Source of the DNA: Thermodesulfobacteriota bacterium
GTDB lineage: Bacteria; Desulfobacterota; Desulfobacteria; Desulfobacterales; Desulfosudaceae
Assembly (NCBI GenBank): GCA_040753795.1
Contig: JBFMDX010000001.1
Coordinates: 434,001 to 498,000, forward strand
Direction: 5' to 3'
Length of the DNA stretch: 64,000 nt
Made by a program: the position numbers and the translations under genes. Within the stretch, counting starts at the first letter, position 1, and the number at the start of each line of letters is the position of its first letter. Below are positions 1 to 64,000 of this stretch, piece by piece. Below the pieces are notes generated by a model, which searched no databases, was not told where the DNA came from, and worked only from the letters and a program-made list of their open reading frames with translations.

Positions 1-2480
1 TTTCAAGTGCTGCGCCATCTGGCCGGCGGTCTGGTAGCGCGCTTCTGTCTTTTTGGACATGGCCTTGTTGATGATCGCCACCAGCGGTTTGACGATTTTG
101 GGGTTGATCTGCTGCGGGTCCGGGTGCGGCTCGTTTAAAATTTTGTGCATCAGTTCCGCCGGGCTGCTGCCCTTGAAGGGAACTTCACCCGTGAGCAGTT
201 GAAACATCATGACGCCCAGGGAAAAAATGTCGCTGCGGCCGTCCACTTTTTTGCCGGTGATCTGTTCCGGCGACATGTAATAGGGAGTGCCCTTGATGAT
301 GCCGGTCTTGGTTTGAGACGAGGCCGTGATCCGGGCGATGCCGAAGTCGGTGATTTTGATCTTTTCGCCTTTAAGCAGCATGACGTTGGCCGGCTTAATG
401 TCGCGATGAACGATTCCCTTCTGATGGGCATAGTCCAGGCCGTCGGCTATTTCGGCGATGTACTGGATCACCTTGCGCATGGGCAGCAGATTTTTTTTCT
501 TGGTGTATTTATCCAGGTCTTCGCCTTCCAGGTACTCCATGGCGATGTAAGCCAGGTCATGCTCCTCTCCGGCATCGTAAATGGTTACGATGTTGGGGTG
601 GGACAGGGTGCCGGCGCTTTCGGCTTCGCGGAAGAATTTGGCTTTCATCTGTTTAGCCTCTTCCTCGTCAAAATCTTCCGAGAACTTCACGGTCTTGATG
701 GCCGTGGTCCGGTTGATCCGCGGATCCTGGCCGAGATAGACCGTGCCCATGGCTCCCTTGCCCAGCTGCTTGAGGATTTCATAACGTCCCAGGGTCGGCC
801 GGACGCCCGCCGACGCGGTGGCGGCCAGGTTGTCTCCGCCGCCGCCGAAGTCGCCGCCGAAGACCATGGTTTCACTGGCGATGTTCAGCTTTTTCTTTTT
901 TTCCGCCACGTCCTTGAACTTGCCGTCGTGGTCTTCGATGTAGCCGAATACCGCCGCCGCCTTGTTGAATTGCCTTTTGCGCTCGTAATCCAGGGCAAGG
1001 TTATAAAGGATATCCTTCATTTCGCTATCGACCGGTACTTTTCTGAATTTGTCGAAGGCCATGTCCAGCATTCCCTGGGACTGGAACGATATACCCAGCA
1101 TGCGGTTGGTCTGGGCGGATTCGCCCTCGACCTTTTCCTTGCCGGTTTCGGCCATGAAATAACTAATCGTGACCACGCCGATATAGCCGATGACCAGCAG
1201 CAGGAGCGGATAGATTAACTGGACCCATATTCCCTGGATCAGGAAGAGGTAAGCGGATCCGCCGATCAGCAGGCACAGAACCCCAAAAAACGACGCGCCG
1301 GCAATGACGGCCTTGAGCCGGGGGAGGATTAGCGCCACAAACAGACCCAGTATCAGAACGGCGATCAGTTCGCTGACCATTGCCAGCGGCATTTCTTTGA
1401 TAAACTGTCCGTTTAGAACGGACCAGATCACATTGGCGCTGAAATCACCGAAAGAAGTGTCCGGAGAGACCGGCGTGCTCAAGGTGTTGGCCAACCCCTT
1501 GGCCGAAAGAGACAGCAGGACGATTTTCCCTTTGAATATATTCAGGGGGATCTTATCGTTGATGACATCGAAGAAGGAGTAGTGCTTGAAGGCGTCCTCC
1601 CCGGCGCTGTAATTGATCAGCATTTCGGAATAGGCCGTGAGCGGGATAACCATGTCCTTTATTGCTAATGATGAGCCGATGTCGGCCGTAATATCGGCAG
1701 GCATGACTTTCAGGTACCTGGCGGCAATGACCAGGTAATAGGAGGGGATGTATAGGTCATTGAACTGATAAAAGAGCCGCTCCCGGCGATAGGTTCCATC
1801 CAGGTCCGGCGCGCTGTTGATGTGTCCCATGCCCGCGGCCGCCTGCCTGAATGCCGGGATCGGCAGGGTCGCCTCGCTGGCCCGGGGGCAGAGAATGCCG
1901 GCATCGGGCTGAGTGACGGTGATCGCTTGGGCGGCCAGAACCGGATCAATTTGCGTTTCACCGGCTCCGGGGATCAGGTCGTCTTTGAAGAAAACGGGCA
2001 GGGTAACATTTCCGGTGTTTTTCATGGACATGGCCAGAATCGTGTCCCGGTCCAGCCTGGCTCTGGCTTCCTGCATCGACCGGAGAAATTTTTCACGCGC
2101 CGGCCCGGCGGCGGGGTTGGCTTCAAGGAAAATCTGCTCCAGTCGGGCGATCTCCTGCAGGCCGGCATTTTCCTCGGGTTCGCTGTAGATAATATTCAGG
2201 CCGATAACGGCCGGACCGGCCGAGGCGATTTTGTCGATGCACTCGGCGATTCTTGTCCGCGGCCAGGGCCAGCGGCCCAGCTTTTCGATGGATTCGTCGT
2301 CAATGTCGATGATGGCGATACGGTCTATGGTGTCGGCCTGGCGGTTCAGCTTCATCCAGGCGTCGTAGAGCTTAAGCCCTAAAGCATCGAAGAATTCAAC
2401 CCGGAAAAGGGTTAGAAACAGGAAGACAATGGTGACCGCCAGGCCGAAGAAAAGCGTTGGATGTCTCTTTATCAGGTTCA
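1..2480 (-). CDS. CHASE2-domain Ser/Thr protein kinase (C-terminus beyond window)
   Basis: Translating the minus strand from the ATG at 2480 gives an open frame to the window edge (about 826 residues). It starts with one membrane segment, followed by an extracytoplasmic CHASE2-like sensor region, then about three membrane helices (near residues 375-450), a short TPR-like stretch, and a Hanks-type kinase. The kinase shows the glycine loop (GKGAMG), the catalytic HRDIKPAN near residue 691, the DFG of KITDFGIAR, and GTPYYMSPEQ. It would sense a signal outside the cytoplasm and phosphorylate Ser/Thr in cytoplasmic proteins. Family and topology are read from the sequence; ligand and targets are unknown. 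The C-terminal end of the kinase domain lies outside the window. Confidence 0.9.
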
Positions 2481-2567
2481 TGCAGCCTGCCGGAAACGAA
2501 AACTACCTGCCAATATATTTTATTGTGAAATCCCCCTGCGGGTGAGTGTAAATACTTTTATGCTTTG

Positions 2568-2596
2568 ATTATAGAGTCGCGGCCGGGTCGTGTCAA
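2568..2596 (-). promoter_or_regulatory. Consensus sigma70-type promoter for the CHASE2 kinase
   Basis: On the minus strand, TTGACA (2591-2596) and TATAAT (2568-2573) are separated by exactly 17 bp. Both hexamers are perfect. The predicted start near 2561 leaves a leader of about 80 nt before the kinase ATG at 2480. Confidence 0.8.
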
Positions 2597-2629
2597 CAGA
2601 TAAGAATCCACAGAAATAGCGATAAGTTG

Positions 2630-2658
2630 TTGATCAGTTTCGGATTGTCGGCTATAGA
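2630..2658 (+). promoter_or_regulatory. Sigma70-type promoter for the TPR membrane protein
   Basis: TTGATC (2630-2635), a 17-bp spacer and TATAGA (2653-2658) lie just upstream of the gene starting near 2680. It is divergent from the kinase promoter, so about 200 bp serve both genes. Confidence 0.6.
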
Positions 2659-2679
2659 GAATAGTCGCCTGTCAATCAA

Positions 2680-4446
2680 ATGAGAGTGCTATCCATGGAA
2701 AAAAAGTTCCGACCGGAGTTGACGGTAATTCTGATTTTGATTGCCGTCACGCTGGCCACCTATCTACAGGCCATTACTTTCGAACTGGTTCATGCTGAAG
2801 ATTATGTCATTTACAATGAACTGGGAACCCGGCTGAAAGCTTATGGCTTCCCGCTTATGGGAATTTTCCGGATGCCCAGCAACGCCGTTTACCTGGTTCC
2901 CATCCCCAATTTTGTGGCTTTTCTGGATATCTGGCTGTTCGGTGACCGGATCGGCATGCTGCATCTGATGAACGTGATCGCTCATGTCATGAATTCAGTA
3001 CTGGTTTTTATGATCCTTAGACTGGCCTCGGGTTGTCTCTGGCAAAGCGCTTTTGTCGCGGCCCTGTTCGCGCTGCATCCGGTCAACACGGAAAACGTCG
3101 TTTCCTGGTGCCGGGGGCCAACGCTGATTGAGACTTTTTTCTTTCTGCTTACCGTCCTGTCTTATATCTATTACGCCCGAAAACCTTCGAAACTAAGATA
3201 CGGACTGATCGTGCTTTTCATGGTCCTGGCGCTGCTGTCCAAGCCATCGATTGTTTTTTTGTTTTTCACCCTGTTGCTGTTTGATTTCTGGCCCATGAAC
3301 CGACGGCGCTTTGGCAGGGATGAGTCGGTCGCACCCCGGTTTGCGCCCGCGGAACCCGTGAAACTGATTACGGAGAAAATGCCGCTGTTGATTGTCCCGG
3401 TCGTGTGGGTGGGAATTTTCGCCCTGGTTGTCCGTATGGGCCCTGATCTGCCGGTCAATATTCCCCGCCCGGACAATCAGTGGCATCTGCTCAATCTTCC
3501 GGTTTCCTACGTTCTGTATCTATGGAAAATGGTCTGCCCCTCAAGCCTGCCGCTGCATTTTCCGGACTCACCACTGGCCCGGTCGTACGTGATGCCTGCC
3601 TGGCAGATAGGCGGGGCAGCGGTCCTTCTTGCGTTGATAACCGCCGCGGTGATTCATCAGCGGAAAAGGCATCCCTTTCTGCTCACCGGATGGCTCTGGT
3701 TTGTCATCTGTCTGGGACCTTACGCGTTAATCAGCGTAAGCCAGCAGCGGCCGCTGGTTCCCCGATATTCCTATCTTCCCATGATCGGCCTATCCATTAT
3801 TGCCGCCTGGGGCGGGGCGACGGTGTTAGGCAGGATGGGCGTCCGCAGGCTGACGGTCGGAGCCGCGGCTGTTATTGTCCTGGTCGTTCTGGCGGTGACG
3901 TCGTGGACGCAGGCCGGGCGATGGGCGGATAAAATCAGCTACTTCAAGCACGCGGTCGATGTTTTTCCCGGCTGCGAGCAGCGGCGCTCCAATCTGGGGG
4001 AAGTGCTTTACGAAAAGGGCCGGATTGATGAAGCCATTACGCAACTGGAGATGGCGTTGAAGATCAATCCCGATTTTTTTGTGGCGCACAACCACCTGGG
4101 CCTGGCCCTGATGCAACGGGGGGATCGCCAGGGGGCCCGGGACCATTTTGAAAAAGCCATCCGGGCCAATCCCGATTATCCTGAAGCCCATAACAATCTG
4201 GCCAACCTGATGGCGGATATGGGCGATACGGACGGGGCCGTTGCCCATTATAACCAGGCGCTTCGCATCGACCCGTCGCTGTTCCGGGCGCATAATAATC
4301 TGGCCACGGTTCTGCTGCAAAAGGGATTATATGACCAGGCAATTTTTCATTGGGAAACGGCCCTGTCGCTCAACCCCGGCTACCACACCGCCCGGGAAAA
4401 TCTGATCCGGGCAAGACAAATAAAAGAGGCCGGGCCAAGGCGATGA
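2680..4446 (+). CDS. Multi-pass membrane protein with C-terminal TPR repeats (TMTC/DUF1736-like)
   Basis: The 588-residue product has roughly ten hydrophobic helices over residues 1-410, then about four TPR repeats (residues 430-585, with motifs such as NPDFFVAHNHLGLAL). The N-terminal half resembles the membrane part of TMTC/DUF1736 proteins, which are related to GT-C glycosyltransferases, but the usual acidic pair after the first helix appears as HAED. A transfer of sugar from a polyprenyl-phosphate donor outside the cytoplasm is possible but not shown. ATG 2695 (MEKKF) is an alternative start. A second protein of the same layout begins at 62306. Confidence 0.75.
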   Translation: MRVLSMEKKFRPELTVILILIAVTLATYLQAITFELVHAEDYVIYNELGTRLKAYGFPLMGIFRMPSNAVYLVPIPNFVAFLDIWLFGDRIGMLHLMNVIAHVMNSVLVFMILRLASGCLWQSAFVAALFALHPVNTENVVSWCRGPTLIETFFFLLTVLSYIYYARKPSKLRYGLIVLFMVLALLSKPSIVFLFFTLLLFDFWPMNRRRFGRDESVAPRFAPAEPVKLITEKMPLLIVPVVWVGIFALVVRMGPDLPVNIPRPDNQWHLLNLPVSYVLYLWKMVCPSSLPLHFPDSPLARSYVMPAWQIGGAAVLLALITAAVIHQRKRHPFLLTGWLWFVICLGPYALISVSQQRPLVPRYSYLPMIGLSIIAAWGGATVLGRMGVRRLTVGAAAVIVLVVLAVTSWTQAGRWADKISYFKHAVDVFPGCEQRRSNLGEVLYEKGRIDEAITQLEMALKINPDFFVAHNHLGLALMQRGDRQGARDHFEKAIRANPDYPEAHNNLANLMADMGDTDGAVAHYNQALRIDPSLFRAHNNLATVLLQKGLYDQAIFHWETALSLNPGYHTARENLIRARQIKEAGPRR

Positions 4447-4556
4447 CGTCTTGGCCGTCATGGGTGCCCTTCGCGTCGCCTTGTTTTCTGCCAAATGAAT
4501 TACCATGAGGCGTGGCGGCCAGCCGGAACTGCCCGACCGCTCAAGTTTAAAAGAAT

Positions 4557-5999
4557 TTACAGGAATTTGATCCGTCCGGCCGTCAGGATGGCCATTTTCA
4601 GCAGCAACCAGCCGTGATGCCACCGGCTGATATTGGTGAAGCCGTACTTTCTGCGGCGGTAACGGACAGGCAGATCGGTGATTTTAAGATTGAGCCTGGC
4701 CGCGCTCAAGAGCAGGGCAAAATCACCGAAGGGGTCGACCAGGCTGAAATCGCCCGGATCGTTTTTCATGATTTCATAATCTTTTTTCCATAAGGCTTTG
4801 GTGCCGCAGAGCGTGTCCTTGACCGGCTGGCCGAGCAGCCAGGAGAACAGCAGGCTGAAGATTTTATTGGCTATCATATTGAGAAAACGCATGCTCTGAT
4901 TTTCCATGGGATATACCAGCCGGACGCCGTTGATAAAATCGCCGGCGCCGGACACCAGGGCATCGACGAAACGGGACAGGTCTTCGGGCGGAACCGTCAG
5001 GTCGGCGTCCAGGATAATCAGGATATCCCCGGCGGCTTCCTGAAAACCGGCCTTTACGGCATCGGCTTTTCCCTTTCCCGGCTGTTTGATGAGACGACAA
5101 TTGCTTTCAGGCAGTTCAGCGATGGCCTGACAGATGGTTTCGTGGGTTCCGTCGGTTGACCCGCCTTCCACAAAAATCAATTCGATCCTGTATCCCGGGA
5201 TAACCGTCTGTTGCAGCAGATCATGGATGTTGCCGGCTTCGTTTCTGGCGGGAATGATGATGGAAACAAGCGGCGGGCAGGTATTACGGCCCGGGGGAGG
5301 GACCGGGCGGGCAATCATGAAATTGGTCAGCCCCAGCCAGTGGAACGGCGGCAAGTGGAGAAAAAAGCGATTCAACAGCGGTTCCAGCACGGGGCAGGGG
5401 GCCGGAAACAGGATGGCGTTGTGTGAACGAATCTGTTCGAATCCGGCCAGTCTCAGCAGGTTGGTCATGTCCGGGGGGGTCAGCCAGTTCTGTTCCATCA
5501 GATCAGCGGCCAAATGATATTTTCTGGCCAGGTTCAGGGGGATGCGCCACATGTTATTGAAAAAATTAATGATCAGGCGGGTCCCGGCATGGCTGAACGA
5601 CGCTGCCCGGGCCAGGACGGACTGGACATCCCACAGATCATTGACCAGATCCGACAGGATGATGACGTCGAATTTGATCTTCAAGCCGATCTGGTGCGCA
5701 TCGGCGCAGACAAAATCAAGATGGGGATATTTTTCCCGGGCTTTCGTAAGCATGCCGATGGAGAAGTCCACGCCGACCCCCCGCTCCGGATTCAGAGCGT
5801 TTAACAGATCGCCCTGACCGCAACCCAGTTCCAGCACGGTTAGACCCGGGGGAATCAGGGCGCGATAATAACGCGCCAGAAGATGATGGTAAAAGTGACC
5901 GGTGCGTTTTTCTCTGCTCGCGGTGGTCCGGCAGATGCCGTCCCAATGCCGGCGCCTTTGGGCCTGATAGACCTGTCGAGGGGAAGGATTTTCAGCCAT
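4557..5999 (-). CDS. Methyltransferase-glycosyltransferase 2 fusion
   Basis: This 480-residue protein joins two enzymes. Residues about 20-200 form a class I SAM methyltransferase (SAM loop VLELGCGQGD, then VGVDFS and the acidic FVCADA). Residues about 240-480 form a GT2 fold like polyprenyl-phosphate mannosyl/glucosyltransferases (VSIIIPARNE, a GSTDGT motif, the metal-binding DADLTVP, and GTKALWKK). A hydrophobic patch (SLLFSWLLG) may sit at the membrane. It is likely to act on a lipid-linked sugar or a glycan precursor. It faces the TPR membrane protein tail to tail. Domain assignments are clear; the substrate is unknown. Confidence 0.85.
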   Translation of the reverse strand: MAENPSPRQVYQAQRRRHWDGICRTTASREKRTGHFYHHLLARYYRALIPPGLTVLELGCGQGDLLNALNPERGVGVDFSIGMLTKAREKYPHLDFVCADAHQIGLKIKFDVIILSDLVNDLWDVQSVLARAASFSHAGTRLIINFFNNMWRIPLNLARKYHLAADLMEQNWLTPPDMTNLLRLAGFEQIRSHNAILFPAPCPVLEPLLNRFFLHLPPFHWLGLTNFMIARPVPPPGRNTCPPLVSIIIPARNEAGNIHDLLQQTVIPGYRIELIFVEGGSTDGTHETICQAIAELPESNCRLIKQPGKGKADAVKAGFQEAAGDILIILDADLTVPPEDLSRFVDALVSGAGDFINGVRLVYPMENQSMRFLNMIANKIFSLLFSWLLGQPVKDTLCGTKALWKKDYEIMKNDPGDFSLVDPFGDFALLLSAARLNLKITDLPVRYRRRKYGFTNISRWHHGWLLLKMAILTAGRIKFL

Positions 6000-6156
6000 G
6001 GCCTTTTAAAAAAACGGTAAAAGAATGGTTACCGCTATTAATTCTATATTATAAATAAAAATTTTTATATGATTAAAATATAAGCCGGAAGGTTGCAGCG
6101 TAAAGAAACATTTTTCGTTATTCCGGGATGATAAGAACGGGAAAAACTGAACAATC

Positions 6157-8043
6157 ATGAATCGCCATCATGGTGCCCTTCGATCCGGGTTCCTTAAAAA
6201 AGCAGTCGCCGGTCTGGCCAGCGGCGGCCTTCTTGCCTGTTACGGGCTGATTTTTTCCGGGTTTTTCCCCATCGCCAGCGGCGGCCTGGGACATGACTTC
6301 GTGCTGGGCCTGCCGCAACTGCTGGCCGGCTACTTCTGGTTCAGGAACAACGGCCTTTCCTCGGTCCTCTGGTTCTCCCCGTTTATCTGCGGCGGTGTCC
6401 CGGCTTTTCCGCATCCCATCCATTTTTTTTATTCCGTGCCCCAATTTTTGAGTTTTGTCATCGACCCCTTTTCAGCCGTCATGCTGAACCTGCTCATATT
6501 CGCGGCAGCCGGTTTCTGGGGGCACTACCTGCTTGCCCGCCGGTTGTTTGCCGCCCATGCATCCACCTCTTTTTTCTGCGCCGCGGTGTTTCTTTTCAAC
6601 GGATTTTATGCCTATCGATACGTTATCGGTCACTTTCTTTTTCATTCCTTCATGCTGATTCCCTGGTGCGTGCTGCTGCTGTCGGATCCTCGCCTGGATG
6701 AAGGCCGGGATCGGCTCCGGCGGAACCTGGCCGCCGGCACGGCCGTCGCGTTGCTGCTTAGCTATATGGTCTATTCCACTCTTCAAAACCTGATGCCGGC
6801 CGTGTTGTTGAGTATTGCCGCCGCCGGCCTGATTTGCGGCCTGGGGCTTGGCCGGCGTTTTTCGGTTCGGGCGTGGGCAGCGCGTTTTGCCTTTGCCGGC
6901 GTCCTGGCGCTGGGGATATCGGCGGCCAAGTTGAGCGCCGTTTACCATTTTTTACGCCATGTGCCCCGGACCGGCTATGCCCTGCCCCAGTTCACCGGAT
7001 TGGCCGACCTTCTGATCGTTCTTGTCCAGTCGCTTTTCTTTTCACCGGCCTGGGAAAGGGCCAGGCAATCAATGATCAATATGCAGTTTGCATTGAAGCA
7101 GCATGAGTTCGAATTCGGGTTGACGCCCGTACCTCTGGTGATCCTCTGCGTCGGCGGGATTTCTCTGGTCTGGTCTTTGCGGGCAGGGGAGCGCAAGGAT
7201 TTTGCCTGGATGCGGGGCAGAAAAAACCTGACGATACTTGCCGTGATCTTCCTGATGCTGTGCCTGCCGGTGATCCTGAACTACCATACCCCCGCCTGGA
7301 ACCGTTTTTTAAAGACGCTTCCCATTATCGGCAGCAGCACCCAGTGTACCCGCTGGTTCTGTATGTATATCCCGGTCATTACCATTCTGACGGCCATCAT
7401 CGCCGGAAACGTCTCCTGGCTGAAGAAATATCATAAAACGGTCGCCGTAACCGGCGTGGCCGGCGTTCTGCTCCTGAACCTGATCGCGGATAAATCTTAC
7501 TACCGTCAGGAGACATATTCACCGCTGCCCATCATGGCCATGTATTACAATGTCAAACGGGGGCTGTGGGAACCGGTCATTACCGATATCGGCGTCTGTA
7601 CCGATGAGACCGGCCGTCCCGGACTCCCCATTTTCCGGAACGACAGCCTTATCTTCGGTCAGTCCCAGATGCTGTGTTACGATTCCGCTTTTGGCTACCG
7701 GCTTGAGAACCTGCCGGTCAGGCAACTGTCTCCGGGGTCGGTGTTCAAGGAAACAGATGGCTTTTTGAATATTAAGAACCCCGCCTGCTATGTGTTCCCC
7801 GAAGAAAATGGCTGTCGACCCGGCGATCATTTCACGGTCGCGCAGAAAGATCAGGTTGTCGCCTTTACCCGTTACCGGCCTTACGACTTTAAAATGCCGC
7901 CCGCCCAGAAAATCGCCAACCGGTTGACCCTGGCCAGTCTTTTTATGGCTGTTCTTTTGCTGGTCTGGGGCGGCCTCGGCCGGCGGCCGGCTTGCCGGCG
8001 ACAAAAAACTGGGTCCACAGCAGAAAATCCAACTTCGTGTTAA
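6157..8043 (+). CDS. Large multi-pass membrane protein (YfhO/GT-C-like layout)
   Basis: This is a 628-residue protein with about a dozen hydrophobic helices, a roughly 130-residue hydrophilic domain after residue 450, and a final helix near residues 590-610. The layout resembles YfhO-type or GT-C membrane proteins, but no decisive motif was recognised. The ATG follows AT-rich sequence divergent from the methyltransferase-GT2 fusion. Its last 101 bp overlap, tail to tail, the 3' end of the methyltransferase gene on the other strand. Context suggests polyprenyl-linked glycan assembly. Confidence 0.7.
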   Translation: MNRHHGALRSGFLKKAVAGLASGGLLACYGLIFSGFFPIASGGLGHDFVLGLPQLLAGYFWFRNNGLSSVLWFSPFICGGVPAFPHPIHFFYSVPQFLSFVIDPFSAVMLNLLIFAAAGFWGHYLLARRLFAAHASTSFFCAAVFLFNGFYAYRYVIGHFLFHSFMLIPWCVLLLSDPRLDEGRDRLRRNLAAGTAVALLLSYMVYSTLQNLMPAVLLSIAAAGLICGLGLGRRFSVRAWAARFAFAGVLALGISAAKLSAVYHFLRHVPRTGYALPQFTGLADLLIVLVQSLFFSPAWERARQSMINMQFALKQHEFEFGLTPVPLVILCVGGISLVWSLRAGERKDFAWMRGRKNLTILAVIFLMLCLPVILNYHTPAWNRFLKTLPIIGSSTQCTRWFCMYIPVITILTAIIAGNVSWLKKYHKTVAVTGVAGVLLLNLIADKSYYRQETYSPLPIMAMYYNVKRGLWEPVITDIGVCTDETGRPGLPIFRNDSLIFGQSQMLCYDSAFGYRLENLPVRQLSPGSVFKETDGFLNIKNPACYVFPEENGCRPGDHFTVAQKDQVVAFTRYRPYDFKMPPAQKIANRLTLASLFMAVLLLVWGGLGRRPACRRQKTGSTAENPTSC

Positions 8044-8773
8044 ACAGCCTGGTGTTCAGCGCTGCCGCAAGACGCTGGGCAAACCGGGCGGATGTTTCGG
8101 CCAGGCCCGGCAGGTAAAGGCCGGACTTGTGAATTTCCAGCACGGTAAAACCGATGCGGGCGAGACTTTCGTTCAGCCGGCGCGAGGTCATGAGGTTGAT
8201 GTGACCCGTCGGCAGCACCGGTTCGCGATAAATTTTTCTTACCAGAGAGATGACCGGCCGGCGCAGGAGGATGCCGGCCGTTATTTCCAGAAGGCTGAAC
8301 GGCTGAGGGGTGGAAAGCAGAAGGATGCCGCCCGGCTTCAGAACACGGTATATCTCTTTCAGGCAAACCAGACCGCTGTCGATATGCTCCAGCACCTCGG
8401 CGCAGACGACAAGGTCGGCGACATTATCGCGAATCGGCAGGAAACGGGCGTCGCCGGCCAGCCACTGCATGGCCTTGTTTTCTTTGAACCCGGTTTTGAC
8501 CTGTTTGAGAAATTCCGTCTCAAGATCCAGGGCGATGACCGATTCAAAATGCCGGGAAAGCGCCGGCAGCAGGATACCGCAGCCGGTTCCGATATCAATG
8601 ACCGGCCCTTTGGCGCCGGGCGGAAAATAGCGGCCGGCTGTATCGATCAGCCATTGCAGCCGGCTCGTGTGCAGCCATTTCCGGGTGGGGTTGCGGGAGG
8701 TGTAGAGCCCGCGCTGAAGCCGCAGGGCGTCATTGATACCGTCAGTAGCGCTATTCAGCCTTGTTTTTTTCAT
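7943..8773 (-). CDS. Class I SAM-dependent methyltransferase
   Basis: The 276-residue product carries the SAM-binding motifs of a UbiE/type 11 methyltransferase: VIDIGTGCG near residue 60, the acidic end of strand 2 in IALDLE, AGDARFLP, and VVCAEVLEHI followed by LKPGGILLLSTP. Its start overlaps the end of the upstream glycosyltransferase gene by 23 bp, so the two are probably cotranslated. The substrate is probably a sugar or lipid-linked intermediate, judged only from neighbours. Confidence 0.85.
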   Translation of the reverse strand: MKKTRLNSATDGINDALRLQRGLYTSRNPTRKWLHTSRLQWLIDTAGRYFPPGAKGPVIDIGTGCGILLPALSRHFESVIALDLETEFLKQVKTGFKENKAMQWLAGDARFLPIRDNVADLVVCAEVLEHIDSGLVCLKEIYRVLKPGGILLLSTPQPFSLLEITAGILLRRPVISLVRKIYREPVLPTGHINLMTSRRLNESLARIGFTVLEIHKSGLYLPGLAETSARFAQRLAAALNTRLFNTKLDFLLWTQFFVAGKPAAGRGRPRPAKEQP

Positions 8774-9716
8774 CGGGCGCTTTTATTTCACGGATGACAA
8801 ACAGCGGCCTGTTTTTGACTTCCAGGAACAGATGGCCGATGTATTCACTGATAACACCGATCGAAATGAGCTGGATGCCGCCCAGAAAAAGGATCAGCAT
8901 GACCATGGAGGCATATCCGGGCACCCGGCCGCCGAAGACAATGGTATAGACAAAAACGTAAACGCCGTAGCAGAAACCGATGGCGGCGGCGCTGATGCCG
9001 GCCAGGGTCCATATCCGTAAAGGCAGGCGGCTGTAAGACGTGATGGCGTCAATGGCAAAGGCGGTCAGCTGCATATAACTCCACTTGGATTTTCCCCCTT
9101 TGCGTTTTTCCCGTGTATATTCCACAAAGCCTCTGCGAAAGCCGATCCAGTTGATCAGCCCTTTGAAGTAGCGGGTCCGCTCGGTGAACTGCAGGATGAC
9201 GTCAACGGCACGCCGGTCCAGCAGGCAGAGATCGCCGCTGTCCGGCGGCAGATCGCAGTCGGATATCGTCTGGATGAGTTTGTAGAAAATTTTGGCGGCC
9301 AGCCGTCGTATCCAGTTCTCGCCCCTTCGGCGCCTGCGGATACCGATGACGATGTCATGGCCCTGCCGCCATTTTTGCAGCAGGCCGGGGATGATGGCCG
9401 GGGGATCCTGAAGGTCGGCATCGATTACCACCACGGCCTTGCCGGCGGCCCTGCCGATGCCGGCAAACACGGCGATATCTTTACCGAATCTTCTGGACAG
9501 GGAGATCAGGGTGAGGTCGGGACGGTTGCGGCTGATATCCAGGAGAATATCCCAGCTGTTATCGGTGCTGCCGTCATCGACGAAAATATATTCGTGGCGG
9601 ATGTCCTCTGCCGCCAGGGCCTGATCCAGAGCCGGCAGGCAGTCCCGGAGGATATCGGCTTCATTGTAAACCGGTATGACGATAGAAATCGTGGTGTTGT
9701 CAGCGTCTGTTGTCAT
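8751..9716 (-). CDS. GtrB/ArnC-like polyprenyl-phosphate glycosyltransferase
   Basis: A GT2 domain (ISIVIPVYNE at the start, FVDDGSTDNSW, the metal motif VVIDADLQDPP) is followed by two C-terminal membrane helices, the layout of GtrB/ArnC enzymes that load a sugar onto undecaprenyl phosphate at the inner membrane. The frame is open 44 codons further upstream, but the ATG at 9716 is preferred because the GT2 fold begins a few residues after it (321 residues, normal for the family). It shares an overlap with the downstream methyltransferase gene. Confidence 0.88.
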   Translation of the reverse strand: MTTDADNTTISIVIPVYNEADILRDCLPALDQALAAEDIRHEYIFVDDGSTDNSWDILLDISRNRPDLTLISLSRRFGKDIAVFAGIGRAAGKAVVVIDADLQDPPAIIPGLLQKWRQGHDIVIGIRRRRRGENWIRRLAAKIFYKLIQTISDCDLPPDSGDLCLLDRRAVDVILQFTERTRYFKGLINWIGFRRGFVEYTREKRKGGKSKWSYMQLTAFAIDAITSYSRLPLRIWTLAGISAAAIGFCYGVYVFVYTIVFGGRVPGYASMVMLILFLGGIQLISIGVISEYIGHLFLEVKNRPLFVIREIKAPDEKNKAE

Positions 9717-9810
9717 GAGCGGTGCTGTTGATTGATGACGGTATCCTGCCGGAAACAGGATGCATTCGGTTAAGGCAGATGTATCATATATTTTTAATGC
9801 CGGCAAACCT

Positions 9811-10494
9811 TCACTCATGCAGCGTATAACACCGGCCGATGTCGTCAAGGCTGCGGGCCTTCAAATAATCGGCAATGGCCCGATCATAGACAGCCGTGTG
9901 CTCAAAGGCCTTTTGGGCCAGACCAAAGCGCGTCTTCAGGGATATTTTTCCGCCGGTGGCTTTCAATTCATCCAGGATGGTCGGGTAATCGGACGGGTTG
10001 ACTACCGGTGCCACGCGGATAAAATTTTTGGCGGCTGCCCGCAGCATACATGGCCCGCCGATGTCAATATTCCCCCGGGCCTGCTCCGGGGTAACGTCGG
10101 GCCGGGCGACGGTCCGGGTAAAGGGGTAGAGATTGACCACCACCATATCGATGCGAATCGCGCCGGTTCTTGACAAATCGGCCTGGTGAGCGTTGTTGTA
10201 GGTTTCGGTCAGAATCCCAAGATATATTTTAAAATCAAGGGTTTTTACCAGACCTCCCTGGGTTTCGGGCTGTCCTGTATAATCGGCGACCTGGGTGAGC
10301 CTTGATCCGGCTCTGTCGCCCAGCGCCTTTTGAATCGCCGAGAAGGTTCCCCCGGTGGAAAGCAAATGAACTTCCGGAATAATATTGATAAGATCTTTGA
10401 CAAAAGCGTCCAGACCGTCCTTGTCTGAAACACTGATCAGCAGATTGCGGATGGGAATCAGGCCGTCAATCTCTTTTACGGTGTTAATGCTCAT
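9811..10494 (-). CDS. Stand-alone IMP cyclohydrolase (N-terminal PurH domain)
   Basis: The 227-residue product matches only the IMP cyclohydrolase half of PurH, which closes FAICAR to IMP. Visible family motifs are SVSDKDGL, LLSTGGT, VVNLYPF, NIDIGGP, LRAAAKN and a C-terminal KAFEHTAVYD. The AICAR transformylase half is absent, and the gene ends cleanly, so this is a separate-subunit arrangement rather than an obvious truncation. The usual RVKTLHPKVHGG segment reads LVKTLDFKIYLG here, replacing the conserved His; the Lys, Tyr and Asp positions are kept. A strong ribosome site (GGAGG) precedes the ATG. Confidence 0.88.
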   Translation of the reverse strand: MSINTVKEIDGLIPIRNLLISVSDKDGLDAFVKDLINIIPEVHLLSTGGTFSAIQKALGDRAGSRLTQVADYTGQPETQGGLVKTLDFKIYLGILTETYNNAHQADLSRTGAIRIDMVVVNLYPFTRTVARPDVTPEQARGNIDIGGPCMLRAAAKNFIRVAPVVNPSDYPTILDELKATGGKISLKTRFGLAQKAFEHTAVYDRAIADYLKARSLDDIGRCYTLHE

Positions 10495-10882
10495 GGCAAC
10501 TTACCTCCAGAAATAATTGATTTTATTGTTAAATTATTTATGCCGTGCAGCCGACAGCAGAGGCAAAATAAGCGGCGAAGCGATCTCTAAATCCGCTATT
10601 GATTTTTGGGCCAGTTTGTACTCTTCAGCAGGACAATGTCAAATATTTTAGGACAAAGTTATGCTTTTTTATGCGTCTTTTTTTATTGGAATGGAACTTT
10701 TCAGAGCCGCTGGCATAAGTTGCACACAGACAAGATTAATGTTTTTTTGTTATGATTCAAAGTGTTATTTTTTTTTATCCAAGAAATATGAAGTTTCGTC
10801 TTCTTTTGGCCCGGATATTGCTTTTTAAAAGGCAAAAGTGATATTTGAAAAATAAGATTGTTTTTGACGAAGTCTGAAAGAT
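10495..10882. other. AT-rich intergenic stretch without a supported gene
   Basis: Apart from the ribosome-binding site of the IMP cyclohydrolase gene, this stretch holds poly-T runs and no supported open frame, repeat or clear promoter. It may carry leader sequence for the minus-strand gene and the promoter of the candidate small RNA to its right. Confidence 0.5.
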
Positions 10883-11066
10883 GTGGTTACCCCCCCCTCC
10901 CCCTAAACCACTCAGGCTTCAAGTTGTACGGTGCGTCTGAATCGCTCGCCAGCATCTCCCCAGGTGCTACCGGCACCCCCCCCTCCTCCAGCCGGGTGAG
11001 TTAGGCAGACCACCTACATAATAAAAGCTGTTGCGTACCCCCCTGTGCGCAACAGCTTTTTATTTT
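10883..11066 (+). ncRNA. Candidate small RNA with three C-rich hairpin loops
   Basis: Three hairpins follow one another. The first (10883-10911) closes GTGGTT on AACCAC; its loop is A, eight Cs, T, five Cs, TA. The second (10970-10995) closes CCGGC on GCCGG; its loop is A, eight Cs, TCCTCCA. The third (11023-11060) has a perfect 13-bp stem and a loop containing six Cs, followed by TTTATTTTTT, an intrinsic terminator in plus-strand orientation. C-rich single-stranded loops that could pair with Shine-Dalgarno sequences are known in several bacterial sRNAs. On the minus strand the same loops would be G-rich. No convincing promoter was seen, so orientation and even transcription are inferred. Confidence 0.45.
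11023..11066. terminator. Bidirectional intrinsic terminator
   Basis: A perfect 13-bp inverted repeat (11023-11035 with 11048-11060) encloses a 12-nt loop. T-rich sequence flanks both sides, so it can end the HD-protein transcript on the minus strand, whose stop codon it overlaps, and the candidate small RNA on the plus strand. Confidence 0.75.
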
Positions 11067-11701
11067 TTCCCTTCATATTCGGCCAGGAACCGACTGAAAA
11101 ACAGCTCCATGAATTCATGCCGCTGCCGCGCCATTTCCCGGCCGGCCGCGGTCAGCATCCTGTCCTTTATCCAGCGCAGTTTGACCAGATACTCCCGGTA
11201 GCCGGTATCGTTTACCGAATATGACGGGGCCAGGGTAACGTCGATTTCCGGGTTGTGCAGGCAGGCCCCCAGCTCTCCGGCAAAAAGGTATGCCCTGGCG
11301 ATACCGATGGCCCCGATGGCATCCAGCTTATCAGCATCGAATACTACCCTGGCCTCCAGCGTCTCCGGCTCAGGCGGTTTCCGGAAGCGATGGGCCGCGA
11401 TGCAGTGAACGATGTTTTTTATCTGGTTTGCTGAAAAGTCAAATTGCTCCAGGATAGCGACCGCCAGATCCGCCCCCTTTTGCGCGTGGCAGAGGGCGCC
11501 GCCGGCATTGTCCTGATGGCATCGGCCGATATCATGCAGCAAGGCCCCGGTCACCGCCACGGCCATATCCGCTCCTTCGAGCGCGCCGATGGTTCTGGTC
11601 AGATCGACCACACGCCGGGTATGCTCCCAGTCATGACTGCCCTGGGCGGCCAGGAAAAATTGTTTTACAATTTCCGTAATAGCGGATTCATGGTTTGGCA
11701 T
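11060..11701 (-). CDS. HD-domain phosphohydrolase
   Basis: The 213-residue product has the HD-superfamily metal site: HDWEHTRRV near residue 22, ALLHDIGR near residue 65, and VFDADKLDAIGA near residue 125. It resembles small YedJ-like HD hydrolases that act on phosphate esters, possibly nucleotides. The natural substrate cannot be read. It lies just downstream of the radical SAM gene on the same strand and ends in a strong terminator. Confidence 0.85.
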   Translation of the reverse strand: MPNHESAITEIVKQFFLAAQGSHDWEHTRRVVDLTRTIGALEGADMAVAVTGALLHDIGRCHQDNAGGALCHAQKGADLAVAILEQFDFSANQIKNIVHCIAAHRFRKPPEPETLEARVVFDADKLDAIGAIGIARAYLFAGELGACLHNPEIDVTLAPSYSVNDTGYREYLVKLRWIKDRMLTAAGREMARQRHEFMELFFSRFLAEYEGKK

Positions 11702-11733
11702 CGTTTATTTATGACCGATAAAAAAACACCGTT

Positions 11734-12672
11734 TCAAGCTATCGGTACGCGGTAGTAAACAGAGGCATTTTTTTTAACTGCATCAAGGCGGTTGCCGGCA
11801 ATCAGTTCCTTTACTGTCCGGCGGATTTTTTCTATCGGCGTCGCCAGGCCCGCTGCCATGTCTTCCAGGGTGACCGGTCTTCTGGCCGCCATTTCAAGAA
11901 TGGCCGGTGCGATATCTCCGGCCTGGTCGCCTGCCCGGGCGGAAAAGACCGTGTCCCGTTGCCGGCTGACCCCCAGCGCCTGGTAAAAAAAGTCGACCGT
12001 TTCCTCGCTGACCTGCCTTACGGAGGAGTCCGCCGGCGGCCGGACGGCGGTGTTGATATAAACATCCGTCGGCGCGATCCGGTCCACCAGCGGCTTGAAT
12101 CCGGCGGCATCTTCCGGAGCGGCGTTGATACCGTCCATGATGAATATTTCCAGCCACAGCCGGCCGGGAAAGGCGCGGGAAAAGTCGACCAACCCTTCGA
12201 CCATCCGGTCAAACCCGATGGTTTTGTGCGGCCGGTTGATCTTTTCAAACAGGGCCGCGTTATACGCGTCAAGTGACGGCACCACAATATCGGCCGCCAT
12301 CAGGGCGTCACGGACATCCTCATCAGACAAAAGGGAACCGTTGGTCAATACCGCCACCGGCAGGGGGGTTGCCTCTTTTATGCCCCGGATAACCTTGCCG
12401 ATGTCACTGTTCAAGGTCGGTTCTCCCGACCCGGCGATGGTAAGGCAGTCTGCCGTAACCCCGCCGGCCAGTACCTTTTTTACCTGTGTCAGGACGTCGG
12501 CCGCGTTTCGAAAAGGCCGTCTCCTGATCGTGGCGGCGGCCGTTCTGCCGAGCTGGCAGTAGATGCAGTCATAGGAGCAGATTTTGGCCGGGAGCAGATC
12601 GATGCCCAGGGAACGCCCCAGGCGCCGTGACGGCACCGGACCATATATGCAGTTTTCCTTTTCGGGTGTCAT
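11734..12672 (-). CDS. Radical SAM protein (COG0731-like)
   Basis: The 312-residue product has an N-terminal PSRRLGRSLGIDLLP signature and the iron-sulfur motif CSYDCIYC (C-x3-C-x2-C, near residues 32-39), followed by TIAGSGEPTLN, all typical of the COG0731 Fe-S oxidoreductases related to wybutosine enzymes. A C-terminal region of about 70 residues resembles a winged-helix domain. The reaction in bacteria is unknown. It is followed by the HD protein and preceded by a small conserved-type protein and RsmA on the same strand. Confidence 0.85.
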   Translation of the reverse strand: MTPEKENCIYGPVPSRRLGRSLGIDLLPAKICSYDCIYCQLGRTAAATIRRRPFRNAADVLTQVKKVLAGGVTADCLTIAGSGEPTLNSDIGKVIRGIKEATPLPVAVLTNGSLLSDEDVRDALMAADIVVPSLDAYNAALFEKINRPHKTIGFDRMVEGLVDFSRAFPGRLWLEIFIMDGINAAPEDAAGFKPLVDRIAPTDVYINTAVRPPADSSVRQVSEETVDFFYQALGVSRQRDTVFSARAGDQAGDIAPAILEMAARRPVTLEDMAAGLATPIEKIRRTVKELIAGNRLDAVKKNASVYYRVPIA

Positions 12673-12688
12673 TTTTTAAAGAAGGCCT

Positions 12689-13105
12689 TTATTGAAGTGC
12701 CGATTGATGCGCTTCATCAATTCGGGCGAGCAGGTAGGTCACCATGGCGTTGTCATCTTCCTGGACGTCAAAACAATACCCGTCTTCTCCCAGCAGGCCG
12801 CCGGGGATGAGGTCCCCCATTTCTTCCGGATCAGTGATCATTTCTCCGTAAAAACAGACGGACAGCCAGCGGTTTTGCGGGTCATCGTCGATGACATCCA
12901 CCATGACAAACAGCTCCCGGCCCTGGCCGGGAGTGGCGGCTCGCAGGGAATAACTGACGCCTGGCCGGGCCTTGAATGCCAGCCGTACCGGGTCCTTGGA
13001 TTCCAGATGGTCCCGCAGGCGGAGAAAAACACGGCGCACACCGGACGTCGGCTCCTGCCAGGAGTCGATCAGTTCGGCCAGGTTTTCTTTCTCATCATCT
13101 TTCAT
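12689..13105 (-). CDS. Uncharacterised 138-residue protein
   Basis: A soluble acidic protein with no recognised domain; Trp-rich and mixed alpha/beta in appearance (ELFVMVDVIDD, WLSVCFYGEMI). It lies 16 bp upstream of the radical SAM gene and 37 bp downstream of rsmA on the same strand, which makes it a likely operon member. Coding potential is judged from codon pattern, clean packing and start codon. Confidence 0.7.
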   Translation of the reverse strand: MKDDEKENLAELIDSWQEPTSGVRRVFLRLRDHLESKDPVRLAFKARPGVSYSLRAATPGQGRELFVMVDVIDDDPQNRWLSVCFYGEMITDPEEMGDLIPGGLLGEDGYCFDVQEDDNAMVTYLLARIDEAHQSALQ

Positions 13106-13142
13106 GGATGTCGTGCCCGTCGTTTTACTTTTTCGATTCAGG

Positions 13143-13994
13143 TCAAAGTTGTGTCAATGCTTTATACCATCTGCATATATCAACATACGCCGGCGCGTCA
13201 AGGGCTTCCGCCCGGCTTTCCGGATCGATTCCGGCCTGTTCCAGTATCTGATCCCATAGTGCCGGAGGCGCTCCGGATTTCCCGGACGCGAGGGCGTTTT
13301 TGATGGTTTTCCGACGTTTGGCAAAGGCGGTTTTGATAATTTCAAAAAGTAGCTCGTCGTCGCAGGAAACCGTTTCGGAAGAGGGTTTAAATAGAATACC
13401 GACCACGGCCGACGCAATCGCGGGCCTGGGGTAAAAGAGCTCTTTCCGAACCCGCATCAGCGGTCTGACCTCGGCGCAGTAGCGCAGCATGGCCGACAGA
13501 CGGCCATAATCCCTGCTTCCCGGTGGGGCGGCGATGCGGTCGGCCAGTTCCTGCTGGAACATCAGCACGGCCCGGTCAATCAGCCGGCGTTTTTCAATCA
13601 GGCGAACCAGTATCTGGGAGGAGATATAATAAGGAAGGTTTCCCATGACAACCAGTTTGCTACCCGCCTTTTCAAAGAATTCGGCCAGATCCACATCCAT
13701 GAAGTTGCGGTTGACGATGGTTACGTTGCCAATATCTTTTTCCCGGATGGTTTCCGTCAGCACATCCATCAGCCGGCTGTCGGTTTCGACGGCGTACACT
13801 CTGGAGGCGGCCCGGGCGGCGTGAACGGTCAGCGCGCCTGTACCGGCGCCGATCTCCACGACCGTGTCCGCCGGTCCGATTCGTCCATGCCGGACAATAG
13901 CTTCCGCGGCCTGGGGATCACAGAGGAAATTCTGGCCCAGACTTTTTTTCGGGCGGACATCATGGGCGGTCAGCAGTGCCTTGGTAGATGACAT
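13143..13994 (-). CDS. rsmA: 16S rRNA dimethyladenosine transferase RsmA (KsgA)
   Basis: RsmA dimethylates two adjacent adenines (A1518/A1519 in E. coli numbering) near the 3' end of 16S rRNA during small-subunit assembly. Signature motifs are KKSLGQNFLCD near residue 16, the SAM loop VVEIGAGTGALT, VETDSRL, and the catalytic NLPYYIS. The frame is open further upstream, but the ATG at 13994 gives a 283-residue protein with the normal distance to the KKSLGQNFL motif. Confidence 0.96.
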   Translation of the reverse strand: MSSTKALLTAHDVRPKKSLGQNFLCDPQAAEAIVRHGRIGPADTVVEIGAGTGALTVHAARAASRVYAVETDSRLMDVLTETIREKDIGNVTIVNRNFMDVDLAEFFEKAGSKLVVMGNLPYYISSQILVRLIEKRRLIDRAVLMFQQELADRIAAPPGSRDYGRLSAMLRYCAEVRPLMRVRKELFYPRPAIASAVVGILFKPSSETVSCDDELLFEIIKTAFAKRRKTIKNALASGKSGAPPALWDQILEQAGIDPESRAEALDAPAYVDICRWYKALTQL

Positions 13995-14267
13995 AGCGGG
14001 CTCATTTTTTAGGTTGAAATTTTTGTATATATGCATATCATGTCCCCAGCCTGTTTTCAACGATCGTAAAAGAGGCGAGCCGGCATAACCTTCACCGCTA
14101 ATGATCTCCAGGGTTTCGTCCGGAATGTCCTCAGGAACGCGGGCAGGGGGCTTGATTTAATTGACGGGTCGTGTTAAGAGAAATCGCTTAATGTGTCGCT
14201 GGGGGGAAACGTTGGCAATTGAAATGTCGGCTCGATTTGTCCTTAACCATTACCACAGGGGGGCGTG

Positions 14268-15185
14268 ATGGTCGTGTTTATGTCTGCGGGGGAGATTATC
14301 AGGCGATGGGGGGTCGCCATAACGCTATGCTTTCTGCTGCTTTTGGCAATGCCGGTCGCCGGGTTTTCACCCGCCCGGGCCGATACTGGCGCGGGCATGA
14401 TACTCACGGCCATAACCGCCGCCTGCCGGCCAAGGATCAAAGCGGCGGACGCGGCTCCATCCGCTGACTCCGTTTTTACCAATGATCTGGGGATGACGTT
14501 TGTATATATCCCGCCGGGCAAGTTCATTATGGGAAGCGCGGAGAACGAACCGGGCAGGGATAACGATGAGAAGCAGCATAAGACGACGCTGACCAGGGGG
14601 TTTTACATTCAGACCACCGAGGTGACTCAGGCGCAGTGGACGGCGATCATGGGGAAAAATCCGTCCCATTTCCTGTCGTGCGGGGGAAACTGCCCGGTGG
14701 AGCAGGTCTCCTGGAATGACGTTCAGGAGTTCATCAAGAAGCTCAATCAAACGGGTAAACGGATTTATCGGCTTCCCACGGAAGCCGAGTGGGAGTATGC
14801 CTGCCGAGCGGGCACAACCGGTCCGTTCAACACCGGCGATTGCCTGTCCACGGATCAGGCCAATTATGACGGCAAGTTTTTTCAGCAGGGATGTTCCGCG
14901 GGCGTGACAAGAAACTCGCTTGTCGCGGTCAAAAGCTTCGCGCCCAATGCCTGGGGGCTTTACGATATGCATGGTAATGTCTGGGAGTGGTGCGCGGACT
15001 GGTCCGGGGAGTACTCTTCTTTCATGGTGGTCGATCCCGTCGGCCCTTCCGCCGGTCAGGCCCGTATTTTCCGCGGCGGCGGTTGGAGCAGCGGGGCCCG
15101 GGGCTGTCGTTCGGCGGAACGGAACTGGCGCGGTCCTGATTTTAAAAGCAGCATCATCGGGTTCCGTCTGGTTGTCAGTCAATAA
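14268..15185 (+). CDS. Secreted sulfatase-modifying-factor (SUMF1/FGE-like) protein
   Basis: An N-terminal signal peptide or anchor (residues about 12-35, LCFLLLLAMPVAG) is followed by a full FGE-sulfatase fold: FVYIPPGKFIMGS, TTEVTQAQW, PVEQVSWNDVQ, LPTEAEWEYACRAGT, MHGNVWEWCADW and FRGGGW. The fold occurs in formylglycine-generating enzymes and many other proteins. The paired active-site cysteines of true FGEs are not seen: the GGGW segment continues with SSGARGC. A periplasmic substrate-binding or non-FGE role is therefore likely. The GTG at 14265 just before the ATG is an alternative start. Confidence 0.85.
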   Translation: MVVFMSAGEIIRRWGVAITLCFLLLLAMPVAGFSPARADTGAGMILTAITAACRPRIKAADAAPSADSVFTNDLGMTFVYIPPGKFIMGSAENEPGRDNDEKQHKTTLTRGFYIQTTEVTQAQWTAIMGKNPSHFLSCGGNCPVEQVSWNDVQEFIKKLNQTGKRIYRLPTEAEWEYACRAGTTGPFNTGDCLSTDQANYDGKFFQQGCSAGVTRNSLVAVKSFAPNAWGLYDMHGNVWEWCADWSGEYSSFMVVDPVGPSAGQARIFRGGGWSSGARGCRSAERNWRGPDFKSSIIGFRLVVSQ

Positions 15186-15247
15186 CCCTTTTATTTCATG
15201 GCTTTTCTCCCGGCAGCATCCACCATCCGGCCAATACGATTTAACAC

Positions 15248-15277
15248 TTGACATTGGCGGCCGGAATGATTTAGCAT
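15248..15277 (+). promoter_or_regulatory. Probable promoter for the acyl-CoA dehydrogenase gene
   Basis: A perfect TTGACA (15248-15253) lies 18 bp from a weak TAGCAT (15272-15277). The weak second hexamer fits a regulated promoter. Confidence 0.45.
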
Positions 15278-15286
15278 TCATTTTTT

Positions 15287-15300
15287 CGAACGATTGTTCA
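15287..15300. promoter_or_regulatory. TetR-type operator (FadR/PsrA-like) candidate
   Basis: The palindrome GAAC-GATT-GTTC (15288-15299) sits just downstream of the promoter and about 70 bp before the acyl-CoA dehydrogenase start. Operators of TetR-family fatty-acid regulators have this form. No such regulator gene is in the window. Confidence 0.5.
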
Positions 15301-15368
15301 GTAATTTTTTCCCTTGAAATACAAGGCATTAAAAGGACACATTCAAAACAATCAGAAGGAGGATCATC

Positions 15369-17183
15369 ATGGCGCAGCAACTGGCGGACAGACGGGACAT
15401 GGACTTTGTCATGTGGGAGCAGCTTGACGGCGAAGCGTTTCTGAAAAAGTTCGGGTTCAAGGAGTTCAATAAAAAGACCTGTGAAATGGTCTTGAACGAG
15501 GCCCGTGCCCTGGCCATCAAGGAGATCCTGCCCTCCTTGAGCGAAAGCGACAGCGAAGGGCTGAAGTTCGACGCCGGCACCGTCACCGTTCCGGAATCCT
15601 TCCACCGTCTCCGGCAGTTGCTGCTCGAGGGCGACTGGCAGAGTCTGATGGTGGAGGAGGAGATGGGCGGTCAGGGTGCCCCGGGCTTTCTGGCGGCCGC
15701 GGTAAGCGAATTGTTCATGGCCGCCAACTGGCCCCTCTACACCTATGTCACCCTGGGCGCCAGCACCGCCGGCATGATCCATCGCCACGGCACCGAGGAA
15801 CAGAAAAAACTGTACGTGGACAAACTGATCTCCGGCGAATGGGGCGGTACCATGGCCCTGACCGAACCTAACGCCGGCACGGACGTGGGCGCCCTGGAGA
15901 CCTCGGCCGTGAAGAACCCCGACGGCACCTATTCGTTGACCGGCAACAAGATCTTCATCACCAACGCCGAGCACAACCTGACCGAGAACATCATCAACCC
16001 GGTGCTGGCCCGCATCGAAGGCCATGAGCCCGGCACCAAGGGCATTTCCATTTTCATCGTGCCCAAGTACCTGGTCAATCCCGACGGCAGCCTGGGCGCG
16101 CGCAACGACATCGTCTGCACCGGCATCGAGGAGAAGCAGGGCATTCACGCCAGCGCCACCTGCAGCCTCAGCATGGGCTCCAAGGGCAAATGCATCGGCT
16201 TCCTGCTGGGCAAGGAAAAGCAGGGCATGCGCATCATGTTCGAGATGATGAACGAAGCCCGCATGGCCACCGGCCTGCAGGCCTTTGCCTATGCCACCGC
16301 CGCTCACATGATCGCCGTCAACTACGCCCGGCAGCGGATCCAGAGCAAGGAGATCACCAGTTTCCGGGATCCCAACGCGCCGTCGGTGGCCATCATCAAG
16401 CATCCGGACGTGCGCCGCAACCTGCTGTGGATGAAATCCATGGTGGACGGCATGCGCAGCTTCTTCTACTACACCAGCCTGGTCGGCCAGATGTCCCACA
16501 TGTCCACCGATCCCAAGGAAAAGGAGTTCAACTCCGACATGTTCGAGCTGCTCACCCCGCTGATCAAGGAGTACCTCTCCCTGCGGGGATTTGAAGTATG
16601 CGTCCAGGCCATGCAGGTGCTGGGCGGCTCCGGCTACATCAAGGAATACCTGGTGGAACAGTACATGCGCGACTGCAAGATCACCTCCATCTATGAAGGC
16701 TGCAGCGGGGTTCACGCCATGGACCTGCTGGGCCGCAAGATGACCATGAAACAGGGCCAGCTTTTCTCAAACTTCCTGGCCGAGGTCAACAAGACCATCG
16801 CCGCGGCCAAACAGGTCGAGGCCACCAAAGACATGGCCGGGCAGCTGGAAAAACTGGCCAAGCGGCTGGGCGAGGCGGCCATGCACCTGGGCGTCACGGC
16901 CATGGGCGGAAAAATCAAGGAAGCCTTTGCCCACTCCCTGCCGTTCCTCCATGCCATGGGCGATACCATCATGGGTTGGATGCTGCTGTGGAGGGCCATG
17001 GCCGCCGCGCCGAAGATCGCCGGAGCCAAGAAGTCCGATGTCGATTTTTACAACGGCCAGGTCAAGACGGCCGAGTTCTTCCTCAACACCGTCGTCTACC
17101 AGACCCTGGGCAGCCTGGATTCGGTCATGGCCACCTGCCCGGCCGCCATCGAGATTACCGATGACGGGTTCGGCGGGTTATAA
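15369..17183 (+). CDS. Acyl-CoA dehydrogenase, long form with C-terminal extension
   Basis: This flavoenzyme oxidises acyl-CoA thioesters to 2-enoyl-CoA. The 604-residue chain has the N-terminal helical domain, the central beta domain (TEPNAGTDVGAL, GNKIFITNAEH), the C-terminal helical domain (QVLGGSGYIKEY, and IYEG with the expected catalytic Glu) and an additional domain of about 130 residues typical of the 600-residue FadE5/AidB-like class. A strong ribosome site (GGAGGA) precedes the ATG. The gene has its own promoter and operator and ends in an intrinsic terminator. A role in fatty or aromatic acid oxidation is likely. Confidence 0.93.
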   Translation: MAQQLADRRDMDFVMWEQLDGEAFLKKFGFKEFNKKTCEMVLNEARALAIKEILPSLSESDSEGLKFDAGTVTVPESFHRLRQLLLEGDWQSLMVEEEMGGQGAPGFLAAAVSELFMAANWPLYTYVTLGASTAGMIHRHGTEEQKKLYVDKLISGEWGGTMALTEPNAGTDVGALETSAVKNPDGTYSLTGNKIFITNAEHNLTENIINPVLARIEGHEPGTKGISIFIVPKYLVNPDGSLGARNDIVCTGIEEKQGIHASATCSLSMGSKGKCIGFLLGKEKQGMRIMFEMMNEARMATGLQAFAYATAAHMIAVNYARQRIQSKEITSFRDPNAPSVAIIKHPDVRRNLLWMKSMVDGMRSFFYYTSLVGQMSHMSTDPKEKEFNSDMFELLTPLIKEYLSLRGFEVCVQAMQVLGGSGYIKEYLVEQYMRDCKITSIYEGCSGVHAMDLLGRKMTMKQGQLFSNFLAEVNKTIAAAKQVEATKDMAGQLEKLAKRLGEAAMHLGVTAMGGKIKEAFAHSLPFLHAMGDTIMGWMLLWRAMAAAPKIAGAKKSDVDFYNGQVKTAEFFLNTVVYQTLGSLDSVMATCPAAIEITDDGFGGL

Positions 17184-17194
17184 ACCGGAGCAGT

Positions 17195-18316
17195 ATGACA
17201 AGTAGCAACCAGGGGGCAGGGCGGACGCAGGAGCCGCTCTGCCCTTTTTTTTGTCCCGGGTGCCACAACCGCAAACTTTCACCGCAAGAGCGGCTGGACG
17301 AAAAGCGCAGGTTCGTCAGCCAGATCTTGTCTGCCTGGGGGGATCGGATTGGCCCGGTACGGGAGCCGGCTGAAGAAAACCGGAAAGGGTACCGGGAAAA
17401 GGTCTGCCTGGCGGCCGAATGGGGAGAGGGCGGCTGGCGCATAGGTTTGCGTCACCGGCAGGCCCTGATCCCCATCCATCACTGTCCCCTGCACTCATCC
17501 CGCGTCAATACCATTATCGGCCTGATGGCCGGCGTCCTGCCAGCGGCCGGGTCATTTCCCCTGGCCTATTATCTGCAATCCGGCAGCCAGGTGACCCTGG
17601 TGGTCAAGATCCGGGACCTTCCGGACCTTTCCTGGCTGACTGCCGAAGTGACCGGAGCGTTCGCGCGGGCCGGCGGCCAGGGACTGTGGCTGCATCTGCA
17701 TCCCGCGGCCGGCCGCCGGGTAACGGCCAAAAACACCTGGCATCTTGTCTGGGGCGAGCCCCGGTCCATCGACTCTACCGGTCTGATTTATGGCCCGACC
17801 GCTTTTCAGCAGTTGATCCCGGATCTGTCCCGGGCGGCCCTGGACGAAGCCGAATCCTTTCTGGCCCCGGGGGCGGATGATGGGGTTCTGGACCTGTACT
17901 GCGGCATCGGCGGCAGTCTGCGGCGCTGGGCCGGTCGTGCCGGGTGTGTGGCGGGCGTTGAAATCAGCGCCGAGAGCGTGGAATGCGCCGGGATCAATGC
18001 CCCATCGGCGACTATCCTGCGGGGCGCGGCCCGGCAGCGTCTGCCCCAGTTGGCGGAGTTGCTGACCGTGGACCCTGACCACCGACTGCTCTATGTCAAT
18101 CCACCGCGGACGGGCATTGAACCGGAAGTGCTGGACTGGATCGCGGATGTGTTCCGGCCGAAACGGATCGCCTGTCTTTCCTGCAATGCTGTCAGCCTGA
18201 ACAGAGACCTCTCGCGGTTGACCGCGGGCGGTTATGAGGTGGAAAAGATCATCCCTTTTGATTTTTTCCCCGAGACCCGTTACCTGGAGATGCTGGCGCT
18301 GCTGACGCGGGAGTGA
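17195..18316 (+). CDS. TrmA/RumA-family RNA (uracil-5) methyltransferase
   Basis: The 373-residue protein starts with a cysteine cluster (CPFFCPGCH, plus a later HHCP) as in iron-sulfur RumA-type enzymes. It then has the SAM motif LDLYCGIGG near residue 230, the NPPRTGIEP motif near residue 305, and the catalytic cysteine in LSCNAVSLNRDL near residue 330, followed by FDFFPETRYLE. It should form 5-methyluridine in tRNA or rRNA; which RNA cannot be told. No TRAM domain is present. The start region overlaps an intrinsic terminator, but the cysteine cluster encoded within it argues that translation begins before it. Confidence 0.9.
   Translation: MTSSNQGAGRTQEPLCPFFCPGCHNRKLSPQERLDEKRRFVSQILSAWGDRIGPVREPAEENRKGYREKVCLAAEWGEGGWRIGLRHRQALIPIHHCPLHSSRVNTIIGLMAGVLPAAGSFPLAYYLQSGSQVTLVVKIRDLPDLSWLTAEVTGAFARAGGQGLWLHLHPAAGRRVTAKNTWHLVWGEPRSIDSTGLIYGPTAFQQLIPDLSRAALDEAESFLAPGADDGVLDLYCGIGGSLRRWAGRAGCVAGVEISAESVECAGINAPSATILRGAARQRLPQLAELLTVDPDHRLLYVNPPRTGIEPEVLDWIADVFRPKRIACLSCNAVSLNRDLSRLTAGGYEVEKIIPFDFFPETRYLEMLALLTRE
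17214..17252 (+). terminator. Intrinsic terminator inside the methyltransferase start region
   Basis: GGGCAGGGCGG (17214-17224) pairs with CCGCTCTGCCC (17234-17244) in an 11-bp stem with one G-U pair, followed directly by eight Ts. It lies 30 bp after the acyl-CoA dehydrogenase stop and within the first 20 codons of the TrmA-family gene. Confidence 0.75.
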
Positions 18317-18321
18317 ATACC

Positions 18322-18384
18322 GGGGACAGCATACCTATTTCCTTTTTATGCCGCTAGAAAGAATAAATAGATATGCTGTCCTCC
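18322..18384. repeat. Inverted repeat of REP/transposase-remnant type
   Basis: GGACAGCATACCTATTT (18325-18341) and its near-perfect inverse AAATAGATATGCTGTCC (18366-18382) surround a 24-bp loop. A shortened version of the right arm (AATAAATAGGTAT followed by CCCCG) lies near 47300, also just left of a long palindrome. Confidence 0.6.
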
Positions 18385-18410
18385 GACATGCATGCGATGC
18401 ATATTGGTCA

Positions 18411-18615
18411 TGTTCAAAAAGCCGTTTTGTTCGCAACGTGATTATTTCGGGCGGTCGCGACGCCCTTCGCTGGATTTCTCGAACTCGGGCTGTCCGGCAT
18501 CACCGGAGGAAACCATGGCCCGTCGCCCTCAAACAGCGAGAAATCCTTGACGCGAAGACCGTCGCGACCTTTCTTCCCAAAATAATCAATGTTGCTCACA
18601 AAAGTCTTTTTGCAT
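18411..18615. repeat. 205-bp long palindrome, family 1, copy A
   Basis: The element reads as one imperfect hairpin. Its ends are about 40-bp terminal inverted repeats (TCAAAAAGCCGTTTTG... with ...AAAAGTCTTTTTGCA). Inner arms GGATTTCTCG and CGAGAAATCC, then GGGCTGTCC and GGCCCG, continue the symmetry. Copies B (47337-47540) and C (48389-48592) are about 90 percent alike by eye. Homology between A and C continues about 85 bp to the right. No transposase is encoded. It lies 3' of the minus-strand histidine kinase gene. Confidence 0.85.
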
Positions 18616-18674
18616 GACCGGGGTACGGGTTTTACGGAGGTCGTTTTGTTGCGGGAATGTCAGTTCGGACTTGT

Positions 18675-18719
18675 GTCTAACGCCAAGCTCTGGCACCAGG
18701 AAGAACCCCCCGGTTACCC
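18675..18719 (-). other. Short attC-like site at the histidine kinase stop codon (weak copy)
   Basis: GTCTAAC (18675-18681) fits the integron R-box form RYYYAAC, and GTTACCC at 18713-18719 overlaps the kinase stop codon. AGCTTGGCGTTAGAC, read on the minus strand, is shared with the copy near 48657. The inner stem is poor here, so this is a weak member. Confidence 0.3.
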
Positions 18720-19772
18720 GATTCGTCCCTCCCTCGTTGACTCAAGAAGGCTAAACACAAACCTATTGTATTCATATGTAATGCCATTATGCTTTATCAC
18801 CTTCGATGGCGAAATATTTGGTTGGACATTCAATAGGCCTCTATTCACAGTTAAGAGCCGCTTAGTGCGGAACATTCCCAAGCCGTGTCCAGCTAACTGT
18901 AAACGAATCGCCAAGCTGCCAGAGAAACCTTCTTCTCCGAGACGAGCGAGTTCTTGTGGTGATATTGGCAGGCTCAACATGTCCAAGACTACCTTTACTC
19001 TCCCATCTTTGGCTTCAAAGCTAACGATTAACTCTGAATTCGGCATTATATATTTAGTAGCATTGTCGAAGACATGGTACAAAGCTACATGAAAGGTGTC
19101 ATAGTCGAGAAGAACTGTAAAAGGAGAATCGTTAACGTAAACCCTGACGCTGTGATCTGTGAAGTCTTGGAAGAAAGCATGAAGCACATTGAGAACAACC
19201 TTCTGAATTTGATGAACCCTTAATTGAGGATGGGGACTCGCATCCTCCAAATAACGCATAGCTACAAATTCCGACTTCATAGCAAGATTGTTTTTGGCAA
19301 TTCGGAGGATAGTTCTCGCAGCTTTCTGTGGCGATGCCTTTAAAACATTTTGTACGGTTTTCAGCTGTTGGGAAATGTTTTTGGTTAATGTGTCCTGCGA
19401 AACGAGATCGAAGATCTCCTGGATACAGTGGGCATTCAACGAAGTGAGATTGTGGAGTAGACGCTTCATCTGTTGGTTGAAGGCCGCTGCCATGTCTGTT
19501 CGCACGGTCATTACGTGTGAGAGAATGGTAACATAAGCGGACATTCGGGAGCGAAAAACTTTCGAACTGTTCACGTCGTCTTTATCTGGAGAACAAAGCA
19601 AGACGAGGCCCTGTTCTGTTTTCCCTAACCCTAAACGCCGCGTGAGACCGTCAGCCGAGCATTTTATTTTTGTGGTTGAATTTGTCTTACATTGGGAGAA
19701 GCATGCCCCACATTGGGGAAGCATATTCCCAGCGATTTCCTCATTGTCGGGCTGTCGAATAGAATATTTCAT
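18714..19772 (-). CDS. Soluble histidine kinase-like protein with N-terminal cysteine cluster
   Basis: The 352-residue protein begins with four cysteines (C21, C24, C28, C38) that could bind a metal or iron-sulfur cluster. A DHp-like helix carries the candidate phosphorylated His107 (LLHNLTSLNAH). The ATPase part shows an N box (VFDNATKY, Asn237) and a G2 box (GHGLGM, 295-300), while the first glycine box is degenerate. It overlaps the upstream receiver-protein gene by 4 bp (ATGA), so the two are a translationally coupled two-component pair. The gene is visibly more AT-rich than its surroundings, which suggests transfer. Confidence 0.75.
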   Translation of the reverse strand: MKYSIRQPDNEEIAGNMLPQCGACFSQCKTNSTTKIKCSADGLTRRLGLGKTEQGLVLLCSPDKDDVNSSKVFRSRMSAYVTILSHVMTVRTDMAAAFNQQMKRLLHNLTSLNAHCIQEIFDLVSQDTLTKNISQQLKTVQNVLKASPQKAARTILRIAKNNLAMKSEFVAMRYLEDASPHPQLRVHQIQKVVLNVLHAFFQDFTDHSVRVYVNDSPFTVLLDYDTFHVALYHVFDNATKYIMPNSELIVSFEAKDGRVKVVLDMLSLPISPQELARLGEEGFSGSLAIRLQLAGHGLGMFRTKRLLTVNRGLLNVQPNISPSKVIKHNGITYEYNRFVFSLLESTREGRIG

Positions 19773-20374
19773 GGCTCGATGGAAAGCTCTGAAGCAAGAC
19801 GTTCGGTGAGTTGTTGGAATTCATAGGGATCGGCGTTCTTGGGAAGAAAGTCGTCAGCCTTTCGCAAGGCATCATGAAATCGTTCACCTTGCGTCTGCGC
19901 TGAGTAAATGACGACTTTTTTGTTTGGGAACTTATCTTTGACAGCGCTGGCTAAACCGAGGCCCTCGTCCCGAAACTGAAGTTTCCTGCCTACGCCCTGT
20001 ATGTCAATAAAGAGAATCTGCGCTTTTTGTATTTTTTCGTCATCAATAGAACCAACGTCACTCATCCGCCGTGTGTGGACCCAGCCGCTCTTTACAAGAA
20101 TATCGACAACTTTGAATTTCTGGTCATCATCAATGAATAATATATGAGTCTTTGCCTTTAGTATGTCTATGTCGTGGACTGTTGTTGTACCAGCAACCTT
20201 CCCCTCATTTGACATGATATTGTGGTTTGTAATAGAGATGGACGTCTTTCCAGCTCCCCCCTCGGTTAAATCCTTACGTACTAGTCGGACTGCGGTAACC
20301 AAAATGCCTGCAACAACTGTAACCCCGAATCCGCTGAAGACCCATTCTTTGTTATCAAGTATCCAATTTATCAT
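19769..20374 (-). CDS. Membrane-anchored response-regulator receiver protein
   Basis: The 201-residue protein has one N-terminal membrane helix (residues about 11-31), a polar linker, and a receiver domain from residue 75: acidic triad DDD 82-84, the probable phosphoacceptor Asp124 (ILFIDIQG), Ser158 and Lys179 (FLPKN). There is no DNA-binding output domain. It is coupled to the histidine kinase gene by a 4-bp overlap. Membrane anchoring of a bare receiver is unusual and suggests a membrane effector or scaffold role; no function can be named. Confidence 0.75.
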   Translation of the reverse strand: MINWILDNKEWVFSGFGVTVVAGILVTAVRLVRKDLTEGGAGKTSISITNHNIMSNEGKVAGTTTVHDIDILKAKTHILFIDDDQKFKVVDILVKSGWVHTRRMSDVGSIDDEKIQKAQILFIDIQGVGRKLQFRDEGLGLASAVKDKFPNKKVVIYSAQTQGERFHDALRKADDFLPKNADPYEFQQLTERLASELSIEP

Positions 20375-20455
20375 CTACGTCTCCTTTGGAGAACGTCACT
20401 CCTGAGGTGTTGTTGGTGACGCGTCCACAAACCTTCCAGAACCACTTCCAGAAGG

Positions 20456-21193
20456 TTATTGATCGGTAATATTAAGGTAGCGATTGAACCTATTTCTTCC
20501 TTCTTCCAGCTGTTTGTCAAACCACAGGATCAGGTCCGTTTCGTCATCAACGATCTTGGACCATTGCTCGTTGTTATAGCGCTCGGGTTGCTCCATGCGC
20601 CCCTGCAAGCCGCGTAAGCGTACTGCTTGTCTGTAGACGTGCAGCAGATATTGGTCTAAATCCTCGTCAAACAAGAAGAGCGCATCTTGTATTTCACGTA
20701 AGTATTCAAAGAGCACTTCATGTGGGACAATCGCCTCTCGCACAATGTGTAAAGCGATTTTCTGGAATGCTCGATAAACAGGCAGTCGGATTTGGAAAAC
20801 ATCGAGGGCTATACCTCGTGAAGGATGTGTCGCGAGTGTTGAATCGTAATGAGGAACCGAGAGAATCTGTTCATTGTGTTGGGAAAGATAGGCGAGTAGG
20901 TCGGCTTTAGCTTTGGCGAGTTCGCTTTTCTGAAAACTTTTACTTTGGCTTGGACGTGTGTCGTACTGGTTGTGGTGTAGTAGGCAGAGCCAAGCTAAGT
21001 TCTCCTCTACACAGTTTTCCGGGTTCCGGTCTATGTGCGCTATCTGTCCTTCCTTGACACATAGATCACAGTTGTAATGAAAGCAAAGGGCGCATCGACG
21101 CTTGCTCTTGAAGAGAATGCACAGTTCAATGTCTTTTGGTATTGGTTTCCTTTTTTTTTCCATTTCATCCATCCAGCAGAACAGTTTTCGCAC
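20456..21193 (-). CDS. HNH-like zinc-finger protein with helical C-terminal domain
   Basis: Residues 34-78 hold a cysteine/histidine-rich HNH-like fold: CALC, then NCDLC, AHIDRNP (His53), WLCLLHHNQYD (His73, His74, Asn75). HNH proteins are usually nucleases. Residues 120-245 form an all-helical domain of unknown role. The frame opens with GTG at 21193; ATG 21172 is an equally good start. It lies 81 bp upstream of the receiver/histidine kinase pair on the same strand and is probably cotranscribed with it. Confidence 0.7.
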   Translation of the reverse strand: MRKLFCWMDEMEKKRKPIPKDIELCILFKSKRRCALCFHYNCDLCVKEGQIAHIDRNPENCVEENLAWLCLLHHNQYDTRPSQSKSFQKSELAKAKADLLAYLSQHNEQILSVPHYDSTLATHPSRGIALDVFQIRLPVYRAFQKIALHIVREAIVPHEVLFEYLREIQDALFLFDEDLDQYLLHVYRQAVRLRGLQGRMEQPERYNNEQWSKIVDDETDLILWFDKQLEEGRNRFNRYLNITDQ

Positions 21194-21246
21194 CTGTTGG
21201 TGAATAGCGGCAATGGTTATATCCTACCAGCCATGTTCAAGCGAAA

Positions 21247-21720
21247 CCCCGCCCCCGTGAATTCAACGAATACATGATGAACTTTTTTATCGGATTCGGC
21301 TGTTGATGTCAATACGGCGGCCGAATCCTCCGGCCGCCTTCAGGGCCAGTTGTGCTGATCGTGGGCATTTCTGAAAATTGATGTTCGGCTCAATTTCTGC
21401 GTTACGTTCAATTTCGTTTACAAAACACTTTCGATTCGGCAGCAATTTGCCTTGTCCGTTTCGTTGTGAAAATATGAGTTGTATTGTGGGATAAAAATCC
21501 ATCGGGAATAACGGGCTTAGCGAAAAGTTGTTTTTGTGAGCGCCGTTTGAACCGTTTGGGAGATAGCCGGTTGAAGGCGGCTGCGTCAAGCATTTCTCGC
21601 TGTTTGAGGGCGCGCGCCTGTGGGATTCAGTTCTGCCGGACAGCCCGAGTTCGAGAAATGCAGCAGACGGTTTCAACCGGCCCCAAAAGGGTCAGGGCGC
21701 GAATAAAAATGACTTTTCGC
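21247..21720. repeat. Extended repeat, family 2, copy E, ending in a 201-bp palindrome
   Basis: About 475 bp from CCCGCCCCCGTGAAT to CTTTTCGC recur at 49547-50015. A small hairpin (21316-21338, GGCGGCCG with CGGCCGCC) lies near the left end. The right part (21520-21720) is a long palindrome with terminal arms GCGAAAAGTTGTTTTTGTGAGCG and CGCGAATAAAAATGACTTTTCGC, and an inner GCATTTCTCG / CGAGAAATGC pair. The core resembles family 1 when reversed. It sits 5' of the HNH gene. No gene is supported here. Confidence 0.8.
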
Positions 21721-21774
21721 GACAGCCCAGGAATACGTTGAAAGTTAGGATTGATGAAGTCGTAAAAGAGCTTT

Positions 21775-21860
21775 GTCATCGTCATTCCGGCGAGCAGCAG
21801 AAGCCAGAGCCACTTGATTTCACTGGACCCCGGCTTTCGCCGGGGTGACGAAACAAGGTA
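21775..21860. repeat. Interspersed palindromic repeat (TCATTCCGG type)
   Basis: GTCATTCCGG on the left and CCCCGGCTTTCGCCGGGG-TGACG on the right give the familiar form of a dispersed extragenic palindrome. A related fragment (GTCATTCCGG...GGAATCCAG) lies at 45891-45965. Confidence 0.5.
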
Positions 21861-21923
21861 GATTCCGAATTTTTACAAGATCAGCATGATTGCCGATCAT
21901 GATCAATGCTGAAGGGAGACCCC

Positions 21924-22328
21924 ATGATTACCGTATCCGTGAAAACCAGTGCCAGGAAGCAGATGGTGGACGTGACCGACGAGTTGCGGCAGGCGGTGAA
22001 AGCGGCCGGCCTGGCCGACGGTCTGGTCATCGCCTACGTGCCGCACACCACTGCCGGCATCACCATCAATGAAAACGCCGATCCCGACGTCTGCCGGGAC
22101 ATTCTCGGCCATCTGGCAAAAGTGGTGCCGGCGGACAAGGCCTTTCGCCATGTGGAGGGCAATTCCGACGCCCATATCCAGGCCAGTCTGATGGGCAGTT
22201 CCGTGACGGTCCTGGTGGAGGATGGCCGCCTGGTGCTGGGCACCTGGCAGTCGGTCTTCTTCTGCGAGTTCGACGGCCCCCGCTCAAGACAGATGCATAT
22301 CAAACTGATGCCGTCGGGCGGAGTGTAG
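21924..22328 (+). CDS. YjbQ/UPF0047 family protein
   Basis: The 134-residue protein belongs to the YjbQ family (secondary thiamine-phosphate synthase activity has been reported for members). Motifs seen are YVPHTTAGITINENADPDV and, near the C-terminus, GTWQSVFFCEFDGPR. ATG 21924 is chosen because of GGGAG just before it and because the fold starts at ITVSVKTS. It stands alone. Confidence 0.92.
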   Translation: MITVSVKTSARKQMVDVTDELRQAVKAAGLADGLVIAYVPHTTAGITINENADPDVCRDILGHLAKVVPADKAFRHVEGNSDAHIQASLMGSSVTVLVEDGRLVLGTWQSVFFCEFDGPRSRQMHIKLMPSGGV

Positions 22329-22356
22329 TTGGATCAAAAAAAGCCGCTCAAGACCC

Positions 22357-22386
22357 TTGACACCGCCAGCAAAATGTAATTACAAT
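22357..22386 (+). promoter_or_regulatory. Promoter and operator region of mazEF
   Basis: TTGACA (22357-22362), 18 bp and TACAAT (22381-22386). The second hexamer is embedded in tandem TAATTACA copies (22376-22395) that include a GTAATTAC palindrome, a plausible site for the MazE autorepressor. Confidence 0.6.
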
Positions 22387-22419
22387 AATTACAAAATAGT
22401 TGCCATATATTCAGGAGAG

Positions 22420-22698
22420 ATGACCATGCGGAGTCAATTACGGACAAGAGACGTGAAGCTGGTTCCCATCGGCAATTCCAAAGGGGTTCGAATCCCCAAG
22501 GCCCTGCTTGATAAATACGGGTTGAAGGATTCGTTGCTGCTGGAGGAAACAGAGGGCGGGCTGCTGCTGCGCAATAAAGAAAAAGGCCGGCTGACCTGGG
22601 AAGAAACGTATAAAGCCATGGCCCGGGAAAAGGAGTCCTGGGAAGATTTTGAAACCACGGTTTCCGACGGCCTGGAGGACGAGGACTTTGGAGATTAA
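22420..22698 (+). CDS. mazE: MazE/AbrB-type antitoxin
   Basis: The 92-residue protein has an N-terminal SpoVT/AbrB swapped-hairpin DNA-binding domain (LVPIGNSKGVRIPKALLDKYGL) and an acidic C-terminal tail (DFETTVSDGLEDEDFGD) suited to cover the toxin. It should bind and neutralise MazF and repress its own promoter. ATG 22420 follows AGGAGA. It overlaps the toxin gene by 11 bp. Confidence 0.92.
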   Translation: MTMRSQLRTRDVKLVPIGNSKGVRIPKALLDKYGLKDSLLLEETEGGLLLRNKEKGRLTWEETYKAMAREKESWEDFETTVSDGLEDEDFGD

Positions 22699-23014
22699 GC
22701 GGTACGACATTTATTACGCGGACCTGAATCCCGCCATCGGCAGCGAAATCAGAAAAGTGCGGCCGGTCGTCGTCATCAGCCAGGATGAAATGAACCAGCA
22801 CCTGGAAACGATCGTTGTCTGCCCCTTAACTTCAAAGCTCCACCCGCAATGGAGAACCCGGATTCAGATCACTTGCGCCGACAAAAAAGCGGAAATTGCC
22901 GTGGACCAGATCCGTACCATCAGCAGGAAGAGACTGCAGAAGAAAATTGACCGGCTGCCTGACGGTAAAGCCGCCCAGTTGCGCAAGCTGATTACGGATA
23001 TGTACGGGGAGTGA
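22688..23014 (+). CDS. mazF: MazF/PemK-type mRNA endoribonuclease toxin
   Basis: The 108-residue protein shows the MazF fold: RYDIYYADLNPAIGSE, RPVVVIS, VVCPLTS, then VDQIRTISRKRL. The family cleaves mRNA at short sequences. Translation most likely starts at TTG 22688, inside the antitoxin reading frame, which couples synthesis of the two proteins. It ends directly at the tail of the yhaN-like gene on the other strand. Confidence 0.92.
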   Translation: MEIKRYDIYYADLNPAIGSEIRKVRPVVVISQDEMNQHLETIVVCPLTSKLHPQWRTRIQITCADKKAEIAVDQIRTISRKRLQKKIDRLPDGKAAQLRKLITDMYGE

Positions 23015-25657
23015 TCAGTTTCCGATGGCGATCCGGTTGACCGGCAAGCCCTGAAACAGTCCTTCTGTTTCCGGGTGGCAGGTAAAGAGCAGGGTCTGGC
23101 GGTTTTGTGAAAATTCATGCAGGAGGGCGGCCGTTCGTTCGGCCCGTTTCCGGTCGAAATTGACCAGGATCTCGTCCAGGACCAGGGGCAGGGACTCGGT
23201 CTTCTTCTCATACTCTTCGATAAATCCCAGGCGGATGCTGATCAGGAGCTGCTCCCGGGTGCCCCGGCTGAGCTGGTCGATGCGCCGGGCCGCGCCGCTT
23301 TGGTCAAACACCAGCACCCGGCTGTCTTCAAGGGACACCTGGATGCGCTGGTAGCGGCCGCCGGTGATGCGCCGGAAGAAATCGCTGGAGTTGCGGATAA
23401 TGGCCGGCTGCTTCTGCTGTTCGTACTGCTGTTTGACCTGCTGCACGACCTGCCGGGCGATTCTGGCGGCCAGCCACTCCTGATGGCAGCGGTTCAGGTT
23501 TTCCCGGCAGGTGGCGACCCGGGTCATGATTTCAGCCAGGCTGGAGGCGGCGCGCAGCTGGTCGCGCCGGGTCATGTCGGCGCTGATTTTCCGGTTCCAC
23601 TCATCCCGCTGCTCCATTAACGCTTTCAACGCCTGGCCGGCCTGGGCCAGTTCTTTTTCGAAAACCGGTTTTTCCGTGGCCGCCAGATAAGCGATGACGT
23701 TTTCGCTGTCATGAACGCCGGCGATCTGCTCGATGGTCCGCACGGCCTGGCGCCGCTGTTCCGTCATGGCGCCGACCCGGGCGTTCATCCGGTATTTTTC
23801 TTTAAAGTCGACGCGGTCCTCGGCCTGGATCGAGGTCAGCAGCCGGTCGATCGCTTCCTCGGCCAGGGCCAGGGCCTGGCCGGCCTTTTTCTCCGCCTCC
23901 CGCAGCCGGGCCACTTCCTTCTGTTTCTGGATAAACAGGTTTTTCCGGGAGACGGCTTCTTTGTGCTCCTTCAGGACGCGGCCGGCCAACCGGACCTTGT
24001 CCGTTTCAGCCGCGCTGTCGGACGAGATCCTGGCCAGGGATTCCAGGGCCGCTTCAAAGGCCTTGAGGAACCGCTCCTTTTCGTTGAGCCGGTCGCGGAG
24101 CCGGTTCCGGGCGGCGATGTCCGGGCCGAGCTGCTCGATGACCCGCAGCGTCTCCAGGGCCGCTTCCGGGGAGAGCGCCGGCGGCAGCCCCAGTTCCTCG
24201 CCAAGATAGCGCTGGAGCTGGTCGTCTGCCGCGGCCTTTTCCGTCTCCAGCAGGGCGGAAGCCTGGAGCGCCTCTCTTAAGGGGGCATCCACCACCAGCA
24301 GTTTTCTGCCGAAAAACACAACCAGGCTGATCAGGATCAGGACGCCGGCCCAGAGATAGTTTTTGTCGTAAAGCAGGGGGGCCGCGCCGATCAGCAGGCA
24401 CAGGGCGATAAGGAGGCAGGCGTTGCGGACGTGAACCGGCGAGCGCCGGGCCTTGAGCAGGCTGATTTCCGTGTCCAGGCGGTCGCGGCTGCCTTGTAAA
24501 GTTTCCAGCCGCTGTTTAAAACCGGTCAGCCGGTCGCGACGGGTCACCATGTCGGTAAAGGCCAGGACGGCGTCCTTCGTCCAGCCGGTGCCGATGGCGG
24601 TAACGCGCCGGGCGATGGACTGGTCCAGGTCATCCAGGTCGGCCCGGTCCCGGCCGCTTTCCCCGGCCCAGGTCTTGTACTTTTCCAGGTTACGGGACAG
24701 GGCTTCAACTTCCTCGGTCCGGCCGGCCAGGGCTTCGTTGTAACCGCCGGCCTCACCGGCCTGTGCCGCGGCCAGCTCGTCCCGGAGGCCGGCCAGAACC
24801 TGCCGCAGGCGGGCCTCTTCCTGTTCCATCTGTTCCAGGCGGGCGGCGCCGTTTTCCGGCCAGGGACGCCATTCCGGCAGGGCCGCCAGTTCCCGGTCGG
24901 CGTCCCGGATGATGACAAAACTGGGATAGCATTTTCCGTAAGCGCTGAGCCGGTCGTACCGGGACTGCCGGTCCGACAGCTCGGCCTCCACCCGGCCCAG
25001 TTCCTCCTGATGGCGGTCAATATCCCGGGAAAGCTGTTGATATTGGGGCAGATGAAGCTGCCGGGCCTCGATTTCGCGGTTGTATTCAGAAATCTCCCGG
25101 GCCAGACGGATGGCCGTCTGCTTGCTTCCCCTGGGCTTGTAAATGGCCTCCATCCGGTCCGTCAGGTTCCGTTCAATATCATTAACGGAAATGTTTTTCA
25201 GGCCCAGGCCGAGGCTGAAGATGCGATCCTCGACTCCGGAATGATTCAGGGATTCCAGGCCGGTCAGTTCATTTAGAGAAATGGCGTAAACGTTTTCAAA
25301 CAGGTCTCCGGAGGCATGCCCTATCAGTCGTGACCACTCCTGGGTGCCGGCGGTGGTGGTGTCGTCCGAGTACAGCTGGATGTCGCCGGGATATCCGGCG
25401 GTCCGCTCCAGCACAAGCTCCGCTCCGTCGTTCAGCAGGACGTTGACCCGGCCGCCGTGGCGGCCGCCGTTTTGCGGGGGCAGGCGCTGCTCCAAAGGCC
25501 GCGGGTAACCGAACAGGGTGAAGCGGATGAACTGCAACAGGGTGGATTTCCCGGCCTCATTCTCTCCGAAGATGATATTGACGCCCGGTTTCAACCCGGA
25601 GAGGGTATACCCGGTGAACAGGCCGAAGCCGTCAATGTTCAGTTCGACAAGACGCAT
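23015..25657 (-). CDS. YhaN-like SMC/SbcC-type ATPase
   Basis: The 880-residue protein is a RecF/SbcC-like ABC ATPase. It has a Walker A near residue 35 (GENEAGKST), long coiled coils between residues about 170 and 780, two hydrophobic segments near residues 410-450 that are typical of YhaN, and a C-terminal signature and Walker B (LSRGTREQ, LVLDEIL, TCHPE). Together with the metallophosphoesterase encoded 5 bp upstream it should form an SbcCD/Rad50-Mre11-like nuclease for DNA end repair. Confidence 0.92.
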   Translation of the reverse strand: MRLVELNIDGFGLFTGYTLSGLKPGVNIIFGENEAGKSTLLQFIRFTLFGYPRPLEQRLPPQNGGRHGGRVNVLLNDGAELVLERTAGYPGDIQLYSDDTTTAGTQEWSRLIGHASGDLFENVYAISLNELTGLESLNHSGVEDRIFSLGLGLKNISVNDIERNLTDRMEAIYKPRGSKQTAIRLAREISEYNREIEARQLHLPQYQQLSRDIDRHQEELGRVEAELSDRQSRYDRLSAYGKCYPSFVIIRDADRELAALPEWRPWPENGAARLEQMEQEEARLRQVLAGLRDELAAAQAGEAGGYNEALAGRTEEVEALSRNLEKYKTWAGESGRDRADLDDLDQSIARRVTAIGTGWTKDAVLAFTDMVTRRDRLTGFKQRLETLQGSRDRLDTEISLLKARRSPVHVRNACLLIALCLLIGAAPLLYDKNYLWAGVLILISLVVFFGRKLLVVDAPLREALQASALLETEKAAADDQLQRYLGEELGLPPALSPEAALETLRVIEQLGPDIAARNRLRDRLNEKERFLKAFEAALESLARISSDSAAETDKVRLAGRVLKEHKEAVSRKNLFIQKQKEVARLREAEKKAGQALALAEEAIDRLLTSIQAEDRVDFKEKYRMNARVGAMTEQRRQAVRTIEQIAGVHDSENVIAYLAATEKPVFEKELAQAGQALKALMEQRDEWNRKISADMTRRDQLRAASSLAEIMTRVATCRENLNRCHQEWLAARIARQVVQQVKQQYEQQKQPAIIRNSSDFFRRITGGRYQRIQVSLEDSRVLVFDQSGAARRIDQLSRGTREQLLISIRLGFIEEYEKKTESLPLVLDEILVNFDRKRAERTAALLHEFSQNRQTLLFTCHPETEGLFQGLPVNRIAIGN

Positions 25658-25662
25658 AAGGG

Positions 25663-26916
25663 TTACGGAAAAAAAAGGTCTATCAGTTGGCGTTGCGCCA
25701 GCGCCATTATGCGGCGGCAGGCCTCTTCATCCGGCAGGCTGATCTCTTTTCTGATCCCGGGCGTGGCGAATTCGCCGGCCAGTGACTGGATCAGGCGGCT
25801 GCTTTCCGCCGGGTTGTCGTCATATCCGCGGATGGTCCGGAAAACTTCCGCCGGAAAATCGTTTCCCCGGGCCACGGCGGCCAGGTCGATATCGGGCAGG
25901 GTTTCGGATTCGATGCGGTCAATGTGGTAAAACCGGGTTCCCGCCCGGAGTTCATTCATCCGGCGGGCCAGGTCCGAGAGATCTTCTTCTTTGCTCAGGT
26001 GCTGGTGCAGCGGTGTCCGCCCTCTCAGGACGACCCGCGTCAGGCAGTCGGCCTCCGTCGCGGGGTTGCTGTCGCCGATGGCCTCTTCGATTTTGTCCGG
26101 AACCTCGGTCAGGGCCTCTATATCCGACAGGTCCACGGACACGGTTTCAAAACGGATGGCGCAGGTGGGGATGACCGAGATGACCGGCTGCCGTCCGGTT
26201 TCCAGGACCACCCGGCAGCAGCCCTTGAGCCCCGGTTCCCCGAAATCCCGGCCCTGGGGATTGCCGGGATAGACGATGGCCGGGTCGGCCTGACGGACGA
26301 TCCGCTGCTTATGAACGTGGCCCAGGGCCCAGTAGTCAAACCCCTTGTCCATGACATCGTCCACGGCAAAAGGGCTGTAAGGGGCATGGGGTCCGGCCGG
26401 GCCGACGGTGGCGTGGAGCAGGCCGATGGAAAAGGGCGCCGGGTCTTCTGTTTTCCGGAAAAGGAGTACGGGGTTGTCGGCGCTTTTCCCGCCGTCAAAA
26501 CTGAGTCCGTGGATATCCGCCAGGGGACGGCCGTCTTTGGAAAAGGTGACGGTCTCCGGCCGGGCCGGGGAGAAGCAGTGCACGTTCCCGGGCAGGGGAA
26601 TTTCCCTGAGCCAGTCGTCGGCGGGGTCATGGTTGCCGAAGGTCAGGTAAACCGGGATACCCGCTTCAGCCAGACGCCCCAGTTCCTCGGCAAAACCCAG
26701 TTGCGCCGACAGGCTCCGGGTCTCTCCGTCAAAGGTGTCGCCGGCGATCAGCAGAAAGTCCGCCGGTTCCCGGAGACAAAGGTCCACCACCCGTCGGAAC
26801 GCCTGAAAAGTGGACTGTCTCAGGCGGTCGGCCAGATCGGCGTCGATTTCGGACAGTCCTTTGAAGGGCGTGTCCAGATGGATATCGGCCGTATGGATAA
26901 AGGTGACCCGCGGCAT
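25663..26916 (-). CDS. YhaO-like DNA repair metallophosphoesterase
   Basis: The 417-residue protein is a calcineurin-like nuclease of the SbcD/Mre11/YhaO class. The metal-binding motifs are DIHLD (residues about 11-15), GDTFD, GNHDP, and the later LGHVHK. The following region caps the nuclease. Its stop codon lies 5 bp before the yhaN-like start, so the two form a coupled pair. Confidence 0.93.
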   Translation of the reverse strand: MPRVTFIHTADIHLDTPFKGLSEIDADLADRLRQSTFQAFRRVVDLCLREPADFLLIAGDTFDGETRSLSAQLGFAEELGRLAEAGIPVYLTFGNHDPADDWLREIPLPGNVHCFSPARPETVTFSKDGRPLADIHGLSFDGGKSADNPVLLFRKTEDPAPFSIGLLHATVGPAGPHAPYSPFAVDDVMDKGFDYWALGHVHKQRIVRQADPAIVYPGNPQGRDFGEPGLKGCCRVVLETGRQPVISVIPTCAIRFETVSVDLSDIEALTEVPDKIEEAIGDSNPATEADCLTRVVLRGRTPLHQHLSKEEDLSDLARRMNELRAGTRFYHIDRIESETLPDIDLAAVARGNDFPAEVFRTIRGYDDNPAESSRLIQSLAGEFATPGIRKEISLPDEEACRRIMALAQRQLIDLFFP

Positions 26917-27010
26917 AAAATCGGAAATTCCCGTGCGATGGTTGACCGGGCGCCAAACAGCCGGTTATGCCCCACCATAAAGAAAAAACCGGGGAAGGTC
27001 AATGGGGGAG

Positions 27011-27056
27011 GGGTGCAAGGTACAAGGTTTAAGGTGCAAGATTTAAGGGGTTCAGG
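27011..27056. repeat. Short tandem GGTGCAAGGTTTAAGG-type repeat
   Basis: Degenerate copies of GGTGCAAG, GGTACAAGG, GGTTTAAGG and AGATTTAAGG follow one another. The same words, in both orientations, occur at 31961-32065. Confidence 0.6.
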
Positions 27057-27649
27057 GGGGCCGGAAGGGGCCGCAGTACATAAGCCAGCCAGTCGTCTCC
27101 GGAATTGAGGGCTGAACGACTGGCTGCAGCGTGAACGACCGTCAGGCCCAGCTCCCGCCACAACTCATCCAGAAGCGTTTTTTCCCAGAAATAAAAGGTC
27201 CGGCCGAAGGCATCGGATTTCAGGCCGCGGCCCTGCTTCAGGGAAACATAAGAGATGCCTGAAGGCGTCAGCGCCCGCAGGATGTTCTGAAGCACACCGG
27301 CCAGCCGCCCCTGGGGAACATGCACCAGGGAGCCGCATGCCATGACGGCATCAAATGAGAAACGGGAGAAATCATATTGTTCAAAATCGCCCGTGATAAC
27401 GTCACATCCCGCGTGCGCTGCGGCCAGTTTTGCCAGGCCGGGCGAGCGTTCAAAGCCCGTGACCCGGAAGCCCCGTTCTTTGAGCCACAGCAGATCCCGT
27501 CCGGAGCCGCAGCCGATGTCAAGCACAGTCGCGTCCTTGGCCAGGTTGTCGATCAGCGGGGTCAGAAACGGGGCAGGATTAATGGCAACGGTCCGTTTGA
27601 AGTATTCCCGGAAATGGTTTTGGTAAAAGTCGGTTCCGTCCTGATTCAA
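27029..27649 (-). CDS. Class I SAM-dependent methyltransferase
   Basis: The 206-residue protein has SAM motif I (VLDIGCGSGRD, near residue 41), the acidic motif II region in VTGFERSP, TGDFEQYDF, and a motif like AVMACGSLVHVP. It is a small soluble methyltransferase of unknown substrate. Its 3' end runs into the short repeat. Confidence 0.85.
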   Translation of the reverse strand: MNQDGTDFYQNHFREYFKRTVAINPAPFLTPLIDNLAKDATVLDIGCGSGRDLLWLKERGFRVTGFERSPGLAKLAAAHAGCDVITGDFEQYDFSRFSFDAVMACGSLVHVPQGRLAGVLQNILRALTPSGISYVSLKQGRGLKSDAFGRTFYFWEKTLLDELWRELGLTVVHAAASRSALNSGDDWLAYVLRPLPAPLNPLNLAP

Positions 27650-27760
27650 GGCAAGGATCTTTCCGCGCCGAAGGCGCTGTTTTGCCCGACCTGCCGTCCG
27701 GCGCTTTGATTAAAGTCGATACACAGGCCATGTCGGGGAAGGTGTCGCCAGGTTACTTAA

Positions 27761-28183
27761 TTATTCAAAGTCCGTAATTTTACCGCGGTTTTGTTTTAAT
27801 CGGCTCTGGCGGATTTTCGTTTCCCGGATACGCCGCCGGGAAGCGGCCGTGGGGCTTGTTTTCCGGCGAACGACTGGCCTGACCGCTGCCTGGCGAATCA
27901 GGGCCGTCAGCCGGTCGACGGCGTCCTGGCGATTCCGCGGCTGATCACGGAACCGCCGGGCCTCGATGATCAGGATGCCGTCATCCGTGATCCGCCGGCC
28001 GGACAGGCGGATCAGCCTGGCCCGGGTTTCCTCCGGCAGGGAAGGAGAACGGCGGACGTCAAACCGGAGCTGGACCGCCGAAGAGACCTTGTTGACGTTC
28101 TGGCCGCCCGGACCCGAGGCGCGGATGAACTTGAAATCCAGTTCCGCCTCGGCGATGGTGATATGATCGGTGACAAAAATCAT
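27761..28183 (-). CDS. arfB: Ribosome-rescue peptidyl-tRNA hydrolase ArfB
   Basis: ArfB frees ribosomes stalled at mRNA ends by hydrolysing the peptidyl-tRNA. The 140-residue protein shows the catalytic GGQ in ASGPGGQNVNKVSSAV and a basic C-terminal tail (QSRLKQNRGK) that enters the mRNA channel. The frame is open 29 codons upstream, but ATG 28183 gives the normal ArfB length and N-terminus. Confidence 0.94.
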   Translation of the reverse strand: MIFVTDHITIAEAELDFKFIRASGPGGQNVNKVSSAVQLRFDVRRSPSLPEETRARLIRLSGRRITDDGILIIEARRFRDQPRNRQDAVDRLTALIRQAAVRPVVRRKTSPTAASRRRIRETKIRQSRLKQNRGKITDFE

Positions 28184-28236
28184 TTTTTTAGAATAAAGCA
28201 CTTTTCCCAGGCCGTCAATTGCCGTTAAATTAAAGA

Positions 28237-28266
28237 TTGACATATAAACGGTCCCATCTTTAAATA
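28237..28266 (+). promoter_or_regulatory. Sigma70-type promoter for the divergent protein kinase
   Basis: TTGACA (28237-28242), 18 bp, TAAATA (28261-28266), about 58 bp before the ATG at 28324. Confidence 0.6.
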
Positions 28267-28323
28267 ACAAGTAGAGCGACAGACGTATTCCTTTTTTTCA
28301 TAATTTCATTTTCTTGGGTTCCA

Positions 28324-30270
28324 ATGACAGAGAGCAAAGCGGAAAGCAGGAGCGGAGTTACCGTCGAAAGTCTTCTTGACTATTTCATGACGCTTTACAA
28401 GCTTACCCTGGGTGTCCCGCGAGACGCCGTGTCGCAGATCGTTGAGGTGGAGCCCAGCCGCCAGTATCCCAAGCTGATCACCTATGATCTGATCGTGGAG
28501 TACAATAAAGACAAAACCTCGCGGCGGGTGACCGTCGGCCCTATCGCCGAGGAAACAGGCAGCCAGAGCACCTGTTTTTTCGCGATTTACGACAGCAAGC
28601 TGGTCATTAAAATTCCGCCCAGGCCGATAACTGATTTTGAGGAATATATCCGCTGTATCGTCCGGGACAGAAAAATTGTCGATACGTTAAAGCCGCGGGA
28701 ATGCCTGATACCGGGCGTTTCCATGATCCTGGATAAGATTTACAAGTTTCCCCGCATCAATGAACTCAAGGGGGATCAGCGGGAGGACGCCTATTTTGAA
28801 TGGTTGAACTTCAATCAGGAATACCAGCGGTATCTCAAAATAGGAGGCGGCTTTGTTTTTTTCATGGACCTTTCCAAATATATGTTTCTGGCGGACGTTC
28901 TGCAGCTTTTCCACGGCCTGGGCACTAAAGTCCAGGAAGAGATCACCCGCGATCATTCGATATTGGACAATTTTGAGAAATTCGAGGGCCGGTACGGCAT
29001 TGAAAACACTCAGGTCGGGGTGGACCTGAAGGGCGTTTACAAAATTTTCAATGAGAAGGCGTCCCGTTTGATGACCGACACCGGCGCCGCTTCATCCGAC
29101 ATGCTGTACAAGATGCAGGAATGGTTTTTTCACACCATCAGCGGTAAACCCATAGACCAGAGTGAACAAAAGGTCAGCGAAGAGCGGGCGCCGGGGGTAA
29201 ATCAGCTGTTGAGCCGGATCGTGGAGGGAAACCGGGAGGTCATTGACAGATACAGGGCCATGGTCGTCGATTATCTGAAATCAAAACGATATTTTCAGAA
29301 CAGAAAATATAAAGAAGGCGTCGTGGCCAACGTTATCGAGTTGCTGGCCTGGCTCAAGGGAAAAGGCGTTGCCGTCAGGGACATTAAACCGGACAATCTG
29401 CTCCTTGACGGCGACATGGACAATTATCCCGCTTTTCTGGCCACACCGGAACGGTTTTCCATCGGGCTGATCGATTTTGAAACGTCGGTGATATTCGGTA
29501 CGGAAACTCCGGAGGAGATTGAACAGCCGTTTCTGGGCGGCACTTCTCTTTATGCCACCCCGCTGCATATGTTCAATAACAGACTGCTGCTCGCTTTTTA
29601 CAAGGACCTGCGTCCGGCATATTATCTTCAGGACTGGTATTCTGTCGTGGCCATGATCTACCGGCTGCTGACCGGCGAGACTTTATTTTCTAAAACTTCC
29701 CCGCTCTTCCATGAGGCGGCGGCCAGGCTCAAGGCGGCCAAAAAGGAAGGCCGGCCGCCGGAATCGGTTGTCCCCGAGATTAACGCCATGTTCTGGAAAA
29801 GCGCCGTTTCGGAATTTGAGGCCCGGATGGAGCGGAAACGGGAGGCGCTTCAGTTTTTGAGGACCACCCTTGTCGACCCGGCGCGGGAGATGTTCAAGAC
29901 TGAACTGAACGCGGAGAATAAGCGAACGGGACAGGAGATCCGCCGCCTGATCGAGCGCCAGACCCTGTTCAAGACCAGGGAGCACCGTGAACAGCTTCTG
30001 GCCGTTACCCCCGAGCAACTCGACCAGTTGATTAAAAAGGCGCAGGGAGGTCCGGATGCGGCGGGCCAGGTGGCCCCGCCGCTGGCCCAGTCCCTGGGGC
30101 AATTGAAGCGGATTCAGAAGCTGAAAATCCAGGTTTTGAAGAACCGGGAGATCATGAACCGGCTCAAGACAGAGGAAGAGGATTTTTCCGTTTATGAATT
30201 GCTGACGTTCATGTTCAACCGAGTGGTACACTTTATGGACGTCAGACAATTGCCGGTTCAATCCGGATAA
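28324..30270 (+). CDS. Divergent Ser/Thr protein kinase-like protein
   Basis: The 648-residue protein contains a kinase-like fold with a candidate ATP-binding lysine in KLVIKIPP near residue 100, a catalytic loop VRDIKPDNLLL (Asp353) and a DFE in place of DFG (Asp384). About 190 residues without a known domain separate the N-lobe from the catalytic loop. The C-terminal 200 residues are charged and helical. The retained residues suggest activity, but it could be a regulator. It is followed 10 bp later by a membrane protein gene. Confidence 0.75.
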   Translation: MTESKAESRSGVTVESLLDYFMTLYKLTLGVPRDAVSQIVEVEPSRQYPKLITYDLIVEYNKDKTSRRVTVGPIAEETGSQSTCFFAIYDSKLVIKIPPRPITDFEEYIRCIVRDRKIVDTLKPRECLIPGVSMILDKIYKFPRINELKGDQREDAYFEWLNFNQEYQRYLKIGGGFVFFMDLSKYMFLADVLQLFHGLGTKVQEEITRDHSILDNFEKFEGRYGIENTQVGVDLKGVYKIFNEKASRLMTDTGAASSDMLYKMQEWFFHTISGKPIDQSEQKVSEERAPGVNQLLSRIVEGNREVIDRYRAMVVDYLKSKRYFQNRKYKEGVVANVIELLAWLKGKGVAVRDIKPDNLLLDGDMDNYPAFLATPERFSIGLIDFETSVIFGTETPEEIEQPFLGGTSLYATPLHMFNNRLLLAFYKDLRPAYYLQDWYSVVAMIYRLLTGETLFSKTSPLFHEAAARLKAAKKEGRPPESVVPEINAMFWKSAVSEFEARMERKREALQFLRTTLVDPAREMFKTELNAENKRTGQEIRRLIERQTLFKTREHREQLLAVTPEQLDQLIKKAQGGPDAAGQVAPPLAQSLGQLKRIQKLKIQVLKNREIMNRLKTEEEDFSVYELLTFMFNRVVHFMDVRQLPVQSG

Positions 30271-30280
30271 GAGGGGCGTC

Positions 30281-30913
30281 ATGAGTCCTGCCAGTGAGCA
30301 AGCGGTATCCATTCTGCGCCATACCGGCAACATGCAGTGGTACGTCGTGCCGCTGCTGATTTTTGTCATTTACGCCTACATCACCGAGATCGAAAGGAAA
30401 AACTGGCCGGCGGTGACCCTGGGCATTGCCTTCTGGGCCGGGGAATTCATCTGGGAGATGTTCAACGCCCTGGTGCTGAAGATCAACGGCTGGGCGCCCA
30501 TGTGGAGCACGCCGGGCGGTAATTCCGCTTACGTGATTTATGTCGGACTGAACATCGAAATTGCCTTCTTTTTTGCCGTGGCCGCTCTTCTGGTCATCAA
30601 GGCCCTGCCTGCGGACCGGTCCCTGAAGATTCTGGGCCTTCCCAACCGACTGGTGATCCCAATGATGATGGGCCTGGCGTCAGTGTTCGTGGAGGTCCTG
30701 CTGAACCGGGCCGGTTTGCTGGTATGGGACAATGTCTGGTGGCAATGGCCTAATATCTGGCTGATCATTGCGGCTTACTGCCTGCCGTTTTTAGTGGTGG
30801 CCTGGTGCCACGATCATCTGACCTTGAAGGCCAAAACCATCGCCGCCGTCGGGCTGCCCGTCCTGGCGGTGACTTGTCATCTCATCTTTGCTACCTGGCT
30901 TTCCTGGATTTAA
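30281..30913 (+). CDS. Six-helix integral membrane protein, unknown
   Basis: The 210-residue protein has about six hydrophobic segments and short loops (for example VPLLIFVIYAYI and VLAVTCHLIFATWLSWI). No domain was recognised. It begins 10 bp after the divergent kinase gene, so the two are likely cotranscribed. Its stop overlaps the stop of the dehydrogenase gene on the other strand. Confidence 0.75.
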   Translation: MSPASEQAVSILRHTGNMQWYVVPLLIFVIYAYITEIERKNWPAVTLGIAFWAGEFIWEMFNALVLKINGWAPMWSTPGGNSAYVIYVGLNIEIAFFFAVAALLVIKALPADRSLKILGLPNRLVIPMMMGLASVFVEVLLNRAGLLVWDNVWWQWPNIWLIIAAYCLPFLVVAWCHDHLTLKAKTIAAVGLPVLAVTCHLIFATWLSWI

Positions 30914-31884
30914 GGCAGAGCCATTTCCGGCACCAGGTTTTTCGGTTTTCGTCCTTCCAGGGCGGCGATGACGTTTTCCGCCGCCATGACGGCCATGTTC
31001 GACCGGGTTTCAACCGTGGCCGAACCGATGTGCGGCAGCAGAACGACGTTGTCCATGCTCATCAAAGCATTGGTGATGGCCGGCTCCCGTTCATACACAT
31101 CCAGGCCGGCGCCCTTGAGCCGACCCGACAATAGCGCTTCGACCAGGGCAGCTTCGTCGACGATTTCCCCCCGGGCGGTGTTGATCAGACAGGCGCCGGG
31201 CTTTATTTTCTCAAAAGTCGCCCGGTTGAACAGATGCCGGGTCTCGGCGGTCAGAGGCGCGTGGATGGAGATGATATCGGCGCGGCCGAGCAACTCATCA
31301 AAGGAACAGTAACTTGCCGCCAGCCGCGTTTCCGTTTCTTTATTCAGGGGGCGGCGATTGTGGTAGACAACGGACATGCCGAAGGCGCGGCTTTTTTCCG
31401 CCAGTGACCGGCCGATCCGGCCCATACCGACAATTCCCAGGGTCCGGCCCGCCAGTTCATCCCCGAGCAGCAGCAGCGGATCCCAGCCGATAAATTGGCC
31501 CCGGCGGGTGAACCGGTCGGCCGTGAGAATCCGGCGGGTCAGCGTGATGATCAGGGCAAAGGCCAGTTCGGCGGTGGCGTTGGTCAGCACCCCGGGGGTG
31601 TTGGTCACCATGATGTTTCTTTCCCGGGCGGCCGCGATATCGATGTTGTTGTAGCCGACGGCGTAATTGGCGACGATTCTCAGCCGTCTGCCATGGTCCA
31701 GAATGTCGGCGTCAATGCGGTCGGACAGGAGGCAGACCAGAGCGTCGGCCCGGCTGACCCCCTGCCTCAATGTCTGCCGGTCAATAGGCTCGGGCTTTTC
31801 AAACACGCTCACGCTGAAACGGTCCCGGAGCAGTTTCAGCCCCGATTCCGGCAGCGTGCGGGTGATAAAGACGGTCGGTTTCAT
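30910..31884 (-). CDS. D-2-hydroxyacid dehydrogenase (glyoxylate/hydroxypyruvate reductase-like)
   Basis: The 324-residue protein has the D-isomer dehydrogenase fold: NAD loop GIVGMGRIGRSLA near residue 150, the substrate-binding Arg in TARGEIVDEAAL, the Glu in YEREP and the catalytic His in LLPHIGSAT. It should reduce glyoxylate, hydroxypyruvate or a similar 2-oxo acid. ATG 31884 follows AGGAGCTC and is preferred over an upstream in-frame ATG. Confidence 0.92.
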   Translation of the reverse strand: MKPTVFITRTLPESGLKLLRDRFSVSVFEKPEPIDRQTLRQGVSRADALVCLLSDRIDADILDHGRRLRIVANYAVGYNNIDIAAARERNIMVTNTPGVLTNATAELAFALIITLTRRILTADRFTRRGQFIGWDPLLLLGDELAGRTLGIVGMGRIGRSLAEKSRAFGMSVVYHNRRPLNKETETRLAASYCSFDELLGRADIISIHAPLTAETRHLFNRATFEKIKPGACLINTARGEIVDEAALVEALLSGRLKGAGLDVYEREPAITNALMSMDNVVLLPHIGSATVETRSNMAVMAAENVIAALEGRKPKNLVPEMALP

Positions 31885-31960
31885 TGTTGAGCTCCTTATT
31901 TTCACCTTTCGATTGGCAGGAGCAAATCAGACGCATGGTCCTTTGTAAAGCAGATATTTT

Positions 31961-32065
31961 TTAAGGATTTAAGGTTCAGGGTTTAAGGGTTAAGGTGTAC
32001 CTTGCCCCGGGATCTTACACCTTAAACCCTGCACCTTGAACTCTATACCCTGAATCTTAAACCCC
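31961..32065. repeat. Inverted cluster of TTTAAGG/CCTTAAA repeat words
   Basis: The left half has AAGGATTTAAGG, TTCAGGGTTTAAGGGTTAAGGTG and the right half their inverse (CACCTTAAACCCTGCACCTTGAA, CCCTGAATCTTAAACCCC), giving an imperfect hairpin of about 100 bp. Related to 27011-27056. Confidence 0.65.
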
Positions 32066-32151
32066 GCCCGTATTGCCAGCACAAACCTTTCCATGCTATA
32101 CCAGTTCCAAATCAACACCCTATTATTATTTGGTTGATCATATATAGGCCA

Positions 32152-32862
32152 ATGAAAGCGCATTCGGAAAATTATTTACCGGCTATCCGGAAGACAACGC
32201 ACGGGCTTTATTCCTTCGGCTTCTATGAACCGTTGAGCGCTGCGACGCTGGGCGCTTTTGTGGAAATATTCCAGAAAGGGTCATATAAAGCATCTGAACG
32301 ACTTGAGGGCCGGGCGGCGCCGCAATTCGCGTCTAGTCCCGAAACCGGCCCGGTGGTTATCAAGTTTTATAAACGCGGCGGGTGGATGTCCCGGTTGAAC
32401 CGGGACATTTATTTGCGGACGTTGCGCGTTCGTTCCCGAAGAGAGTTTGAATGCCTGGCATGGGCGAAGAAAGCCGGAGTCAGCGTACCGGTTCCTGTGG
32501 CCTACGCCAGTCATGGACTGCTATGGTATCGGGCCTGGCTGATAACCAGGGAAATCCCCGGGCACATTCCCTTCGTTCGGTTCTGCGTTACGCAGCAGGA
32601 GCAGTCTCTGCGCCTGATTCCGGAGATTGCCCGCCATATCCGCCTGCTGATCAACGCCGGCATTCATCATGTAGATCTTCATCCCGGCAATGTTCTGGTC
32701 GATCAAGACCGCAGAATTTATCTGATCGATTTTGACAAAGCCCGCATCCGTTCGTCGGCCGGTCAGGCACTGGCCCGAAAATATCAGCGGCGATGGGCCA
32801 GGGCCGTTCGCAAGTACCGGCTGCCGGATATCTTCGCGGATCTGGGCCTGACGGAAGCGTGA
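32152..32862 (+). CDS. Kdo kinase / WaaP-family LPS kinase
   Basis: The 236-residue protein is a small kinase fold of the Kdo/WaaP group, which phosphorylates inner-core sugars of lipopolysaccharide at the inner membrane. Motifs are VVIKFYKRGG with the ATP lysine, the catalytic HHVDLHPGNVLVD, and LIDFDKAR as the metal-binding DFG equivalent. A TTG 18 bp upstream is another possible start. It opens the plus-strand LPS gene run. Confidence 0.85.
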   Translation: MKAHSENYLPAIRKTTHGLYSFGFYEPLSAATLGAFVEIFQKGSYKASERLEGRAAPQFASSPETGPVVIKFYKRGGWMSRLNRDIYLRTLRVRSRREFECLAWAKKAGVSVPVPVAYASHGLLWYRAWLITREIPGHIPFVRFCVTQQEQSLRLIPEIARHIRLLINAGIHHVDLHPGNVLVDQDRRIYLIDFDKARIRSSAGQALARKYQRRWARAVRKYRLPDIFADLGLTEA

Positions 32863-32876
32863 CGCGCCAGGATCGA

Positions 32877-32905
32877 TTGACACGAAAGGCCGGCCTTGTT
32901 ATAGG
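32877..32905 (+). promoter_or_regulatory. Sigma70-type promoter in front of the acyltransferase gene
   Basis: TTGACA (32877-32882), 17 bp, TATAGG (32900-32905). Spacer end and downstream bases (CCGGCCTTGTTATAGGT-ATG) are repeated at the promoter at 50920. Confidence 0.7.
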
Positions 32906-32944
32906 TTATGCCCGACAGCAAATACTGGAAAGGACTCACTGATT

Positions 32945-33892
32945 TTGCGGAAAAAGTTTGCTTCGCATATCACCCGTATCCCTTATCGTCATATTGCCGC
33001 CATCGGCAGAATCGTGGGGCTGCTGATATATTACATGGATGTCCGGCATCGGCGAATCGTCCGGCGGAATCTGGCGTTTGTTTATCCGGACTGGTCGTCG
33101 GAAAAGGTCAGAGAAACATCCCGGCGGATTTTTCAGAACCTGGGGATTACCCTGATCGAGATATGTCAGATGACCTGTTTTTCAGGAGACGATATCCTGA
33201 AAAAAGTGACGGTCAGGGGCGAAGAACATCTGCGGGAAGCCATGAGCGGGCACCGGGGCGTGGTGCTGATCTCCGCCCATCTGGGAAACTGGGAAGTGGT
33301 ACCGCTGTTCTGGCCCTTGTACTTCAAGACGGCGGTGGCCGTTGTCGCCCGGGAACTCGAGAATAAATTCGTCGATAAATGGGTATACGGTCTGCGGAGC
33401 CGGTTCGGGAGCGAGGTGATCTACAAGGACGAGGCCATGTCCGACATGATCCGGGCCCTGCGCCAGGATAAGGCCCTGGCGGTTCTGGTGGATCAGGGAA
33501 CAAAAAGCTCCCTGGGGGTCAAGATCAAGTTCTTTGACCGGTATGTGACCGCCACCGCCGGTGCTTCCCTGCTGGCCATGCGCTGCAAAAGCCCGGTCCT
33601 GCCCGGTTTCTGCGTCCGAAACGGCGACGGCAATTTTACCCTTCAGATCGGAAAACCCCTGCCCATGGCACGGACCGGCGACCTTCGCGCCGACCTGGCG
33701 AAGAACACCCAGGTCATGACCGACGCGATTGAAGGGGCGGTCAGGGCTTATCCGGAGCAGTGGTTCTGGGTTCACAAACGGTGGAGAAAATATTATCCCC
33801 ATCTTTACCCGGAAGACATCGCCAAAAGGAAGCGGCGCCGGATGAAAAAAAACAAAAAGCTGGGGCTGCCTCCTCCGGCCGGCTTAAAGTGA
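32945..33892 (+). CDS. LpxL/HtrB-family lipid A acyltransferase
   Basis: The 315-residue protein belongs to the lipid A late acyltransferases, which add a secondary acyl chain to Kdo-lipid A at the inner membrane. The catalytic HX4E motif is seen in SAHLGNWE near residue 102, and the family motif DQGTK near residue 184. An N-terminal hydrophobic stretch anchors it. The start is probably TTG 32945, with AAAGGA upstream. A very basic tail (KRKRRRMKKNKK) ends the protein. Confidence 0.9.
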   Translation: MRKKFASHITRIPYRHIAAIGRIVGLLIYYMDVRHRRIVRRNLAFVYPDWSSEKVRETSRRIFQNLGITLIEICQMTCFSGDDILKKVTVRGEEHLREAMSGHRGVVLISAHLGNWEVVPLFWPLYFKTAVAVVARELENKFVDKWVYGLRSRFGSEVIYKDEAMSDMIRALRQDKALAVLVDQGTKSSLGVKIKFFDRYVTATAGASLLAMRCKSPVLPGFCVRNGDGNFTLQIGKPLPMARTGDLRADLAKNTQVMTDAIEGAVRAYPEQWFWVHKRWRKYYPHLYPEDIAKRKRRRMKKNKKLGLPPPAGLK

Positions 33893-33911
33893 CGGGATTC
33901 AGGTAAGGCCA

Positions 33912-34865
33912 ATGCCGCCAACGGATCTGACCATCATCATCGTCAACTGGAACACCCGGGACCTGGTGCTCAGGTGTCTGGAGTCGATTTTTACGTGCAT
34001 CGAAACCTTGAGCTATGGAGTGGTGGTGGTCGACAATGCCTCGTCCGACGGCAGCGCCGAAGCCGTCCGCGAGCGATTCCCTCAGGTAAGGCTGATCGTC
34101 AACCAGAATAACGAGGGGTTTGCCGGGGCCAACAACCAAATCCTGCCGCAGGTTTCCTCCCGCTATGCCATGCTGCTCAACTCGGACACGGAACTGATAA
34201 AAGGCGCCGTCGAAACGCTGGTCGGATTCATGGATGAGAACCCCGGCGCGGGCATCGCGGCGCCCCAGTATCTGAACCCGGACGGTTCCAGGCAGAACTC
34301 TTTTGATAATTTCCCCGGGCTGGTTTCCGAACTGCTCAACAAGAGCCTGCTGAAAATTATCTTTCCCGGAAAATACCCCAGCAAGCGGAAGGATTATCAG
34401 GAACCCCTGGCGGTGGATTCGGTCATCGGCGCCTGCATGCTGGTGAGGGCGGAGGCCATGGCCAAAGTGGGCGTTCTGGACGGGGACTACTTTTTTTTCC
34501 TGGAGGAGACGGACTGGTGCTATCGTATGCGCCAGGCGGGATACGGGGTGTATCACGTGCCCGGGTCTCGGATTTACCATATCCAGGGCGCCAGTAAAAA
34601 CAAGGCCCCCGATCTGGCCTGGATCGAATATTACCGGTCCAGTTACCTTTTTTTCAAAAAGAACAGAAGCACGCTCGCCTGGGTGGTCCTGCGGATTTTC
34701 CGCCCGGTCAAGCTGGGCGTTAATTTTCTGCTGGCCTCCCTGGCGGTGGCGCTGACCCTGGGAATGAAGCCGAGACCGCGGCGCAAATGGAAGATTTACG
34801 CCCGGCTATGCCTGTGGCATCTCCGGCTGTGCCCGGACGACATGGGGCTGCGGGCAAAACGATAA
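33912..34865 (+). CDS. GT2 glycosyltransferase (rhamnosyltransferase-like)
   Basis: The 317-residue protein has the GT2 fold: IIIVNWNTRDL, VVVDNASSDGS, LLNSDTEL as the metal site, and FFLEETDWCYRMR. This version resembles WbbL/RfbF-type rhamnosyl or similar transferases for O-antigen and core. A hydrophobic segment near the C-terminus may anchor it. It lies 19 bp after the acyltransferase gene. Confidence 0.88.
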   Translation: MPPTDLTIIIVNWNTRDLVLRCLESIFTCIETLSYGVVVVDNASSDGSAEAVRERFPQVRLIVNQNNEGFAGANNQILPQVSSRYAMLLNSDTELIKGAVETLVGFMDENPGAGIAAPQYLNPDGSRQNSFDNFPGLVSELLNKSLLKIIFPGKYPSKRKDYQEPLAVDSVIGACMLVRAEAMAKVGVLDGDYFFFLEETDWCYRMRQAGYGVYHVPGSRIYHIQGASKNKAPDLAWIEYYRSSYLFFKKNRSTLAWVVLRIFRPVKLGVNFLLASLAVALTLGMKPRPRRKWKIYARLCLWHLRLCPDDMGLRAKR

Positions 34866-34883
34866 CCGGACAGAAGGCGTTTT

Positions 34884-36032
34884 ATGCGCAATCAAGATCC
34901 GCTCTGGCATTGGAACATCACCGACTGCGAGGTGATGAAGGCGTCAAAGTCAAAAAAAGTCCTGCGCTGCCTCGACGCCGGAACCGGCCGGTTTCGCCTC
35001 GTTAAAATTTATTATTATCCGGGCCTGTGGCAAAAGGTGAAATATCTGTTCCGGCCGTCCAAGGCACACCGGGAGCTTGCCCTGGCGGCCCGCATTCGGG
35101 AAAAGGGGATCCCGACGATTGTTCCGGAGAAGGTCCGAAACGTGAGGAAATGGGGCCTGTTGAAGGAAAGCGCTGTTTTCGCGGAATACCTGCCGGACTG
35201 CATGAATCTGGAGGAAGCGCTGATCAGGAAGGGGGTGTCCGGCGGCTGGTTGAAAAAACAGATTGTCCGTGAATACGGGAAGCTGGCCCGCCTGATTCAT
35301 GACCAGGGCGTTTATCAGGACGATTTTGACCCCAACAACATTCTTTTTCAGAAACAGGCGGGCAGCACCTTTCAACTTTATTTTGTGGATTTTGAAAGAA
35401 CCCGGATCGTCCGGGAATTTTCTTTGCAGAGAAGAATCCACAGCCTGGCCAAGCTCAATCGCATGGGACGTCATTTATCCCGGACCGATCAGATGCGGTT
35501 TTTGAACGCCTATCTGGGCCCGGGGGCAACCCGCCGGGAACGGCGGGAATGGATTTCCGGCATCCGGAGGGAAGAGGATAAGGTGCGGTTACGGGATCAG
35601 CGCCGGGCGGCCAGACAATGCACATCGGAGAACAGCCGGACAGGGGTTTTCAGGCATGACGGTTATCAGGGGTACTACCGGAAACGGCACCATTCCCGGG
35701 AATATTTTTCCCGATCTGATATGATCTTCCTGGCGCAATCCCTTGACAAATTCCTTTTGGATGACGGCTCCGGTCTCCCGACCGATCATCAGGTGCTGAA
35801 TCTGGACGTGAAGTCCGGCGCCCGACCGGAACAATTTCAGGTCAGGGTTTTTGAAGGCGGCGGTTTGGGCTACCGGCTTCAACGGATTGCCGGACGGACG
35901 CCGCTTCTTCGGGCCTGGAAGGCGGATAACGGCTGTTTGAAAAACCGGTCGGCTTCTTTTTTGCCCGTAGCGGCGCTGGAAAAGAAAACGGGCCTGAACC
36001 GTTATCATGGCTTTCTGATACGAAAACAGTAA
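34884..36032 (+). CDS. InaA/WaaP-like LPS kinase with a second, incomplete kinase-like half
   Basis: Residues 20-230 form a complete LPS-kinase-like domain: ATP lysine in RLVKIYYYPG (Lys41), catalytic YQDDFDPNN (Asp147) and YFVDFERTR (Asp169). Residues 240-382 resemble the beginning of a second such domain (compare the tandem-kinase protein at 38116-39621) but end before a catalytic loop. The next gene begins within 15 bp, so the rest appears to be lost. Substrate is probably a core sugar. Confidence 0.8.
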   Translation: MRNQDPLWHWNITDCEVMKASKSKKVLRCLDAGTGRFRLVKIYYYPGLWQKVKYLFRPSKAHRELALAARIREKGIPTIVPEKVRNVRKWGLLKESAVFAEYLPDCMNLEEALIRKGVSGGWLKKQIVREYGKLARLIHDQGVYQDDFDPNNILFQKQAGSTFQLYFVDFERTRIVREFSLQRRIHSLAKLNRMGRHLSRTDQMRFLNAYLGPGATRRERREWISGIRREEDKVRLRDQRRAARQCTSENSRTGVFRHDGYQGYYRKRHHSREYFSRSDMIFLAQSLDKFLLDDGSGLPTDHQVLNLDVKSGARPEQFQVRVFEGGGLGYRLQRIAGRTPLLRAWKADNGCLKNRSASFLPVAALEKKTGLNRYHGFLIRKQ

Positions 36033-36045
36033 AGTGGTGGGCAAG

Positions 36046-36813
36046 ATGAAGATCTCCGCCGTTATCATTACGCACAACGAGGAACGGAATATCCGGCGCT
36101 GCCTGGCGTCGCTCCGGGATATCGCCGACGAGATCGTGGTGGTCGATTCCTACTCAACCGACCGGACCGGAGAAATCTGCCGGGAGATGGGGGCGGTGTT
36201 TCTGCAGCACCCGTTCGAAGGTCACATCGAACAGAAGAACTATGCCTTGAGCCGGGCCAGCCACGATTATGTCCTGTCCCTGGACGGGGACGAGGCCCTG
36301 TCCGATGACCTGCGGCAGTCTATTCTGGCGGCGAAAAACAACTGGCGGGGCGACGGTTATTCACTTAACCGGCTGACCAGTTACTGCGGCAGATGGATCC
36401 GCCACTGCGGCTGGTATCCGGATTCGAAAATCCGGCTCTGGGACCGGCGAAAGGGGCAGTGGGGAGGGACCAATCCCCATGATCTGGTCGTCATGCGGGA
36501 CGGCTGCGAGGTGACCCATCTGACGGGCGACCTGCTGCACTACTCCTATCACAGCATCCGGCAGCAGGTGGAACAGATCAACACGTTTTCCGATCTGGCC
36601 GCGCGGGCTGTTTATGAAAAAGGGAAACAATCGCACTTTATTGCCGACATTCTCCTGAACCCTCCGCTGACTTTTCTGAAAATGTACATTCTTCAGGCGG
36701 GTTTTCTGGACGGCTACTACGGCTTTGTTATCTGTGTAAATTCGGCTTTCGGCAAGTTTTTAAAGTATATCAAGCTTCGGGAACTGCATCAGAACCGGCC
36801 GGAAGGGCAGTAG
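36046..36813 (+). CDS. WaaE/KdtX-type core glycosyltransferase
   Basis: A 255-residue GT2 enzyme with the features of the WaaE/KdtX beta-glucosyltransferases of the LPS inner core: SAVIITHNEERNIRRCL, VVDSYSTDRT, EQKNYALSRA, LSLDGDEALS and a C-terminal membrane-associated helix region. ATG 36046 is favoured over an upstream GTG because the fold begins at KISAVI. It closes the 32.1-36.8 kb plus-strand run. Confidence 0.9.
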   Translation: MKISAVIITHNEERNIRRCLASLRDIADEIVVVDSYSTDRTGEICREMGAVFLQHPFEGHIEQKNYALSRASHDYVLSLDGDEALSDDLRQSILAAKNNWRGDGYSLNRLTSYCGRWIRHCGWYPDSKIRLWDRRKGQWGGTNPHDLVVMRDGCEVTHLTGDLLHYSYHSIRQQVEQINTFSDLAARAVYEKGKQSHFIADILLNPPLTFLKMYILQAGFLDGYYGFVICVNSAFGKFLKYIKLRELHQNRPEGQ

Positions 36814-36873
36814 CATCCGGATTAAAGATTCAACCCTTCTCTCCGGCGAATCCAAAATTATGCCATCGGCCCG

Positions 36874-38079
36874 TTACGGTTTATTATTAGATGGATCAGC
36901 GGGGCCGGTCTCTCTGCAGGAAATCCCGGCCAGAATGGCAATGGGGAGCCAGAAGAAAAACCAGAGCGGGTGGGTGGTGGTGATGAGTTTGTCCTGGCTG
37001 GCCATGATCGTGCCGGCGGCAAACAGAACCAGCGCCGGGAGCGTGATGTTCCCGGTTTTTTTGTAGTGTTTCCAGCCTTCCCGTAAGGCCGTCGCCAGCA
37101 GCAGCACCAGGATCGCCAGACCGGTCAGACCGCCGTAAAGCGCCATCGCCAGATAGACGTTGTGGGGATGGCGCAGCCGCCTTCCTTCATGGATCATGAC
37201 CCGCTGGTCGGTGGTCAGCCCCTTGCCGAAGACGGGATCGTCTTGGATCATGGCGATGGTGTTTTTCGCCAGTTCAACCCGGTAGCTCATGCCCCGCTGG
37301 GTGACCATTTCACGGTAAGGCTTGACGCTCAACGCGACCGCCGCTCCGATTACGATGATGCACCCCAGTGCGATCAGGAGCCTTCTGTTCCGGGTGATCA
37401 GGCCGCCGATAACCAGCGTGGCCAGCAAAACGGCCACAGGGCCCCGGCTCTGGGTCATCAGCATGGACCCGGCGATGATGGCCAGGAAGAGAATATATAG
37501 CCATCGCGGCCGGCCGCCCGGTGCCTGAAGGATGTGAAAACAAACGATCAGCACAATCATGCCGTAAAGGATTCCGCCTAACACGGGATTGTCAAGCTGG
37601 TCCGCGAGAAATATAAGGCGATCGGATAGAGGGGCGGCCCGGTAAAAGAGGAGAACGGACAGAAAAGCGGTCACGGCCCCAACCCAGGCCAGAAGCACAA
37701 ACAGTTTTTCCGGAAACCGGGAATGTCGGATCGTCAGCTCCATGGTCAGGATGAAGAAAGTCAGAAGATAAAAGGCGTTACGGATGAAATAGATCGGCCG
37801 TTCCTTCCCGGGATTTTCTCCCCAGAGCATTGTCAAAAGAAGATAGACCAGCAGGATCAGGGTGATCCGCCAGAGGCTGGAAGAAAACAAACGTCTGATA
37901 TTTTCCGTCCGAAGCGATATCAGGAAAGTCGGGATCATCAGGGCGTAAAAGAAGTTCCGGGGCCAGCGCTGCTCCGTCGATATGAAAAAGAGGAGCACAA
38001 AGAGGAAATACAAAATCATATGCCCGGACTTTTCTTCCAGGAAACGAATGGCGACGGATCGTATTTTCAGGATGTTCAT
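36874..38079 (-). CDS. O-antigen ligase/Wzy-like membrane protein
   Basis: The 401-residue protein has about eleven membrane helices and a large periplasmic loop (residues about 250-320) with GMSYRVELAKNTIAMI and HPHNVYLAMALYGG, typical of the WaaL/Wzy_C family. These proteins join O-antigen to lipid A core or polymerise glycan units at the periplasmic face. Ligase and polymerase cannot be told apart from the sequence. It lies 36 bp downstream of the tandem kinase gene on the same strand. Confidence 0.85.
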   Translation of the reverse strand: MNILKIRSVAIRFLEEKSGHMILYFLFVLLFFISTEQRWPRNFFYALMIPTFLISLRTENIRRLFSSSLWRITLILLVYLLLTMLWGENPGKERPIYFIRNAFYLLTFFILTMELTIRHSRFPEKLFVLLAWVGAVTAFLSVLLFYRAAPLSDRLIFLADQLDNPVLGGILYGMIVLIVCFHILQAPGGRPRWLYILFLAIIAGSMLMTQSRGPVAVLLATLVIGGLITRNRRLLIALGCIIVIGAAVALSVKPYREMVTQRGMSYRVELAKNTIAMIQDDPVFGKGLTTDQRVMIHEGRRLRHPHNVYLAMALYGGLTGLAILVLLLATALREGWKHYKKTGNITLPALVLFAAGTIMASQDKLITTTHPLWFFFWLPIAILAGISCRETGPADPSNNKP

Positions 38080-38115
38080 GGTCGGCCCTTTCCGGTCGAT
38101 GCCGGTAGACGGCTG

Positions 38116-39621
38116 TCAGGGTTGAATTTTTTCAGGATCCAATCCAAAGGGCAGGGTGTTTTTCCCCCGGGTGATCCGCCAGATGGTTTGATAGGCCCGA
38201 CGTCGTTCCCTCCTCGGCGGGAGCGCGTTACGGTAATAAGAATGAAAAAAGCGAAGCCGGTCTTTGATGGTGAGGCGATGGCTGAGTGAGGCGTTGAGCT
38301 GGGCCAGGTTGATCAGCTCCCTTTTCGGTGAAATCTTCCGGCAGATTTTAACGCTTTCCAGATCGACCATCATGAATTGACCGTCCACGACAAGGACGTT
38401 GCTGGACTTGAAGTCGCGCTGCCAGATGTTCAGGTCGTGGCAGGTCCGAAGCCAGCCGGCCAGACGCCTGATGGCCGCCTTTTTTTCGGGGCCGCTCATG
38501 GATGTTGAAAAGTAGTCGTTCAGCCTCAGGCCGTCGCCGTAAAACACGGACAGCAGGCAGGTGAACTCCGGCAATACGAAATAGGCCAGGGCGACGGGGA
38601 CGCCTATCCCCCTGATTGCCAGCGCCCTGGACATTTTCCAGCCGGTCAGGGAGCGATCCCTGTGGAACAGCCGTTTCTTATGAATTTTGACGCAGACCGC
38701 TTCATGAACGAGGAGGTTTTCGCCTTTGATCTGTTTTCCCCGGTCCAGGGCAATCTGCAGTTCCGCTTTTCCCCAGGCAAAATCTCTCCGCTTAAATCCC
38801 CGGAAGGACGATCCATTCCGGATAACCTGGAATTCCGTACTGTTTTTGCAGCATCTTTCATCCCGGGAACGATAATAGCGCTGCTGGCGGCGATCGGCGG
38901 CTTTCTCAACTTCCGCGGCGGAGACAGGGGCGTTTTCCCCGGTGTTATAAGCCTGCAGAAACGCTTCCAGGGTGACCGGGCCACCGGGAGGGGAGCAGAT
39001 GTGCCACCACAACTGACCGAGATTGGAGATTTTCAGGCGGCGCGGCAACCACGGCAAAAAGTAGACCTCCTGGACATCGAGAAGGGTCGGGGTGCCGTTA
39101 TGGTCCATCAGAATATTGTCCGGGTGGATGTCCCGGTGAAAAACACCCCGCTCATGAAGTCCGGCCATAAAGGCCGCCAGGGCAAGAACCTGGTCCGGAT
39201 TCCGGCGATCTATCGTCGCGCCCGGGACTTCTCTGGTGACAAGAAAAAAACCGAGATTGGGGAACAGCCCCCTGTAACCGAATAAAATCCGCCGGGGCGC
39301 GGCGATCCCTTTTTTGCGGAGTCGGGCCAGGTTCCGCCATTCGGTCCCGATTCTCCAGGGGAGGGCCAGAAACCGTAGCCGGTCCTTTTTTCGCTGGACC
39401 GGACTGTATTTCAGGAAGAAAATACCGGAATCGGTCTGGATTGAATAAACCATCCGGCGAAAGTTGCCGGAAACAGGGAGAATGGGCCGTGACGCATCCA
39501 ACAGGCGCTCCGGGTAAAAACCAAGGTCAGAGGACCGATCCATGATTATGCGGAAGTTTTTTATGTTCCGGATCAGATCGGAAACCGAAGGGACTTCTGT
39601 CGCAGCTGGAGGTTGTGCCAT
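38116..39621 (-). CDS. Tandem LPS kinase: two InaA/WaaP-like domains in one chain
   Basis: Two kinase-like domains lie in one 501-residue chain. Domain 1 (residues about 45-230) has Lys71, the catalytic HRDIHPDN (Asp164) and LLDVQEV (Asp182). Domain 2 (residues about 255-480) has VHEAVCVKI with a candidate lysine near 311, WQRDFKSSNV (Asp402) and MVDLES (Asp419). Both keep the expected acidic residues, so both may be active, perhaps on two core positions. Double LPS kinases are uncommon. The gene precedes the O-antigen ligase-like gene. Confidence 0.8.
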   Translation of the reverse strand: MAQPPAATEVPSVSDLIRNIKNFRIIMDRSSDLGFYPERLLDASRPILPVSGNFRRMVYSIQTDSGIFFLKYSPVQRKKDRLRFLALPWRIGTEWRNLARLRKKGIAAPRRILFGYRGLFPNLGFFLVTREVPGATIDRRNPDQVLALAAFMAGLHERGVFHRDIHPDNILMDHNGTPTLLDVQEVYFLPWLPRRLKISNLGQLWWHICSPPGGPVTLEAFLQAYNTGENAPVSAAEVEKAADRRQQRYYRSRDERCCKNSTEFQVIRNGSSFRGFKRRDFAWGKAELQIALDRGKQIKGENLLVHEAVCVKIHKKRLFHRDRSLTGWKMSRALAIRGIGVPVALAYFVLPEFTCLLSVFYGDGLRLNDYFSTSMSGPEKKAAIRRLAGWLRTCHDLNIWQRDFKSSNVLVVDGQFMMVDLESVKICRKISPKRELINLAQLNASLSHRLTIKDRLRFFHSYYRNALPPRRERRRAYQTIWRITRGKNTLPFGLDPEKIQP

Positions 39622-39803
39622 ATCTTTACAAGGCGGTCACAGCCGGGAACGTTTCCCGGGGACATGATGGTTTGAATATGAAATCAAATTGTTATTATCA
39701 GGTATAAATTTTTATCGAAACTTTTAGCACACTACCGGTCCGGTTGGCAAGCAACAACGGCCGGAAGGGCCCGGCCGACCGGTGTGAGAACTGGTGTAAA
39801 CAG

Positions 39804-39833
39804 TTGACACCTCTTTTCGGGCGCTGGTATAGT
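39804..39833 (+). promoter_or_regulatory. Sigma70-type promoter for the sulfotransferase gene
   Basis: TTGACA (39804-39809), 18 bp, TATAGT (39828-39833), 40 bp before the ATG at 39873. Confidence 0.7.
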
Positions 39834-39872
39834 GATGCCTCACCTCTTCCCGGAAGTGCGAAAGGACGACGT

Positions 39873-40709
39873 ATGCTGCATAAAAACCTGAAACGCAAGC
39901 TGCGCCTGATACGCCAGTATGCGGCCTCCCGTTCGCGCGCGGCGCAATACCGGGAAGATTTTAATGGCGTGGAAGTGTATTGCATGTTCATCGGGTATCC
40001 CCGGAGCGGACACACGCTGATCGGGTCGCTGCTGGACGCCCATCCGGAAATCGTGGTGGGCAATGAGTTGAATACGCTGCGTTATGTGCGGTACCGGTTC
40101 AGCCGCGACCAGATCTACTGGCTGCTGCTGGAAAATTCGCGCCAGTTTTCAAATGAGGGGAGATGGCATACGGACTATCTCTATGCCGTGCCCGGGCAGT
40201 GGCAGGGCCGCTATAATCGTCTCCGGGTGATCGGCGACAAGCGCGGCAGCGGGTCGGTCAAGCGGATCTGCTACCATCCGGGGGTGTATCAGCGCCTGCG
40301 GCAGATGGTGGGCGTGCCCATTCGCACGATTCATGTGGTGCGCAATCCGTTTGACAATATCAGCACCATATTTCTCAAGGGCCGGAACAAGAATTTCCAG
40401 GAAAGCATCGACTACTATTTTTTTCTGGCCGATGAGGTGCTCCGGCTCAAGCAGATCATCCCGGACAAGGATCTGATGGAAGTCAGCCACGAGGACTTTA
40501 TCAGCGACGCGCGCCTTTACCTGCGGCAGTTGACCGCCTTTCTCGGCGTGGAGGCCTCTCCCGAGTATCTGGACGCCTGCAGCGGCATTGTTTTTTCAAA
40601 GCCCCACCAGACCCGCCATGACGCGCCCTGGACGGAGGAGATCATCGCCTCCGTCACCCGGCGCATCCAGGATTACCCCTTCCTGGCGAATTACTCTTTT
40701 GAGAAGTAA
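39873..40709 (+). CDS. Sulfotransferase-family protein (PAPS-dependent, likely)
   Basis: The 278-residue protein has the PAPS 5'-phosphosulfate loop in IGYPRSGHTLIGSLLDAHPE (near residue 35) and the 3'-phosphate motif in VVRNPFDNIST (near residue 155). Both are hallmarks of sulfotransferases that act on carbohydrate or lipid acceptors. ATG 39873 follows AAAGGA and the promoter is close. A single-gene unit between two minus-strand genes. Confidence 0.85.
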   Translation: MLHKNLKRKLRLIRQYAASRSRAAQYREDFNGVEVYCMFIGYPRSGHTLIGSLLDAHPEIVVGNELNTLRYVRYRFSRDQIYWLLLENSRQFSNEGRWHTDYLYAVPGQWQGRYNRLRVIGDKRGSGSVKRICYHPGVYQRLRQMVGVPIRTIHVVRNPFDNISTIFLKGRNKNFQESIDYYFFLADEVLRLKQIIPDKDLMEVSHEDFISDARLYLRQLTAFLGVEASPEYLDACSGIVFSKPHQTRHDAPWTEEIIASVTRRIQDYPFLANYSFEK

Positions 40710-40723
40710 AGGGCAATTCGGGA

Positions 40724-41575
40724 CTATAGCATAGATTCCGGCAGCGCCGTCCCCCTGGCCCCTTCCTGGCGATTCAGCCTTCTGCGGAATTTATTCAGAT
40801 TGCGGTAAACGGCGTGGTTGTAGATCCGGGTAATCCGGTTGCGAACCGCGGAACCGGAAAGGGCGTGCTCCTTTTCATCGATTTCCCGGGCCGGCAGCCC
40901 CGCCTTTTCCCGGAAGGCCGGGTACAGTTCATCCCGTACGAAATGGTAGAGCGCCAGGTCCAGCCGGTTCCCCTGGCGCAGCAGGGCCATCTGGGCCTCG
41001 TTGTTCAGGACCTCCTGCCTGGCCGTGTTGTCTCTGGTGATGTGGAGCCGCTGGTACTGCAGGACAAGCGGCCAGGGGAAAAGCCGCTGCAGAATGGTTA
41101 CGGACTCGGCGAAGCGCTCGGTCAGGCCGACGAAGAAATAGTTTTTCTCCAGCTGCTTCCTGGCCTGGTCTAAATCCGGAGCCCCGCAGATCCGCTGCAC
41201 CTGGACATCGGTCATTTTCTCGTTGCGGATGAAATCTTCAAAGGTGATATCCCTTCCCAGCCGCTGCCAGGCCCGCTTGATGTGCTGATAGTGGGACAGG
41301 CATCGCTGATAGGGGTCACGGATCATGGTAAAGTACCGGACCGGCTCGGGGAAGCTGACCGCGAACGGCCGCAGGGAGTGGCCGCTGATGGTGTGAAGAC
41401 CGAAGAAGAAGACCTTTTTCATGAAGGTGAAATCCCGCTCGGTGAAGATGCCGGAGCGGGCCAGGGGTTGAAGGTCGCAATGGCGGAAAAAAGTGGAGTT
41501 GCGCAGAATGAACTTGAGGGTGCTTCCCCCGGTTTTGGGGATGTGAACAAATCCGATAAGCGGCGTGCGAGCCAT
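40724..41575 (-). CDS. Sulfotransferase family 2-like protein
   Basis: The 283-residue protein has FVHIPKTGGSTL at the N-terminus (5'-phosphosulfate loop with the catalytic lysine) and MIRDPYQRCLSHY near residue 85 (3'-phosphate motif). This pattern is typical of carbohydrate (heparan-sulfate-type) sulfotransferases found in bacterial polysaccharide loci. It is convergent with the neighbouring sulfotransferase gene; the two are different subfamilies, not duplicates. Confidence 0.87.
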   Translation of the reverse strand: MARTPLIGFVHIPKTGGSTLKFILRNSTFFRHCDLQPLARSGIFTERDFTFMKKVFFFGLHTISGHSLRPFAVSFPEPVRYFTMIRDPYQRCLSHYQHIKRAWQRLGRDITFEDFIRNEKMTDVQVQRICGAPDLDQARKQLEKNYFFVGLTERFAESVTILQRLFPWPLVLQYQRLHITRDNTARQEVLNNEAQMALLRQGNRLDLALYHFVRDELYPAFREKAGLPAREIDEKEHALSGSAVRNRITRIYNHAVYRNLNKFRRRLNRQEGARGTALPESML

Positions 41576-41767
41576 TTTTTGATGCTCCTTTCCGGAATCC
41601 GCGGGCGATAAGGGATATTACCGCTTCAGCATGTTATTAGCACGTTCTTGCAAACTCAAGTTTTTTTGTGTTACACAGGGCCATAACAGATAATCATTGT
41701 CTGGTCCCGCGGCCGGATTTGTCCGGACCGGGCCGTATTATTTTGATTTCATATATTTTTTGGCGCA

Positions 41768-42913
41768 ATGAAGATCCTCCATCTGCTCAGCAACTGGAAA
41801 TGGACGGAACGCTCTGAACTGGTCATTGACCTGGCCATGGCCCAGGCCGGGCTGGGCCAGCAGGTCTGGCTGGTCTGCGGCCAGGCCCCGCCGGATAGCG
41901 AACCGGGAACGGATGTGCTGTTTCACGCCCGGGGAAAAGGGATGGAGAATGTCGCCGCCTGGCCGGAAATGACCAAGCATACCCGGTTTACCCTGGTCTC
42001 CCGCGGCAGCGGCAGGATCCGGAAAATGATCGACCGGGTGAAGCCGGATGTCATTCACTGCCATATGCGCAACGCCCACCTGCTGGCCGGCCTGGGCCGC
42101 GGGAAAAACAGCGAGGCCCTGCTGATTCGAAGCGCCTATGATCCTGAACGGCTGGGCGGGGACCTCCGTTCCCAGTGGTGTTACCGCCATTTTACCCGGG
42201 GTCTTATCGTGGTCACGGAAAAGGTAAGACAGTCGGCCATATCCCGGTCGTTTGCACCGGAAAGGGTGATAGTGATCCAGCCGGGGATCGACCTGGAACG
42301 ATTTTCACCGTCAAGGGACCTGTCCGGACGGACGGATTTCGGGCCCCTTCAGGGCTGCTTTGTGGCGGGCGTCGTTTCCCGGATACGGCCGGAACGCCGC
42401 CTTGACATTCCCCTGGGCGCCCTTCAGCGGTTGCGGGACGCGTATCCCGGGTTACGGCTGCTCCTGGTCGGCCGCGGCCGCTTCGGCGCGGTGGAAAGGG
42501 TGATAGAAAAACCGGCCGCCGGCCTGGGCATTCAGGATAAAGTGGTCCTGGCGGGTTATTGCGGGGGCGACGATCTGGTGGCCGCCTTCCGTCACATGCA
42601 GGTCCTGCTTTACCCCATGCCCGGAACCGACAGGACCTGCCGGACCGTCCGGGAGGCCATGGCGGCCGGAGTGCCGGTGATCGCCGCTGACATGGGCTAT
42701 CTGCCGGAACTGGTCCGGGACGGCCGGAACGGGTATCTGGTGCAACAGTCGGCGGAGGGGTTTGCTGCGGCGCTGAAAGGACTGATGGATTCACCCGATA
42801 CGCTGGAACATTTTTCCCGCCAGGCGCTTGCCTCGGCCCGGGAACGCTTTGAATGGAAGTCCCTGGCGGAGCAGACCCTGAAATTTTATGAAAGGGTCGG
42901 GGCCACCCCGTAA
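41768..42913 (+). CDS. GT4-family glycosyltransferase
   Basis: The 381-residue protein is a GT-B glycosyltransferase: N-terminal domain (KILHLLSNW, CHMRNAHLLAGL), the middle VIQPGIDLERF and the C-terminal nucleotide-sugar site (LLVGRGRFG, then the REAMAAGVPVIAADMG acidic E-x7-E region). It transfers a sugar from a nucleotide donor to LPS or glycan. It heads a plus-strand run of four genes with TAATG coupling to the next. Confidence 0.9.
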   Translation: MKILHLLSNWKWTERSELVIDLAMAQAGLGQQVWLVCGQAPPDSEPGTDVLFHARGKGMENVAAWPEMTKHTRFTLVSRGSGRIRKMIDRVKPDVIHCHMRNAHLLAGLGRGKNSEALLIRSAYDPERLGGDLRSQWCYRHFTRGLIVVTEKVRQSAISRSFAPERVIVIQPGIDLERFSPSRDLSGRTDFGPLQGCFVAGVVSRIRPERRLDIPLGALQRLRDAYPGLRLLLVGRGRFGAVERVIEKPAAGLGIQDKVVLAGYCGGDDLVAAFRHMQVLLYPMPGTDRTCRTVREAMAAGVPVIAADMGYLPELVRDGRNGYLVQQSAEGFAAALKGLMDSPDTLEHFSRQALASARERFEWKSLAEQTLKFYERVGATP

Positions 42914-43779
42914 TGTCCGGATCAATGGGATTTAATATGGAAGAAAAGGTCTTTGTCATTTCCCTGCACCGGACCATGACCCGGAGCGTGGATGCCTACC
43001 TGTCGATTCTGGGATACCGGACGATTCATTACCCGAAATATATCCGGGGGGTGAATATAGAGGAGAACTTCCGGGGGATAGAGCATCTGCAGGACAGCGT
43101 GCTGTCCCTGCTGGCGCCGGTCATTGAAGAATATGATGCCTTAAGCGATATCCCGTTTCCCGTTTTATATAAACGCCTGGCGGAGCGGTGGGTCAACAGC
43201 CGATTCATCCTGGTTCACCGCGATCCGCCCGGGTGGGTGAAAAGCGTCAGGAATCACCTGAAAGACAGGGCGCTTGCCCCGTTTGATAAAATACAGTACG
43301 GGCCTTATCTGGGGTTTGACGTCAGCCGCCTGAAAGATGTTTCCGATCAGCAGATGGAAGAAATGTATCTCCGGCATACCCGGGAGGCAGAGCGGTTTTT
43401 TTCTGAGACGGGTGAGAAAAACCGGTTATGTGTTATTCGGGATACAAAGAACGCCGCCGCGATGATTTCTGATTTCCTGGGCAAGCCCGTTTTTGACATG
43501 CCCTGGATAACCGGCGGCAATAAAGGGACGGCGGAAATCCCGTCCCTGCAATACTGGAAACAATTCTGTCCGGAGAAAGCCGATCCCTGTTATTATCTGG
43601 CGAAAATTTATTATGAGCAGGGGGATTACCGCCGGGCCCGGGGGGAGTGCGAAAAGGCCATCGAACTGGATCCGTATTACCATAAACCGCGCAAGCTGCT
43701 GTCGAAGATCAATAAAAAGAAAAAATTTCTCTGGATTTTCCGGTTAAAGCGGTCAATTCTGTCGGGACATGCGGGATAG
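42913..43779 (+). CDS. Sulfotransferase-like protein with C-terminal TPR unit
   Basis: Residues 1-205 have the sulfotransferase plan: VFVISLHRTMTRSVDAYL as the phosphosulfate loop (GxR replaced by HRTMTRS) and FILVHRDPPGWVKSVRNHL as the 3'-phosphate motif. Residues about 225-265 form a TPR-like helix pair (CYYLAKIYYEQGDYRRARGE). The start overlaps the previous stop codon (TAATG); ATG 42937 is an alternative. The acceptor is unknown. Confidence 0.8.
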   Translation: MSGSMGFNMEEKVFVISLHRTMTRSVDAYLSILGYRTIHYPKYIRGVNIEENFRGIEHLQDSVLSLLAPVIEEYDALSDIPFPVLYKRLAERWVNSRFILVHRDPPGWVKSVRNHLKDRALAPFDKIQYGPYLGFDVSRLKDVSDQQMEEMYLRHTREAERFFSETGEKNRLCVIRDTKNAAAMISDFLGKPVFDMPWITGGNKGTAEIPSLQYWKQFCPEKADPCYYLAKIYYEQGDYRRARGECEKAIELDPYYHKPRKLLSKINKKKKFLWIFRLKRSILSGHAG

Positions 43780-43828
43780 CCGGAAAATTTTATGAAATAC
43801 CCGGGGTCATCCCGCTGAAGGATACCTT

Positions 43829-44701
43829 ATGCCAAACGTAAGCGTCATTATACCAACCTATAATCGGGCCTTTATTGTCAGGCAGAGCATCGATTCGGTC
43901 CTGCAGCAGACCTACGGTGATTATGAGATCATTGTGGTGGATGACGGATCGACGGATAATACCCGGGAAATAATCGAGTCTTACGGCGATAAAATCAGTT
44001 ACGATTATAAGGAAAACGGGGGCATTTCCAGCGCCAGAAACCGCGGGCTTGAAATCGCCGGCGGCGAGTATATCGCCTTTCTGGATTCGGATGATTTCTG
44101 GAAACCGGACAAGCTGCGAAAACAGATGGCCTTCTTCGGTGAGCATCCGGAATACGGCATGGTCGCCACCCGCTGCCTGACCAACACAGTGGACCGGCAT
44201 TTTGAGACCGTTTCGATCAATAAAAGAAGGCGGTACGGGAAATCCGGGTGGGTCTACAAGGATCTTTTTTACAGGAATTTTATCCGCACCTCATCGGTGG
44301 TCGTGAGAAGAGAATGCTTCGATCAACTGGGCGTGTTCGATGAAAGCCTGCCCCGGTGCGAGGAAATCGACATGTGGCTGCGGATCGCGAAAAAATATCA
44401 GATAGGCTTTATCAACGATATTCTGACCGTTTATACCCGAAGGCCCATCGAGATCCGGCAGGACAGCATCAAGGGACGGAAGAACTGGATACGGGTGCTG
44501 GAAAAGAATTACGACCCCGAGTTGATCCCCCGGGCGGTGTACAATAGACGAATGGCCCGGATTTATGCCCATATGGCTGAAAATCTTTTTAAAAAAGGGA
44601 AAAAGCAGGAGGGGGAAGCCCTTCTCCGGCAGACCCTGTCGCTTCACCCTTTTAATTTCAGGGCCTGGAAAAACCGTTTTTTCCTTTTAATGAAGGGCTG
44701 A
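43829..44701 (+). CDS. GT2 glycosyltransferase
   Basis: A 290-residue GT-A enzyme: NVSVIIPTYNRAF, IVVDDGSTDNTREI, ISSARNRGLEIA, and FLDSDDFWKP as metal site, then RCEEIDMWLRIAKKY. The C-terminal 50 residues are TPR-like. It is typical of O-antigen and core glycosyltransferases. Confidence 0.9.
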   Translation: MPNVSVIIPTYNRAFIVRQSIDSVLQQTYGDYEIIVVDDGSTDNTREIIESYGDKISYDYKENGGISSARNRGLEIAGGEYIAFLDSDDFWKPDKLRKQMAFFGEHPEYGMVATRCLTNTVDRHFETVSINKRRRYGKSGWVYKDLFYRNFIRTSSVVVRRECFDQLGVFDESLPRCEEIDMWLRIAKKYQIGFINDILTVYTRRPIEIRQDSIKGRKNWIRVLEKNYDPELIPRAVYNRRMARIYAHMAENLFKKGKKQEGEALLRQTLSLHPFNFRAWKNRFFLLMKG

Positions 44702-44795
44702 TCCGGCCGCCGGATCAAAGGCCCCCGGTTATCTTCCAGACGAAAGAAATACCCGGAAGTTGAAACCTACCGATAAAAACAACAACCCCGCCCGG

Positions 44796-45827
44796 ATGAC
44801 GATACTCGTTTTCTGCCCGAACTGGGTCGGTGATGTGGTCATGGCGACGCCGGTCTTTGACTGTCTGCGCCGGAATTTCCCGGAGGCCGGAATTTTCGGT
44901 GTGATCCGCCGTTACGCCGCCGGTGTTGTCAAGGACGGTCCCTGGTTTGACGGGATTATTGAACTGGAAGACAAAAGCACCGGCGGCTTTATCAGAAGCG
45001 TCAAATTTCTCAGGTCCCTGCGGCCGGATATGGCCATTGTGCTGCCCAATTCTTTCCGGTCGTCCCTCCTTGCCCTTCTCTCCGGGGCCTCAAAACGATA
45101 CGGGTATAAAAGAGATCTGCGCTCGCTGCTGTTAAGCGGCGGCCCCCGGCCGGTGATGGATGAAAAGGGCATCAAGCCGGTTCCCATGGCGGATTATTAT
45201 ATGGCCGTCTGCCATCATCTCGGGCTGGCCCCTTCCTCTTCACTGAAACCGCAACTGTTTTTTTCCGAAGACGTCAGGAAAAAAGGGGACGGTCTGTTTG
45301 ACGGCTATGGCATCCGGCCGGGCGAGATGGTCATCGGGATCAATCCCGGGGCGAAATTCGGCGCCTCCAAGTGCTGGCCAGCGGAAAATTTCGCCCGGCT
45401 GGCGGAACGGGTCAGTGAAAAATGGAACTGCCGGATTCTGCTGCTGGTCGGTCCCGGCGAGGATGAAATCGCGGCCTCCATCCTGGCGTCAACCCGGGCG
45501 GCCATCATCGACACCGGTCCGGACCGGGTGGACCTGTCCCTGTTGAAATACGTCATCAGCCGGCTGGATCTTCTGATCACCAATGATACCGGCCCGAGGC
45601 ATTACGGGGTGGCCTTTGACATCCCCACGGTCGTCATCATGGGGCCCACCAATCCGGATTACACCGCCGCCAACCTGGAGAGAACCGTTGTCCTGCGCAA
45701 GGACCTGGACTGTTCCCCCTGCCACGAAAAACAATGCCCCCTCGGTCATCACCAATGCATGACCCTGATCACCCCAGAAGAAGTCCTGGATGCCAGCGTC
45801 CGGCTGCTGGCGCAGACGCATAAGTAG
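44796..45827 (+). CDS. waaF: LPS heptosyltransferase II (GT9)
   Basis: The 343-residue protein is a GT9 ADP-heptose:LPS heptosyltransferase of WaaF type: ILVFCPNWVGDVVMATPVF at the start, INPGAKFGASKCWPAENFA and a C-terminal TNDTGPRHYGVAFDIPTVVIMGPT. ATG 44796 gives the normal start close to the first motif; TTG 44760 is the other possibility. WaaF adds the second heptose of the inner core. Confidence 0.9.
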   Translation: MTILVFCPNWVGDVVMATPVFDCLRRNFPEAGIFGVIRRYAAGVVKDGPWFDGIIELEDKSTGGFIRSVKFLRSLRPDMAIVLPNSFRSSLLALLSGASKRYGYKRDLRSLLLSGGPRPVMDEKGIKPVPMADYYMAVCHHLGLAPSSSLKPQLFFSEDVRKKGDGLFDGYGIRPGEMVIGINPGAKFGASKCWPAENFARLAERVSEKWNCRILLLVGPGEDEIAASILASTRAAIIDTGPDRVDLSLLKYVISRLDLLITNDTGPRHYGVAFDIPTVVIMGPTNPDYTAANLERTVVLRKDLDCSPCHEKQCPLGHHQCMTLITPEEVLDASVRLLAQTHK

Positions 45828-45969
45828 CGAAGGCTTCAGCCTTCCAGATGCTGGTGGAGAGTTTCACAGGCTGTCCAATAACCTGAAGCAATCGTCATTC
45901 CGGACGAGTCCGACAACGTCGGACGAGATTCGGAATCCAGAAAACGGGCAAAGCCCGGGGAAAACCGCG
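45828..45969. repeat. Short hairpin and TCATTCCGG-type palindrome fragment
   Basis: GAAGGC-TTCA-GCCTTC (45829-45844) follows the waaF stop without a T run. Then comes GTCATTCCGGACGAG ... GGAATCCAGAAAACGGG, a degenerate extragenic palindrome like that at 21775. Confidence 0.4.
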
Positions 45970-47133
45970 TTAAACTCCGGCTGTAGGATGGACTGGGGTT
46001 GCCTGCCGTATTTTCCGCATGACGTCTTCCGCCTGAATAGCGCTCATGCAGATCATGTTTTTGCCCGGACATTTCCGTTTGTAACAGGGCGCGCAGGGGA
46101 CATTTGCGCTCACGACCAGATGCTCGCTGCCGAAGGGGGCGGTTCTTTCCGGTGAGGTGGGCCCGAAGATGGTCACATAGGGCGTTCCCACGGCGGCGGC
46201 AATATGGGCGGAACCGCAATCGGGCCCGACCGCGATCGCGGCTTGTTTCAATACCGCGGCCAGTTCCAGGATAGAGGTCCGCCCCACCAGATTGATCAGC
46301 CGGGCGGAGTTGACTCGTTTCTCCAGATCACATGCCATGGGGTATTTCTCCTTGGTGTCCACCATGACGATGTTCCAGGGGGTTGTCGTTATCATCTCCT
46401 GTATTAAGCGGGAATAACCTTCAACGGGCCATTCCTTGGAAACCCAGCTGGAGCCGAGAACGACGGCCGCGTAGGGGGACGTAATCCCGGACAGGATTTC
46501 GGACGCCAGGGAGGAAAGCCCGGGGCCGGAGAAGCCGAAATCAAGGGCCCCGGATTCAAAGAGCGACCGGGATTGAGACGGCGCATAGGCCGGATGACAT
46601 TCCAGGTATTCCGTGAATTTGAGATAATGAAAGAGCTTGGGATAAAACTTATCCTGGGCGGGAATATGGATATTGTTAAACAGCCAGTTCCCTTCCTTGG
46701 CGTCGTCGGGATGAAAGCCGATTCGATATCTGGCCCCGGAAAGGAAGGAAAACAAGCCGCTTTTGAAATGGCGCTGGAGATCGAGGACACAATCAAAATG
46801 GCGCTGCCGGAGTTCGCGGAAGATATCCTTCAATCCCCCCTGTTTCCAGTTTGTCCGGTTAAAAAACAGAACCTGGTCGATAAGCGGGTGATAGGTGACC
46901 AGTTCCCGGCATTTGGGTTCGACCAGCCAGGATATGGACGCGGCCGGGAACTTTTTTTTGATCTGGGACACCACCACCAGCCCCCGGGCCACGTCCCCCA
47001 GGGAGCCCATGAGGATGATGAGAAAAGACGGGTTTTCCGGCAGCCGGATCGGCGGTTGCGGACCGGCCGCGGAGCCGTTGTCGGTCTTCTGATCGCGAAT
47101 GTCGTTTAGGTGCCCTGACGGTTCTGTTTTCAT
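45970..47133 (-). CDS. GT9 heptosyltransferase-family protein
   Basis: A 387-residue GT9 enzyme: FLIILMGSLGDVARGLVVVSQI, VVLGSSWVSKEWPVEGYSRL, VGPDCGSAHIAAAVGTPYVTIFGPT. It is more distant from WaaF than the enzyme at 44796 and may add heptose or another sugar. It lies convergent with waaF. The N-terminal 35 residues before the fold look disordered. Confidence 0.88.
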   Translation of the reverse strand: MKTEPSGHLNDIRDQKTDNGSAAGPQPPIRLPENPSFLIILMGSLGDVARGLVVVSQIKKKFPAASISWLVEPKCRELVTYHPLIDQVLFFNRTNWKQGGLKDIFRELRQRHFDCVLDLQRHFKSGLFSFLSGARYRIGFHPDDAKEGNWLFNNIHIPAQDKFYPKLFHYLKFTEYLECHPAYAPSQSRSLFESGALDFGFSGPGLSSLASEILSGITSPYAAVVLGSSWVSKEWPVEGYSRLIQEMITTTPWNIVMVDTKEKYPMACDLEKRVNSARLINLVGRTSILELAAVLKQAAIAVGPDCGSAHIAAAVGTPYVTIFGPTSPERTAPFGSEHLVVSANVPCAPCYKRKCPGKNMICMSAIQAEDVMRKIRQATPVHPTAGV

Positions 47134-47336
47134 CGCTGGCGTTTTCCCATACCGGAATATGACAGCCGAAAAATTTCTACCCGGAAAAGGCTCTGGAGAC
47201 CGTCACCGGATAAGTGAGGGGAAAATACCATTCCTTAACGGGTTTATCAAGGCGCGAGAAGATCCGGTGCTTGCCGGCCGGTCTCACCGGCTCCTAAAAT
47301 AAATAGGTATACCCCGAATTCCCGATAAATCATTCC

Positions 47337-47540
47337 ATGCAAAAAGCCGTTTTGTTCGCAACGTGATTATTTTGGGCGGTCGCGACGCCCTTCGCTGGAT
47401 TTCTCGAACTCGGGCTGTCCGTCATCACCGAAGGAATCCACAGCCCGTCGCCCTCAAACAGCGAGAAATCCTTTACGCGAAGGCCCTCGCGCCCTTTCTT
47501 CCCAAAATAATCAAAGTTGCTCACCAAAGACTTTTTGCAT
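47337..47540. repeat. 204-bp long palindrome, family 1, copy B
   Basis: The terminal 40 bp at each end are inverted copies (ATGCAAAAAGCCGTTTTG and its partner ending AAAGACTTTTTGCAT, CCCAAAATAATCA being the inner limit). Inner arms repeat the symmetry. The open frame visible across it is an artefact of the repeat. It lies 3' of the higA gene. The interval 47134-47336 holds no supported gene. Confidence 0.85.
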
Positions 47541-47606
47541 GATCTCGGTACGGGTTTGCTTTGATTTTTGTCGCGGGGGTGTCCGTTCGGCTCTGCACCC
47601 TATGGC

Positions 47607-47653
47607 AGGCATAAGGCACGGCGGATTTTTTTATCGCCTCAATGCTGTTGGGC
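47607..47653 (-). other. attC-like short hairpin overlapping the higA stop codon
   Basis: On the plus strand GGCATAAGGC (47608-47617) pairs, with bulges, with GCCTCAATGC (47636-47645), and GTTGGGC at 47647-47653 fits the integron R-box GTTRRRY. The higA stop (47639-47641) lies in the arm. The same words occur at 48661-48714. Confidence 0.4.
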
Positions 47654-47947
47654 GAGGGATTCAGACCAGGGCCTGATTTTATTGAGCAAAGGGCCAATAG
47701 TGCGTTCAGCGACTTCCGTATCGTAGGCAGCCTGGGCACGTAACCAATAACCGTTCGACAGACCGAAGAATCGGCACAAGCGCAAATCAGTATCAGCCGA
47801 GATTGAACGTTTATTTGAAACGATCTCACTGATACGCTGGGCGGGAACATCAATTTCCTTGGCTAAGCGATACTGGCTAAGCCCCATAGGCTTAAGAAAT
47901 TCTTCCAACAAAAGTTCGCCTGGCGTGATGGGATCAAGTTTTTTCAT
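47639..47947 (-). CDS. higA: HigA-type antitoxin (XRE helix-turn-helix)
   Basis: The 102-residue protein is a VapI/HigA antitoxin: PGELLLEEFLKPMGLSQYRL, the helix-turn-helix IDVPAQRISEIVSNKRSIS, and the family's LRLCRFFGLSNGYWLRAQ. It should bind HigB and repress the operon. It lies 12 bp after higB. The last residues (AQQH) are encoded by the short attC-like hairpin. Confidence 0.93.
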   Translation of the reverse strand: MKKLDPITPGELLLEEFLKPMGLSQYRLAKEIDVPAQRISEIVSNKRSISADTDLRLCRFFGLSNGYWLRAQAAYDTEVAERTIGPLLNKIRPWSESLAQQH

Positions 47948-47959
47948 AATAGGCCCTTC

Positions 47960-48238
47960 TTAGTGGTAATCAACGATTTCCGCATTTTCCGCACCCGCAT
48001 TTGTCCAGTTGAAGCATATTCGCCACTTATCGTTTATGCGGATACTGTATTGACCGGCACGATCACCCTTGAGTGCTTCGAGATGATTGCCGGGCGGCAC
48101 CTTCAAATCATCAAGCCGATTCGCGATTTCGAGCTGGCGAATTTTACGTCGGGCAGCTTTGGCAATGTTCGCGAATCTTTTGACAGGGTAACCTTTTGAT
48201 AACGCTTCAGTATATTCACATTTGAATGATCTGATCAT
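47960..48238 (-). CDS. higB: HigB-type toxin (RelE superfamily)
   Basis: The 92-residue protein is a RelE/HigB ribosome-dependent mRNA interferase: IRSFKCEYTEALSKG, ARRKIRQLEIANRLDDLKVPPGN, and the catalytic region QYSIRINDKWRICFNW. ATG 48238 is preferred to an upstream in-frame codon. The order toxin-then-antitoxin is standard for higBA. Confidence 0.93.
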   Translation of the reverse strand: MIRSFKCEYTEALSKGYPVKRFANIAKAARRKIRQLEIANRLDDLKVPPGNHLEALKGDRAGQYSIRINDKWRICFNWTNAGAENAEIVDYH

Positions 48239-48245
48239 GTATCCC

Positions 48246-48275
48246 ATAATAACGCATGGCGTGACTAACGGTCAA
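48246..48275 (-). promoter_or_regulatory. higBA promoter with palindromic operator
   Basis: Minus strand TTGACC (48270-48275), 18 bp, TATTAT (48246-48251). The palindrome TGAC-taacg-GTCA (48262-48274) overlaps the -35 box and is a likely HigA operator. The transcript would start almost at the ATG. Confidence 0.6.
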
Positions 48276-48388
48276 GCATAATTTGCTGTAGAGTCGTGAA
48301 CACAAGAAGCGCCCTTTGATTTCATCCCGGAGACTTAATCTCTGGAGATGCTGACGCGGGAATGAGGTGAGGAGCCGATAAATCGTGC

Positions 48389-48592
48389 ATGCAAAAAGCC
48401 GTTTTGTTCGCAACGTGATTATTTTGGGCGGTCGCGACGCCCTTCGCTGGATTTCTCGCACTCGGGCTGTCCGTCATCACCGAAGGAATCCACAGCCCGT
48501 CGCCCTCAAACAGCGAGAAATCCTTTACGCGAAAGCCATCGCGACCTTTCTCCCCAAAATAATCAGAGTTGCTCACAAAAGACTTTTTGCAT
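48389..48592. repeat. 204-bp long palindrome, family 1, copy C
   Basis: Almost identical to copy B. Its right flank (48593-48680) matches the right flank of copy A, and its left flank shares CGATAAATC with copy B. It lies 3' of the minus-strand unknown gene at 48701. Between higB and this copy (48276-48388) lies a fragment resembling the 3' end of the TrmA-family gene at 18.3 kb. Confidence 0.85.
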
Positions 48593-48656
48593 GATTTCGG
48601 TACGGGTTGGCGGAGGTTGTTTGGTCGCGGGGATGCCAGTTTCGGTATTGTTGTGT

Positions 48657-48714
48657 GCTCAACGCCAAGCATAAGGCGCAGCGGCTTTTTGCCGTCACCC
48701 TTAATGCTTTTGTT
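48657..48714 (-). other. attC-like short hairpin overlapping the stop codon of the unknown gene
   Basis: GCTCAAC (48657-48663) fits RYYYAAC. AAGCATAAGG (48667-48676) pairs with CCTTAATGCTT (48699-48709), CGGC with GCCG around a TTTTT loop, and AAC with GTT (48712-48714) close the structure. The stop codon at 48701-48703 is in the arm. No T run follows on the minus strand, which argues against a terminator. Confidence 0.45.
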
Positions 48715-49381
48715 CGCCTTTTTTATCTTTATATTTATGCGCCATCTTTAATATTTTTCTTGTAGCGACCGATAGCTCTTGATCGTTCTGATGCGGAGAA
48801 AGTAAAGAAATAACATGTTCATAATCACCCTCATGAAAGGCCTTTGATGCAATAATTGCGTCTCTTTCCCTGTCTTTTTTTCTCTGCATTTCTTGGTCAA
48901 AAATCATTTTTTCCCCAAGAATAACTTGAACACGATCAAAGATTTCTCGTGAGGGAGATTCTAATATATCCCATGTTGATGTAATTGCTGTTGCTAATTC
49001 TTGAATTGTTCTTTTCATAAAGCCCAAATCAAGTACAAATGTATTGCCTCCCAACCCTTTCTCTTTATTCCTACCCGCCGCTTCCACCAAGAATGTGGGA
49101 TAAATATATCGATCTATTTGAGGATAATACAATTCAGGTTCGACGATGAATTCTTTGTCACCATAGCCAATATCTAGGACAACAGATGGAAATTGAAAAC
49201 GGCAAATAAACCAAAATATACTTGGAATTTTAGCCCCTCTTTTCTTTAATTTTTTTGGATTTCCTTCAAATTGTGAAAACCCAGAATTATAGACCGCCCT
49301 TCTTTCAGTGATGAAATTTTGAAATTTTCTTTTCACCGAGGCTTCAAATTCATCTAATAATTGTGAAGTTGATACAGTCAT
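48701..49381 (-). CDS. Uncharacterised AT-rich 226-residue cassette gene
   Basis: No known domain was recognised. The protein looks soluble, with a hydrophobic-aromatic core around residues 50-110 (PSIFWFICRFQFPS, YYPQIDRYIYPTFLVE), a charged helix (EMQRKKDRERDAI) and a TPR-like tail (AFHEGDYEHVISLL). Codon use is strikingly AT-rich compared with neighbours, pointing to transfer. ATG 49381 is favoured over an in-frame codon 24 bp upstream. Its C-terminus ends in the attC-like hairpin. Confidence 0.65.
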   Translation of the reverse strand: MTVSTSQLLDEFEASVKRKFQNFITERRAVYNSGFSQFEGNPKKLKKRGAKIPSIFWFICRFQFPSVVLDIGYGDKEFIVEPELYYPQIDRYIYPTFLVEAAGRNKEKGLGGNTFVLDLGFMKRTIQELATAITSTWDILESPSREIFDRVQVILGEKMIFDQEMQRKKDRERDAIIASKAFHEGDYEHVISLLSPHQNDQELSVATRKILKMAHKYKDKKGEQKH

Positions 49382-49546
49382 ATTTTTGATGGCGAACAGT
49401 TGCAATAAATGGAAGAATTTCCATGTTAATGACGCATATAGATGGGAATCTTTCCATTAATCATAATATTACATCCCAATATGGAAATTGAATGGGAAGT
49501 AAATCCCTGTAAATTGGTTCAGGCGTTACAACCCTTGTCAAGATAA

Positions 49547-50015
49547 ACCCGCCCCCGTGAATACAACGAAAACATGATGATTTTTTTTATCGGATTTGGC
49601 GGTTGATGTCAATATGGCGGCTGAATCCTCCGGCCGCCTTCGGGACCAGTTGTGCTGATTAGGGCATCTCAAGAAATTGCCGTTCGGATCGATTTAGGCA
49701 TTACGCTTAAGTTTTCTTAAAAACGTTTTTTCTCCGGTACTGGTTTGCATGGGTCGTTTTGTTGTGAAAATGTGAACGGTATTGTGGGTAAAATCCGCCG
49801 GGAAAACGGACTTAGCGAAAAGTTGTTTTTGTGAGCGTCGTCTGAGCCGTTTGGGAAAGCGCCGGTTGAAGACGGCTGCGTCAAGCATTTCTCGCTGTCT
49901 GAGGGTGCCCGTCTGTGGAATTCAGTCCTGCCGGACAGCCCGAGTTCGAGAAATGCAGCAGACGGCATCAACCGGCCCCAAAAGGGTCAGGGCGCGAATA
50001 AAAATGGCTTTTCGC
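49547..50015. repeat. Extended repeat, family 2, copy D, ending in a 201-bp palindrome
   Basis: Matches 21247-21720 over its full length. The palindromic part is 49815-50015. It separates the unknown gene from the ORF6N remnant. No gene is supported in it. Confidence 0.8.
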
Positions 50016-50099
50016 TTCGCGAGCCCGCCGACTCAACCTCTCCGGGTTTTTCCAAAAACTAACCCGGCTGTCCTTATTTGATCTTGGTTATCGTTCCGA

Positions 50100-50465
50100 T
50101 TAGAATCCTATCCTTTTCTTTTCTGGCAGTGGATCGGTATCCAATAATTGTTTGATAAAGTTAACCAACTCGATGATTTGTTCATCATGATCGGCAAGTC
50201 GCCGCTCAATCTGTGATATCTTACGTTGCCATCCCTTTTGGCTTGAAATCATCTTCCGCATTTTAACAAAGGCACGAACGATATAAACACTAACTTCAAT
50301 CGCTCTGGATGTGTTCAGTACGCTGGCAACCATGATCGTCCCATGTTCAGTGAATGCGTATGGCAGTGTGCTGGAATATTTCGTGTTCTTCAGGTGGTCG
50401 CAATTTGCGACCACCTCGGATTTTTCTTCCGGAGAAAGCCGAAACATGAAGTCTTCAGGAAATCG
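50100..50465 (-). pseudogene. ORF6N-domain gene missing its N-terminus
   Basis: Residues matching the ORF6N phage-type DNA-binding family begin at RFPEDFMFRLSPEE and continue through SSTLPYAFTEHGTIMVASVLN and IEVSVYIVRAFVKMR to the family's end (PEKKRIGF). The first 60 or so residues, with the core ORF6N motif, are replaced by family 2 repeat sequence starting at about 50464. The open frame continues into the repeat (to 50594) but is not a plausible protein start. The gene is probably inactive. Confidence 0.7.
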
Positions 50466-50847
50466 GTACGGCGGCCGCCTTCGGGAATAGCTGTGCTGAT
50501 TTTGAGGTACCCTTTTACATGAAGTCCCGCGTATCTTTTTTAGCGCAATCCTATCCCGTTCAAAAAAAACTTTCATTCCGGCGCCAGTTTGCATTGGTCA
50601 CTTTTGTCGTGAAAATATGATCGGCATTGTGGGTAAAATCCGCCGGGAAAACGGGCTTAGCGAAAAGTTGTTTTTGTGAGCGCCGGTTGAGCCTTTTGGG
50701 AGAAAGCCGGTTGAAGACGGCTGCGTCAAGCATTTCTCGCTGTTTGAGGGTGCCAGGCAGTGGATTCCGGTGATTCCGGACAGCCCGAGATCGAGAAATG
50801 CAGAAGACGGCAAAAGGCTCAGGGTGCGAATAATAATTTCTTGTCGC
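50464..50847. repeat. Repeat family 2, copy F (truncated left end)
   Basis: Starts with the GGCGGCCGCCTTCGGGA hairpin half and continues to the palindrome (50660-50847), 13 bp shorter than the other copies. It interrupts the ORF6N gene. Confidence 0.75.
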
Positions 50848-50919
50848 TGCAATTGCTCTTCTTCGTAACGGAAAACCCGGTCGATGAGCGGATACCGGTC
50901 TCTGGCGTCCAGAAAACCG

Positions 50920-50948
50920 TTGACACACCGGACCGGCCTTGTTATAGG
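50920..50948 (+). promoter_or_regulatory. Sigma70-type promoter in front of the GT9-like gene
   Basis: TTGACA (50920-50925), 17 bp, TATAGG (50943-50948). The segment CCGGCCTTGTTATAGGT and the following ATG match the promoter at 32877. Confidence 0.7.
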
Positions 50949-50997
50949 TGATGACCAAAAAAGCAACTACCCTGATTCCTTATTTTTTTTGTTGAAT

Positions 50998-52485
50998 ATG
51001 AATCCACGATCCTATACAGCCAGATGGCATCAAATCAAAGGAAAGACGCCGGATCCGGACGCGATTGAACACCTTTCCCGTCAGGTGGCCCTCTCTTTTA
51101 TGGATGCCTGCCTATATCGCGACCGGTATGAACAGTCCTGCATCGATCTGTTGTGCGAAATGGCCACGGCCTTTGACCCGGGCAGCGGCCTGAACGCCAG
51201 GGCCACGTCGGCCCTGTTCGATATCGTCGTCGAAGGCTTGTGCGATGAGTTCGAGGATATGCAGACGGAAATTTACGACCGGGTCATGTGCCAGATCGTC
51301 TCGTTCTGCCGGAAGACGGCCCGCGGGAAGAAACTGGACGAAACCCTGGACGGTTTCGGCCTGACTTCCCTGGAAAGCCTGCTCGGCCGGGCCGCCGGGC
51401 TGCGCAAATCTTTCCCCCTGAAGGAAGAAATAGCGGAACCGGAAAAAATAATGTTTCTTTCCCGGGTGACCTTTGGCGCGGATATCGCCATTACCAGCGT
51501 GCTGATGCAGCGGTTCGCGCAACTATTCCCCGGGGCGGAGCTGGTATTGCTCGGCAGCGCCAAGCTGAACGGAATCTTCGGCGGGCTGAAGAACCTGAGA
51601 ATCCGAGAGCTTTCCTATCCCCGGCGGGGCGGTCTGATCCAGCGGTTTTCAGCCTGGTTCTCGGCCCTGGCGGCCGTGGAGGAGGAGACCGGGGGCCTGG
51701 GCGGCCGGTTTTTGGTGATCGATCCGGATTCGCGGCTTTCCCAGCTGGGCATTCTGCCCGTGGCCGACGCCGGTAACTATTTTTTCTTCAACAGCCGGCA
51801 TAACGGCAACAGCACCCACCGCCAGTCCATGTCCGAACTGGCTAACGAGTGGGCCAACCGGGTTCTGCCGGAATCGGGTTTCTGTCATCCCGGGGTGTGG
51901 ATCGATGGGCCGTCGACAACTGCGGCCGGTGATATGCTGGGCCGCCTGCGGCGCACCGCCGGGCATATCGTCACCGTCAACCTCGGCGTGGGGGGGAATT
52001 CCCGGAAACGCCTGGATGACGATTTCGAATTCGATCTGCTGGCTTCCCTTCTTTCCGAAAAAGGCACCGCCGTTATTCTGGACTGCGGGGCGGAAGCCGA
52101 AGAAAAGGAACGCGCCGGCCGGCTTCTGACAGCGCTCGGGGAAAAGGGCTTTCCGACCGCCCACGCGGACATGAGCCGCCCGGCGGATTTGACGGAACCG
52201 GGAATCGTCAGCATTGTCTGCGGCATCGGGGAGATCGCGGCCCTGATTTCCGGCAGCGATGAATTCATCGGGTATGACTCCGCCTGCCAGCACATCGCGG
52301 CGGCCGCGGGAATCCCGTCCTGCACCGTGTTTGCCGGTTCCAATAACCCCCGCTTTGTCCGGCGGTGGCAGGCCAGGGGAAAAGCCGTCAGCCGCGTCAT
52401 TCATGTGGATAATCTGAGCCGGGATCGGATGTTCGACAATGCCGATATCATCGCCCGCATCCATGACGCCAGGAACCGGGCGTGA
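50998..52485 (+). CDS. GT9-like protein with long N-terminal helical domain
   Basis: The C-terminal half (residues about 180-480) resembles heptosyltransferase-type GT-B folds: IMFLSRVTFGADIAITSVLM, VTVNLGVGGNSRKRL and GYDSACQHIAAAAGIPSCTVFAG, close to the GT9 donor-site motif. The N-terminal 170 residues are all-helical and unrecognised. ATG 50998 is chosen. The next gene starts inside its stop codon (GTGA), so they are coupled. Confidence 0.75.
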   Translation: MNPRSYTARWHQIKGKTPDPDAIEHLSRQVALSFMDACLYRDRYEQSCIDLLCEMATAFDPGSGLNARATSALFDIVVEGLCDEFEDMQTEIYDRVMCQIVSFCRKTARGKKLDETLDGFGLTSLESLLGRAAGLRKSFPLKEEIAEPEKIMFLSRVTFGADIAITSVLMQRFAQLFPGAELVLLGSAKLNGIFGGLKNLRIRELSYPRRGGLIQRFSAWFSALAAVEEETGGLGGRFLVIDPDSRLSQLGILPVADAGNYFFFNSRHNGNSTHRQSMSELANEWANRVLPESGFCHPGVWIDGPSTTAAGDMLGRLRRTAGHIVTVNLGVGGNSRKRLDDDFEFDLLASLLSEKGTAVILDCGAEAEEKERAGRLLTALGEKGFPTAHADMSRPADLTEPGIVSIVCGIGEIAALISGSDEFIGYDSACQHIAAAAGIPSCTVFAGSNNPRFVRRWQARGKAVSRVIHVDNLSRDRMFDNADIIARIHDARNRA

Positions 52486-54014
52486 AGATACTTTTTATTT
52501 ACCCCAATGCCGGCTCCCAGCTGGGATTCAACTACGGCCTGGCCCACATGAGCGCCGTCCTCAAGCAGGCCGGCCACGAGGTCAAGCTCCTCCATCTGGC
52601 CGAGGAACTGGCACCGCTGCCGGATGAAGCCCAACTGCGGAACCTGGTCAGCGCATACGACCCCGGGATCATCGGTTTTTCCGTGGTGACCAATCAGTGG
52701 CACCTGGCCGAGCAGACCGCCGCCTGGATCCGAAAACAGATTTCCGTTCCCATGGTCTGCGGCGGTATTCACGCCACGGTGGCGCCGGAGCAGGTGCTGG
52801 GTTCGGGCCTGTTTGATTATGTCCTGGCCGGAGAGTGCGATACCGCTTTTCTCGAACTCGTCGACACCATCGCCAAGGGTGGTGACCCGTCCGGCATCCG
52901 CAACCTGGGTTTTTTAAAGGACGGCGCGGTTCACCTGAACCCGGTCCGTCCCTTTCCCGACCTGGCTTCCCTGCCCATGAAAGATTACACCATTTTCGAC
53001 TTCCAGAAGCTGATCGACGAAAAGAACGGCTGGGTCGGACTCATGGCCTCCCGGGGATGCCCCTTTCAGTGCACCTACTGCTTCAACCATATCATCGTCA
53101 AGAAGTACCGGGCCGACCTGGACTGCGGTTTTTCCAAACTAAACTACATCCGGCATTTTCCTGTCAGCGCCATGATCGCGGAAATCCGGTACCTGCTTGA
53201 ACATTACACCGGCATCAACATGTTCATTTTTGACGACGACCTGTTTACCTTTGACGCGGACTACCTGGCGGAATTCTGCGCGGAATACCGCAAGATTTGC
53301 CGGATTCCGTTTGTGGTCAACGCCCACGTTCACTTCTTCGACCCCAGGCGGGCAAGGTCACTGGCGGACGCCGGATGCCGGATCGTCAAGTTCGGCCTGG
53401 AGAGTGGAAGTCCGCGCGTGCGCAAAGAGATCATGCGCCGGCACACCAGCAACAAAGACATTGCCGCGGCCATTCAATACGCCAAAGACGAAGGGATGCA
53501 CACCTCCTGTTTTGTCATGATCGGGCTTCCCGGGGAAACAGCCGAAAATGTCATGGAGACGATCCGGCTGCTGGCCGAGGCTAAACCCGGCCGGTTCCGG
53601 TGGACCTTCTTCTACCCTTATCCCGGCACGGAAGCCTATGCCATCAGCGAACGGGGCGGTTACATCGATTTTGATAAAAAAGAAAGTCTGGTCAATTTCA
53701 CGGACGCCACCTGCCTTGATTTCGGCCCGGAGCAGAACCTGTTTCTGCAGAAGGTCGGCCGGGTCATGCCCTGGTTCGTCAACGCCTGGTCGGATCTGGA
53801 CTGCGCGGATGTTTACCGCCAAAAGGTCGACGAGTTGCTGGCGTTAGACGAAACTTCCTGGAAGGCGGTCGGAGACACGCTGACGGCTGAGGATAAACGC
53901 CTTTCGCAAGAGATGGTTCAATCAGGCAAGACCCATTACGCCATCAAGTATAACCGGTTCATGGGCGTCATCTCCGACTATTTTCTGGGAGAAGAAAAGC
54001 AGCCGAGACCATAA
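52482..54014 (+). CDS. B12-binding-type radical SAM enzyme
   Basis: A 510-residue protein with an N-terminal cobalamin-binding-like domain (residues about 1-140, ending near GGIHATVAPEQVL), the radical SAM cluster motif SRGCPFQCTYC (near residue 190), DDDLFTFDADYL and a FGLESGSPRVRKEI motif. This class performs methylations or rearrangements on unactivated carbons. A GTG start overlaps the previous stop. Linked to the GT9-like gene by context, so a glycan or lipid is a plausible substrate. Confidence 0.88.
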   Translation: MKILFIYPNAGSQLGFNYGLAHMSAVLKQAGHEVKLLHLAEELAPLPDEAQLRNLVSAYDPGIIGFSVVTNQWHLAEQTAAWIRKQISVPMVCGGIHATVAPEQVLGSGLFDYVLAGECDTAFLELVDTIAKGGDPSGIRNLGFLKDGAVHLNPVRPFPDLASLPMKDYTIFDFQKLIDEKNGWVGLMASRGCPFQCTYCFNHIIVKKYRADLDCGFSKLNYIRHFPVSAMIAEIRYLLEHYTGINMFIFDDDLFTFDADYLAEFCAEYRKICRIPFVVNAHVHFFDPRRARSLADAGCRIVKFGLESGSPRVRKEIMRRHTSNKDIAAAIQYAKDEGMHTSCFVMIGLPGETAENVMETIRLLAEAKPGRFRWTFFYPYPGTEAYAISERGGYIDFDKKESLVNFTDATCLDFGPEQNLFLQKVGRVMPWFVNAWSDLDCADVYRQKVDELLALDETSWKAVGDTLTAEDKRLSQEMVQSGKTHYAIKYNRFMGVISDYFLGEEKQPRP

Positions 54015-54042
54015 TCGCTTTTAGTCCTTGCCCCTCCGCCCA

Positions 54043-55176
54043 TCATTTGCCGATCATAAAACTCCACAGCACACCGGCGGCAATGGCCGAACCGATGACG
54101 CCGGAGGCGTTGCAGGCCATGGCATGCATCAGCAGATAATTGTGGGGATCCTCGTGCCGCCCGACCAGATGAACCTCGCGGGCTGATCCGGGCACGGCGG
54201 ATACCCCGGCCGCTCCGAGCAGAGGGTTGATTTTTTCCTTCATGAACAGGTTCATGATCTTGGCGAACAGGACCCCGGAAGCCGTGGCCACGGAAAAGGC
54301 CACCGCGCCCAGGAGAAAAATGCCGATGGATTTCGGCGTCAGGAAGACATCTCCCTGGGTGCTGGCGCCCACCGTCATGCCCAGGAAGATGGTGGCGGCG
54401 TCCATGATGACCGTCCGGGCGCTCTGGGCCAGGCGCTCCGCCTGACCGCATTCCTTGAGAAAATTGCCGAAAAAGAAGGGACCCAGCAGGGGGATGGAGG
54501 CCGGCGCCAGAAAACAGCAGAGCATGATGGCGATGACGGGAAAAATCATGCGCTCGTTTCTGGATACGTCCCGCAACTCGGGCATACGGATGAGTCGCTC
54601 CTTGCGGGACGTGAGCAGCCGCATGATGGGCGGCTGAATGACCGGTATCAGGGCCATGTAGGAATAGCCGGCGATGGCGATGGGCCCGATCAGGTGCGGG
54701 GCCAGCTTGGCCGTCAGGAAGATGGAGGTGGGGCCGTCGGCGCCGCCGATGATGCCGATGGAGGCGGCTTCCTGCGGGGTAAATCCGAGGCCGAGGGCCG
54801 CCAGCATCGTAAAGAAAACGCCCACCTGGGCGGCCGCGCCCAGCATCATCAACTTCGGCTGGGACAGCATGGAGGAAAAGTCGGTCATGGCGCCCAGGCC
54901 AAGAAAAATAATGGAGGGATAAATACCCGACGTAACCCCGAAATAGAGGTAGTGCAGGACACTGTTGTTCTCATAGATGCCGATCCCGAATCCCTTGAAA
55001 AAAGGGATATTGCCGATCACCACACCCAGTCCGATCGGAATCAGCAGCAGCGGTTCGTATCCTTTTACCGCCCCCAGATAAATAAAAAAGCAGGAGACCA
55101 CCAGCATGATCAGGTGGCGGTAATCGGCCAGCGCGAAACCGGTGTTGCTCAAAAAATTCAGTGCCAGATCAAGCAT
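54043..55176 (-). CDS. Sodium-translocating decarboxylase beta subunit (OadB/GcdB type)
   Basis: The 377-residue protein has about ten membrane helices and the family motifs GLGAMTDFSSML, IGIIGGADGPTSIFLTAKLAP (the sodium-site region) and NASGVIGSAIAAGV near the end. The beta subunit couples decarboxylation of a carboxybiotin intermediate to sodium export. No alpha or biotin subunit is in the window. The gamma-like gene lies 41 bp upstream on the same strand. Confidence 0.94.
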   Translation of the reverse strand: MLDLALNFLSNTGFALADYRHLIMLVVSCFFIYLGAVKGYEPLLLIPIGLGVVIGNIPFFKGFGIGIYENNSVLHYLYFGVTSGIYPSIIFLGLGAMTDFSSMLSQPKLMMLGAAAQVGVFFTMLAALGLGFTPQEAASIGIIGGADGPTSIFLTAKLAPHLIGPIAIAGYSYMALIPVIQPPIMRLLTSRKERLIRMPELRDVSRNERMIFPVIAIMLCCFLAPASIPLLGPFFFGNFLKECGQAERLAQSARTVIMDAATIFLGMTVGASTQGDVFLTPKSIGIFLLGAVAFSVATASGVLFAKIMNLFMKEKINPLLGAAGVSAVPGSAREVHLVGRHEDPHNYLLMHAMACNASGVIGSAIAAGVLWSFMIGK

Positions 55177-55217
55177 CTATTATATTTTCCCTTCCAGTTG
55201 AAAACAGCCGGGCGGAT

Positions 55218-55682
55218 CTACCGTCGCCATCTGAACAGGCCGTTGCCTTCAGAAACAAGCATGCCGGACTCCCGCAAGGCCTTGATGGTCAGATGGGGAT
55301 GGGGCAGACCGTTTTCCTCGGCAGCCCTGTAAACCTCGGAGAGCTGAAAAACGTCTCCCAGGGGATCGGTCAGTGATTTGTAAACGGTCGCCAGATCATT
55401 GATACCCGCTGCCAGAAGATTGTCCGGCTGCGATTTGACGGTCTGTTTTTTCCGCGGCTGAACCGGCGCTTTTTTGAGCAGACTGCCGATCTTTTCCAGC
55501 AGAGCGACCAGCCTGGGCACCCGGGAAACGATCAGCGATAGAATTGCCAGGCCGGCTATATCGATGGAAATCCCCAGGGCTGCGAAGGCCCAACCGTTGC
55601 TATTGGAAATATTCTGAAAACTGAACAGATCGAACACTCCGCCCTCCACTTCAGTAAGTAACGTCAAATAGAATAGATTCAT
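55218..55682 (-). CDS. OadG-like small membrane subunit with winged-helix-like tail
   Basis: The 154-residue protein starts with one membrane helix (WAFAALGISIDIAGLAILSLIVS), then a basic linker (KKAPVQPRKKQTV), consistent with a decarboxylase gamma chain. Residues about 90-154 (SLTDPLGDVFQLSEVYRAAEE, then LTIKALRESGMLV) look like a small winged-helix module, which ordinary OadG lacks. It precedes the beta subunit gene. Confidence 0.7.
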   Translation of the reverse strand: MNLFYLTLLTEVEGGVFDLFSFQNISNSNGWAFAALGISIDIAGLAILSLIVSRVPRLVALLEKIGSLLKKAPVQPRKKQTVKSQPDNLLAAGINDLATVYKSLTDPLGDVFQLSEVYRAAEENGLPHPHLTIKALRESGMLVSEGNGLFRWRR

Positions 55683-55761
55683 AATTATATTTTTCAGGTT
55701 ATGTCAATAAAAACTTTAGAAAATGAATTCGTGTTTTAACATCCAACGGCGCCTGAAGTGT

Positions 55762-55790
55762 TTGACATGCCGTCCGGCCTCGGCTAAATT
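55762..55790 (+). promoter_or_regulatory. Sigma70-type promoter for the radical SAM operon
   Basis: TTGACA (55762-55767), 17 bp, TAAATT (55785-55790), 74 bp before the first gene of the operon. Confidence 0.7.
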
Positions 55791-55864
55791 TAATAAAATA
55801 TGGCAACCAAAATGAATCGCGTGATTTTTCACCCGCCTTCGATACGGAAAGAACATAACCGCTG

Positions 55865-57346
55865 ATGAGACTGGCCCTGGTCTTTAATCCATTCAAATAC
55901 AAAGTGCACGAAGAGAATCTCCGTATTGTGCAGAAGTATTTCGGCCTTTTCCCGCCGCTGAGTATTTCCTGGGTGGCGGCCATCGCCCGGCGAGCCGGCC
56001 ACGAAGTGACCATCATCGACGCCAGAACGTTGAAACTTTCCAAAGAAGAAGTGGCTGCCCGGCTGGAGGCGTTCGCGCCGGACATCATGGGCTTTATGAT
56101 GACCACCTACATGTTCCAGGACACCCTGGAATGGATTCGCTATTTTAAGAAAAGGTTTGATATCCCTGTGCTCATCGGTGGTTATAATTTACGGGTTTAT
56201 CCGGAAGCGTCCCTGAGCCACCCGGAAATCGACTATGGCGTGATCGAACACGCCCTGGAAACGGTGCCTCTTCTTTTCGCGGCACTGGAAGGACGAGGAA
56301 GCTTGGAGGACGTGCCGGGACTGGTCTATAAAAAGGACGGGGCCATTGTCAAGAATCCGCCCCGGCCGGTCATGTTTGAGGACTTTCCCAGTCCCGCCCG
56401 GGATCTGCTGCCCAATGATCTGTATGCGGAGTTCCCCACCGAGAGAAAGAATTTCACGGTCATGGTGACCAGCCTGGGGTGCCCCTATGGATGCAGCTTC
56501 TGCGAGGCCGGAAGAACGCCCTATAATCCGAGAAGCCCCATGACCGTGGTTGACGAAATGCAGGAGTGTTATGACCGGTACGGCATCCGGGAAATCGATA
56601 TCTTCGATTATTCTTTTACGGCCGACAGAAAACGGACCATCGCCATCTGCCGGGAGATGAGAAGCCGGAAGCTGGACCTTCTCTGGGCCTGCCGGTCGCG
56701 GATTGACATCGACCGGGAACTGCTGGAAGAGATGAGGCTGGCCGGGTGCGGCCGGATATACTACGGTATTGAATCCGGCTGCCAGGAGATCCTGGACCGG
56801 GTCAACAAGGGGATCACCCTGGATCAGGTCCGGGAAACGGTGCGACATACCCGGAAGCTGGGAATGAAGGCCCTGGGATTTTTCCTGATCGGCGCTCCCG
56901 GGGAGACGGAACGGACCGTGAAACAGACCGTCAGGTTCGCCCGGTCCCTTGACCTGGAATATGTCCAGTTTTCCAAGTGTCTGGCCAAGCCCCTGACACC
57001 GCTGTGGGAGCAGATGAAGCAGGAGACCGGGCGGGACTACTGGGAGGACTGGGTGCGCGGATTGGAGCAGGATCGCCCTCTGCCGCGACCCTGGACGGAA
57101 TTGACCGAAGCCCAGGTGGACCGCCTGTCCAAATGGGCGTATGTGAACTATCATTCCCGGTTCCGGTTCCTGGTCCGGTCCACGCTGCAGGTCAGATCGT
57201 TTTCGGAGTTCAAGAGAAAGCTCCTGGGGTTTCTGGAGATGGTGTTCAGCCAGGAGGACGTTTCCAGGGGGGATGACGCCTTTGTCGCCTACAACGAGAA
57301 TTCCCGGCGGCTGGATTTTTACAAGAAAATCGCAAAATACAAATAA
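55865..57346 (+). CDS. B12-binding-type radical SAM enzyme
   Basis: The 493-residue protein has the N-terminal cobalamin-binding-like domain, a radical SAM motif SLGCPYGCSFC (near residue 205) and a YYGIESGCQEILDRV region. The N-terminal domain lacks an obvious DxHxxG, as often in this class. First gene of a run with 9-44 bp gaps. Confidence 0.88.
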   Translation: MRLALVFNPFKYKVHEENLRIVQKYFGLFPPLSISWVAAIARRAGHEVTIIDARTLKLSKEEVAARLEAFAPDIMGFMMTTYMFQDTLEWIRYFKKRFDIPVLIGGYNLRVYPEASLSHPEIDYGVIEHALETVPLLFAALEGRGSLEDVPGLVYKKDGAIVKNPPRPVMFEDFPSPARDLLPNDLYAEFPTERKNFTVMVTSLGCPYGCSFCEAGRTPYNPRSPMTVVDEMQECYDRYGIREIDIFDYSFTADRKRTIAICREMRSRKLDLLWACRSRIDIDRELLEEMRLAGCGRIYYGIESGCQEILDRVNKGITLDQVRETVRHTRKLGMKALGFFLIGAPGETERTVKQTVRFARSLDLEYVQFSKCLAKPLTPLWEQMKQETGRDYWEDWVRGLEQDRPLPRPWTELTEAQVDRLSKWAYVNYHSRFRFLVRSTLQVRSFSEFKRKLLGFLEMVFSQEDVSRGDDAFVAYNENSRRLDFYKKIAKYK

Positions 57347-57355
57347 AGCGGATCC

Positions 57356-58882
57356 ATGCGAATCACTTTTGTCCACCTGGGCCGGGAACACCTCGGCCTT
57401 GAATACCTTTCCAGCATCGTCAGGCGGGAGGGGCATCAGGTGTCCCTGGCATACGATCCGGGTCTGTTCGGCCCGGAGGACAATGTGTTCTGTGTTCCCG
57501 CGTTGGAACGACTGTTTGACCAGCGGCGGCAGGTGCTTGCCGCCATCCGGGAGTCATCCCCGGATCTGATCGCTTTTACCGTTTATACCGGCACCTACCA
57601 GTGGGCCCGGGGCATAGCCGCGGAAATCAGGCGATCGCTGAAAGTGCCCATTGTTTTCGGCGGTATTCACGCCACCCTGGTTCCGGAAGTCATTATCGCC
57701 GACAGGAATGTCGATTTCGTCATTCAGGGTGAGGCGTTTGCGGCTTTCCCGGACCTGGTCGCGGTCCTGGCTTCCGGCCGGGGCCGCCTGGATGACGTGA
57801 GCAACCTCTGGTTCAAGCGCAATGGGGTTGTCATGAACAACCCGCTGGCACCGCCCCTGGCGGACCTGGATTCCCTGCCCTTTCCCGACAAGACGCTGTT
57901 TGAAAACGACGTCAATTATGTCGACGATTACGTGATCATCACCAGCCTGGGTTGCGTTTTTAATTGCAGCTACTGCTGCGAAAGCACCCTGAACCGGTTG
58001 TACCGGCATCAATATTATCGCCGCAGGAGCGTGGCCTCCGTCATGGCGGAACTGACCGTTATGAAGGCGCGGTACCGCTTTAAAGAGGTCATGTTCAATG
58101 ACGCTCTTTTTTTTACCGACCGGGAGTGGCTGCGGCAGTTGATGGCCGCATACCGGGAAAAGATCAGCGTGCCATTCCGGTGCTTCGGCAAGGTGTCTCA
58201 TCTTGATGACGACATCTGCCGCATGCTGGCCGATGGCGGGTGCTACTGCATTGAATTCGGGATGCAGACCTGGAATGAAGACCTCAAAAGAAGTGTGCTG
58301 CACCGCAACGAGACCAATGCCATGGCCCTGGAGGCGTTCGGCCGCTGCGACCGCTTCGGGCTGCGCTATGACATCGACCATATTTTCGGGCTGCCGGGGG
58401 AAACGGTCCGGGATCACGTGGACGGGCTGCGCTATTATAGCCGACTCAAACGGCTCAACCGGATCAAGTGCCACAACCTGACCTGCTTCCCGAACACCAC
58501 CATGGCGCGGTATGCCCGTGAGCATAACGTGCTGGGCGCGGAGGATGAAGACAAACTGAAAAAAGGGGAGATCTCGGATTTCTTCCACGGCGACGCCATC
58601 CGCGACGGACGGCTGAAAAAGGCCAAGGACCTTTTTTCAAAATGTTATAAACTGCTGCCGATCATACCGGATATTATCGTGCGGCGGCTGATCCGGTCAG
58701 GTGACCTCCGGGTGTTTGATCTTATCCCCAAACCGATTGTTATCATCGGGCAGCTGCTGGTGGCCGTTAAAGGCCGGGATTACCGCTATCTCGTTTATCT
58801 CAAATATTACCCGCTTAGAATAAAACGATCCTTCCGGAGAAAATGGAGCGGAAACCGGAAAGTGGCAAAAAGTGACGGTTGA
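57356..58882 (+). CDS. B12-binding-type radical SAM enzyme
   Basis: 508 residues; cobalamin-binding-like domain ending near VFGGIHATLVPEV, radical SAM motif SLGCVFNCSYC (near residue 200), EFGMQTWNEDLKR and FGLPGETVRDHVDG. The C-terminal 60 residues are basic and hydrophobic and could contact the membrane. Nine bp after the previous gene. Confidence 0.88.
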   Translation: MRITFVHLGREHLGLEYLSSIVRREGHQVSLAYDPGLFGPEDNVFCVPALERLFDQRRQVLAAIRESSPDLIAFTVYTGTYQWARGIAAEIRRSLKVPIVFGGIHATLVPEVIIADRNVDFVIQGEAFAAFPDLVAVLASGRGRLDDVSNLWFKRNGVVMNNPLAPPLADLDSLPFPDKTLFENDVNYVDDYVIITSLGCVFNCSYCCESTLNRLYRHQYYRRRSVASVMAELTVMKARYRFKEVMFNDALFFTDREWLRQLMAAYREKISVPFRCFGKVSHLDDDICRMLADGGCYCIEFGMQTWNEDLKRSVLHRNETNAMALEAFGRCDRFGLRYDIDHIFGLPGETVRDHVDGLRYYSRLKRLNRIKCHNLTCFPNTTMARYAREHNVLGAEDEDKLKKGEISDFFHGDAIRDGRLKKAKDLFSKCYKLLPIIPDIIVRRLIRSGDLRVFDLIPKPIVIIGQLLVAVKGRDYRYLVYLKYYPLRIKRSFRRKWSGNRKVAKSDG

Positions 58883-58915
58883 AAAGGGGAAGGCCGGTCT
58901 CTGGTTGAAACGCAT

Positions 58916-59902
58916 ATGAAACGGAACAAGATGATTCAGGCCGCCGCTGCCGTCGCGCAGGCGAAACTGCTGAAACGGAACCGGCCACTGGTTGTCGGCT
59001 GGGCTATTACCCATCAGTGCAACCGGAAATGTGCTTATTGCGCCATCTGGCAGCGGCCGCGGCAGGACCTGCCGACGGCCACGGTCTTCAGAATTGTGGA
59101 CGAACTGGCCGCTTCGGGGACTTTGCGGATATCCTTTACCGGCGGGGAGCCGCTGCTCAGAGAGGACATGGGAGATATCATCCGTTACGTTCGGGAAAAG
59201 GGGATAGAAACGCGTTTGAATTCGAACGGATCCCTGGTGAAGGAAAAAATCGACAATCTGCGCGGTCTGGATATGCTGCTCCTGAGTTTGGAGGGCCCGG
59301 AAGCGATTCATGACGCCATCCGCGGGCCGGGATCCTTTCAGGAGGTGCGGGAGGCCATGCGGGCGGCCAGGGGTCAGGGAGTACCGGTCGGATTGGCCAC
59401 GGTACTGGCTTCCACCAACCTTGACGCCGTGGAATTCGTTCTGGATGGGGCCCGGGACGCTGGCTGCCGGGTCATGTTTCAACCGGCAACTCGACTGCGG
59501 CTGGGTGGTCGGGCGCCCAATGAGCTGGCGCCCCCGGTCGGTCCCTACCGTGAAGTGATTACCGGGCTGATCGCCCGGAAAAATGCCGGAGACCCTGCCA
59601 TCGCCAACTCCCTGACCGGTCTCCGGCACCTGATCCGCTGGCCCGATCCGGTCCGGATGGCCTGCGCCAGCGGCCGGATCTCCTGCCGGATCGAGCCGGA
59701 CGGACAGGTCCTGCATTGCAGCCGGGGCGCCGCAGGAGCCACCCCCGGAAATTGCGCCGAGGCCTCTTTCCGGGAGGCGTTTGAGCGACTCGGGCCGATG
59801 GCTTGCGACGACTGCTGGTGCGCCGGGCGGGTGGAACTCAACCTGGCGTTCTCGTTCAGTGTGCCGACGATTTTGAACCAACTCAAAACCCTGGTGAGGT
59901 AA
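58916..59902 (+). CDS. Radical SAM enzyme with SPASM-like cysteine tail
   Basis: The 328-residue protein has the radical SAM motif THQCNRKCAYC (near residue 40), SFTGGEPLLRED, and LLSLEGPEAIHD. The C-terminal part has a cysteine-rich region (CASGRISCRI, HCSRG, CDDCWC) like SPASM/twitch auxiliary clusters. It lacks a B12 domain. Many such enzymes modify peptides, but context here is glycan/lipid. Confidence 0.87.
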   Translation: MKRNKMIQAAAAVAQAKLLKRNRPLVVGWAITHQCNRKCAYCAIWQRPRQDLPTATVFRIVDELAASGTLRISFTGGEPLLREDMGDIIRYVREKGIETRLNSNGSLVKEKIDNLRGLDMLLLSLEGPEAIHDAIRGPGSFQEVREAMRAARGQGVPVGLATVLASTNLDAVEFVLDGARDAGCRVMFQPATRLRLGGRAPNELAPPVGPYREVITGLIARKNAGDPAIANSLTGLRHLIRWPDPVRMACASGRISCRIEPDGQVLHCSRGAAGATPGNCAEASFREAFERLGPMACDDCWCAGRVELNLAFSFSVPTILNQLKTLVR

Positions 59903-60850
59903 TTGCCCAGTCTGCTGACCAGAAGATTACGCGTATTCGTTCCACTGGCCGTTTCGGCGTTGATCCTTTATCTGCTTTTGGTAAAGATCGATACCGGCAG
60001 GATCGTGGAATCACTGAGGACCTGCGATATCCGGCTGGTGGGGCTGGCCGCGGTGATTTCTCTTGGCATCAATGTCCTTTTCGGCGCTGAAAAATGGCGG
60101 CGGATCCTGTCCGCGTTGGGATGCGACCTTCCATACCGGGAGGTGCTCGCGATCCGGACCGGCTGCATCCCCTTTAAAATCCTGCTGCCTTTCAAGTCGT
60201 CCGAACTCCTCAAGGCCTACTATCTGGACCGGAGCAGAAAACTTTCTTTCACCCGCGCGACCAGTTCACTGATCCTGGATAAGGCCATGAACCTGCTGGT
60301 GCTGATTCCGCTGGCGATCATCGGGCTGTCCGTCGTTGACATCCCCTTTATCAAGGCGGCCCTGCTGTTGATCCTGTCGCTGATTTTACTGGCGGTTTAT
60401 TCCGACCGGTTCCGCCAGGGGCTGGCCGTCGTCGTCGCCGGAATCGTTCCCCGCCTGCATGGAACCGTCAACGGCCTGTTGAGCGGTTTCGCGGAGGTCC
60501 GGGGATCGGAAAAGACGATCCTGATCGTTTATTCCCTTGTTTATCAGCTGTCTGAATTCGTGAATACATTCATCCTGCTCAAGGCCGTGGGTGTGGCGGC
60601 CCCGTTCGCCTATCTCATGGTCATCGTCCCGGTGATAATGATAATTAACAATTTGCCGATTACGGCGCTGGGACTGGGGACGCGGGAGATGGCCATCGTC
60701 TATTTCCTCAAGGATTTCGGCCCCTCCGCCTCGCTTTTCAGCGGCGGTATATTGATTTCACTGGTTGAGTACGTGCTGCCGGTACTTGTCGGGATTTTGT
60801 TCATACGGTCCTTTCAGCGTTATGCTATGATAAAAAAACAAGCCAGTTGA
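59903..60850 (+). CDS. UPF0104/AglD-like membrane protein (lysylphosphatidylglycerol-synthase TM type)
   Basis: The 315-residue protein has about eight membrane helices with ALGLGTREMAIVYFL and GINVLFGAEKWRRIL, characteristic of the UPF0104/LPG_synthase_TM family, whose members work with lipid or glycan carriers, perhaps as flippases. It starts at TTG 59903 immediately after the previous stop, with GGTGAGG before it. Confidence 0.85.
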   Translation: MPSLLTRRLRVFVPLAVSALILYLLLVKIDTGRIVESLRTCDIRLVGLAAVISLGINVLFGAEKWRRILSALGCDLPYREVLAIRTGCIPFKILLPFKSSELLKAYYLDRSRKLSFTRATSSLILDKAMNLLVLIPLAIIGLSVVDIPFIKAALLLILSLILLAVYSDRFRQGLAVVVAGIVPRLHGTVNGLLSGFAEVRGSEKTILIVYSLVYQLSEFVNTFILLKAVGVAAPFAYLMVIVPVIMIINNLPITALGLGTREMAIVYFLKDFGPSASLFSGGILISLVEYVLPVLVGILFIRSFQRYAMIKKQAS

Positions 60851-60863
60851 CGCTAATGCCAAG

Positions 60864-62261
60864 ATGAAAATTATTCTAATCAACCCCCGTTCCCGGCGGC
60901 CGGAGGAAATCCAGCAGAAATGCTTTGCCCCGGTCAACCTGCTCTACCTGGCATCATCCCTTCTGCGCGACGGATATGAGGTCGAAATCATCGATGCCAA
61001 CGCCTTCGGTTTTTCTGATGACGAGGTCGTCCGGCAGGTCGCGGAGAAAAATCCGGGCCTGATCGGCATTTCCCTGCTGTCGGAAACCATGATTCAGACC
61101 TTCCGCCTGGCCGAAAGGCTGAAAGCCGCCTGCCCCCGGGCGAGGCTCATGCTTGGCGGACCGCATGCCAATGCCATGCCGGAGGCCGTGTTGAAGGAGT
61201 TTACCGCCGTGGACCTGGTCCTTACCGGGGAATGTGAGCAGAGCCTGGTGCACCTCGTCCGGGCGTTGACGCATGGAGAGGATATCCGTCAGGTTCCGGG
61301 ACTGTATTGGCGGCAGGAAGGGACCGTCGCCGGCAGCCCGGCGGCCGATCCGATCAGCGATCTGGACCTGCTGCCGCCGCCCGCCCGGCATCTGCTGTCG
61401 GCGGCCTATCGGGCCGATAAGTATTATTTGATCCTGGAGAAAGAGCGACCCATGGAGACGCTGCTGACCAGCCGGAGTTGCCCTTTCAAGTGCGCCTTCT
61501 GCAGCAATATCCCCGGTACCTTCAGGGCCCGGTCGCCTGAAAACGTGCTGGAGGAGATCGTCGAGCGTTACCGTTCCGGGATAGCCGGTTTTGATATCGC
61601 TGACGCGAACTTTACCCATGACCCCGTTCGGGCGATGCGGATTTTTGACCTGATCATCAGGGAAAAGGTCAGAATTTCTTTCCGATTTAAAAGCCGGACG
61701 TCGGTTATCAGCCCGGAACTGGTCAACAAGGCCAGGCGGGCCGGGGCCTATCTGGTTTCCATGGGCATGGAATCCGGTTCCCAGGAAATATTGCGCCGGA
61801 TGAACAAAAAGACCCGGATCGAAACAAATATTGAAGCCTGCCGGACGGTGATGAAAGCCGGACTGAAATTAAACACCGGCTGGATCATCGGTTTCCCGGG
61901 GGAAACCCGGGAGACCATCAGGGAAACGACCCGGCTGATCCTTGCCGTGAAGCCGACCACCGCCAGCATCCTCCGTCTGATCCCCTATCCCGGGACGGCT
62001 GTTTATGAAGAAGCCAGAGCGGAAAACCGGTTGATCGGGGACTGGTCGGTGAACCGTTCCTTTACTCCCTGGATCAAGCTTCCCTGGACCGACTCCCTGT
62101 CTGATCTGGAAAGGGAGACGCAGCGCGTTATCAACAGGGTGTATCTCCGGCCTTATTATTTCAAACTGTTTGCCGGGGAGATTCTGAAAAACGCCAATGG
62201 CATGCTGGCCAGATACGCGGTCCAGGAGGCGATCAAGGCCGCTCGCGGAGTATGGACATAA
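60864..62261 (+). CDS. B12-binding-type radical SAM enzyme
   Basis: 465 residues; cobalamin-binding-like domain (residues 1-130, GGPHANAMPEAVL), radical SAM motif SRSCPFKCAFC (near residue 205), MGMESGSQEILRRM and IGFPGETRETIRE. Third such enzyme in the operon, clearly diverged from the others. Confidence 0.88.
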   Translation: MKIILINPRSRRPEEIQQKCFAPVNLLYLASSLLRDGYEVEIIDANAFGFSDDEVVRQVAEKNPGLIGISLLSETMIQTFRLAERLKAACPRARLMLGGPHANAMPEAVLKEFTAVDLVLTGECEQSLVHLVRALTHGEDIRQVPGLYWRQEGTVAGSPAADPISDLDLLPPPARHLLSAAYRADKYYLILEKERPMETLLTSRSCPFKCAFCSNIPGTFRARSPENVLEEIVERYRSGIAGFDIADANFTHDPVRAMRIFDLIIREKVRISFRFKSRTSVISPELVNKARRAGAYLVSMGMESGSQEILRRMNKKTRIETNIEACRTVMKAGLKLNTGWIIGFPGETRETIRETTRLILAVKPTTASILRLIPYPGTAVYEEARAENRLIGDWSVNRSFTPWIKLPWTDSLSDLERETQRVINRVYLRPYYFKLFAGEILKNANGMLARYAVQEAIKAARGVWT

Positions 62262-62305
62262 AACCGTGCCTGCCGGCACTACTGCATTATAGTCGTGAAT
62301 TTTCC

Positions 62306-64000
62306 ATGACGAATACCATATCCACCAAGTCCCGCCTGCCGGTGGTCGTCCTGCTGATGGCCGTCAGCCTGGGGCTGTACGCCAACACCCTGACCAACGC
62401 GTTTGTATGGGATGACCTTCTGTCCGTGGCGGAGAGCCGTCATGTCAGGGACATCGGCAATATCCCGCGGTTCTTCTCCCCGCGATACTGGAATGAGTCG
62501 CATCCTTACCCCGGCCAGTACCGGCCCGTGCGGATGATCTCCTTTACGCTGGACTATTTTTTCTCAAAGCTGAACCCGGCCGGATACCGGGTGACCAACG
62601 TTCTGCTCCATGCCGCCAACGTTCTGCTGGTATTTTATCTGGTCATCCTGGCGGTGGAGAGCGGCAGCGGGGGGGATCCGTTTGGCCGGAGGCGCTGCCT
62701 GGAGGGGACCGCGTTCCTAACGGCGCTTTTATTCGCCGCGCACCCGATTCACACCGAGTCGGTCAATCTGATCAAGAATCGTTCGGATCTGCTGGTGATG
62801 GTGTTTTGCCTGATATCGCTGCTGCTGTTTATCCGTCACCTGTCCGCGGCCGGCCGGATTCGCTCCTGGCTGATGCTGGCCGGGGCCTGGTTCTGTTTCA
62901 TCCCGGCGGTGCTGTCCAAGGAGATGGCCTTAAGCCTGCCGGGGGTGGCGGCGCTTTACGCGGCCTGTTTTCTTTCCGGTGACCGGAGGAAAAAGGCGCT
63001 GATCCGGGTGATCCCATACGGGATGATCATCCTGGGCTATTTCTGGTTCATGCATGCCTTTATCCGGCCCGGAGACCCGTTGCCACCGGTGGCCGTCCTG
63101 CCAGCAGGCGCCATTCAACGGGTAATGACGGTTATCAAAACGCTGGGCATCTATTTTCGCATGCTGCTGTTCCCCTTTCCCCTGGTCCTGGAACATCCCT
63201 TTTCTATTCCCGAAACGCTGCTGGACCCGGGTATTCTGACGTTTCTGCTGCTGCTGGCGCCGACCGGGATCCTTGCCGCACGGTCACTGTTCGGCAACCG
63301 GATCGTCCTGTTCGCAATCGGCTGGATCTGGCTGACCCTGGTGCCGGCGGCCAATATCGTCTACGTGGCGGCCCGGCCCATTGCCGAACAGCGGTTGTAC
63401 ATTCCTTCGCTGGGGTTCTGTCTGATGCTGGGGTATGGCCTTCAGTCACTGGCATCCCCTCGCTCCGGCCGGTCGGCCCGAAGCCTGGCGGTCTTGATCG
63501 GCGGTATCATTTTTATCCTCTATGCCGCCGTTGCCGTGCAGCGAAACCGGGAATGGCGAGATGAAATTACCCTTTACACCCGGTCCCTGGCCGAAAACGC
63601 CGCCAGCCCCAGGATTCAATACAATCTCGGCAATGCCCTGTGCCGGGAGCAACGGTATGAAGAGGCCGTCGGCCACTACCGGGCGGCGTTGCGCCTGGTG
63701 CCGGACTATCTGGATGCCCATTACAACCTGGGAATTACGCTTTATGGACTGGGAAAACACGAAGAGGCGATCGGCCATTACCGGCAGGTCCTGGCCCGGG
63801 AACCGGGAAATGTAGATGCCCTGAACAACCTGGGCGTGGCGTTGCATGCATCCGCCCGTCTGGACGAAGCCTTGGGGGTTTTTACGGCCGCCTTGAAAAT
63901 TTCTCCGGGTGATATGCAGGCCAACTGGAACATGGGGGATCTTCTGGTCGATCTGGGCCGTTCCCGGGAAGCCGTCGGTTATTACACGTCAGCCCTGAAG
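62306..64000 (+). CDS. TMTC/DUF1736-like membrane protein with TPR repeats (runs off the right edge)
   Basis: At least 565 residues. The N-terminus has a membrane helix followed by FVWDDLLSV, the acidic pair typical of this GT-C-related family, and QYRPVRMISF. About ten further helices follow to residue 420, then at least four TPR repeats (NLGNALCREQRYEEAVGHY and onward). It may transfer a sugar from a polyprenyl-phosphate donor outside the cytoplasm. Last visible gene of the radical SAM operon. Confidence 0.82.
   Translation, partial: MTNTISTKSRLPVVVLLMAVSLGLYANTLTNAFVWDDLLSVAESRHVRDIGNIPRFFSPRYWNESHPYPGQYRPVRMISFTLDYFFSKLNPAGYRVTNVLLHAANVLLVFYLVILAVESGSGGDPFGRRRCLEGTAFLTALLFAAHPIHTESVNLIKNRSDLLVMVFCLISLLLFIRHLSAAGRIRSWLMLAGAWFCFIPAVLSKEMALSLPGVAALYAACFLSGDRRKKALIRVIPYGMIILGYFWFMHAFIRPGDPLPPVAVLPAGAIQRVMTVIKTLGIYFRMLLFPFPLVLEHPFSIPETLLDPGILTFLLLLAPTGILAARSLFGNRIVLFAIGWIWLTLVPAANIVYVAARPIAEQRLYIPSLGFCLMLGYGLQSLASPRSGRSARSLAVLIGGIIFILYAAVAVQRNREWRDEITLYTRSLAENAASPRIQYNLGNALCREQRYEEAVGHYRAALRLVPDYLDAHYNLGITLYGLGKHEEAIGHYRQVLAREPGNVDALNNLGVALHASARLDEALGVFTAALKISPGDMQANWNMGDLLVDLGRSREAVGYYTSALK

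Follow-up and report, generated by a model that had tools for sequence, protein, structure and literature searches.

The core of the gene cluster described here is, on sequence comparison, a co-conserved pair of cobalamin-type radical SAM enzymes, A and B, which are often accompanied by a further radical SAM enzyme (C), a flippase-like membrane protein (D), and GT-C-type genes. The operon most likely makes an unusual sugar and attaches it at the cell surface. It begins near the right end of the 64,000-nucleotide stretch of DNA that was analyzed (the window), where positions 55865–64000 of the plus strand carry, head to tail, four radical SAM genes, three of which have a B12 domain, as well as one UPF0104 gene and one TMTC-like TPR gene.

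In terms of domain content, the E-values of the Pfam matches ranged from 1e-12 to 9e-35 for all six window genes, so chance matches are of no concern. Enzymes A (55865–57346, 493 amino acids), B (57356–58882, 508 amino acids), and E (60864–62261, 465 amino acids) contain both the B12-binding domain PF02310 and the Radical_SAM domain PF04055 above the cut-off, together with a CX3CX2C motif, and by these domains they are cobalamin-type radical SAM enzymes. C (58916–59902, 328 amino acids) carries PF04055. The four radical SAM motifs of different sequence noted in the first-pass annotation were borne out by these Pfam matches and by four distinct CX3CX2C motifs (CPYGCSFC in A, CVFNCSYC in B, CNRKCAYC in C, and CPFKCAFC in E). 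The description of C as SPASM-like stood only in part: its C-terminus is Cys-rich and looks SPASM/twitch-like by eye, but the SPASM model PF13186 was not among its Pfam matches at E 1e-3. D (59903–60850, 315 amino acids; LPG_synthase_TM / UPF0104) is indeed a UPF0104 protein, scoring 121 bits against PF03706 (cut-off 33.4) and 56 bits against TIGR00374 (cut-off 43.2), and had no match among PDB sequences at E ≤ 1.

The tight spacing was likewise confirmed, with distances of 9, 33, 0, 13, and −10 nt from A through B, C, D, and E to F1. When the right edge was followed, as had been proposed, the operon extended 4.4 kb past the window and comprised eight genes with intergenic gaps of ≤33 nt, ending before an opposite-strand gene. 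F1 (62252–64270, 672 amino acids), which is cut by the window end at 64000, is followed by two TMTC-like paralogues, F2 (listed start 64216, likely ATG 64273, end 66642) and F3 (66621–68444). For the proposed single promoter there is only a sigma-70-like consensus match on the plus strand (TTGACA-17-TAAATT, 55762–55790, agreeing at 10 of 12 positions), and such matches were not enriched between positions 55600 and 64000 (6 observed vs. 4.3 ± 1.8 in shuffles). The further B12-type gene reported at 52482 on the same strand is real but not an operon member. It overlaps a GT9-like gene (50884–52485) by 4 nt, and this pair (50884–54014, plus strand) was judged to lie outside the operon. Two opposite-strand frames (54043–55176, an OAD_beta gene, and 55218–55682) separate the 52482 gene from A, and its enzyme is not co-conserved (a match at E ≤ 1e-60 in 1 of 23 other A-carrying genomes, at 34% identity); it was therefore ruled out.

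Enzyme A belongs to a tight family, with 25 other loci at 57–77% identity to the window's A, distributed among Omnitrophota, Elusimicrobiota, a Desulfobacterales MAG, and the window's own phylum. The conserved Rossmann segment reads GGYNxRxYP in A, as against GGPHANAMPE in E. We defined true A by an identity of ≥57%, a line set after seeing the data because the identities split into two bands (57–77% and 39–51%, at E ≤ 1e-110); the lower-band loci L078, L085, and L099–L102 were excluded from the resulting 26 A loci, among which the near-identical pairs L081/L098, L082/L083, L076/L077, and L094/L096 were counted separately. In the genome samples searched for A, B, and C, scoring was limited to the top few candidates of each genome.

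B was located on the same contig as A in 20 of the 26 loci (for two of the 20, from separate stretches of one contig); in 14 loci no more than 100 nt separated the two genes, with the order reversed (B first) in L088. When near-identical loci were collapsed, the two genes were adjacent in 11 of 22 groups. In the 14 adjacent cases, the window aside, B showed 34–61% identity. At the remaining six A loci, B was not found in the stretches examined, two of which were contigs of 4.5 and 6.3 kb. Adjacency persisted as A identity fell from 77% to 57%, and the A and B distances were correlated (r = 0.80, 0 of 5000 permutations as high, for 19 pairs with L078, L094, and L099 left out and near-identical pairs uncollapsed). 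None of the six lower-band A loci had B adjoining A; in two further lower-band genomes (G652 and G962), a B-like gene adjoins the lower-band A.

The two genes also co-occurred at the genome level, at a B identity line of 40% that was drawn after the hits were known. In the Omnitrophota sample, seven of the eight genomes with B at ≥40% carried A, which was present in 12 of 285 genomes (hypergeometric 2e-10, uncorrected for relatedness), and in the Elusimicrobiota sample, all five did so, with A in 8 of 247 genomes (8e-9, likewise uncorrected). A search for B in 57 other relatives gave a best match of 34%; G096 and G443, members of the window's order outside this sample, have A together with B at 41–43%. 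In a phylogenetic tree, the window's A was placed inside the Omnitrophota sequences and apart from the A proteins of its own order, in an analysis in which the program warned of long branches (the E outgroup, L085, and L100), all kept in the tree. Because of this nesting, the simplest reading is that A has moved horizontally between phyla.

The other operon genes were less regularly associated with A. C co-occurred with A or the wider lower A band in 21 of 31 genomes, against a background of 34 in 285, and was present in 7 of 12 genomes with true A. At the locus level, 10 of the 26 loci had a C and 11 had a D, counting the best match within 12 kb with weak ones included; many were at 22–46% identity, and the C of L095 matched at 25% over 174 residues. 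Orthologues of E at ≥40% identity were found in only two other examined loci, L023 (62%) and L076 (45%). Since neither E nor the 52482 enzyme follows A across loci, the core was restricted to A and B, and the co-conservation that the first-pass annotation had made a test of its proposal holds for this pair but not for those two enzymes.

The structure of A was predicted with a pLDDT of 83.4. Its closest solved fold was AprD4 (Z 33.2, rmsd 2.7 over 404 residues), followed by MgmA (Z 29.8), only 3.4 Z below. AprD4, a sugar diol dehydratase that carries out sugar deoxygenation (PMC5461906) and is paired with the reductase AprD3, was also the best PDB sequence match of A; nevertheless, A is only 24% identical to it and scored 105.6 against a cut-off of 500 for the AprD4 model NF033070. 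The best PDB sequence relative was CysS for B and the protein methylase MgmA for E, with AprD4 second in both cases.

The F proteins resemble the TMTC O-mannosyltransferases of the GT-C/PMT clan in having a hydrophobic N-terminal domain, C-terminal TPRs, and shared motifs, and the TMTC-like assignment of F1 was upheld on these grounds. Of the TMTC motifs described in PMC7801869, DD, YRP, RxD, KE, and ExxxY all occur ahead of the TPRs in F1 and F2; F3 has DD, KE, ExxxY, and YRP, with RxE where RxD is expected. On the other hand, the F proteins are bacterial and occur in tandem copies, the arginine of ERxxY is displaced by one (AEQRLY), SHKS is missing directly ahead of YRP, and no TMTC-specific model was among the Pfam matches listed for the family. 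Pfam identified no glycosyltransferase domain in F1; among 20 family members, PMT_2 was matched in five (best 1.3e-7) and PMT in two. The structure of F1, modeled from three sequences, was poor (pLDDT 51.8), and a profile from 20 F N-termini matched PDB sequences only in the TPR part. In 15 of the 26 loci, the uninterrupted gene run containing A also included a GT-C-type gene, identified as TMTC-like by BLASTP or by Pfam PMT_2. To our knowledge, the donors of bacterial TMTC-like proteins are unknown so far. The same genome contains a second radical SAM/TMTC cluster (L108), only distantly similar to this one.

The first-pass annotation had recognized no named pathway, and this agrees with the NCBIfam results, in which the radical SAM proteins of the operon were far below the cut-offs of the best 25 models for each protein. 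The best profile for A was HpnJ (TIGR03471), with 155.8 bits for A and 151.3 for E against a cut-off of 577.6, and no squalene–hopene cyclase was matched in the window genome (99.76% complete); the hopanoid pathway was ruled out on both counts. According to PMC12583986, HpnJ forms a cyclitol ether in the step after BHT glucosamine, in which an aminosugar is linked to a lipid. The bacteriochlorophyll BchE pathway was rejected because all scores against TIGR02026 (E, 183.2; A, 135.9; the upstream enzyme at 52482, 104.6; B, 57) were below the cut-off of 481.35. Among the titles and abstract openings listed in searches of the open-license PMC literature, none named a pathway of such composition.

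The genes linked to A point to surface glycans. Among 117 otherwise unassigned genes in A-containing runs, 44 were hand-picked (non-randomly) and scanned with Pfam, and 22 of the 44 were of surface-glycan type, namely GT2, GT4, GT9, PMT-type, O-antigen-ligase (Wzy_C), sugar aminotransferase (DegT), sulfotransferase, and polyprenyl-phosphate phosphoribosyltransferase genes; the other half fell outside the glycan category. Where GT2 genes had AglJ-like matches, these were below every cut-off. Upstream of the operon, the window contains Kdo-type kinase, lipid A acyltransferase, GT2, GT4, GT9, and Wzy_C genes at 32–47 kb. A decaprenyl-phosphate phosphoribosyltransferase scored above the cut-off in L024 (253 vs. 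234 bits). We rejected a polyprenyl-phosphoribose donor common to all A carriers, since only 7 of the 24 A-carrying genomes had a match to this family above the cut-off; the window genome's match was below it (184.7 bits). No donor synthase was found among the operon genes in the window with Pfam and NCBIfam.

We give about an even chance to the view that this is a mobile operon tailoring and transferring a lipid-linked sugar. The step in which we have most confidence is that the product would be a surface glycoconjugate, given that glycosyltransferases and other glycan genes make up half of the linked genes that were scanned. With less confidence, F1–F3 may be GT-C transferases that use a polyprenyl-phosphate sugar on the outer side of the cytoplasmic membrane and grip the acceptor through their TPR part. 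With less confidence again, D may move a lipid across the membrane, either the loaded one or the acceptor. Least certain is the chemistry, in which A and then B would act on the sugar ring by radical chemistry in the cytoplasm, on a lipid- or nucleotide-bound substrate; deoxygenation/dehydration, ring contraction, and C-methylation are candidate reactions that are indistinguishable here. C and E would contribute additional steps, and another part of the genome would have to provide the donor synthase.

The initial proposal of multi-step tailoring of a membrane-linked lipid or glycan thus fared differently in its two halves: the linkage favors a glycan, whereas a lipid has little support. If the radical SAM enzymes altered membrane lipid chains by methylation, coupling, or ring formation, D and F1–F3 would be transporters or headgroup enzymes. 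The name of D's family, taken from lysylphosphatidylglycerol synthase, would fit this, as would the weak matches of A, B, and E to profiles of the lipid enzymes HpnJ, HpnR, and rSAM_ladder_B12 and the PaaK-like ligase and GDSL-type hydrolases of the L024 cluster. However, these profile matches are all far under the cut-offs, the L024 genes are the only lipid-chain candidates among the 44 genes scanned, the UbiA gene of that cluster is the one scoring as a phosphoribosyltransferase, and, of 23 A-carrying genomes, two have a squalene–hopene cyclase match, the window genome not included; we consider lipid tailoring unlikely. Modification of a protein or RiPP, with the TPR proteins presenting the substrate, seems more improbable still. 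MgmA is the second fold for A and the top sequence match of E, and C weakly matches peptide maturases, among them mycofactocin MftC (94 of 265 bits), but C is under all cut-offs among its best 25 NCBIfam models, the gaps between operon genes are too small for a precursor gene, and a single rhomboid-type gene, upstream in L023, was the only gene for RiPP recognition or a peptidase among the linked genes scanned.

It is somewhat less improbable, though still doubtful, that the operon is a set of tailoring genes that have no relation to one another, gathered by repeated transfer of a variable surface-polysaccharide region and not acting on one molecule. Cluster content differs strongly among loci, as the scattered C and D and an E confined to three loci illustrate, and with 99 radical SAM matches in the window genome, radical SAM neighbors are not rare there. 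The behavior of A and B runs against this reading, as their adjacency persists down to an A identity of 57%, their divergence is correlated, and they co-occur in both genome samples.

Returning to sugar tailoring and transfer, one of the closest known arrangements is three-component extracytoplasmic glycosylation, in which a polyprenyl-phosphate sugar synthase, a flippase, and a GT-C act together, as in GtrA/GtrB/Gtr and the pentofuranose systems of PMC11127046; the term "radical sam" is absent from the main text of that paper. The operon similarly pairs flippase-like D with GT-C-like F proteins, the window has LPS/O-antigen-type genes, and some related A clusters contain GT2 or phosphoribosyltransferase genes. 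In some three-component systems, the sugar is altered on its lipid carrier (DprE1/E2). Unlike these systems, the operon adds four radical SAM enzymes, uses a TMTC-like GT-C with TPRs, has the UPF0104 protein D where they have a MATE, SMR, or GtrA-type flippase, and does not encode the donor synthase.

A bolder proposal, which we hold only tentatively and think is more probably wrong, is that of a new class of extracytoplasmic glycosylation, in which radical SAM enzymes would rebuild the ring of a polyprenyl-bound sugar, the UPF0104 protein would flip it, and bacterial relatives of the eukaryotic TMTC O-mannosyltransferases would join it to proteins or glycans. Omnitrophota, Elusimicrobiota, and the window's phylum would then exchange this module. 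Independently of that proposal, the tight, uncharacterized radical SAM family A and its partner B are tied to bacterial TMTC-like proteins and provide an enzyme set for unusual sugars that is open to testing. The bacterial TMTC-like proteins would gain a defined partner pathway, and the module appears to have moved between phyla known largely through metagenomes.

The operon is an eight-gene, 12.6-kb run in which no gap exceeds 33 nt. It comprises the B12-binding/radical SAM genes A (55865-57346), B (57356-58882), and E (60864-62261), the radical SAM gene C (58916-59902), the flippase-like UPF0104 gene D (59903-60850), and three genes for TMTC-like TPR proteins with a hydrophobic GT-C-type part, of which F1 (62252-64270) ends past the window edge. 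Gene calls and the Pfam and NCBIfam matches bore out the genes of the first-pass annotation and their order, and reading on along the same contig past the window (G000:C1:434001-498000 in this genome) extended the operon to its right edge at 68444, adding the F1 paralogues F2 and F3 directly after F1; opposite-strand frames follow F3. Upstream of A, two opposite-strand frames, one for a Na+-pump decarboxylase beta subunit (54043-55176) and one at 55218-55682, separate the operon from a GT9-like/B12-rSAM pair at 50884-54014.

When B was used as a query against named genome contigs, close relatives were found in a Desulfobacterales MAG (L023; 62% identity), an Elusimicrobia MAG (L024; 54%), and Candidatus Tantalella remota of the phylum Omnitrophota (L025; 46%), with remoter relatives (24–26%) in two Planctomycetota/Brocadiaceae MAGs (L026 and L027). 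L023 keeps the order A-B-C-D-E, with identities of 77, 61, 58, 51–61, and 62%, respectively, and its D is split into two frames. A search with A at E ≤ 1e-110 in samples from three phyla gave two bands, one of 58–77% and one of 39–51% identity. The upper band was present in 4 of the 395 genomes sampled from the window's own phylum (G000 included), 8 of 247 from the phylum of the Elusimicrobia MAG, and 12 of 285 from the Omnitrophota sample. Many members of the lower band are open frames of 730–840 amino acids (L078 and other loci), and in L078 the extra ~270 amino acids lie on the C-terminal side. In the search output for the Omnitrophota sample, one to three in-frame stops (TGA, TAA, and TAG) interrupt several frames of A or A-like type, namely the A gene of L029 (G060:C52:18316-19776) and frames of genomes G887, G780, G837, and G921; they may be sequencing errors, pseudogenes, or recoding.

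True A, set at ≥57% identity by BLASTP, was present at 26 loci, the window's own included, and among these the search for homologous clusters recovered A–B neighborhoods in several phyla. B lay within 100 nt of A at 14 loci and farther off on the same contig at six (L075, L091, L092, L094, L028/L024, and L029/L025), and was not found within the examined stretch at six. The best hits to C and D were near A at 10 and 11 of the 26 loci, and the contiguous run included a GT-C-type gene at 15. Besides that of L023, the runs included A-B-D-C-x-F-F (L081), A-B-D-E (L076), A-B-F-F (L082), D-F-F-F-A-B-F-F (L086), and A-B-D-PMT (L079). Co-conservation, on which the first-pass reading of a shared pathway depended, was found for A and B: genomes with B at ≥40% identity also had A in seven of eight cases in the Omnitrophota sample and in all five in the Elusimicrobiota sample (hypergeometric test, with the 40% line chosen after the matches were seen and a statistic that ignores kinship). 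In the eighth Omnitrophota genome (G854), B starts 145 bases from the contig end, so the contig may stop short of A. The distance matrices of A and B were correlated (r = 0.80, 19 pairs; 0 of 5,000 permutations as high). C was enriched among genomes carrying A or a lower-band sequence (21 of 31, against 34 of 285 in the whole sample), and 7 of the 12 true-A genomes had it.

A maximum-likelihood tree was built from 35 rows, 32 of them A or lower-band sequences and three of them E. In it, the window's A was sister to that of L023 (support 100/97), and this pair was nested in a clade that also includes five Omnitrophota sequences (100/99). The A sequences of two genomes of the window's own order (L076 and L077) were placed elsewhere, with one Omnitrophota and another own-phylum sequence (99/99), and the labels required 10 changes, against a possible minimum of 4; the program gave a long-branch warning for the outgroup, L085, and L100. 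Given these placements and the excess of changes, the tree is most simply explained by horizontal transfer of A between phyla.

The first-pass annotation had recognized no named pathway, and the profiles agree: all four radical SAM proteins scored far under the cut-offs of every NCBIfam model among the best 25 for each, the best being HpnJ for A (155.8; cut-off 577.6), ApyD for B (109.4; 750), BchE for E (183.2; 481.35), and PTO1314 for C (106.1; 306.05). Squalene–hopene cyclase had no match in G000, nor in 20 of the 22 other A-carrying genomes searched. The individual parts of the operon are of known kinds; a literature search found no name for their combination, or for the A/B pair as a conserved mobile unit. 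A second cluster in G000 (L108, G000:C17:57001-71000) contains B12/radical SAM genes, a C-like radical SAM gene, and two TMTC-like TPR genes, which are only 23–37% similar to those of the operon. In all, the 4.75-Mb genome of G000 gave 99 radical SAM matches.

The predicted structure of A was good (pLDDT 83.4), and its closest solved fold was AprD4, a sugar 1,2-diol dehydratase (Z 33.2, rmsd 2.7, 404 residues, 24% identity), followed by MgmA (Z 29.8) and then OxsB and TsrM (28–29). Among solved sequence relatives, CysS came first for B and MgmA for E, with AprD4 second for both. A carries the motif GGYNxRxYP, the fixed positions of which are kept in ≥95% of 26 sequences, and E has GGPHANAMPE in its place. 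Two papers assign deoxygenation at C3 of the paromamine sugar to AprD4 with AprD3 (PMC5461906) and cyclitol ether formation after BHT glucosamine to HpnJ (PMC12583986); both have sugar substrates, one of them lipid-linked, and the AprD4 fold and HpnJ profile give a lead, short of proof, to a sugar substrate for A. Of the motifs described for TMTCs in PMC7801869, DD, YRP, KE, and ExxxY are present in F1, F2, and F3, and RxD in F1 and F2 (RxE in F3), but the arginine of ERxxY is displaced by one. PMT_2 matched 5 of the 20 F family members scanned, F1 not among them.

The runs included 117 otherwise unassigned genes; 44 of these were scanned, and 22 of the 44 were of surface-glycan type: GT9 (four), GT2 (six), GT4 (two), PMT_2 (five), and single genes for a DUF2079/GT87 protein, an O-antigen ligase (Wzy_C), a DegT aminotransferase, and a sulfotransferase, together with a decaprenyl-phosphate phosphoribosyltransferase above its cut-off in L024. 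One GT2 group had AglJ- and polyprenyl-phosphate-transferase-like matches under cut-off. The other 22 included additional radical SAM genes and genes for proteins with PKD, Ig, or HEAT repeats, a symporter, a PaaK-like ligase, GDSL-type hydrolases, and proteins that had no match. Within the window lies a surface-glycan region at 32134-47133, with three Kdo/WaaP-type kinases, a lipid A acyltransferase, GT2, GT4, two GT9, an O-antigen-ligase-type Wzy_C, and a sulfotransferase with TPRs.

In three-component glycosylation, a polyprenyl-phosphate sugar is synthesized and flipped before a GT-C enzyme transfers it (PMC11127046). That system includes donor synthesis, whereas a donor synthase is absent among the operon's genes; G000 has one decaprenyl-phosphate phosphoribosyltransferase homologue, which at 184.7 bits falls short of the cut-off and is adjoined by four radical SAM genes (L107, G000:C10:12001-27000). 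In the mechanism proposed on the analogy of three-component glycosylation, A and B, together with C and E, would remodel a sugar on its carrier, D would flip the lipid-linked sugar, and F1–F3 would transfer it outside the membrane. That the operon as a whole is a lipid-linked-sugar system seems about as likely as not, and each single step of the scheme is less secure than that.
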